Source: a virus
DNA length: 29,653 bases
Reading direction: 5' to 3' (one strand)
Virus record (IMG/VR): IMGVR_UViG_3300030108_000202
Coordinates: 1-29,653 of that record
Numbering within the stretch: position 1 is the stretch's first letter; every line of letters starts with the position of its first letter. The notes beneath the pieces are model-generated. The model did no database searches and was not told where the DNA came from. It worked only from the letters and a program-made list of their open reading frames with translations. Positions 1 through 29,653 of the stretch are shown piece by piece. Position numbers and translations under genes: made by a program.

Positions 1-396
1 TAACTTATACACCACAGCACTTGTTGTTGCTGGGGAATCAAGATAACAAAAAGTTGTTATACCACCAGCTTTTACAGCACCTACGCCTCCAGCTTCATCC
101 CATTCTATTTTTGACCACTCAAGACCAGATAATCCAGAACCATCTCTTACTAATCTTAATCTTGACCAGCAATCTTCATTATCTCTATCAGATGATAACA
201 TTTGAGATACATGAATCATTACTTTGCTTGTTGTTGCAGTAGGAGTAATAGTTGCAGTAAGTCCAGTATCAGTAAAACTACTTGATGTTACATTTACTGC
301 TGTAGAAGCTGATCCCTGAACTACTTGACCAAATTTACCTAAAGGGAAGGTACTCCCATCTCTTTTTTGTAGTGTATCTACTTGAATTATACTCAT
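1..396 (-). CDS. fibre/virion-surface protein, 3' end cut by window edge
   Basis: A minus-strand frame stays open from the ATG at 396 to base 1, giving 132 residues without a stop, so the gene continues beyond the window. It begins MSIIQVDTLQKRDGS, an N-terminus I recognise from small fibre or surface proteins of marine phages. The rest is rich in Ser, Thr, Gly and Val and looks all-beta, similar in texture to C1q/TNF-like jelly-roll heads. The ATG overlaps the stop of the upstream gene as ATGA, so translation is probably coupled. It is the last visible member of the fibre operon. The role in host attachment is inferred from position and composition; no catalytic motif is visible. Confidence 0.7.
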   Translation of the reverse strand, partial: MSIIQVDTLQKRDGSTFPLGKFGQVVQGSASTAVNVTSSSFTDTGLTATITPTATTSKVMIHVSQMLSSDRDNEDCWSRLRLVRDGSGLSGLEWSKIEWDEAGGVGAVKAGGITTFCYLDSPATTSAVVYKL

Positions 397-845
397 ATGA
401 TTACAAAGCTACTCCCACTAGCGACTGTTAAAGTTCCAGAAATTGTTATTGTACCTACTGCCATAGCATTTTTGCCAGATGCAATAGACACATTGTTAAA
501 TGTCTGACCATTAGTCATAAAGAATGTAGAGGCTAGACTTGATGATGATACTGTTCCATCAGTTGGTGTACCAATATCTCTACTATTTCCTAATACTCTA
601 CCACTAAAATTATCTGTCGATAATGGAGCAGAACTAAATGTTATCTGTGATCCACTAATACTATATGCAGATGTGTATTGTACAACACCTGAAATAGATA
701 TTAAGGCATTAGCATCTGTCTGAGGTACAACAGCAGTACCACCACTTGTTAAGTTAAATGTTACTTCTGATCCGTCAAAGCCAGATGATATATCATCCAA
801 AATTGTATATTGTCCGTCTGTAGGACTAGTTCCAATATAGGACAT
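393..845 (-). CDS. small fibre protein with xYIGxxPT N-terminus
   Basis: The product is 150 residues. It opens with MSYIGTSPTDGQYTILDDIS and continues as beta-strand-like sequence (S/T/G/V-rich) with no catalytic motif. The end, around residues 125-150, repeats 'TITISGTLTVASGSSF', like the terminal turn of a beta-solenoid or trimeric fibre. The opening 'YIGxxPT' is shared with the next upstream gene (847-1485), which suggests both proteins attach to the same partner. It sits between two other fibre-like genes, with ATGA coupling to the gene below and 1 bp to the gene above. A virion surface role is inferred; the exact function is unknown. Confidence 0.7.
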   Translation of the reverse strand: MSYIGTSPTDGQYTILDDISSGFDGSEVTFNLTSGGTAVVPQTDANALISISGVVQYTSAYSISGSQITFSSAPLSTDNFSGRVLGNSRDIGTPTDGTVSSSSLASTFFMTNGQTFNNVSIASGKNAMAVGTITISGTLTVASGSSFVII

Positions 846-846
846 T

Positions 847-1485
847 TTATGTATTCCCCAATCTTACAAAACTTGCAAAAGTAAATGTTTCATTTGAATT
901 TCCATTTATTACACCATTGTTTCCATCAATACGAAATTTTACTCTATTAGTAGAAGTATTTGTTATATCTACAATAGTTGAAATAGAAAATGTGTGTTGA
1001 GCTGCATGATGAAGATTTGTCATACCTTGTGCCAATTTATCATAACTACCACCTGAATCAGAACTTGCAAAAATTTCAGCATTTATTTGGACATCATCAC
1101 TACCACTATCATAAGCTACACCAGTAAATTGTACTTGATATATACCAGTTTCAGTAAAAGAAAAATGACCACCACTTTCAGTTATACCAGTACCAATTCT
1201 ACCAGCCATTGCATCATCAATAGGTTCCCAATTTGCTACTGGATCTTGATTGCCTGATAAATCACCAGCTAGTCTATAACTAACTGCTTGTGATACAGGA
1301 TTTATACCAGTTGCTTTAGCTGCTGTAACTGCTGAATCTGCTATCTTAGCTGTGCTAATTGCATCATCAGCAATCTTTGCTGTACTAACAGCTGTGTCTG
1401 CTAACTTAGCTGTAGATATAGATCCGTCTGCTATATCTGCACCAGTAAGTATAGATCCTGTGGGTTGTCTACCTATATATCCCAA
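847..1485 (-). CDS. fibre protein: heptad stalk plus C1q/TNF-like head
   Basis: The product is 212 residues. Residues 1-10 carry the 'YIGRQPTG' opening. Residues about 15-60 are repeats of the type 'DxAISTAKIAD', a pattern known from trimeric phage fibre stalks. Residues about 65-212 are a beta-rich globular part ('GHFSFTETGIYQVQFTGVAY') that resembles C1q/TNF-like jelly-roll receptor-binding heads. This stalk-plus-head design and the place in the fibre operon support a role in adsorption. The head-fold call comes from pattern recognition only and has not been tested by structure prediction. Confidence 0.75.
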   Translation of the reverse strand: MGYIGRQPTGSILTGADIADGSISTAKLADTAVSTAKIADDAISTAKIADSAVTAAKATGINPVSQAVSYRLAGDLSGNQDPVANWEPIDDAMAGRIGTGITESGGHFSFTETGIYQVQFTGVAYDSGSDDVQINAEIFASSDSGGSYDKLAQGMTNLHHAAQHTFSISTIVDITNTSTNRVKFRIDGNNGVINGNSNETFTFASFVRLGNT

Positions 1486-1486
1486 C

Positions 1487-1837
1487 TTATGTAATCTCCA
1501 TTATTGATAATGCTGCATCTATCTTAGCTGAAACAGAGCAATCAATCTTTACTACATCTGTAGTTTGTAATACTACCTTTGATCCTGTAAGTACTTCAAG
1601 AGTACCACCAACAGGAATAGGAGCATCTTTTACTACAAATACAGTTTGATTTGTTTCTGTATCAGAAGTATCTGATTCAATCTTAACACTAACATTTACA
1701 GCTGATGAATGGACATTACATAGTAATAATCCTAGAACTACAGAAGTTGTAGAACTTGGTACTGTATATAGTGTTAAAGGCGTACCAGAGCTTGATGGCA
1801 TAGCATCATTTGTTTTTATTTTGAATGTATTAGCCAT
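1487..1837 (-). CDS. small virion-associated beta protein
   Basis: The product is 116 residues, beginning MANTFKIKTNDAMPSS. The middle reads as alternating hydrophobic and polar strands ('SSVVLGLLLCNVHSSAVNVSVKIES', read in two parts, then 'IPVGGTLEVLTGSKVVLQTTD'), a layout common in small marine-phage virion proteins of beta-sandwich type. The stop lies 1 bp from the next gene, and it follows the large fibre gene by 10 bp. The upstream sequence AAAGGA gives a reasonable ribosome-binding site. I do not recognise a specific family. A structural role is inferred from the neighbours. Confidence 0.6.
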   Translation of the reverse strand: MANTFKIKTNDAMPSSSGTPLTLYTVPSSTTSVVLGLLLCNVHSSAVNVSVKIESDTSDTETNQTVFVVKDAPIPVGGTLEVLTGSKVVLQTTDVVKIDCSVSAKIDAALSIMEIT

Positions 1838-1847
1838 TTTGTCCTTT

Positions 1848-3392
1848 CTATCCTAATGCTATTGCTAAAGCTGTAGCATCATCTAGTGAAGCACCAGCAG
1901 TAGCTGCTATTGTTAATGTTTCATTACCACCATCGCTACCTTCTGTAAAGCTAATATTACTACCAGCAACTAATTTACCATTTAGAAAACCAGCTGTAGT
2001 ATCATTAGCAGATACTTTAGTTTTTACATCAGTATCAGCAGTAATGGTCTGCCAAGCAGATCCGTCATAAAATTTTAAAAGATTAGTGCTTGTATTAAAA
2101 GCAAGATCACCAGCATCAAGACTAGAACTTGGATCACTAGATCCAACTCTATATCTGTCTGCAAAACTATTTACACCAGCTACATTTGTTGCAACAGTAT
2201 TAATATTTGTAACTGCACCAGCAACTGTAGATATATTAGAATTTGCTCCAGCTACAGTATTTACATTTGATATAGATCCAGCGACTGTGTTAACATTACT
2301 TATAGATCCAGCAACATTACCTATATCAGTTGCATCACTAGCAACAGCAGTAACATTACTTGCTATACCAGCAACACTAGATACATCACTTGCAACACCA
2401 GCAACTGTATTAACATTACTTATTGCACCAGCTACTGTATTAAGATTGTTTACTACAGAGGTAGATGCAAGGGTATTTAAGTCACTTACAATATCAGCTG
2501 TAGCTAAAGTATTTAAGTCTGAAACTATATCTGATGTTGCTAAAGTATTAAGATCAGATACAAAATCTGATGTAATTAAACTAGCTTTACCAGCTACTGT
2601 ATTGATGTTTGTTTCATTACTAGCAACATTATTAATGTTAGATGCGTTACCAGCTACTGAGTTTATGTTTGAAGCATTAGATACTACAGAAGATATATTA
2701 CTATTCATTCCAGCAACTGTAGTTACATTACTAGATATTCCAGCAACAGTTGTCACATTGGCGGCAACACCAGCGACCGAAGTGACATTAGATGATATAC
2801 CAGCAACTGTAGATACAGCAGATGATATACCACTTACTGTAGTAATATCTGATGCAATTCCAGCTACAGTAGACACATCTGTTATAGATTGTGAAAACTC
2901 TAGGGCGTTACCAGAACTGTTTACAGATAATATTTTATTAGCTACTAACTCAGGAAAGATAAGACCATAAGCAGTAGATGTTGTACTAGATGCTCTTGGT
3001 GAAAGGTTAATGTCATTGCCTTTTTGTTGTATCATAGCAATGATTTTGTCTAATTCAGTATTTAAAGTTTCAATAGGAAAGACACCTGATGTTGGAAAAT
3101 CAGTAGATCTTGATACAGATACATTTCTAGTAATAGTATATTTATGACCTACAGTAGCACCACCACCAAGTGTTATAGATCCACCACCAGTAACACCAGC
3201 ACCAGATACTGAGTATTGTGCAGCACTAGAAGGATTAGATGATAGTGTTAAGGTGGTATCTGTAGTACCTACAGTTTTTACTACTACAAGGTCATTATCA
3301 CTAAAAAACTCGAAAGGAATAGAAAATGTGGTTTGACCACCAGTAGCTGTGTATTGTACTCTAGGATTTGTATCGTTTATTACTAATGCCAT
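1848..3392 (-). CDS. tail fibre protein, T7 gp17-like anchor with decapeptide repeats
   Basis: The product is 514 residues. Residues 1-120 match the T7 gp17-type N-terminal anchor ('TFSIPFEFFSDNDLVVV' ... 'IETLNTELDKIIAMIQ') that fixes a fibre to the tail tube. Residues about 171-400 are roughly 18 copies of a ten-residue unit of type SNVTTVAGIS, broken in the middle (about 275-311) by three twelve-residue units of type TSDIVSDLNTLA. Residues 410-450 resemble the short 'GDLAFNTSTNLLKFYDGSAW' motif frequent near fibre tips. It starts with TAATG overlap to the gp16-like gene. A fibre role is well supported by the anchor; the receptor is unknown. Confidence 0.88.
   Translation of the reverse strand: MALVINDTNPRVQYTATGGQTTFSIPFEFFSDNDLVVVKTVGTTDTTLTLSSNPSSAAQYSVSGAGVTGGGSITLGGGATVGHKYTITRNVSVSRSTDFPTSGVFPIETLNTELDKIIAMIQQKGNDINLSPRASSTTSTAYGLIFPELVANKILSVNSSGNALEFSQSITDVSTVAGIASDITTVSGISSAVSTVAGISSNVTSVAGVAANVTTVAGISSNVTTVAGMNSNISSVVSNASNINSVAGNASNINNVASNETNINTVAGKASLITSDFVSDLNTLATSDIVSDLNTLATADIVSDLNTLASTSVVNNLNTVAGAISNVNTVAGVASDVSSVAGIASNVTAVASDATDIGNVAGSISNVNTVAGSISNVNTVAGANSNISTVAGAVTNINTVATNVAGVNSFADRYRVGSSDPSSSLDAGDLAFNTSTNLLKFYDGSAWQTITADTDVKTKVSANDTTAGFLNGKLVAGSNISFTEGSDGGNETLTIAATAGASLDDATALAIALG
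2193..2882 (-). repeat. in-frame decapeptide repeat array
   Basis: The DNA encodes residues about 171-400 of the tail fibre: ten copies of a 30-bp/10-aa unit, three 36-bp/12-aa units, then about eight more 30-bp units. The units are diverged in base sequence but keep Val-Ala-Gly at fixed places. This is a protein-level repeat, not CRISPR, since there are no spacers and the frame stays open. Confidence 0.9.
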
Positions 3393-6300
3393 TATCTTAA
3401 ACCTTTTTCTACTTTGTCAAAAGCTGAATCCAAAAACCATACATTCTGAAAAGGTATTAGTCTACGCACATTACGAGCTGTATGGTGGTTGTATTGCCCT
3501 GATCCCCATGTCCACATGATGTCAGCTATGTTAGCCATCTGACTAGCAGTTGGACCTAATACATCAGGTATAGGATTATTAAATAAATCTCTATATGTAC
3601 CATAAGGTTTCTTAGCACCTAACAATGGTCTAAGACCTATTTCATTATTTCCCATTCTTTCTAAGGCATTGTTTACATCTGAGTAAACACCACCAATACC
3701 TGATCTATCAAATGCATCTACGATTTTTTGACCGAATGGTTTTTTACTATAATCTCTATTAAATGCTCTTTGTCTAAATGCATCAACAGCTGCACCAGCA
3801 CCTAGTAATAATAAAGCACCTTGTAATTGATTGAAATCTCTTTCTTGTAGTCCTCTAAATAACATTCTTTGTGTAGATGCCATACCAAACTTTTTAAACT
3901 GTGCAATCATACCTCCTATTTCTGTATTTGCCCAGTTAGGTACATCACCTTTACTTGGTGTAACAATATCTATATTTACTTGTTTACCAATAGCTTGATG
4001 GTAAGCCTCTCTAGCTGCATCATCTGTCCATTCATCTGAGTTAGCTACTCTTAGTTGTGTAAAGTCATCACCATTATCTTTATGTGTTTTTTTGCCATTC
4101 TTACCAACACCATGTTTTTTATATTGGTTATATATTCTAGCTGCCATATTTTCATCTATACCTAGATTTAACATTCTAGCTTTATTAACTTTAGATATAC
4201 TGCCTTTACCCCATGCTTCAGCAGATTCTAATAATCTTGTGCCATTAAATAATGCAGCAACACTTTTTGCTCCAGCATTCCAAGGGTTGCTTAAATTTAA
4301 GAATGTAAAATATAAATTACCTACTTTTGACAAACCTCTTTCAAATTGATTAAATACACCAAAGGCATCACCTACATCATACATACTCATAGCTCTTGAG
4401 CTATTGTACATATCAAATGCTTCACCACCTAGTTGTGCAGACTTCTTTGACATATTGAATACTTCTTTACTCATACCTGATGTAAAGACTTCCCAAGATA
4501 ATCTAAATGTTTTACCAATGCCATTAATCATAACAAGTCTAGCTGTGTCTACTACTTGTGCTATACCAGTAAGCATAGTCATAGAATTATATAATTTACC
4601 CATTCTTATAGCTCTACTAATACTTCTATTAGGATCTTTAGCTAATCCATATGTACCTCTTATAAGACCTATACTTACATCTAAATCATCTAATATTTTA
4701 TCTCTAGTTTTGGCTAGTGCTATACCTTCTTTAGTATTTTCACCAACCTCTTTTATTGCTGCTGTATAGTCATCATAGATTTGTTTTATACCCATACCAT
4801 AGTTACCTTTACCAAATTGTGTTCCATAACCCATAGGATCACCAAACACTTTAGTTATTTCTATATCTGGTATAACTTGATTCCAATATACTCTCATTAA
4901 CAACTGAGTATCATCTTCTATAAAACCAGCTTTGATTAAGGCTCTATAATCTATATCTAACTCTCTAGCAAAAAACCTTGATGATATTTTTTCAAAGTTA
5001 GTTAAATCATCTACATTATCATCTACCATAGTACGCCATGTTTGTAGTTCTATGTGTGGGTTGTATGTTTTAAAATTATTTATTAACTCATCTATTTCAG
5101 TTTTAGACATATTAGGATATCTAAACTTTAATTCTTTTTCCATGATTGCAGCAAAGTTAGCAAAATCATTGTTAATTTTATCTCTACGATAAACTATGTT
5201 TATGTAATTTTTTTTCAGACCTTGACCTGATTCATACATCTTAATTCGTTTTTGTAATTTATTTCTAATCCCTGTAAATTTAGCTAAATTATCAGCAGCT
5301 CTTGTAGAATTTGGTCGTCTAGCAACAACACTTGTTAAGTTAGCTATAATAGCATCTACTTTTTTAAGATACTGTTTGTGCCAGTTTAGAGGTATTTGTA
5401 GATCAATATATTCCTGACCTAACTTTTTATAGAAGTTTTTATCTAATACACTAGATGCTCTTTTAACAAACTCATTAGCATCATCAAGGTAACCCATTCT
5501 ATACATAAATACTTGCTGTCTAAATTCTTTTTTAGATAGCATATTTTGACCTCTGTTAAATGTTTGTTTAATATGTTTTTCTATTTTACCTTTAAATTCT
5601 AATCCCATAGATCTGGTATATTCATCATACAATGTATCTATTTGTCTTTCTACAATGTACACATCTTGATATCTTTTCTTAACTGATCTTTCTATACTAG
5701 GATTAGTTGCAATATTTTTAAAGTTCTTAACTTGTAGTAAAGGTAGTTCTAATACTTTTTCTATAAACTCTTGAGCATTACTTGTACCATTTTTTAGTAC
5801 TCTAAATACAGGATTGAAAGGACCTTTTTCACCAAAAACACCTAATCCAGTTGGTTGTATTTGATTTTCTGCTTGATAATCTTCTTCAAACTTTTTCTTA
5901 GTTTTTGGATTTCTCATAGCACCAGCAGAATCAGAAGCTATATTATCTGCTTCATCATACATATTTGCATATTTATCAAATTTTTTACCACCAGCTCTAG
6001 CAGTTGGGAAAATAGCTGGTACTATAAATCCAGCAGCAGTTATAATCATACCCTCTCTAACTGTTCTATTGTCATGTAATACTTGTTTTGTTAATTCTTC
6101 AGCACCTAGTACACCACCAAACTTACTTATTTGTGCTAGTTTGTTACCACTAAGCAATACATTACCAGCTTTAGTAAACATAAATAAACTTGTTATATCT
6201 GTAAAACCACCAAGTATTCTACCAGCTATATATGCTGGACTACCATAGCCATTTTTAACATTTTGTTTAAATTCTTGAAATAGTTGTCTAGCGTGTTCTG

Positions 6301-6577
6301 AGTTTTTGGCGTGTAAAAAATTAGGTATTATTTCTTCATAACCAAAGAATTGTGGATCTCGATATATATTATATCTATTATTTACTTCATGTTCAGGATT
6401 ATCATGTATAGCTGCTTCTATTATTTTTTTTGCACCTATTGCAATTAGGTTCTCGTCTAAAAAACCTTTACCTATGTTTTTTGTAGTTGTACCTAGATTA
6501 TCAAAAAAACTTCTAGGTTTAACTATATCATCATAGTAGTCATATCTTTTACCATCATAAGCAGTAACTTCACCCAT
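3392..6577 (-). CDS. internal virion (DNA ejection) protein, T7 gp16-like
   Basis: The product is 1061 residues, shorter than T7 gp16 (1318). Position directly after gp14- and gp15-like genes and before the fibre gene matches the T7 order. The C-terminal third ('GDVPNWANTEIGGMIAQFKK', then 'LQGALLLLGAGAAVDAFRQR') resembles the ends of gp16-like ejection proteins of marine podoviruses. Hydrophobic stretches around residues 113-165 and 176-194 could enter the membrane. I see no lytic transglycosylase motif, unlike T7 gp16; a lysozyme-like domain sits in the preceding gene instead. The likely job is to form part of the channel that carries DNA across the cell envelope. Confidence 0.82.
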   Translation of the reverse strand: MGEVTAYDGKRYDYYDDIVKPRSFFDNLGTTTKNIGKGFLDENLIAIGAKKIIEAAIHDNPEHEVNNRYNIYRDPQFFGYEEIIPNFLHAKNSEHARQLFQEFKQNVKNGYGSPAYIAGRILGGFTDITSLFMFTKAGNVLLSGNKLAQISKFGGVLGAEELTKQVLHDNRTVREGMIITAAGFIVPAIFPTARAGGKKFDKYANMYDEADNIASDSAGAMRNPKTKKKFEEDYQAENQIQPTGLGVFGEKGPFNPVFRVLKNGTSNAQEFIEKVLELPLLQVKNFKNIATNPSIERSVKKRYQDVYIVERQIDTLYDEYTRSMGLEFKGKIEKHIKQTFNRGQNMLSKKEFRQQVFMYRMGYLDDANEFVKRASSVLDKNFYKKLGQEYIDLQIPLNWHKQYLKKVDAIIANLTSVVARRPNSTRAADNLAKFTGIRNKLQKRIKMYESGQGLKKNYINIVYRRDKINNDFANFAAIMEKELKFRYPNMSKTEIDELINNFKTYNPHIELQTWRTMVDDNVDDLTNFEKISSRFFARELDIDYRALIKAGFIEDDTQLLMRVYWNQVIPDIEITKVFGDPMGYGTQFGKGNYGMGIKQIYDDYTAAIKEVGENTKEGIALAKTRDKILDDLDVSIGLIRGTYGLAKDPNRSISRAIRMGKLYNSMTMLTGIAQVVDTARLVMINGIGKTFRLSWEVFTSGMSKEVFNMSKKSAQLGGEAFDMYNSSRAMSMYDVGDAFGVFNQFERGLSKVGNLYFTFLNLSNPWNAGAKSVAALFNGTRLLESAEAWGKGSISKVNKARMLNLGIDENMAARIYNQYKKHGVGKNGKKTHKDNGDDFTQLRVANSDEWTDDAAREAYHQAIGKQVNIDIVTPSKGDVPNWANTEIGGMIAQFKKFGMASTQRMLFRGLQERDFNQLQGALLLLGAGAAVDAFRQRAFNRDYSKKPFGQKIVDAFDRSGIGGVYSDVNNALERMGNNEIGLRPLLGAKKPYGTYRDLFNNPIPDVLGPTASQMANIADIMWTWGSGQYNHHTARNVRRLIPFQNVWFLDSAFDKVEKGLR

Positions 6578-8067
6578 TATGGAGCAAACCTATCTTCTAT
6601 ACTTAATGCTGGAAAGTCTACCATAGATCCTTGTGACCATGCATTTAGTAAACCTGATAGATATTCAAATCTTGTATAGTTACCACCCATACCTTTTTCT
6701 TTTTGCATTTTACCATCATTATATAATTCGTTTAATAATGTAGGTTCATATCCAGCTAATGTTTTACCTTTAACTGCTTCATCAGATCCATCATATGATT
6801 GAAATGCACCTATGTATTTTTTATCACCAGTTTTCATATAGTTACTAAGTGCTTTTCTAAATCTTGGTCCAATAAAACTTGTTTTACCAGTACCAGATAA
6901 ATATGCTAAATCTACTAATACTACAGCTAGTAAAGCATTTCTATTACCTCTTAGGTCCATACCAATTAGTGTTTCTACTTCTTTTAATGTTTGATCTACA
7001 ATTTGCATAAACATACGCTGACCATCAATCATTTTAAGTTTTTGTTCACCTCTAGTTAGCTTATCTATGTCATATCCCATATCTTCAAGTAATTTAATAT
7101 TTCTTTTACCACCAGCAGTATTTGGATTTATAGAAAAACCATAACCTATAGTAGGATCACCTTTATCACTTGTAGTGTATTCATATAAATCTTTTGATAT
7201 TAAAGAATCTTCAGAAACTTTTTGCACTCCTCCTAATTCAGGTGGAGTTTTATCACCTTTATATGTAGGATCATATACTGTTGCATAAAACCCACCTTCA
7301 TGTTTTCCTGTAACATTTAGGAATATATTATCTACTTCTAACATTTTACTATCCTTATCAAATTGGAATACACCTGAATATTTTGCAGCTCTAGATTCAT
7401 CACCATAAAGTTGTTGTGTTTGTTCTAGTATCATACTTTCATATTGTGCTTGTTCACCTAACTCTTGAAAAGTATCGACATTGAAATCTACATCTTGACC
7501 AAAAAAGAATTTGTAGATGTTGCTTATTGCTGGTGTTTCGTTAATTATATTTTCTATACCTTGTAGTCCTTCTTTTCTAAGGTTTCCTATATTCATAAGA
7601 AAACCAAAAAACTCTCTTGCAGCACCATCTAATGCTGGAATATTTCTTATCTGGGCATTATCTGCTCTAAGTTTATTATATAAATTATCGTATGCTTGTT
7701 TTTGTATTACACTTTTTTTAGTTGGGTGAAATTTATCTAGTTGTCCTTCAGGCATAAAACTTGCATCAGGACTATTAGGATTACTTAAATTACTAAACAT
7801 ACCATCACCAGCTACATCTATGTGTATATGATATGTAGGTTTATGTTTTGTTGATCTTCTATCGTAAGTAAATTTAATTCTACCATCTTCTATGTATTGA
7901 TATAATTTATTAGATTGTAAAAATTCATCTGTTAATCCCATTTCGTTTCTTTCAGAATCTGACATCATATTGATTCTTCTCATAATAGTATCTACAGCAT
8001 CATAATTTATTTGATCTTTAGATAGATGATTGTAAGTGCTATATATAGGGTATTGTACTAAAGCCAT
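6577..8067 (-). CDS. virion-associated lysozyme (GH24-type) internal protein
   Basis: The product is 496 residues. Residues about 250-450 look like a T4-type (GH24) lysozyme: the glutamate of 'KHEGGFYATVYD' (E257), an aspartate (D266), and the threonine of 'GDPTIGYGFSI' (T306) follow the E...D...T order of T4 lysozyme, with an insert of about 35 residues between D and T. The N-terminal half (1-245) matches nothing I know; it is probably a virion-docking part. Flanking gp15- and gp16-like genes with 1-bp overlaps suggest it is packaged and opens the cell wall during DNA entry, replacing the transglycosylase fused to gp16 in T7. A lysis role is a less likely alternative. Confidence 0.75.
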   Translation of the reverse strand: MALVQYPIYSTYNHLSKDQINYDAVDTIMRRINMMSDSERNEMGLTDEFLQSNKLYQYIEDGRIKFTYDRRSTKHKPTYHIHIDVAGDGMFSNLSNPNSPDASFMPEGQLDKFHPTKKSVIQKQAYDNLYNKLRADNAQIRNIPALDGAAREFFGFLMNIGNLRKEGLQGIENIINETPAISNIYKFFFGQDVDFNVDTFQELGEQAQYESMILEQTQQLYGDESRAAKYSGVFQFDKDSKMLEVDNIFLNVTGKHEGGFYATVYDPTYKGDKTPPELGGVQKVSEDSLISKDLYEYTTSDKGDPTIGYGFSINPNTAGGKRNIKLLEDMGYDIDKLTRGEQKLKMIDGQRMFMQIVDQTLKEVETLIGMDLRGNRNALLAVVLVDLAYLSGTGKTSFIGPRFRKALSNYMKTGDKKYIGAFQSYDGSDEAVKGKTLAGYEPTLLNELYNDGKMQKEKGMGGNYTRFEYLSGLLNAWSQGSMVDFPALSIEDRFAP

Positions 8068-10094
8068 TATTCAAACGCATATCCATTTTGATTTCTCATA
8101 TCATTTAAAAATAATTTAATTGCAACATCTAGATTCTTTTTTAGATTATTTCTTGTTACTTCATAAGGATTTAAGTATCTAGAATTTAAGTATAGTAGTA
8201 AAGTATCATAATGTTTAGATACAACAAATTGTAATTCTTGTTGTAGTTTATCATCACTTAAATTTATACCACCCATACCAGCACCCATTTTTAAACCAAA
8301 TATTTCGTACATATCTTGTCGTTTTAGTATTTCTTCTGCAAATAATTCTTTAATTAATATATCATCATCTTCACCATCTGCTCCTAATAATACTTCATTA
8401 ATACGATCATTTATTTCACTAACATTGTTAGGTGTTTTTTGCATTAAAGAAAAATAATATTCATATGCAGTTTCTTGTGACACTCTTGCATCTTTAGGTA
8501 AGTTGCTAATCTTTTCATGTAAATCTAGTAAAGGCATTATATTATGACCATCTACATCTATCATATTAAAACCACTTCTTTGTGATAGGGTATATACTGT
8601 ACCAGCTATTTCTGCAATTAATCTTCTATCTACTTCGTCTTTATAGTTTAATCCACTAGCACTATCTATAAAGTTTTGTAATATGTCAGGCATTACTCCA
8701 TATGTTGATGCAAACTCTATTACTCTGTTTAGTTGCTCACTAGGTTGATTATTTCTAATGTCATAGCTTAAATCTATGTTTGCCATAGTTTCTTCGTTAG
8801 TAAAAAATCCATTTTGTGCATATGATTCTGCATAAACAGTTTTTAGTATATGATAATCTACTACTGCTTTTTTTACATCTGCATATTCATAATCTGTATC
8901 ACCACCACTTTGATTGTTTATATAATTCATAATATTATTAGTATGAAGATCTATATTAAATCCATCATCTAAGTTAGCTGATACTGCTACAATAGCTCTA
9001 TTAAGTGTTAAAGCATCATTTATTTCTTTTATTTGTGTTGCATCAAAACCCATACCAATAAGTTCAGATGGATTTTTAAATGCGTATTCATTTTGGAATG
9101 ATTGTATTTCATCCATTATAAGATTGTAATTAGTTTTAATATTTACTTTTTGTACTTCGTCTATACCTTTTTGTGTTGTTTCATATTGTAAAACATTATT
9201 AGTTATAAAAGTAGCAAGATCATTTGTTATTTGTGTTCTTTCCTCTTCTGTGCTGTTTGTTAATACAGAAAAACCATCTATGCCATCATCAGCATCAGCT
9301 TTTTTGTTATAAGCTGGTATTAATTGATTAATGATATATGACTGTGCTTTTTCTAAATTACTTTTACCAGTACCATAAGGAACTTGACCAGCACCAAACT
9401 CTGCTACATCTTGTGCATTTGCAATCGCTAATATGTTTTTAGTCTTTTTAAATATTCTTGCTCTTTCAAATATAAGTTTTATATCTTGCATAAAAACATC
9501 AGGTAAAGATAATGAGCCAGCATATTCAGGATCTAAACTTTCATATAAATTATTATAAGAAATCATTTTATTTTCTAAGTTAGGTAGAAACTGTTCTATC
9601 CAGTATTTATCAAACTCTTCGTTATTTAATCTATCTATTGTATTTAATTCAAGGTCTGTAAAAACATCCATACCATCTAAGAATAATTTTATAGAATCTT
9701 GTTGATTTTTATTGTACCACCTATTGTATATAGCATCACCTTCTCTGGCTGCCATAAGTTTAGAATATTTTTCAGTATAACTTTTAAATCTTGGTGGAGC
9801 TTTTTCTACTATAGTATTTATGTAACTTTCTGCTTTATTTGTAAAAGTATCAGGTTCTAGAGGGTGTAGTCTAGCTAGTTCTGTTAGATATGTTGTAGTA
9901 TCTATTTCAAACTGTGCTTTGTATTTTTCTTCTTCTATAGTTGCTTGTTTATTAGCTAAGCCAGTTAGTGTATCTCCTATAGCTTCAGCAGCAGCTGCTA
10001 TACCACTACCAGCATATGTAGGTACGACACCCATACGACTTTGTACAGATGTTACTGTAGTTATATTTTGTCTATTACCTTTTGTTAATGCCAT
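8067..10094 (-). CDS. internal virion protein, T7 gp15-like
   Basis: The product is 675 residues (T7 gp15 is 747). It is largely alpha-helical by composition, with no enzyme motif. The N-terminus ('RMGVVPTYAGSGIAAAAEAI') has a small Ala/Gly-rich helix followed by a long charged helical body, as in gp15-type core proteins. The order gp14-like, gp15-like, lysozyme, gp16-like gives most of the support. It overlaps both neighbours by one base (TAATG). In T7 this protein forms part of the inner core and then the trans-periplasmic tunnel. The family call rests on order, length and texture. Confidence 0.75.
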   Translation of the reverse strand: MALTKGNRQNITTVTSVQSRMGVVPTYAGSGIAAAAEAIGDTLTGLANKQATIEEEKYKAQFEIDTTTYLTELARLHPLEPDTFTNKAESYINTIVEKAPPRFKSYTEKYSKLMAAREGDAIYNRWYNKNQQDSIKLFLDGMDVFTDLELNTIDRLNNEEFDKYWIEQFLPNLENKMISYNNLYESLDPEYAGSLSLPDVFMQDIKLIFERARIFKKTKNILAIANAQDVAEFGAGQVPYGTGKSNLEKAQSYIINQLIPAYNKKADADDGIDGFSVLTNSTEEERTQITNDLATFITNNVLQYETTQKGIDEVQKVNIKTNYNLIMDEIQSFQNEYAFKNPSELIGMGFDATQIKEINDALTLNRAIVAVSANLDDGFNIDLHTNNIMNYINNQSGGDTDYEYADVKKAVVDYHILKTVYAESYAQNGFFTNEETMANIDLSYDIRNNQPSEQLNRVIEFASTYGVMPDILQNFIDSASGLNYKDEVDRRLIAEIAGTVYTLSQRSGFNMIDVDGHNIMPLLDLHEKISNLPKDARVSQETAYEYYFSLMQKTPNNVSEINDRINEVLLGADGEDDDILIKELFAEEILKRQDMYEIFGLKMGAGMGGINLSDDKLQQELQFVVSKHYDTLLLYLNSRYLNPYEVTRNNLKKNLDVAIKLFLNDMRNQNGYAFE

Positions 10095-10558
10095 TAAGTT
10101 TTATAGTACTTATAGTTTGCATAACCAGTTGTTAGTCCAGCTAATACAGAAGTATATCCTCCAAATGTTAAATCCTCTGACTTAAATTTATTTTCCAATC
10201 TCATCTGGTCATATTTTACATCTACAGACTTACCAGCAAGTCTAATATTACCTATGTCTTTTAACATATTTTGTTTGGCTTGTTTGTTAATATTAGTAAA
10301 ACTCATAGAATCATCATAGTAACCAGCTACAGATTGAAATGCTAAGTTGTTTGCTAAATCATTATTAAATGCAATAGTTCTAGCATTTTCTTCTTCTAAT
10401 GCTTTTAACTTAGCTGAAAGTCTTTCTGCTTCTATTCTTTTGTTTTCTCTTTGTAGTGCTGCTTGTTGCGCCCTAATACTAGATATTGTACCTATTGCAG
10501 ATACACCAGCACTTAATAAAAATAAAGACGAAGAAGATAATCCTATTGCTGCACCCAT
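10094..10558 (-). CDS. internal virion protein, T7 gp14-like
   Basis: The product is 154 residues (T7 gp14 is 196). Residues 3-27 are a hydrophobic, Ser/Ala/Gly-rich helix ('SSLFLLSAGVSAIGTISSIR'), followed by a long charged helix to about residue 65, then a mixed region ending in a second small Gly/Ala stretch. This layout is typical of gp14-type ejection proteins, which insert in the outer membrane in T7. It lies between the nozzle gene and the gp15-like gene, with one-base overlaps on both sides. Confidence 0.75.
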   Translation of the reverse strand: MGAAIGLSSSSLFLLSAGVSAIGTISSIRAQQAALQRENKRIEAERLSAKLKALEEENARTIAFNNDLANNLAFQSVAGYYDDSMSFTNINKQAKQNMLKDIGNIRLAGKSVDVKYDQMRLENKFKSEDLTFGGYTSVLAGLTTGYANYKYYKT

Positions 10559-12774
10559 TATGCGAATTGTATCTCCATAGCTAGTCCTAATACTTTAAGA
10601 GGTAAAGGATCGTTTTGTGAAATTGTTATTGTTGGTGATTTACTATATCCTAAGAAGTTAAACTCTTTTTTTCCTGTGACTGACTGCAAATCAGTATTAG
10701 CTGTAAAATCTACTTGTTGTATTATTAATTCTTTAGAACTTAAATCTGCTGCTTTCATGGTTATATCCAATCCCTCAGAAATATCTACTATAGCCTTATT
10801 AATCCTTCTTGGGTGTCCTGTCAATGGTCCACTTTCTATTTCTTTATCAATAGGCATAGTTTCTAATATTGGTGTAAAATTAAATCCTACTCTAACTCCT
10901 GTAGGAAAAGGTGCATTATTTAATGTAATTCTATTGTTAGAATCTACTGTATATAAGCCTAAAGAACCATTACCAAATACAGCATTTACTTGTGTAGTAT
11001 TTTCGTAAACAGCATTAACTGTATGTATAAATCCATCTACTATTGTAATTGCAGCATTATCAGCTGGTGTTGCAGCTAATGTTTTATTCAAAGTCAGGGT
11101 ATGTCCTGAACTTGTTGCTGTAACAGCAGTTATAGTATATTCAGTTGCATTACCAGCTATGGTAAAAGTTTCTTGTATTGCTGGTGCAGTTGTAAAACCA
11201 TCTACATTTAAAACACTACCTGATTGAGATCCACCATTAACAAGGGGTGTACCTTTCTGAAATACAGTAGTTGTTGTAGAACAATCTAATGTTACATTAT
11301 CTGTATCACTAAACTTCTCTAATAGATATTTAGTACCAGATGGCAAAACTCTCTTGCTTACTACAAATAAATCTTGATTTAAAGCTGTTATAGAATGAAA
11401 TTGATCTCCTGACTTAGTTTCCCACATAGTCCAACCAGCTATCTTTTCATCTCTAATACTATGAAATACACCTATCTTACCATTTTCGTTACTACCACTA
11501 TTAAGAAAAAAAGCAAATTGTTCAGGTCTTTCATTATTACCAGTTAACATAGATATTTGTTTAGGTGCATCTATAAGCTGTGATGATAATACAGATACAG
11601 CAGTAGATTTATATGCTTGTTCTAAATCACTAAATACAAACTCTCTTACAGCTTTACCATTTTTTTGTGTAAATAGTGTAGCACCATCAAAAGGTACAGG
11701 AGCTGCTCTATTGCAACCATAAGGTGTTTGTCTAAGAAATGTTATATTACTTGGTGTAACAGCAGCAGTATTACCACTTGTAGGTATGTAGTATTCACCA
11801 GCATCTGTAAATATCTGTAGATTTCTAGAAGATACAAAGTGTCTAATTTCATTAACTTTATCACCAGCTATAGCAACATTGATTGCTTCACTAGCTAATG
11901 CTGTACCGAGATCAAAGTTAAAATAACCACCTATTTGACTAGCTACAACAGCTGAAGGTCTATCTCTTACACCACCAAACCATAATCTATTATCGTGAAA
12001 AGATACAGCTTGTGGGAATCCTCTTACAGCAGATATAAGTTCTTCTGCCCAATCTGCATCTGCATCTGTATTAGGTAATGCTTCTAATACTTGAGCAGTA
12101 ACTTGTGTAGCAGATGTAAATCCAGTAATCTTTAATTGTTTTGGTGTATCACCTAATTGTATGTATGTACCATTATGAGCAGATACAAAGGTATCTGTAG
12201 AAGCAGTTAATGTAATACTACCAGTAGTACCACTAGGTGTTAGTGTTGTAGTACCATCTGCATATTTAAAAAAAGGTGCAGTAGTTTTATTTATACCACC
12301 AGCACTTACAGTAGTATCTTCTTCAAAAGTATAAGCAGAAACTTCAAATGTACTAGCTGATGTTCTTTTTATTTTTCTTATAGGATTATCTCTATGTGTT
12401 AAAAACACAGTATCTGCAAACTGTGCAAAGTTTAATTCAAATAGTTGAGCTGTAGTCCAGTTACAATTACTAGTAATGTTACTTTGTATTGCAGTACCAC
12501 TAGAATTAAAAACATCTAATCTATTATTAGAAAAAGCAAATATAGCTACTTCATCATTACTAAATATAAATGGTATGATTCTAGTTTCACCTACAAGAGC
12601 TGTAGTAAACTGTGTTGCTGGTCTACGCATAACGCCACCTTCATCAAGTAAGAACCAGTTACGACATTGCTTTGCTCCTTCAAAGTAAGCTCTAGCATCT
12701 GTTCTTGCGTTTAAATTTGAGTTAAGTTCTCCAGCTGAGAAGTTAGTATATACCTGTCTGACTTTTCTTGGCAT
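10558..12774 (-). CDS. tail nozzle protein, T7 gp12-like (tail tubular protein B)
   Basis: The product is 738 residues (T7 gp12 is 794). The opening 'VYTNFSAGELNSNLNARTD' and 'CRNWFLLDEGGVMRRP' is the hallmark of this family. The rest is beta-rich, with 'FHDNRLWFGGVRDRPSAVVA' around residue 255 typical of the propeller part. The protein forms the tip of the short tail and carries the fibres. It follows the adaptor gene with a one-base overlap. High confidence from N-terminal motif, length and position. Confidence 0.92.
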   Translation of the reverse strand: MPRKVRQVYTNFSAGELNSNLNARTDARAYFEGAKQCRNWFLLDEGGVMRRPATQFTTALVGETRIIPFIFSNDEVAIFAFSNNRLDVFNSSGTAIQSNITSNCNWTTAQLFELNFAQFADTVFLTHRDNPIRKIKRTSASTFEVSAYTFEEDTTVSAGGINKTTAPFFKYADGTTTLTPSGTTGSITLTASTDTFVSAHNGTYIQLGDTPKQLKITGFTSATQVTAQVLEALPNTDADADWAEELISAVRGFPQAVSFHDNRLWFGGVRDRPSAVVASQIGGYFNFDLGTALASEAINVAIAGDKVNEIRHFVSSRNLQIFTDAGEYYIPTSGNTAAVTPSNITFLRQTPYGCNRAAPVPFDGATLFTQKNGKAVREFVFSDLEQAYKSTAVSVLSSQLIDAPKQISMLTGNNERPEQFAFFLNSGSNENGKIGVFHSIRDEKIAGWTMWETKSGDQFHSITALNQDLFVVSKRVLPSGTKYLLEKFSDTDNVTLDCSTTTTVFQKGTPLVNGGSQSGSVLNVDGFTTAPAIQETFTIAGNATEYTITAVTATSSGHTLTLNKTLAATPADNAAITIVDGFIHTVNAVYENTTQVNAVFGNGSLGLYTVDSNNRITLNNAPFPTGVRVGFNFTPILETMPIDKEIESGPLTGHPRRINKAIVDISEGLDITMKAADLSSKELIIQQVDFTANTDLQSVTGKKEFNFLGYSKSPTITISQNDPLPLKVLGLAMEIQFA

Positions 12775-13379
12775 TAGGAAACAATCCCACTTCTACTACT
12801 CCTTCTGTTGCTAATAAATCTATTAGTTGACAATCTCTTAGTTGTTGTTTCTTGTGCATCAATATTTTTAGCTATAAGTAGTTGTCTTTCTGCTTGTTGG
12901 TCAAACTCATTTACTAGAGCAGAATCTCTAGCTATTGAACCAGCAAATATACTGGCTAACTTTAGTTCTAAAGCTAATCTAAAATATGGTGGAAATAATG
13001 ATTCATCTTGTCTAAATATATAATCCATGATGACTGTACTTTCATTACCATAACTATTCATATAAATTTTATCTTCATATCTTGAATAAGGTATTGGTTG
13101 GTCATTAACTGTAATAGCTAATATCTGTAATAGTTGTGGACTAGTTGGTAGTTGATATGCATATTCAAATCTACCAGCTGGTGTATCAGTTAAGAATGAT
13201 AATTGTTGTTGTCCTGTAGCAAAACGCCATCTAGCTCTTGTAAGAGTAGATTCTACTATTTCTTCATAGATTGTATTTACTACAAGGGATTCAGTTGTAC
13301 CATCTGTAAATGATGAGATAGGATTAGCTCCTATCATTATTAATGCTCTACTGGCAATATCTACTTTGGTAACTGCCAT
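12774..13379 (-). CDS. tail adaptor protein, T7 gp11-like (tail tubular protein A)
   Basis: The product is 201 residues (T7 gp11 is 196). The start 'DIASRALIMIGANPISSFTD' and the motif 'RARWRFATGQQQLSFLTDTP' are typical of the gp11 adaptor family. This protein makes the ring between portal and nozzle. It is followed immediately by the gp12-like gene with TAATG coupling, and is 4 bp from the histone-like gene upstream. Family, size and order all agree. Confidence 0.92.
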   Translation of the reverse strand: MAVTKVDIASRALIMIGANPISSFTDGTTESLVVNTIYEEIVESTLTRARWRFATGQQQLSFLTDTPAGRFEYAYQLPTSPQLLQILAITVNDQPIPYSRYEDKIYMNSYGNESTVIMDYIFRQDESLFPPYFRLALELKLASIFAGSIARDSALVNEFDQQAERQLLIAKNIDAQETTTKRLSTNRFISNRRSSRSGIVS

Positions 13380-13383
13380 TAGT

Positions 13384-14235
13384 TTATGCTTTACCTATTG
13401 CTGGTATTAGTACAGATAAGTTTTTACCAGTTATATTATTTACTCCATATTTATCTGCTAAGTAATTTAGTCTAGCCATAAATTCTTGTTTTTCTAAAAA
13501 GGATATATTATCACCTAATACAATACTATCTAATACAGCTACATTTTTTCTTACATCTGCTATATCTTTTGGTGATAACTGTTTTGATGAAAATACTGCA
13601 TTAGCATTTGCATCTTGAAATGTTGTACTAAATCTACCATCTGAAAGTCTTTTTACTGTATATCCTGATTCTTTAGGTTGATTAGTTTTTATTAATGATG
13701 CAGCTAAAGCACCAGTTGCAGCTAATCCTAAAGCACCACCAACACCAGCACCTATTTTAGCACCTTTTACTGGATCTTTTGCACTTACAAAGCCTGTAGT
13801 TGCTCCTAAAGCAGCACCACCAATAGTAGGTGCGGCTGCTAATCCACCAGCTAATCCTAAAGCACCACCAGTTGCGGCAGCAGCTCCTCTTGCTACTCTT
13901 TTTGCAGTATCTCTAACTTTTGGTCCAGCTTTTCTACGAGCTTTTACAGATGCAGCTTTAGCAGTTTCTTTAGCTTTTTCTACTGCTGGTTTTACTTTTG
14001 CTTTAGCTTTTTCTACAGCTGGTTTTACTTTGTCAGTTACTGGTTTTACTTTTGCTTTAGTTGCTTGTACAGCTTTGTCTACTTGAGGTTTTGCTTTTGC
14101 AACTGCTTCTTTTGCTTTACCAGATACTGCTTTAGCTTTTTTTGTAGTTACATCTACAGCGTCTTTTAAACCTTTTTTCTTTAATAAAGCTCTAACACTA
14201 CTTACTGCACTCTTCGCTATGTTCATCATTACCAT
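13384..14235 (-). CDS. histone-H1-like basic protein with glycine-rich hydrophobic core
   Basis: The product is 283 residues in three parts. Residues about 17-117 are rich in Lys, Ala, Val and Pro, with repeats such as 'KVKPAVEKAKAK', very like the tails of H1 histones and bacterial H1-like proteins. Residues about 117-183 are Ala/Gly-rich and hydrophobic, with GxxxG-type spacing that could be membrane-active. Residues 185-283 are a mixed domain I do not recognise. The start at 14235 is chosen because TTTGGAG lies 8 bases upstream. It is the first gene after the terminator that follows the capsid genes and precedes the tail adaptor. T7 has no counterpart here. Packaged DNA-binding or ejection roles are inferences. 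Confidence 0.75.
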   Translation of the reverse strand: MVMMNIAKSAVSSVRALLKKKGLKDAVDVTTKKAKAVSGKAKEAVAKAKPQVDKAVQATKAKVKPVTDKVKPAVEKAKAKVKPAVEKAKETAKAASVKARRKAGPKVRDTAKRVARGAAAATGGALGLAGGLAAAPTIGGAALGATTGFVSAKDPVKGAKIGAGVGGALGLAATGALAASLIKTNQPKESGYTVKRLSDGRFSTTFQDANANAVFSSKQLSPKDIADVRKNVAVLDSIVLGDNISFLEKQEFMARLNYLADKYGVNNITGKNLSVLIPAIGKA

Positions 14236-14247
14236 AATAAAATCTCC

Positions 14248-14274
14248 AAATTAAAAGGGGGGATAAACCCCCCT
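14248..14274 (-). terminator. intrinsic terminator after capsid genes
   Basis: Read on the minus strand, GGGGGG, a five-base loop TTTAT and CCCCCC are followed by TTTTAATTT. The six G-C pairs (seven with the flanking A-T) plus the T-rich tail make a clear Rho-independent terminator. It lies 8 bases after the decoration-protein stop, the same place that T7 has its Tphi terminator after gene 10. Confidence 0.85.
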
Positions 14275-14281
14275 CATAGTG

Positions 14282-14536
14282 TTATGCTAATTTAGCAGTA
14301 GTTACAGTTGTTGCTCCACTTGCAGAAGTTACAACAAGTAAGTCAGATTCTATAGTGCCACCTATACCATTGGCACAAAGGATCATATCGCCTTGTTTAA
14401 ATTCTGTAGCTGAGAGGTTAAAGTAACCACTACCTACAACAGTTGATGTAGCATCTCCATCTGTATAGAAGAAGATTGAATTGCTATCACCAGCTTGTGC
14501 TATTTTTTTAACAGGATTTGCTAATGCGTATGCCAT
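14282..14536 (-). CDS. putative head decoration protein
   Basis: The product is 84 residues, beginning MAYALANPVKKIAQAGDSNS. It is beta-rich ('GYFNLSATEFKQGDMILCAN'), with a Thr/Ala-rich end, a texture often seen in small capsid-associated proteins of marine podoviruses. It lies 9 bp downstream of the major capsid gene with its own AGGAG site, and is closed by a strong terminator, so it is likely made in large amounts together with the capsid protein. The decoration role is inferred from position and size. Confidence 0.65.
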   Translation of the reverse strand: MAYALANPVKKIAQAGDSNSIFFYTDGDATSTVVGSGYFNLSATEFKQGDMILCANGIGGTIESDLLVVTSASGATTVTTAKLA

Positions 14537-14545
14537 AATTTACTC

Positions 14546-15391
14546 CTATTCTGCACATTTCTGAATTCTTATACCATTGTCATCAATTAAAGTTGATCCC
14601 ATTGATAAATAAGAAGTCATTAGGTGTGCTACTTTCTCAGGAATATAGTTTACTTCAGTTCTTACTTCTGAACCTACTCCTAATCCCATTGAAGATTTAT
14701 GCCAACACACAGTGTGTCTGTCTGTAGAACCTGATGTCTTAAGACCTGAGTGTACGAAGAATAAGAATCCTAAGAATCTCTTAGTGGTATAGTTCATACC
14801 AGCATAAGGTAATTCGTTATTTCCTAAGTATTCAGTTCTTGTCCATTGGTCGTCAGCTAAAAGGTCTGACCATTGTGAAGGACCGATTGCCCAATATCTA
14901 GCATTGTCATCTGGCACAGAGTTTGTACCAAAGAACTCTTGCATTTCTTTGATCTTGTCAATGTTCATGTCTGTAGCTGGTGAAGCACCTGAAGCTCCAG
15001 CATTGTTTGCAAGAGTAGTTGCTGATGCCATTGCGTCTAAGATAATGTCATCTGTCTTTCTTCCAAGAGCATATGCAGCGTTGTTAGCTATCACAGCTCT
15101 TTCGTCAATATTAGTTTTCAACTCATCAAGCCTGTCGACATAATCTGATGCGTAGAAATCTGAAAGTGTAGCAGTTACATTTGAATGTGATATATTCATT
15201 GCAACTATCTCAGCGTGTCTAGCTTTGCTTGTAGCTTCGCCAGTACCTACTTTTTGGAACTTTACAGATTCTCCTGATACACCATTAACTGTACGAACAA
15301 GACCTTTGAGTTTACTCGCCATTCTTTGATATGCCATATGCACTTCAGCTTCAAACTGAGTGATAAAAGCATTACTGATTTGCGAACTCAT
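14546..15391 (-). CDS. major capsid protein
   Basis: The product is 281 residues (T7 gp10A is 345), with the pattern of the short HK97-fold capsid proteins found in marine T7-like phages: an N-terminal helical arm ('FITQFEAEVHMAYQRMASKL'), then 'VKFQKVGTGEATSKARHAEI' and the E-loop-like part, and a C-terminal 'GVGSEVRTEVNYIPEKVAH'. It follows the scaffold gene region and has a strong AAAGGAG site 5 bases before ATG. A 127-bp non-coding stretch lies just upstream, the largest gap within the virion gene block, fitting separate control of its level. Confidence 0.9.
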   Translation of the reverse strand: MSSQISNAFITQFEAEVHMAYQRMASKLKGLVRTVNGVSGESVKFQKVGTGEATSKARHAEIVAMNISHSNVTATLSDFYASDYVDRLDELKTNIDERAVIANNAAYALGRKTDDIILDAMASATTLANNAGASGASPATDMNIDKIKEMQEFFGTNSVPDDNARYWAIGPSQWSDLLADDQWTRTEYLGNNELPYAGMNYTTKRFLGFLFFVHSGLKTSGSTDRHTVCWHKSSMGLGVGSEVRTEVNYIPEKVAHLMTSYLSMGSTLIDDNGIRIQKCAE

Positions 15392-15518
15392 AGTTTCTCC
15401 TTTGTGTTCTAATTGTTAATATTCGATTATCTCTTTGGTCTTGATATGTTATCTATGAAAGGCATATCAGAAAGCCATTAAGGTCTTAGTAAGAAAGACG
15501 CATATTTTTAGGAAAAGA
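15392..15518 (-). promoter_or_regulatory. leader region upstream of the capsid gene
   Basis: This 127-bp gap has no ORF. On the minus strand it holds a stem of TGATATG with CATATCA (loop of about 14 bases) around 15442-15469 and ends in the capsid ribosome-binding site. A weak GATAAT box lies nearby, but I find no convincing -35, so I do not call a promoter. Its likely role is control of capsid transcription or mRNA stability. Confidence 0.4.
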
Positions 15519-15770
15519 TCAACGCACAAATGTTATTGTCTTAACATTCTCTGTAGGTATGACACATATATCACCTATATCTGTATCATTGTAGGACATA
15601 TAGACTATAGTTACTTCGCTATTTCTCATAAGAAGATACCCTTCAGTTGTATTTATAGCTGGTTTATATTTTTTTACTTCACTAGGATAACACCATTCAG
15701 CATGACTAATGGCATCTCTCCATAATACTTTTACTTTTCTACGCTGTCTTTTTGGCTTCGTATTTCTCAT
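15519..15770 (-). CDS. small conserved phage protein between scaffold and capsid genes
   Basis: The product is 83 residues. The first 14 are highly basic (MRNTKPKRQRRKVK), followed by 'VLWRDAISHAEWCYPSE' and a beta-rich C-terminal half ('GYLLMRNSEVTIVYMS'). The pattern 'WxDA....W' recurs in small proteins of marine podoviruses but I know no function. It overlaps the end of the scaffold gene by 32 bp; the start is uncertain, as the upstream AAGAAAAG is only a weak ribosome-binding site. The pre-capsid position suggests a morphogenesis or regulatory role, which is a guess. Confidence 0.6.
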   Translation of the reverse strand: MRNTKPKRQRRKVKVLWRDAISHAEWCYPSEVKKYKPAINTTEGYLLMRNSEVTIVYMSYNDTDIGDICVIPTENVKTITFVR

Positions 15771-16491
15771 ATAGATCAGTAACTTTTCTTATATATGCTG
15801 GATCTTTTTCACCATCTTTCCAGTATCTTGGATCTGCCATCATAGATCTTAAATCTATCTTATCAGGCTCTACATCAATCCTTGTTTCTGTTTGTGGCAT
15901 AGGAGCATCTTTTGTAAGTTTCATTACTTCTTCTATTACTTTTACACCCATAGCAGTAGAAGCAAGTTCTGCAACTGCTTCATATCCTTCAGGTGATAAG
16001 TTTTTCTTTGCCCATAGGTCAGCTGATTCTACTCTTTCTTTTGAATTTTCACCAAGTAGTTTCATTTCTTCTTCTTGATTTGGTAATGCATTTACTTCAT
16101 TTTCTGCAAATGCTTTTATACCTGAATTAAATTCATCTTGTGATAATCCTTTTGACTTTGCTAGTTCTTGCCACCATTGTAGTAATGGCATTTCAGGATT
16201 AATATCTAACTGTACATTGTCAGGTAACTCAGGTGATTTTATTTCATAAGTTTCAGGTGCAGATGATAGTCTTTCTTTTTCTATATCTTCTCTAATTTGT
16301 TTAGATAGATCTTCTGTTCTAGATCCTAGTTTCTTCTCTAAGGCATTATAAGATATACTTAAATCTTCAACATTGATTTCATTAGTATCTTTATTCCAAA
16401 ACTTTTCAGGAACATACTCAGGTCTTTCTACAGGAGCTTGTGTATTATCTGTAGTTTGTTCTAGATTATCTGGTGTTTGTTCTTCAGTCAT
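15739..16491 (-). CDS. capsid assembly scaffolding protein, T7 gp9-like
   Basis: The product is 250 residues (T7 gp9 is 307). It is acidic, Glu/Asp/Asn-rich at the N-terminus ('MTEEQTPDNLEQTTDNTQAP'), contains 'YVPEKFWNKDTNEINVEDLS' (the 'PEKFWd....inve.L..sY..LE' motif of podovirus scaffolds), and ends in a charged helix. It sits between portal and capsid as in T7. It overlaps genes on both sides. The function is to guide coat protein into procapsids, then leave. Confidence 0.88.
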   Translation of the reverse strand: MTEEQTPDNLEQTTDNTQAPVERPEYVPEKFWNKDTNEINVEDLSISYNALEKKLGSRTEDLSKQIREDIEKERLSSAPETYEIKSPELPDNVQLDINPEMPLLQWWQELAKSKGLSQDEFNSGIKAFAENEVNALPNQEEEMKLLGENSKERVESADLWAKKNLSPEGYEAVAELASTAMGVKVIEEVMKLTKDAPMPQTETRIDVEPDKIDLRSMMADPRYWKDGEKDPAYIRKVTDLYEKYEAKKTA

Positions 16492-16729
16492 TCTTCTTTG
16501 ATCCTTTTCTTATTTTATTTTTAATTAAGTTTACTAAATATCTTTGTCCTTCTAAATGCCACAAGTTACTACTAGGTGTTTGTGGTGATACATTTGCTTT
16601 TATAGTAATCTTTTCTAAATAGTCTAATACTTTTTTACCATTAGGAAGATTAAATAGTGTTGCGAATAGTATATCTATTTCTGAATCAGGACTGTTGTCC
16701 TGTTTGGTCTTGAGGGATTCCCAGCTCAT
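16484..16729 (-). CDS. Bbp19-like small protein
   Basis: The product is 81 residues from the ATG at 16729 (MSWESLKTKQDNSPDSEIDI). An upstream in-frame ATG at 16798 would add 23 residues of Cys/Asn-rich sequence lying deep inside the portal gene, so I prefer the inner start. The core 'LFATLFNLPNGKKVLDYLEK' followed by 'LWHLEGQRYLVNLIKNKI' fits the small Bbp19-type family ('F.t..G..VL..L ... EGqr.vv..I') common near phage portal and scaffold genes. Its function is not known. It overlaps the portal by 44 bp and the scaffold by 8 bp, implying translational coupling. Confidence 0.65.
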   Translation of the reverse strand: MSWESLKTKQDNSPDSEIDILFATLFNLPNGKKVLDYLEKITIKANVSPQTPSSNLWHLEGQRYLVNLIKNKIRKGSKKND

Positions 16730-18290
16730 TTTGAGCCATATTAGCTTGTTGTTGTTGATTTTGCAACTGTGAAAGCAGTTCTTGCTGTTCTCCAGCATCT
16801 CTGATTAGTTTCTCAGGTAATCCCATCTTTTCAGCTAAATACTTAGCCATTTCATCTTGTTTTGCTACTAAATTAAGCATTTGTGGTCCAAATGTTTGAG
16901 CAAGTATAGATGAGAATCTAAGAACATCTTGTACATCTTGTTCATGCTGTGCTTGAGATAATGGTGATGTAGATACTATTTTTACTTCTCTACCATTTAC
17001 TTTAGGTATATCTATCTTACCCATCTTAATTAAGATTCTTATAACTCTTCTAAGCAAAGGTGTTATTAGTTCTGATTGTAGTCTACCAAATGATGATCCT
17101 ATCTGTGTAGATAGATCTGCCATTCTTTGAGATACTTCAGTAGCTGACATTGGTGTACCTTCAGGTCTACCTAATGTTTCCATGTATAATGCTTTTTTAA
17201 TATTCTGCCTCATATCTCCTAATACTAATTGTGCTACATCAAATCTACCAGCCGCTGGAAGTGCTTGTAATCCTCTGCTGTTTGGTGCTACAGGAATTAG
17301 ACTGCCCGGAGTTAGAGTTATTGTATCAGGATTAATTACACCATCATCTTCAAATGTATATATACCTGAGATATTCATTTGGGCGTTTTGTAATATTAGT
17401 TCTACTGTAAGGTTTGTAGTTTTGATTGCTGCCATAGCATTAAATACTGGTCCACGACCATATACTTCGCCACTAGCTTTATTCCATCTAAATACTATGT
17501 AAGGATTAGATCCTGATCCTTCTAACTCTCTTTCTAAAATTAATTCCTGATCTGTCATACAGACAACACAATATTTATATTTTTCTACATTAGGTTCATC
17601 ATAAACTTTAAACACACCTTCAACTATGTTTGCTTGTTCTGTTGGTGTGTCCGTAATTCTTTTCATCATTTTTTCAGACATTTCAGCTTTAGGATATGCA
17701 ATCATAATCTTATCATAACGCATAGTTCTCTTTCTAAATACTGTGTCTATCTTTTGGTCAGGTCCATTATTCAACATTACTCTAGGTAAAGGAACAGCAG
17801 TAAAGTTTATTGGACTTAATGCATCTCCTTCTTCTACTAGTAATACTCCTGTGCCTATAGCACAATCCATAAAGGCTTCATGTATTTCTTGATTAAAGTT
17901 TGAGTTAGCTAATACTTCAAAAACATATTCAGTTATCTTATCTAACTGTTCATTTATAATTGGTTTTGCATCATCAGGTATTTCAGTACCAGCTTGTAAG
18001 TTTGCCCATCTACCATAAGTAGGAACAATACCAGCTTGTAATCTACTAGCAAATTCTTGTATACCTACAACAGCAGTTTCATCAAATATTTTATCTGTTC
18101 TTCTTTCGCCTATAGTTTCTTCGTAGAATGATTCTCTTTGAGGCATAGTATATTCATATGCTTCTTCATATTTATCTTTCCAATGATCGTGTATTTGTTC
18201 TGCTTCTTTATATTTTTTTATGAATGATGTTACTCTATTATCAGTATCATAATTTTCTACAGGGGGTTGAGCTATTGGTACATATGCCAT
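16686..18290 (-). CDS. portal (head-tail connector) protein, T7 gp8-like
   Basis: The product is 534 residues, almost the same as T7 gp8 (536). Family motifs include 'YEYTMPQRESFYEETIGERR', 'EFASRLQAGIVPTYGRWANL', 'YGRGPVFNAMAAIKTTN' and 'MSATEVSQRMADLSTQIGSS'. The C-terminus is Gln-rich. It forms the twelve-subunit ring through which DNA enters and leaves the head. It overlaps its neighbours and is preceded by two small genes after the terminase block. Confidence 0.95.
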   Translation of the reverse strand: MAYVPIAQPPVENYDTDNRVTSFIKKYKEAEQIHDHWKDKYEEAYEYTMPQRESFYEETIGERRTDKIFDETAVVGIQEFASRLQAGIVPTYGRWANLQAGTEIPDDAKPIINEQLDKITEYVFEVLANSNFNQEIHEAFMDCAIGTGVLLVEEGDALSPINFTAVPLPRVMLNNGPDQKIDTVFRKRTMRYDKIMIAYPKAEMSEKMMKRITDTPTEQANIVEGVFKVYDEPNVEKYKYCVVCMTDQELILERELEGSGSNPYIVFRWNKASGEVYGRGPVFNAMAAIKTTNLTVELILQNAQMNISGIYTFEDDGVINPDTITLTPGSLIPVAPNSRGLQALPAAGRFDVAQLVLGDMRQNIKKALYMETLGRPEGTPMSATEVSQRMADLSTQIGSSFGRLQSELITPLLRRVIRILIKMGKIDIPKVNGREVKIVSTSPLSQAQHEQDVQDVLRFSSILAQTFGPQMLNLVAKQDEMAKYLAEKMGLPEKLIRDAGEQQELLSQLQNQQQQANMAQNELGIPQDQTGQQS

Positions 18291-19078
18291 TATGCAAAAC
18301 TCGATATCTTTTTAGCTTTTATGCTTTTACCAGCAGATGCATAGAAGTTTCTAGATTCTGCAGCAGTTGATGCAGCAGTACTAGCAAGTTTTTGATTTCT
18401 TTTTTGTACTTCTTCCATAACAGAAGCATCACCACCAGTCTGCCTATAAGTTGTTTGATTATTATTTTGGTTATTTCTTGTTTGATTATTTTGTATTACA
18501 TTTCTTTGTATATTAGATTCTCTATTTTGAACATACTGTTCGTATGGTTGATTTGTTAATAATCCAGCTGTAAAGAATGATGTCATACCAGTCATTGCAG
18601 TTGCACCACCTAATACTGCCATTTTAAATTTTTGTTGAGATTTGTACATATCTTTTGATAAAGGTATACTTATGTTTTTAGTTGCTTGGTAAGCACCTCT
18701 AGTAGCATTTGTAAATGTTAATCCTTTATCTGTTTGTACACCAGCTGTAAATTGTCCTGTTTCTTCATTGAAAGTTCCAGCACCAATACTTGCCAAATAT
18801 CTATTTCTTGCTTGGTTATATTCAGCACCATACATTTGATTACCAGTTCCTGATCTATAACCAGTAACTGTCATTTTGTTTGGACCTGAATATGTTTTTT
18901 GTATATCTAATTGTTGTTGTGCAAATTGATCTGCTCTCATTGCAATAGATCTATTTACATCTGAATCACTACCAAATCTATTTTTCTTTGGTACAGAGCT
19001 TTGATTTCCACCAGCTCCTGTAGATGTTCCACTTTGACTACTCAACTTCTTTTCCCTCGTAAAAAAATCCTTTACCAC
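18290..19078 (-). CDS. Asn/Gln-rich protein upstream of the portal, unknown
   Basis: The product is up to 262 residues. The start codon at 19078 is GTG; a TTG at 19045 with GAGGG eight bases upstream would shorten it by 11 residues and cut the overlap with the previous gene from 41 to 8 bases, and may be the true start. Residues about 1-35 are Ser/Gly-rich, about 146-172 are hydrophobic ('FKMAVLGGATAMTGMTSFFT'), and about 180-210 are strongly Asn/Gln-rich. I do not recognise a family. Its place between terminase and portal suggests a minor virion protein; the hydrophobic stretch might be membrane-active. Confidence 0.65.
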   Translation of the reverse strand: MVKDFFTREKKLSSQSGTSTGAGGNQSSVPKKNRFGSDSDVNRSIAMRADQFAQQQLDIQKTYSGPNKMTVTGYRSGTGNQMYGAEYNQARNRYLASIGAGTFNEETGQFTAGVQTDKGLTFTNATRGAYQATKNISIPLSKDMYKSQQKFKMAVLGGATAMTGMTSFFTAGLLTNQPYEQYVQNRESNIQRNVIQNNQTRNNQNNNQTTYRQTGGDASVMEEVQKRNQKLASTAASTAAESRNFYASAGKSIKAKKISSFA

Positions 19079-19265
19079 CAGCTCTTGAGAATAGAGATCT
19101 CATACCTACTAAACCTTTAGCTCTTCTACCTTTTTCTTTTTCAGCTTCAAGTGCAAGTCTATCTCTTTCAGCTTCTTCTTCTCTGATTCTTCTTAATCTT
19201 TCTTGTTCTAATTCTTTTTCTGCCTCAGTCTTACGAGGTGTTCTAGATCCAAATAAACTACCCAT
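19038..19265 (-). CDS. small coiled-coil protein of marine podoviruses
   Basis: The product is 75 residues. It begins MGSLFGSRTPRK, has a charged helix (about 12-48, nearly all Glu, Arg, Lys, Ala, Leu) that should form a coiled coil, and ends 'GLVGMRSLFSRAGGKGFFYE'. The 'G.RSL....GG.GF' ending recurs in small proteins encoded beside podovirus portal genes. No function is known to me; an assembly or minor virion role is inferred. Confidence 0.65.
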   Translation of the reverse strand: MGSLFGSRTPRKTEAEKELEQERLRRIREEEAERDRLALEAEKEKGRRAKGLVGMRSLFSRAGGKGFFYEGKEVE

Positions 19266-19266
19266 A

Positions 19267-19680
19267 CTATAATTCTATTTCAGAAAACTTAACCTTTTTC
19301 AACGCACAATATAATTGATAGGGTGTAAATACCCACCATTTGTTCATTCCTAGTATTCTTTGTACATAACTAACACAAGAATGTTCTTTAATCCAACTAC
19401 CTAATATAGACGGAAACTTTGTTGTATTGGATTGTATATCGCCTTGTAATACAACACCATTTCTCATTTTAAATAATCTAAACAAAGGTTCTATTTTGTT
19501 ATCTGGTAATACTTCTACCATTATATGACCAAAAATATACTCAATAAGAAGCCAATGCTTAGCATCATCATCATACGATAAAACTCCACAATGTTTAAAT
19601 CCTTTCTTAAAAAATTTAGTGTGTCTATGATAATCATCATTTTCGTAAAAATATACTAAATACCTAGTTTGTTTTGCCAT
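19267..19680 (-). CDS. possible permuted papain-like (LRAT/NlpC-type) protein
   Basis: The product is 137 residues. A histidine in 'GFKHCGVLSYDD' (H30) opens a beta-rich part ('HWLLIEYIFGHIMVEVLP'), and a cysteine begins a helix in 'HSCVSYVQRILGMNKWW' (C102), followed by 'FTPYQLYCAL'. The order His then Cys, with Cys at the start of a helix, is that of circularly permuted NlpC/P60-type folds. This is pattern reading, not a database match. It overlaps the large terminase gene by 25 bp. Possible roles include a hydrolase acting on cell wall or host protein; it may instead be inactive. Confidence 0.6.
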   Translation of the reverse strand: MAKQTRYLVYFYENDDYHRHTKFFKKGFKHCGVLSYDDDAKHWLLIEYIFGHIMVEVLPDNKIEPLFRLFKMRNGVVLQGDIQSNTTKFPSILGSWIKEHSCVSYVQRILGMNKWWVFTPYQLYCALKKVKFSEIEL

Positions 19681-21176
19681 ACTGATTTCCTTCTTTTTTT
19701 ATTATCAAATACATTCCATTGTCTAGTTTTGACAACAGTTGCTGCTTTTGATCTACCAGCTGTAAGACTTTTACCCTCACCAGCACCTAGCATCATGTAT
19801 TGTAAAGCATCATGTATATGAGAATATTTATTTTTCATAGGTTTTTCATCATATCTATCACCTGATGTTTGTAATCTTCTATAATGATAACCACCATTGA
19901 AACCTTTTTTTAAATTAACACAGTTATAATTCAATAAGAATCCAGCTTTACCTTCTACCATTCTTGTTAATGCTGCTTCTACAGCTTCTATTCTAAGACT
20001 TACATCATTAGATGGTGCTGGTATTGCTCTTATACCCATATGTCTAAGTATCTGAAAAGGTGTTGTTTCATCTGTTTGAGATCTAAAATCACCAGCTGGA
20101 TCACCATATATTTCTAGGTCTAATCCTTTATAGTTTTTTGCTATTTCGTGTTTTAGTAGTTCTGCAAACCTAGTAACGCCCATATCAAAGCATACTAACT
20201 CCTGTAATATTAACCATTGTCCTGTAACTAATCTTTGTCCAAAGGTTGCTGCTGGTGTTAAACCAAAGTCAATACCAATAAATACAGTAGAACTATAAGG
20301 TTCTATATTTTCTTTTGACATATGTACTTGTTCATTCCAAGATGTGTAGACAGGCTTACCTTCTTCGATAGTTCCAAGTTTATTCATAACATAAACATCT
20401 ATCCAACCTTTTTGTTTTCCTCTGATAATGTTTTCATAATAATCTTTTGTAAGGTTTTTGTTGTTTTCACACTTAGGATTGTTCTTGTAACCAATTAGAT
20501 TATTCTTATCGTCTTTGTTTTCTAACATTGCAGATGGTTGAGTAAAAAACTTCCAGTTATCAGGTTTAACTAACATTAATGCTTCTTCTCTTGATAAATG
20601 TTCAGGTGTAGGTACATCTCCTGACATAACTGCCCACCAATGATCCTCTTCAGGTGCATTAGTATCAGCTATAACACCATACCATGATGCACCACCATCA
20701 CGCATAGAAGGATATCTGCCTACACGCATAGTACAAGCATCTATAATACTCTTAGGTAACTCTCTTGCTTCATTAATCCATATACCAGTAAGTTCTAATG
20801 ATAATAATTTTTTGACATCTTCAGGTCTATCTAAAGCCAAGAATATAACTTCTAATTCTATATCACCAACATTGATATGATGTGTATATGGTACTGACCA
20901 AGCAAACACTCCAAACTGTGTTTCAGGAAACCAGTCTAACCAAGTTTTAATTGTAGTTGTTTTTAACTGAGGATTAGTATTTCTGATGACTGCCCATCTA
21001 GATTTTCTTTTACCATTGGGTGCTGGTGTTTGTTGTAATGCTCTTCTGAATATTTCTATACAACAAGCAACTGATTTACCACTACCAACTGGACCTCTTA
21101 GTCCACGAAAAAACTCATTCCCCTTTAGAAATGTCTTTAGCGTTTCTCCATTGGGTTTGTAATCGAACTTGACCAT
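19656..21176 (-). CDS. terL: terminase large subunit
   Basis: The product is 506 residues (T7 gp19 is 586). Walker A is 'GPVGSGKS' at 28-35. The Walker B region is 'GIWINEARE' at 131-139, with Asn in place of the usual Asp before the catalytic Glu, as in several podovirus terminases. The C-terminal nuclease has acidic residues in 'FIGIDFGLTP' (D303), 'YGDPAGDF' (D359) and 'HIHDALQYM' (D456). It packages DNA into the procapsid by ATP hydrolysis and cuts concatemers. It starts directly after the 73-aa gene. Confidence 0.96.
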   Translation of the reverse strand: MVKFDYKPNGETLKTFLKGNEFFRGLRGPVGSGKSVACCIEIFRRALQQTPAPNGKRKSRWAVIRNTNPQLKTTTIKTWLDWFPETQFGVFAWSVPYTHHINVGDIELEVIFLALDRPEDVKKLLSLELTGIWINEARELPKSIIDACTMRVGRYPSMRDGGASWYGVIADTNAPEEDHWWAVMSGDVPTPEHLSREEALMLVKPDNWKFFTQPSAMLENKDDKNNLIGYKNNPKCENNKNLTKDYYENIIRGKQKGWIDVYVMNKLGTIEEGKPVYTSWNEQVHMSKENIEPYSSTVFIGIDFGLTPAATFGQRLVTGQWLILQELVCFDMGVTRFAELLKHEIAKNYKGLDLEIYGDPAGDFRSQTDETTPFQILRHMGIRAIPAPSNDVSLRIEAVEAALTRMVEGKAGFLLNYNCVNLKKGFNGGYHYRRLQTSGDRYDEKPMKNKYSHIHDALQYMMLGAGEGKSLTAGRSKAATVVKTRQWNVFDNKKRRKSVWQNKLGI

Positions 21177-21699
21177 TTACAGCTTGTCTAAATGTTCTTT
21201 TAGCAATTTTTCTCTTATCTTTGGTCCAAGAGATTCTATTAACTTGTCTGCTTCCTTGTCCGTTACTGAACTTTCTGGAAGGAATTTTAGGTGAACTTTT
21301 TTTACGATCTTTCTTAATCGTTGCCTCTCTTGAAAAGTTAGAGGAAACAGTTTTCTGTTCTCTAGATTCACTTCCGAATCTATGTTGTCTGTAGACATTT
21401 AAAAACTCCTTAAATAAATTCCAATCTAGGTACACACTAGGTGGATTAAAGTCTTTTTTCAAGACTAAAATATCAGCAGAACCTTTCCAATCTTCTAGTT
21501 GTTTGAATCCTTGACCATTCTTTCTGGCCTTAACTTCTATAGTTGTACCATCAAATAGGTCATTAACATAAACATCATGTGGAAAGTCTTGTATAGCACC
21601 TGACATAGGTTGTCTACGAGAACTGTACCCTAGATCTTCAAATAATTTTACTATTTCTCTTTCTACTCTAGTGCCTTTTATCTTGGCTTTACTACTCAT
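21115..21699 (-). CDS. Holliday-junction-resolvase-like endonuclease with frame-extended tail
   Basis: Residues 1-100 fit an archaeal-Hjc/VRR-type PD-(D/E)XK nuclease: 'GTRVEREIVKLFEDLGY' with E14, 'RRQPMSGAIQDFPHDVYV' with D41, and 'TTIEVKARKNGQGF' with the E-x-K pair at 55-57. It should cut branched DNA before packaging, in place of the T7 gp3 enzyme. Residues 101-194 are basic, low-complexity and read through the whole of the 73-aa gene and 62 bp of terL, so they look like out-of-frame sequence. Removing one T from the T5 run at 21401-21405 would give a TAA stop directly before the next ATG. The functional protein is probably about 100 residues (21399-21699). Confidence 0.72.
   Translation of the reverse strand: MSSKAKIKGTRVEREIVKLFEDLGYSSRRQPMSGAIQDFPHDVYVNDLFDGTTIEVKARKNGQGFKQLEDWKGSADILVLKKDFNPPSVYLDWNLFKEFLNVYRQHRFGSESREQKTVSSNFSREATIKKDRKKSSPKIPSRKFSNGQGSRQVNRISWTKDKRKIAKRTFRQAVNGQVRLQTQWRNAKDISKGE
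21177..21398 (-). CDS. small protein immediately before terL
   Basis: The product is 73 residues, with 'FPLTFQERQRLRKIVKKVHL' and 'SSVTDKEADKLIESLGPKIR', a charged helical protein I recognise as recurrent just before terL in marine podoviruses; its function is not known to me. The ATG at 21398 has AAGGAG seven bases upstream, and the stop abuts the terL ATG. The whole gene lies inside the 3' part of the resolvase reading frame. Its family-like sequence and good start show that this frame, not the overlapping one, is the coding one here. Confidence 0.75.
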   Translation of the reverse strand: MSTDNIDSEVNLENRKLFPLTFQERQRLRKIVKKVHLKFLPESSVTDKEADKLIESLGPKIREKLLKEHLDKL

Positions 21700-21971
21700 T
21701 ATTTCTTTTTATGACGATTTGCAAAGTTTCTAGCAGATTCTACACTCCTAAATCCCCATGCTCTAAGTGCCAACGCTTTTCTAGTTGGTCTACCTTTTTC
21801 GTCTTTCATTGGACCTTTCATACCAGCGAAACGAGCAGCAAAAGATATTCTTCTTGGGTTCACTCCTCGTTTTACTGGTGATTTTAGATTACTACCCTCT
21901 TTCCTTTTGAAGTATTTTCTACCAGCAGCGTTCAATCCACCTTTTGGATTTTGATATTTCTTCGCTACCAT
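21699..21971 (-). CDS. DUF6321-like small basic protein
   Basis: The product is 90 residues and very basic. It shows the pattern 'GGLNAAGRKYFKRKEGSNLK', 'ISFAARFAGMKGPMKDEKGR' and 'PTRKALALRAWGF', which I recognise as DUF6321, a family of small proteins from phages and environmental viruses with unknown function. It overlaps the resolvase start by one base and belongs to a set of five tiny basic genes. Binding of nucleic acid is plausible from charge alone. Confidence 0.8.
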   Translation of the reverse strand: MVAKKYQNPKGGLNAAGRKYFKRKEGSNLKSPVKRGVNPRRISFAARFAGMKGPMKDEKGRPTRKALALRAWGFRSVESARNFANRHKKK

Positions 21972-22216
21972 TAGAAACTTCTATACTTTCTTACTTTAGC
22001 AGCAATACCTTTTGGTTGTTTGCTAAATTGTTTCCCAGACTTCTTGGCTTTTCTTTTTGCAGCTGTGGTTCTAGCATACTCAGACGCACTTAATGCCTTA
22101 ATAGCAGAACTAGGTAGGTATCTTTCGCCTGTTTCAGACGATTTTTTACCTGACTTAGTACGCCATTTCTGCTTTCCCCATGCTGTAAGTGATTGTTGTC
22201 GTCTAGTCTTTGACAT
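21971..22216 (-). CDS. DUF5872-like small basic protein
   Basis: The product is 81 residues. 'SLTAWGKQKWRTKSGKKSSE', 'TGERYLPSSAIKALSASEYA' and 'KSGKQFSKQPKGIAAKVRKY' match the DUF5872-type family of viral and environmental proteins. The function is not known. The charge is strongly positive throughout. It is linked by one-base overlaps to the genes on either side. Confidence 0.8.
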   Translation of the reverse strand: MSKTRRQQSLTAWGKQKWRTKSGKKSSETGERYLPSSAIKALSASEYARTTAAKRKAKKSGKQFSKQPKGIAAKVRKYRSF

Positions 22217-22395
22217 TATTTGTAGCCACCACCAGCTGCTTTATATCTTTTAGCTAGTAGTTGTGCTTTACGAGCAGACCATTGTCCAGCAGCAGTACCT
22301 TGAACAGCACTAGCTTTGATGGAATTGAATAATCTCTTTCGTAATGTCGGCTTTGTATAGTTTCCAGACTTATTAACAGTTGATTTTTTTACCAT
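22216..22395 (-). CDS. 59-aa basic protein ending in KAAGGGYK
   Basis: The ATG at 22395 gives MVKKSTVNKSGNYTKPTLRK and then 'GQWSARKAQLLAKRYKAAGG', ending GYK before a TAA that shares its last base with the next ATG. I recognise this as a recurrent tiny protein of marine phages ('NYTKPxxRKRLF...GQWSARKAQ.LAK.YK..GGGYK'). The function is unknown. It is part of the basic five-gene set. Confidence 0.78.
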   Translation of the reverse strand: MVKKSTVNKSGNYTKPTLRKRLFNSIKASAVQGTAAGQWSARKAQLLAKRYKAAGGGYK

Positions 22396-22411
22396 TGGTT
22401 ATGTCTTTCAT

Positions 22412-22537
22412 CTATTTGTTGTTTTTTTTCTTTTTTTTTCTAATAGCCATGATGATATCACCTCTTGTGACTTTCTTTTTATCACCATACATAGCTGCTA
22501 ATTTAGTATTTTTAGCTTTCTTTGTATGTTTAGGCAT
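22412..22537 (-). CDS. 41-aa lysine-rich protein
   Basis: The ATG at 22537 gives MPKHTKKAKNTKLAAMYGDK followed by 'KKVTRGDIIMAIRKKKKKNN' and K, then a TAG. 'KLAAMYGDKKKVTRGDII' resembles tiny phage proteins of the form 'KLAxxxxDKxxITRADII'. The ATG overlaps the upstream stop as TAATG, a sign of a real coupled gene. Its end lies in long T runs on the plus strand (22422-22439) that encode the Lys tail. No function is known. Confidence 0.65.
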   Translation of the reverse strand: MPKHTKKAKNTKLAAMYGDKKKVTRGDIIMAIRKKKKKNNK

Positions 22538-22659
22538 TACTTCTTCTTCTTTTTCATAGCCATCATCTTCATCTTCATTGCTGGTGTCATTTTCTTTGAC
22601 TTAGCAGCTTTTGAAGGTCTCCCTCTTTGCGAACCATAAGTTCCTTTTCCCATAGGCAT
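22537..22659 (-). CDS. 40-aa protein MPMGKGTYG...GRP with Lys/Met tail
   Basis: The ATG at 22659 gives MPMGKGTYGSQRGRPSKAAK and a tail nearly all Lys and Met. The opening 'MPMGKGTYG...GRP' is a recurrent tiny protein in T7-like and other marine phages. AAAGGAGAG lies 8 bases upstream. It is the first gene of the basic five-gene set, just after the 228-bp control gap. The function is not known; nucleic-acid binding is plausible from charge. Confidence 0.7.
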   Translation of the reverse strand: MPMGKGTYGSQRGRPSKAAKSKKMTPAMKMKMMAMKKKKK

Positions 22660-22704
22660 AATAATACTCTCCTTTACAAAAATATTTTTAGACTAGTAAG
22701 TAAT

Positions 22705-22716
22705 GTGTTGCAACAC
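22705..22716. promoter_or_regulatory. 12-bp perfect palindrome, possible operator
   Basis: GTGTTGCAACAC is a perfect inverted repeat between the candidate promoter and the first gene of the block. Such a site downstream of a promoter could bind a dimeric repressor, for example the Xre-like protein encoded at 26764. This is suggestive only. Confidence 0.3.
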
Positions 22717-22745
22717 CAACGCTGACTTAACCAGTCTTAGCTAAC

Positions 22746-22772
22746 CTTATATCAGGTCTTTCTTTGCGTCAA
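22746..22772 (-). promoter_or_regulatory. candidate sigma70-type promoter
   Basis: On the minus strand, TTGACG (22772-22767) is followed after 15 bases by TATAAG (22751-22746). Both boxes are close to consensus, but the spacer is short. It lies about 90 bases before the first of the tiny basic genes and points toward the whole virion block. Confidence 0.4.
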
Positions 22773-22887
22773 TGAGATATTATCTTATGAATTGGTACAG
22801 TAAACTCACAATCGTACCTTTTTGAACTCTGTTGTGTGTGAGATATGTATCACTACGTACAGTTGTAGTTTTTAACCCCCCCTGCCA

Positions 22888-23286
22888 CTATGTCAGGTCT
22901 ATGTTTACTTTTATATCACCTAGCACAGCGTGTTGTACCTTGTCTGGTGTACGCAGTCCTACTCGATCTAGTATGTCTTTGCTAGCCTCGAGTTGCACAT
23001 ACTCACTTCGTGCGTGTTGTGACAGATGGATCATCTTGTGTGATGCACTGACTGCACCCAGACCAATCGTCTTTGCTATTTGATCCATCATGTACTTTTG
23101 TACCTTTGGGATTCGTAGGGTTCGTGACGCAGTCACACGACCACTTTCTTTTGTTGAATATCCAGCGATTTTTGATGCTTCTGTGATACTGCACCCTGTG
23201 GCTACGATAGTATCAACAAGCCTCTTTTGCTTGTCGGTCAGATCACTTGTTGCTGGTATATTCTTCACGCCTCTTACACGTATCAT
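22888..23286 (-). CDS. terS: terminase small-subunit-like HTH protein
   Basis: The product is 132 residues. 'LTDKQKRLVDTIVATGCSIT' then 'EASKIAGYSTKESGR' forms a helix-turn-helix like that of phage small terminases, and 'LEASKDILDRVGLRTPDKVQ' matches the 'A..iLdr.Gl' segment common in that family. It should recognise the packaging site and load the large subunit. It is separated from terL by six small genes, unusual but seen in marine podoviruses. No Shine-Dalgarno is evident before the ATG at 23286. A TTGACA box lies at 23305-23300. Confidence 0.72.
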   Translation of the reverse strand: MIRVRGVKNIPATSDLTDKQKRLVDTIVATGCSITEASKIAGYSTKESGRVTASRTLRIPKVQKYMMDQIAKTIGLGAVSASHKMIHLSQHARSEYVQLEASKDILDRVGLRTPDKVQHAVLGDIKVNIDLT

Positions 23287-23312
23287 GGCTAGATCTCGTT
23301 GTCAACTCACTC

Positions 23313-23340
23313 AAAAAAAAAGGCTCGGCTTCGCCTCGCC
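23313..23340 (-). terminator. candidate intrinsic terminator in the late leader
   Basis: On the minus strand, the stem GGC-GA-GGC, loop GAA and GCC-GA-GCC is followed at once by nine T. The internal mismatches are tandem G-A pairs and the loop is of the stable GNA type when read on this strand, whereas the plus strand would have T-C mismatches. The hairpin lies 27 bases before the small-terminase start codon, so it would stop late transcripts that begin further right unless read through. Confidence 0.6.
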
Positions 23341-23341
23341 T
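23322..23341. repeat. 20-bp direct repeat, copy 1
   Basis: GGCTCGGCTTCGCCTCGCCT occurs here and again at 24189-24208, each time just after a run of A. It is far more GC-rich than its surroundings. Both copies have the hairpin and minus-strand T run expected of a terminator. Confidence 0.9.
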
Positions 23342-23591
23342 CGTGTCTCCGACACGCTGTAATACAAAGGATTCTTAAATCCTTTGCAACCTAGCCAGTG
23401 AAACAAAAACACTTTTATCTGCGCATAACACAAATAGACAACTTGCCATGACTTCTCTTGTCACAGCAGGGAACCCAACCCTGCTGGTACATTGTATTGC
23501 AAGTGGTCGCAGTAACTGCCAAGTATTTGTGTAATGCTGGAAAAAGTGTGATGAGAGATATGCAATCATAGATTGCTAGAATCAAGAGAAC

Positions 23592-24125
23592 ATGATTCGG
23601 AAAGGTAGTATAACTATGGATCAACAATCAAAAAGAGAAGTCACTCTAGATCAAATGACACAATCAATCTTGACTGGTATGAAGATTATATACAAGCCAA
23701 TGATTGACAATGATGATATGTACAACTTAGATGTTGAATTATCATCAGAGATATCAAAACTTGAGTTTTCAAAGGCTAACTTAGAGAAGAAGTTAGATCA
23801 GGTAGAACTTGAGAAAAAGAAAATCCAAGCACAGACTGGCTCTGAACATATCAATCCAGCAACTGCATCAATGCAAGGATTGGAAGTTCTGATGTCACAA
23901 CTTAGTGGCAAGGATAAATTGATATCTAACTATCAATATTCGATTGACTTAAAAACTGTTATGATTGATGCTAAAAAGCAGTTTTACTTTGATGTAATTG
24001 GCAAAGCATATGTAAAATATGTTTCAAAGAACAAGCCAACAAAGTCTTTCAAAACTATGACAAAGCCTACTGAGGCTCAACTGTGGTTACATGAAAACAA
24101 TCACAAACTAGATCCAGTTATCTAG
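23592..24125 (+). CDS. coiled-coil protein, first rightward gene, unknown
   Basis: The product is 177 residues. Residues about 45-80 ('ISKLEFSKANLEKKLDQVEL') form a coiled coil; the rest is helical and mixed, with no enzyme motif. I do not recognise a family. Two starts are possible: 23592 with a weak AAGAG close by, or 23616 (MDQQSKREV) with AAAGG 10 bases upstream. It stands alone between the control region and a terminator, flanked by the two copies of a 20-bp repeat, and is probably expressed early. Confidence 0.65.
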   Translation: MIRKGSITMDQQSKREVTLDQMTQSILTGMKIIYKPMIDNDDMYNLDVELSSEISKLEFSKANLEKKLDQVELEKKKIQAQTGSEHINPATASMQGLEVLMSQLSGKDKLISNYQYSIDLKTVMIDAKKQFYFDVIGKAYVKYVSKNKPTKSFKTMTKPTEAQLWLHENNHKLDPVI

Positions 24126-24140
24126 TAACATACATATTTC

Positions 24141-24176
24141 GAGATTAGTCGGTAATCTGGCTAATCTCAAATTTTT
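24141..24176 (+). terminator. intrinsic terminator after the first rightward gene
   Basis: GAGATTAG (24141-24148) pairs with CTAATCTC (24161-24168) across a 12-base loop and is followed by AAATTTTT. The T run starts three bases after the stem, so the strength is moderate. It ends the single-gene unit 23592-24125. Confidence 0.6.
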
Positions 24177-24188
24177 GTAAAAAAATGT

Positions 24189-24208
24189 GGCTCGGCTTCG
24201 CCTCGCCT
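24189..24208. repeat. 20-bp direct repeat, copy 2
   Basis: This is an exact second copy of GGCTCGGCTTCGCCTCGCCT. On the minus strand it is a hairpin followed by ACA and seven T (24185-24179), so it may act as a second minus-strand terminator that blocks antisense transcription into the hub. It lies 28 bp before the next rightward gene. Confidence 0.9.
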
Positions 24209-24236
24209 TAACGTCAACCGAAAGGAGTTAAAGATA

Positions 24237-24473
24237 ATGAAACAGAATAAATATCTTGCGTATTGTGATCCTTATCAGATACACAAGCAATTTGATCTTA
24301 AAGATGAAGTGATAATTAAAGGTGCTGATAGTATACTTGATCTCTATGATAGTATAAAGGATTGGTATATATCAAATATTGATCCAGAACCTCTAGATGT
24401 TCCTGTTAGAATAAATGGAAGTATTATCATAGGTGATTTTGATTTTACGATTTATAAAATAAAGGAAATATAA
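24237..24473 (+). CDS. small acidic protein, unknown
   Basis: The product is 78 residues (MKQNKYLAYCDPYQIHKQFD), acidic, with a beta-like end 'VRINGSIIIGDFDFTIYKIK'. The ATG has AAAGGAG 9 bases upstream, so it is very likely translated. It is the first gene of the main rightward operon, followed 2 bp later by the next gene. No family is recognised. Early position suggests host interaction, unproven. Confidence 0.65.
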   Translation: MKQNKYLAYCDPYQIHKQFDLKDEVIIKGADSILDLYDSIKDWYISNIDPEPLDVPVRINGSIIIGDFDFTIYKIKEI

Positions 24474-24475
24474 TT

Positions 24476-24760
24476 ATGCATACTGTATTAACTACTGAAC
24501 AAATGATTGAACTACAAGATATTGCTGGTCTTTATAGTGATATACATAAGGATTATTATGGGTTTAGACCAAGAGATTGGAATAGACCACCACATGAAAT
24601 CCATGAGTATTATGCCGAGATCAGAAGAATATCAGACATGATTGTTCTGGAAAAGGCAGAAAGAATAAAAAGGCGAAAGAGATTAAACAAATTAAAGAGA
24701 CAATTATACAAGAGTAAACCGATTAATTATCCGTTTACCGATTTAGATAAAATGTTATAA
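24476..24760 (+). CDS. small phage protein with YGFRPR motif
   Basis: The product is 94 residues. 'ELQDIAGLYSDIHKDYYGFR' followed by PRDW matches a motif ('LYsd.ykd.YGfRPR') seen in small proteins of many tailed phages, whose function I do not know. The C-terminal half is a strongly basic helix (about 60-82, 'KAERIKRRKRLNKLKRQLYK'), suggesting nucleic-acid binding. AAAGGA lies upstream of the ATG. Confidence 0.7.
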   Translation: MHTVLTTEQMIELQDIAGLYSDIHKDYYGFRPRDWNRPPHEIHEYYAEIRRISDMIVLEKAERIKRRKRLNKLKRQLYKSKPINYPFTDLDKML

Positions 24761-24761
24761 T
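24734..24761 (+). promoter_or_regulatory. candidate extended -10 promoter
   Basis: TTTACC (24734-24739), a 16-base spacer, then TGTTATAAT, which is a perfect TATAAT (24756-24761) with an upstream TG. A start about seven bases later would give a very short leader that still holds AAGGAG before the ATG at 24780. It overlaps the end of the previous gene, so chance is possible. Confidence 0.35.
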
Positions 24762-24779
24762 ACTAGGAAGGAGTATACA

Positions 24780-24962
24780 ATGATATCTAAAGAGATATGC
24801 TCACATTGTAATGGTGAGTGTTACATTGATGATGAGCCATGTGTTGAGTGTGAGGCAGGATTTGTAGAAGAGATAGGTCCTGAAGATTACGCAACATATT
24901 ATGAAGACGCATTTACTAAGTTATATCATTCAATAAATGAAAGGAGCAATGATGATAAGTAA
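24780..24962 (+). CDS. small zinc-ribbon-like protein
   Basis: The product is 60 residues. Cysteines at 7, 10, 14, 21 and 24 give CxxCxxxC...CxxC, like the zinc-binding turns of DnaJ-type or phage zinc-ribbon mini-proteins. The C-terminal half is acidic (EEIGPEDYATYYEDAF). GGAAGGAG lies 6 bases upstream of the ATG. It may bind a protein or nucleic-acid partner; no family name can be given. Confidence 0.7.
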   Translation: MISKEICSHCNGECYIDDEPCVECEAGFVEEIGPEDYATYYEDAFTKLYHSINERSNDDK

Positions 24963-25308
24963 AGCAATGGGTGTGCTGGGTAAAGCCAGTAGAACTGTGT
25001 TTACAGCAAAGACTGTGGCATATGTAGGTAATCGTTTCAACTGGTATTACAAACTACTACTTGACTACGATTTTTCTAAGACAATGTTGAAGATGCATGA
25101 TGTCAACCGAATGGAACGACAGATGAATGATGGTCAACGCAATTACAATTATACTAGCAAGAAAGTATTTCATGTGACACCTGAGGGTTACATCTATGAC
25201 ATACATACTGGTGCAGTATTCGGTAATGTTGATGATCCTAAGTTCAACAAATACAATCAACAAGACGAAGGATATGATCCAACAGTCAATGAAGGGAAGA
25301 TAGCATGA
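24952..25308 (+). CDS. unknown protein in the early operon
   Basis: The product is 118 residues from the ATG at 24952, chosen because AAGGAG ends 5 bases upstream; ATGs at 24937 and 24949 are in frame but badly spaced. The N-terminus (MISKAMGVLGKASRTVFTAK) could be an amphipathic helix; the rest is Asn/Tyr-rich ('FHVTPEGYIYDIHTGAVFGN'). It overlaps the zinc-ribbon gene by 11 bp and the next gene by 4 bp (ATGA). No family is recognised. Confidence 0.65.
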   Translation: MISKAMGVLGKASRTVFTAKTVAYVGNRFNWYYKLLLDYDFSKTMLKMHDVNRMERQMNDGQRNYNYTSKKVFHVTPEGYIYDIHTGAVFGNVDDPKFNKYNQQDEGYDPTVNEGKIA

Positions 25309-25598
25309 TAAACAAAATGGACAAAGAACAACAGAAGTTGTTTATGAAATGGTCTACTGCTATTGCAGAATCAATACAAGACTTGCATAAAGGTATTCAA
25401 GAGTTGTCTGATATAGTGTTCAGACAGGCTCAGAGAAATCAAGATATGCATGGTCAGATGATTGACATTCTAATTAAGATGAGTGATGAAACTGGTTTGT
25501 TGAGTAAGACTGAACTTCAAACTTTAGAAACCATGAAGAGAGAGAAGGAGTCAAAAAAAAATGGCAAAGATGGCAATGGCATTTCAAGACAGTCTTGA
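25305..25598 (+). CDS. small helical protein, unknown
   Basis: The product is 97 residues, helical with heptad-like spacing ('IAESIQDLHKGIQELSDIVF'), so probably a coiled coil. The ATG overlaps the upstream stop as ATGATAA; the site GAAGGGAAG lies upstream. The end reads through a run of nine A (25553-25561), where the next gene starts in the +1 frame, so its last 13 residues overlap that gene. No family is known. Confidence 0.6.
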   Translation: MINKMDKEQQKLFMKWSTAIAESIQDLHKGIQELSDIVFRQAQRNQDMHGQMIDILIKMSDETGLLSKTELQTLETMKREKESKKNGKDGNGISRQS

Positions 25599-25842
25599 AG
25601 AAATGCAAGAGAAGTATGATTACCTCACTAGTGTTAACAGACTATATACTAGAGTAATCGAAGAAGGTTTGCGACCACTACTGAAGTTACTTGAGAAAGA
25701 CAAGACCATGATGCTTGAGGCATACAAGGTTGATAGTATGATTAAGAAACTTCGTAGTGATTGGGAAACCAATGAGCAATCAAGGGATATAATTCATTCT
25801 GAGATTGATAAGATGCAAGGGGTAGATGAGCCTACCCCCTGA
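25561..25842 (+). CDS. small helical protein, unknown
   Basis: The product is 93 residues, a charged helical protein ('SLEEMQEKYDYLTSVNRLYT', 'LRPLLKLLEKDKTMMLEAYK') with coiled-coil character. The ATG lies inside an A-rich run, with AAGGAG nine bases upstream. Its stop falls in a small hairpin (GGGGTA/TACCCC, 25820-25840). Together with the previous gene it may form a helical complex; that is only suggested by their adjacency. Confidence 0.62.
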   Translation: MAKMAMAFQDSLEEMQEKYDYLTSVNRLYTRVIEEGLRPLLKLLEKDKTMMLEAYKVDSMIKKLRSDWETNEQSRDIIHSEIDKMQGVDEPTP

Positions 25843-25872
25843 ACCGAAGGGTACAATGATAAGGAGTACGAT

Positions 25873-26745
25873 ATGAATATACCGAATCAAAGTCAACTAG
25901 AAATTTCTGCACAATGTGATGTGCAACCAGCTATGATGACTTTACACTACTTTGACGAAGGCAACACATTATGCACAGTTCCTGACAAAACTGCCATACT
26001 TGATGCCGAAAGCAGAGAATATATATCTACAATGTCTAATGTTTCGGCTAATAATTTACGAACTTACAGACAATTTGTTGATATGTTGAATGAAGGTCTT
26101 AGATCTACTGACAAGTTGGATCTAGACAATATTGAAGTGAATGATGTATTGACTGATAATGGTGGTAAGTTTCACAGAATGGTTACATTCAATAATGAAA
26201 CTATCAAGTTTAACCAAGATACAATCAAACTAAGATTGTGGTGTTGGACTGCTTACAATCTAAGATGGTCAGAGCAGTTTATATTTGCACCAATTATATC
26301 TTATTGTTTGAATGGTTGTTTTTCTGCCGCTTGGTTTATCAGATCTATGTCAAAGAAAAACTGGCAGAACAAAGCACATTTACAGTCTAAAGATATAACT
26401 TCTGCATTATCTACATTTCAAGCCTATCCAGATTGGTTTGAAACTATGGCTAAGAAACAAGTCAAACAAGAAGATGTTGGTTTGTTGTTTGAACAAACAC
26501 TAGCCAAAGTAGATAGAGATCTTGTCAAGACTATATCTGATTATACATTGAAAGAACTAGATAAGCATTGGGGATCATACAAACGAAGATATGGCAGTAA
26601 TATGTATGCTGTTTACCAAACTGCTACTCATTGGGCAACACACCCTGAAGGCAGAGGTAATCCACACAACAAGTTGCGTACAAGATCAATGAAAGTAACA
26701 GATATGCTTGGTTCTCAAGAATGGCATACTTTACTTGCCGCTTAA
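25873..26745 (+). CDS. DUF932-like protein
   Basis: The product is 290 residues. The central 'WTAYNLRWSEQFIFAPIISY' followed by CLNG, and the C-terminal 'NMYAVYQTATHWATHPEGRG' then 'NPHNKLRTRSMKV', match the general plan of DUF932 proteins of phages and plasmids (a Cys-x-Asn-Gly centre and an 'N.Y...n..t.w.tH' end). Members have no settled function and often lie among replication and recombination genes, as here. ATAAGGAG is 6 bases before the ATG. The match is remote and judged by eye. Confidence 0.65.
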   Translation: MNIPNQSQLEISAQCDVQPAMMTLHYFDEGNTLCTVPDKTAILDAESREYISTMSNVSANNLRTYRQFVDMLNEGLRSTDKLDLDNIEVNDVLTDNGGKFHRMVTFNNETIKFNQDTIKLRLWCWTAYNLRWSEQFIFAPIISYCLNGCFSAAWFIRSMSKKNWQNKAHLQSKDITSALSTFQAYPDWFETMAKKQVKQEDVGLLFEQTLAKVDRDLVKTISDYTLKELDKHWGSYKRRYGSNMYAVYQTATHWATHPEGRGNPHNKLRTRSMKVTDMLGSQEWHTLLAA

Positions 26746-26763
26746 ATTTTGTATTAATATAAT
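26730..26763 (+). promoter_or_regulatory. candidate promoter abutting the Xre gene
   Basis: TATAAT (26758-26763) touches the ATG at 26764, with TTGCCG 17 bases upstream (26735-26740). A second register, TATTAA (26752-26757) with TTTACT (26730-26735) at 16 bases, would place the transcript start at or near the A of the ATG, giving a leaderless mRNA. Confidence 0.5.
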
Positions 26764-26988
26764 ATGGAATTTGCATTGGGTAAGGACTTTCAAGATAAAG
26801 TTATATCCCAGTTTGTAATCAAAAGAGAACAGCTGGGATTAACACAATCTAATCTTGATGACATACTAGGAGTAGCAAAAGGACTAGTATCTAAATGGGA
26901 AGTAGGTATACGAAAACCATCAGGATATTTGTTCTGTTGCTGGGCAGATGCATTGAACTGTGATATAAAACTTATACCGAAGGAGTAA
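26764..26988 (+). CDS. Xre/Cro-type helix-turn-helix regulator
   Basis: The product is 74 residues. Residues about 16-60 form a classical Xre HTH: 'IKREQLGLTQSNLDDILGVA', then 'KGLVSKWEVGIRKPSGYL'. It is the only visible Xre-type regulator and probably controls early or late promoters, perhaps its own. Unlike its neighbours, it has no Shine-Dalgarno; TATAAT touches the ATG, which suggests a leaderless message or a separate promoter. An alternative in-frame TTG lies at 26776. The next gene begins 2 bp after the stop with its own GAAGGAG. Confidence 0.85.
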   Translation: MEFALGKDFQDKVISQFVIKREQLGLTQSNLDDILGVAKGLVSKWEVGIRKPSGYLFCCWADALNCDIKLIPKE

Positions 26989-26990
26989 TT

Positions 26991-27266
26991 ATGACCGAAT
27001 ATACAGATACAAATGATATTGATCCATTGTACTATGCAGATGGCATAGGTACAACCGACTATATATTATCTAAGAAATTAGGTTGGTTAGAGGGTAATAT
27101 TATAAAATATATTACTAGACATAAACATAAGCATGGCATTGTAGATTTAGAAAAAGCACAATGGTATCTTAATAAATTAATGGAGCAATATGAAAAGCCT
27201 AAAAAATATACTTATGAAGGCATCAAAACAGATTCCACAATATCAGGAATCTACAAACCCAAGTGA
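26991..27266 (+). CDS. DUF3310-like protein
   Basis: The product is 91 residues. 'PLYYADGIGTTDYILSKKLG' and 'WLEGNIIKYITRHKHKHGIV' followed by 'DLEKAQWYLNKL' is the DUF3310 signature (H/Y-Y..GIe..dyI...lg...Gn.iKYi.R...K.g..DL.KA.wYl..l). The family is common in phages and is sometimes annotated as nucleotide kinase-like; its activity is not known. GAAGGAG precedes the ATG. Confidence 0.85.
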   Translation: MTEYTDTNDIDPLYYADGIGTTDYILSKKLGWLEGNIIKYITRHKHKHGIVDLEKAQWYLNKLMEQYEKPKKYTYEGIKTDSTISGIYKPK

Positions 27267-27492
27267 CATTGTAAGTAACAGAAAACAATTTGTTATCAAA
27301 CTAGCAAAGAAGTATTTGACATATGAAGATGCTACTGCATTTGAAAAATTATTTATGAGCAAATATGTAAACGATAACAAGAGAGTATATCATGTTAGAG
27401 ATATGTTATTAAATAAATATAGACAGGAGCAAAGCGAATGGCAAAAAAGAAACTCAGAGCTACGGAAGTCAAGATCGAAAAACAAGTACTAG
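27190..27492 (+). CDS. small basic protein overlapping both neighbours
   Basis: The product is 100 residues, basic and helical ('RKQFVIKLAKKYLTYEDATA'), with no family known to me. The ATG at 27190 has TGGAG 4 bases upstream, inside the DUF3310 gene. It overlaps that gene by 77 bp and the exonuclease gene by 55 bp. The middle part (27267-27437) is covered by no other gene and keeps protein-like composition, which supports reality. An inner start at 27214 is possible. Confidence 0.6.
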   Translation: MKSLKNILMKASKQIPQYQESTNPSDIVSNRKQFVIKLAKKYLTYEDATAFEKLFMSKYVNDNKRVYHVRDMLLNKYRQEQSEWQKRNSELRKSRSKNKY

Positions 27493-28088
27493 ATTCTTGG
27501 ACTATTGGTGGTACTGATGCTAACAAATTAGTTGAAGGTGAATGGCGTAAACTGTATGACATCAAAAAAGGTATTATTAAACCTGATGATTTGAGTGAAG
27601 TATTCCCTGTACAACTAGGTATTTATACCGAAAAATTTAACAGAGAATGGTTTGAGAAACAAACAGGATTGACTGTAAAGGAGATGCCTACAATGATGAG
27701 TAAAGATGTACCTTTTGCTAGAGCAAATCTAGATGGTATTACATCTGATGATGCAGTATTTGAGGCTAAGCACGTCAGTCCGTTTACAATCAAAGATGTA
27801 ACAAACAAGTATTATCCTCAAGTACAACATTACATGATGGTTACTGGTTTGGCTTCTGCTTATCTTTGTTGCATAGTAGGTAATTCTATGCAGAAGATAT
27901 TTCAGATAGAAAGAGATGATGACTTCATATCGAAGTTATTATACGCAGAAACATATTTTGTAAGTATGTTGAAAGCTGATATTACACCACCTGATTATAT
28001 TGATTTTGATTCAATAGATACTAATACTAAAATAGAAGGTGATGTAGAATTACCAACGATTGAGTGGTTTCCACCAACTCAACATTAG
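27438..28088 (+). CDS. YqaJ/lambda-exonuclease-type recombinase nuclease
   Basis: The product is 216 residues with the PD-(D/E)XK pattern of YqaJ-type viral exonucleases: 'PVQLGIYTEKFNREWFEKQT' (E65), 'PFARANLDGI' (D99), 'DAVFEAKHVS' (E109 and K111) and 'KYYPQVQHYMMVTGLASAYL' (Q128). Such enzymes resect one strand of DNA ends to leave a 3' tail for annealing. The next gene encodes an annealing protein and an SSB follows, forming a Red-like set. CAGGAG lies 9 bases upstream of the ATG. Confidence 0.88.
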   Translation: MAKKKLRATEVKIEKQVLDSWTIGGTDANKLVEGEWRKLYDIKKGIIKPDDLSEVFPVQLGIYTEKFNREWFEKQTGLTVKEMPTMMSKDVPFARANLDGITSDDAVFEAKHVSPFTIKDVTNKYYPQVQHYMMVTGLASAYLCCIVGNSMQKIFQIERDDDFISKLLYAETYFVSMLKADITPPDYIDFDSIDTNTKIEGDVELPTIEWFPPTQH

Positions 28089-28100
28089 AAGGAGTAAACA

Positions 28101-28574
28101 ATGACAAACAAAAATAAACAATATTGGGATCAACTAAAAGTTACTGATCCTAAGTTTACTAAGAAAGTAAACAAGGGTTTTGGTGACATTACAACTATTG
28201 ATCCAATGTATCAGATTGGAAAGATGACTGAAGTATTCGGTCCAGTAGGTGATGGTTGGGGTTATGATGTAAATTACATTCATACAGACCAACTAATATT
28301 TGCTGAAGTAACTGTTTGGACAGGGTGCAAAGCAAACAACTATGGTCCAGTATGTTCTGTGCAAAAGCTTTTTCGTAAGACTGGTGCGCTAGATGATGAA
28401 GCACCAAAGAAAGCTATGACTGATGCATTGACAAAAGCAATGTCACATCTTGGCGTTTCAGCTGATGTATTCTTGGGTATGCATGACAACAGTAAATACA
28501 TTGAGAAAGTAACCAATGAGATTGCTGTTGCAAACAAAGCAAAGATACAAGAGTTGAAAACTAATGCTAAGTGA
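28101..28574 (+). CDS. Rad52/Sak-like single-strand annealing protein
   Basis: The product is 157 residues. 'YWDQLKVTDPKFTKKVNKGF' opens a region like the Sak/Rad52 group, and 'DDEAPKKAMTDALTKAMSHL' followed by GVSADVFLG matches the 'e.A.kkA.TDAlkkalr.LG...dvf.G' motif of that superfamily. The protein would bind the tail made by the YqaJ nuclease and pair it with complementary DNA. GAAGGAG precedes the ATG. The group is judged by motif and context. Confidence 0.8.
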   Translation: MTNKNKQYWDQLKVTDPKFTKKVNKGFGDITTIDPMYQIGKMTEVFGPVGDGWGYDVNYIHTDQLIFAEVTVWTGCKANNYGPVCSVQKLFRKTGALDDEAPKKAMTDALTKAMSHLGVSADVFLGMHDNSKYIEKVTNEIAVANKAKIQELKTNAK

Positions 28575-28776
28575 TTGGGTTGCTGAAACAATCTGGGATC
28601 ATACTGTCGAACATTACAATGGTGAAGATCATTATGAATGTTGTTATCTAATATATAATAGTATTCCAAGATGGAAGCGAGTTATATTTAGATTGGTCTA
28701 TGGACCGAGAGAGATTGATGACATGATTGATGAAGCAGTAAGAGAACGATCAAGTACATTTGGTCCAGATTATTAG
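28564..28776 (+). CDS. small acidic protein between annealing protein and SSB
   Basis: The product is 70 residues ('SDWVAETIWDHTVEHYNGED', then 'RVIFRLVYGPREIDDMIDEA'), with acidic and aromatic residues. The ATG overlaps the end of the annealing-protein gene by 11 bp and has no strong Shine-Dalgarno, so translation is probably coupled. No family is recognised. Its place within the recombination set suggests a helper role, unproven. Confidence 0.58.
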   Translation: MLSDWVAETIWDHTVEHYNGEDHYECCYLIYNSIPRWKRVIFRLVYGPREIDDMIDEAVRERSSTFGPDY

Positions 28777-28786
28777 GAGTACAATA

Positions 28787-29062
28787 ATGCCATATAGAAA
28801 AGTAAATAGAGGACACTATACAGCTACTGTTCCAAGAACATTTAGTGATGATATAGTAATTCATCTAGTTAAGAACAAGAGATCCACCAGTTATACTGGT
28901 GGTGAATCTTGGCAGATACTAGCAGACGATAGCTACATTGATAGAAACAAGAAAGTTATTGGTGTTGCTAGTTCGTATAAATTAGCTAAAGCGAAAGCAA
29001 AGTCTTATGTCGAGCAGAGATTGTTAGATCATATAGACAAGCAATTAGCTTTTGTTGAGTAA
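28787..29062 (+). CDS. small basic protein before ssb
   Basis: The product is 91 residues from the ATG at 28787, chosen because AGGAG lies 7 bases upstream; an ATG at 28760 is inside the previous gene and has no such site. It starts MPYRKVNRGHYTATVPRTFS and has a helical, basic end ('SSYKLAKAKAKSYVEQRLLD'). I do not recognise a family. It is 8 bp from the ssb gene. Confidence 0.62.
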   Translation: MPYRKVNRGHYTATVPRTFSDDIVIHLVKNKRSTSYTGGESWQILADDSYIDRNKKVIGVASSYKLAKAKAKSYVEQRLLDHIDKQLAFVE

Positions 29063-29070
29063 GGAGTAAT

Positions 29071-29478
29071 ATGATAAATAAAGTAATATTGATTGGTAAT
29101 ATTGGTTCTCCACCTGAGATAAAAATCAGTAGTAAGAATACTAAGTTTGCCAAGATAGCATTAGCGACACATCAGAAGTATACCAGTAAAGATGGTACTA
29201 CATCTGAAAAAACACAATGGCATAATGTTGTTGTGTTCGATCCTATTCTTGCAGATAGGGTAGAAAAGTATTATACAAAAGGTAAGATGGCATACATTGA
29301 AGGACAATTAGAAACTAGAAAGTATGAACATCAAGGAGTAACAAAGTATATAACTGAAGTTATAGTTCCAAAATTTAATGGTAACATAATGTTATTATCT
29401 TCTAAAGATACTAAGTCTGATACACAAGTTCCTGTATCACCACCAATTCAAGAAGATGATGAACCAATACCATTTTAG
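29071..29478 (+). CDS. ssb: single-stranded DNA-binding protein
   Basis: The product is 135 residues with an OB-fold of bacterial SSB type: 'MINKVILIGNIGSPPEIKIS', 'KIALATHQKYTSKDG' and 'TQWHNVVVFDPILADRVEKY', then 'GKMAYIEGQLETRKYEHQG'. The tail ends EDDEPIPF, the acidic tip that recruits partner proteins. It protects single strands during phage replication and serves the exonuclease and annealing protein encoded upstream. AAGGAG precedes the ATG. Confidence 0.96.
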   Translation: MINKVILIGNIGSPPEIKISSKNTKFAKIALATHQKYTSKDGTTSEKTQWHNVVVFDPILADRVEKYYTKGKMAYIEGQLETRKYEHQGVTKYITEVIVPKFNGNIMLLSSKDTKSDTQVPVSPPIQEDDEPIPF

Positions 29479-29653
29479 TTTCTGGGCGCATTGGTCTTTG
29501 TAGCAGTGAGTGAAAGAAAGCTGATAGGCTTGGTAAGACAAGTTAGCGTAAAGAGGGTGAGACCTACCTCTGCCCAGTAAAAAGTTTCGTGATACTGAGT
29601 AGCTCTCGGTATCGGCTGACTGAACAACTCTTTAACAGAGGGGTAAAGTACAC
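29479..29653 (+). ncRNA. possible structured RNA or control element after ssb
   Basis: No ORF is seen. CTGGGC (29482-29487) can pair with GCCCAG (29572-29577) and enclose two more stems: GCTGA/TTAGC with inner CTTG/CAAG (29520-29547), and AGAGG/CCTCT (29552-29571). Beyond it a nine-pair hairpin (29591-29599 with 29605-29613, GATACTGAG/CTCGGTATC, one T-G pair) and CTCT/AGAG follow. It matches no RNA family I can name and lacks tRNA features. It may continue past the window. Confidence 0.45.

Follow-up and report, generated by a model that had tools for sequence, protein, structure and literature searches.

An optional and modular three-part protein encoded between the capsid and tail adaptor genes of marine podoviruses

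The tail channel of T7 contains gp7.3, which has been placed by cryo-EM at the adaptor/nozzle junction with its lysines near the DNA end, is ejected, and is required to form infective T7 (PMC11784390). The T7 proteins gp6.7 and gp14 also leave the virion, as gp7.3 does, and both form part of the channel (PMC11784390). The internal proteins Ip1-3 of T4 are non-essential, carry an N-terminal packaging signal, are injected, and inhibit host restriction (PMC12373910). Between T7 genes 10 and 11 no gene is present, as was correctly stated in the first-pass annotation of the DNA described below; a transcription terminator is located there.

The window analyzed here is the whole stretch of 29,653 nucleotides of the IMG/VR virus record IMGVR_UViG_3300030108_000202. 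Its minus strand encodes at 13384-14235 an accessory protein of 283 aa, designated P0001, in a frame that is open throughout, starts with ATG, and follows the ribosome-binding motif GGAG located 8 nt upstream of the ATG. A total of 66 distinct family proteins, 59 of them complete, were identified on IMG/VR contigs, and since these relatives keep the N-terminus, the basic stretch, the Ala/Gly 19-mer and the C-terminal domain (C-domain), P0001 is no chance reading frame. The dN/dS ratio of the C-domain is mostly 0.1-0.5 for the closest pairs without saturation; ratios above 1 in the middle region were dropped as a sign of selection, the middle being replaced or not alignable. Frame, composition and homologues agree on a protein of three parts, basic, Ala/Gly-rich and a separate C-terminal domain, as had been proposed beforehand. 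Within the window, a high net charge combined with a hydrophobic segment is found only in P0001 and in a 1061-aa internal protein.

The structural genes on the minus strand are ordered as terminase (21176-19656), portal (PF12236), scaffold, major capsid protein (MCP; 14546-15391; PF19821, E 2.7e-72; phrog_3437), a gene of 84 aa (s84; 14282-14536; the unknown-function family phrog_18004, E 8e-8), a terminator-like hairpin, and P0001. Directly downstream of P0001 is the gp11-like tail adaptor (12774-13379; phrog_394 tail protein, E 1.4e-38), followed by the nozzle gp12, a gp14-like gene assigned by position and pattern (10094-10558), the gp15-like internal protein counterpart (8067-10094), and a gp16-like gene (3392-6577; phrog_342, E 5e-39). 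The location of P0001 between capsid and tail adaptor is thus as first described, except that the 84-aa gene and the hairpin also intervene on the capsid side. The hairpin, GAGGGGGGTTTATCCCCCCTT at 14255-14275 on the minus strand, was detected by terminator scan with an RNA fold of -16 kcal/mol, and is located after the capsid-side genes and directly upstream of the ribosome-binding site of P0001; its fold z is only -0.9, as shuffles keep the G/C runs. It is a strong GC hairpin in an AT-rich phage, at the place of the T7 terminator T-phi, and relatives have an equivalent hairpin in other letters, whether their slot is empty or filled.

The same slot is used throughout the family. In 127 of 128 judgeable matches, gp11 comes directly after the family gene; the remaining match is the first member of a tandem pair. 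The 84-aa gene directly precedes the family gene in 119 of 121. Deviations from these neighbors come from the tandem pair in L153 and from L081, where the gene is shortened (177 aa). In L153 (4425-6251), two different family members of two subtypes are arranged in tandem between the 84-aa gene and gp11. The slot also takes other small basic ORFs, as in L120, L122 and L125 (91 aa), L124 (63 aa) and L113 (67 aa), and in L066/L067 a 67-aa ORF of charge +19 is located between the family gene and gp11.

The likeness of the phage to T7 is confined to the structural genes, since the right part of the window encodes SSB and a YqaJ recombinase, and the small subunit of the terminase belongs to the Terminase_2 type; the initial classification as a T7-like phage holds for the structural part and fails for these genes. 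Among cultured phages, Pelagibacter phage Hodr (portal 57% and capsid 56% identical) and Methylophilales phage MEP301 come closest in these two proteins, and the P0001 family gene was found in neither. The genome-collection matches to the capsid were only MAG contigs of 36-54% identity, all of which are without the P0001 gene.

Variation is also observed in other genes of the window. A 262-aa protein (p262; 18290-19078, minus strand), whose gene lies immediately upstream of the portal gene, where T7 has gp6.7/gp7.3, carries a hydrophobic stretch and the basic C-terminal end GKSIKAKKISSFA; relatives have a protein at this position whether or not they carry the P0001 gene, and it is strongly variable. 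Two small K-rich genes (21699-21971 and 21971-22216, minus strand) are located upstream of the terminase, the first matching DUF6321 (E 1.7e-25). A K-rich gene pair directly upstream of the portal in G010 was considered as a relocated copy of P0001 and rejected, the pair rather looking like counterparts of these two genes. The gp15-like protein and the next protein (6577-8067, minus strand) are 24-40% identical in relatives with capsids 82-86% identical, and in G007 and G003 a single protein of 1216-1221 aa replaces both.

Relatives of P0001 were absent from 50,697 phage records searched by tblastn, and Pfam, PHROG, NCBIfam and PADLOC contained no family for it, yielding only weak, composition-driven matches. 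As judged from sequence comparison, P0001 represents a new protein family, absent from the collections searched. The best PADLOC match (E 0.007) is confined to the basic and Ala/Gly stretches. A PDB sequence match to HP0242 (E 3e-5) was rejected because its value adds up two weak stretches that are repeated in an engineered tandem protein (E 0.1-0.6 per stretch; 0.02 for the natural protein). Matches to alpha-synuclein were set aside as amphipathic and composition patterns, and gp29 of Helicobacter phage KHP30 (E 0.05), which has no basic or hydrophobic part, was dropped. The first-pass annotation knew of no described protein with this combination of parts in T7-like phages; the family is absent from the collections, but the statement is to be qualified by T7 gp7.3, which combines a K-rich start with GGLAGLAGG in a short protein.

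The conserved N-terminus of P0001 (residues 4-34; 14134-14226, minus strand), was identified by family alignment and N-terminal profile search. In the family it starts with 'MAI..' (in P0001, MNIAKSAVSSVRALLKKKGLKDAVDVTTKKA), forms a K-rich amphipathic helix, and occurs in several subtypes. The N-terminal profile gave no match on proteins outside the family; two extra matches were contig-end ORFs in the same slot and were counted as truncated members. The N-terminus is a possible targeting signal, and since the motif occurs on no other protein, it is at most a candidate packaging signal.

The N-terminus is followed by a hypervariable basic K/A stretch (residues 35-117; 13885-14133, minus strand), recognized by composition and helical moment and replaced as a whole in L007. 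Residues 33-117 contain 27% K, 25% A, 6% P and 8% D+E, and residues 1-182 carry a net charge of +28; among the 59 complete members, the net charge of the basic N-terminal and middle part is +26 in median, within a range of +13 to +37. The stretch is amphipathic at helical periodicity, with a z of 2.4 in P0001 and a median of 2.6, positive in 31 of the 31 members tested. The middle of the family proteins thus varies in length and sequence and keeps its helical amphipathicity. The best profile match of the basic stretch was an apolipoprotein-like amphipathic helix (E 0.0003 for P0001; 9.5e-9 for the best member), far under the family cut-off (21 bits against 90), indicating a likeness of pattern and not of descent.

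The K/A-rich stretch, a feature that P0001 shares with histone H1, Hc1 and HC2, together with some P, had led the first-pass annotation to recognize an H1-type tail, and to propose that the protein condenses the leading DNA end or acts on the host nucleoid. DNA binding would be allowed by the net charge of residues 1-182. At E<=1, however, Pfam gave P0001 no H1, Hc1 or HC2 model. Unlike these proteins, the stretch shows an amphipathic helical pattern with acidic residues, and a membrane-type segment is conserved in the same protein. Literature on histone-H1-like virion proteins yielded only an unrelated jumbo-phage paper (subscription journals were mostly outside this search). The gene is, in addition, optional (see below), and condensation of the H1 type is regarded as very improbable. 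A role of P0001 around DNA ejection, as first proposed, is possible in modified form, but the optional and mosaic nature of the gene argues against its being indispensable for DNA condensation or delivery.

The third feature is the Ala/Gly hydrophobic segment or segments (residues 118-183; 13687-13884, minus strand; 32% A and 24% G), which end in a 19-mer kept in character family-wide. An Ala/Gly 19-mer with no more than one charged residue lies directly N-terminal of the C-domain in all 59 complete members. Its hydrophobicity is only moderate (median Kyte-Doolittle 1.56, range 1.22-1.93). In the AF2 model of P0001, residues 1-189, the Ala/Gly part included, were below pLDDT 50 and the C-domain folded; the Ala/Gly region may be either a hairpin or a single span.

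A basic N-terminal part, a membrane-type segment and a folded domain together make a plausible single-span protein, and P0001 could accordingly be made late, stay out of the virion and reside in the membrane of the infected cell, its C-domain facing one side of the inner membrane, for instance for superinfection exclusion or as an accessory of lysis. Exclusion functions are typically optional and variable, and a late protein that is not part of the virion could also be encoded at this place in the structural operon. The exclusion genes of lytic phages are usually early, however, and the P0001 gene is the first of the tail block; furthermore, at least 100 residues at a median net charge of +26 exceed what a membrane anchor needs. 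Such a role is considered quite unlikely.

The C-terminal domain (residues 184-283; 13387-13686, minus strand) is of ordinary composition. Modeled alone by AF2 with 50 sequences, it gave a pLDDT of 89 and a pTM of 0.80 with the arrangement beta3-alpha2-beta2, and is predicted to fold autonomously. The fold search with Foldseek against PDB and BFVD and with VIA-align gave no clear match, the best Z of 4.6-4.7 being inside the noise level stated for the tool. On the basis of this model, the C-domain is an orphan fold with no clear known counterpart. In sequence, the first 40 residues align with YegP/UPF0339 (2k8e), with E 0.0014 for the whole sequence and 0.05 for the best single stretch. The YegP/UPF0339 Pfam family was detected in none of 50 members at E 0.1; YegP was not among the structural matches listed for the C-domain, from which exclusion of the YegP fold does not follow. 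The YegP likeness of the start of the domain is a lead only. The separate search with the C-domain, as had been suggested, thus gave no clear profile or fold match and assigned no other function to it.

The presence of the gene was mapped on the MCP tree, which included 58 carriers, 23 empty slots and five slots with another small ORF; these loci were collected by capsid alone, together with those found through the P0001 family, and the counts are not prevalence. Presence and absence require at least six changes on the tree, four of which are forced by well-supported branches. The capsid genes of L071 (empty) and L077 (filled) are 99.2% identical in nucleotides with gp11 at 93%, and those of L052 (empty) and L054 (filled) are 98.6% identical with gp11 at 94%. 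In the empty slot the hairpin leads straight to gp11, and in the filled slot the ribosome-binding site and the gene are inserted between the two. In 11 records whose slot has no family gene, several of them incomplete genomes, none was found elsewhere. The P0001 gene is accessory, near relatives being cleanly without it. The carriers all belong to one clade, in which capsid identity is at least about 79%, and the gene is lacking in 15 rows of the sister clade (about 70%), in Hodr and MEP301, and in three MAG-borne relatives. From this distribution, the simplest history would be a gain at the base of the carrier clade, followed by losses and exchange.

These empty slots bear on the resemblance to T7 gp7.3. 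The sequence of gp7.3, which is a podovirus virion protein, has a K-rich start followed by GGLAGLAGG, and P0001 likewise has a K-rich segment followed by a Gly/Ala stretch; this is a likeness of pattern only, and homology is not claimed. P0001 might then be the equivalent tail-channel assembly factor, closing the adaptor/nozzle junction, retaining the end of the DNA and departing first at ejection, and in support of this the P0001 gene abuts gp11 and the similar short segment of gp7.3 is located at that junction (PMC11784390). The two proteins differ, however, in size (99 aa for gp7.3 against 283 aa), in the C-domain, to which gp7.3 has nothing comparable, and in gene position, the gp7.3 gene lying upstream of the portal and the P0001 gene between the 84-aa gene and gp11. 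Moreover, gp7.3 is needed for infectivity (PMC11784390), whereas P0001 is, as inferred from genomes, dispensable in natural relatives, being absent from some whose capsid genes are 96-99% identical. The protein in the gp6.7/gp7.3 position upstream of the portal is itself present with and without the P0001 gene. An assembly factor of this type is therefore improbable.

In four virus groups, most flanking structural genes are about 98-100% identical in nucleotides to those of the window, and somewhat less so p262, gp14 and gp15. Against this background, L006 is 98% identical to the window in the N-terminal part and the middle but has a C-domain without detectable nucleotide similarity, with gp11 at 99.3% and gp12 at 98.7%. 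L007 has an N-terminal part of 100% and a C-domain of 98% identity with an essentially unrelated middle between them, and L003-L005 have a middle of 80% flanked by near-identical ends. Exchange is seen also between more distant phages: the C-domains of L006 and L076 are about 91% identical in nucleotides, with the MCP at 77% and the remainder of the gene mostly at 55-70%, the identity climbing at the C-domain boundary, and L054 and L077 share a C-module of 95% identity with MCP and gp11 both at 83%. These comparisons indicate that the ends and the middle move independently, also between lineages. Since the C-domain was exchanged in L006 with gp11 and gp12 at least 98.7% identical, gp11 and gp12 do not dictate the type of C-domain. 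The family gene occupies a fixed slot, is optional in its presence, exchanges its modules and is transferred horizontally.

An optional, horizontally exchanged C-domain would be expected also of a co-injected anti-defense effector of the T4 internal-protein type, in which the N-terminus serves for packaging, the C-domain blocks a defense enzyme in the host cytoplasm, and the hydrophobic segment merely aids packaging or passage. P0001 is similar to Ip1-Ip3 as an optional, variable gene with a conserved N-terminus followed by a variable body (PMC12373910), and the tandem pair of two subtypes in L153 is comparable to the multiple Ip genes. The Ips are, however, myovirus head proteins with a characterized packaging signal, and the N-terminus of P0001 stays when the middle is replaced and is found on no other protein; no T4 Ip sequence match to P0001 was found in the Pfam and PHROGs family libraries. 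In addition, a soluble cytoplasmic inhibitor does not need the charge-poor Ala/Gly segment carried by every complete member, and the defense library gave no meaningful match, as the PADLOC value above indicates. An effector of this type is unlikely, with some real chance of being correct.

P0001 is tentatively interpreted, with confidence somewhat short of even, as an optional minor virion protein that is ejected at infection, its basic part holding it, its Ala/Gly segment inserting, and its C-domain facing the host. The gene would be an optional late gene that opens the tail block behind the capsid hairpin, and its product would be carried near the DNA exit end and leave the particle together with the genome or before it. 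Retention in the particle, on the DNA, the core or the tail channel, would be the task of the basic amphipathic N-terminal part; the moderately hydrophobic Ala/Gly segment, which suits a protein soluble in the particle, would insert into a host membrane once ejected; and the folded C-domain would finally engage a host component, either acting on it or being recognized by it. We infer virion presence, ejection, membrane insertion and a host target of P0001 from these features. For such delivery, the T7 proteins gp6.7, gp7.3 and gp14 and the T4 internal proteins set precedents; the only moderate hydrophobicity of the Ala/Gly segment, its low-confidence AF2 model and the restriction of the N-terminal motif to this family count against the interpretation. 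Because host components vary, the gene would be gained, lost and recombined module by module. As the product of an optional gene heading the tail block, with its C-domain swapped without change of gp11 and gp12, P0001 is improbable as an assembly part, and a host-facing role is more probable. T7 gp14, gp15 and gp16 share with P0001 the operon and the presumed route into the host, but their counterparts are separate genes in the window and in relatives without P0001, and the gp15/lysozyme region differs greatly between lineages. The general DNA-delivery machinery would thus be encoded apart from P0001.

In a wider interpretation, which we consider doubtful but worth stating, the family may stand for a new class of phage-delivered, membrane-embedded host-interaction proteins, in which a conserved chassis of targeting N-terminus, basic helix and membrane segment is combined with exchangeable orphan-fold modules at one recombination slot behind the capsid terminator of nearly clonal marine phages.

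The P0001 gene clearly illustrates how modules recombine within one late phage gene, and the natural pairs of empty and filled slots and of swapped modules are ready-made genetic comparisons. The C-domain, as a well-predicted orphan fold, could be amenable to expression and structure solution. An optional, swapped, lysine-rich protein at a fixed spot is what would be expected if the protein enters the host cell and is adapted to it. If P0001 is indeed ejected, its exchangeable domain would point to a host target that decides which marine cells these uncultured podoviruses can enter or overcome.
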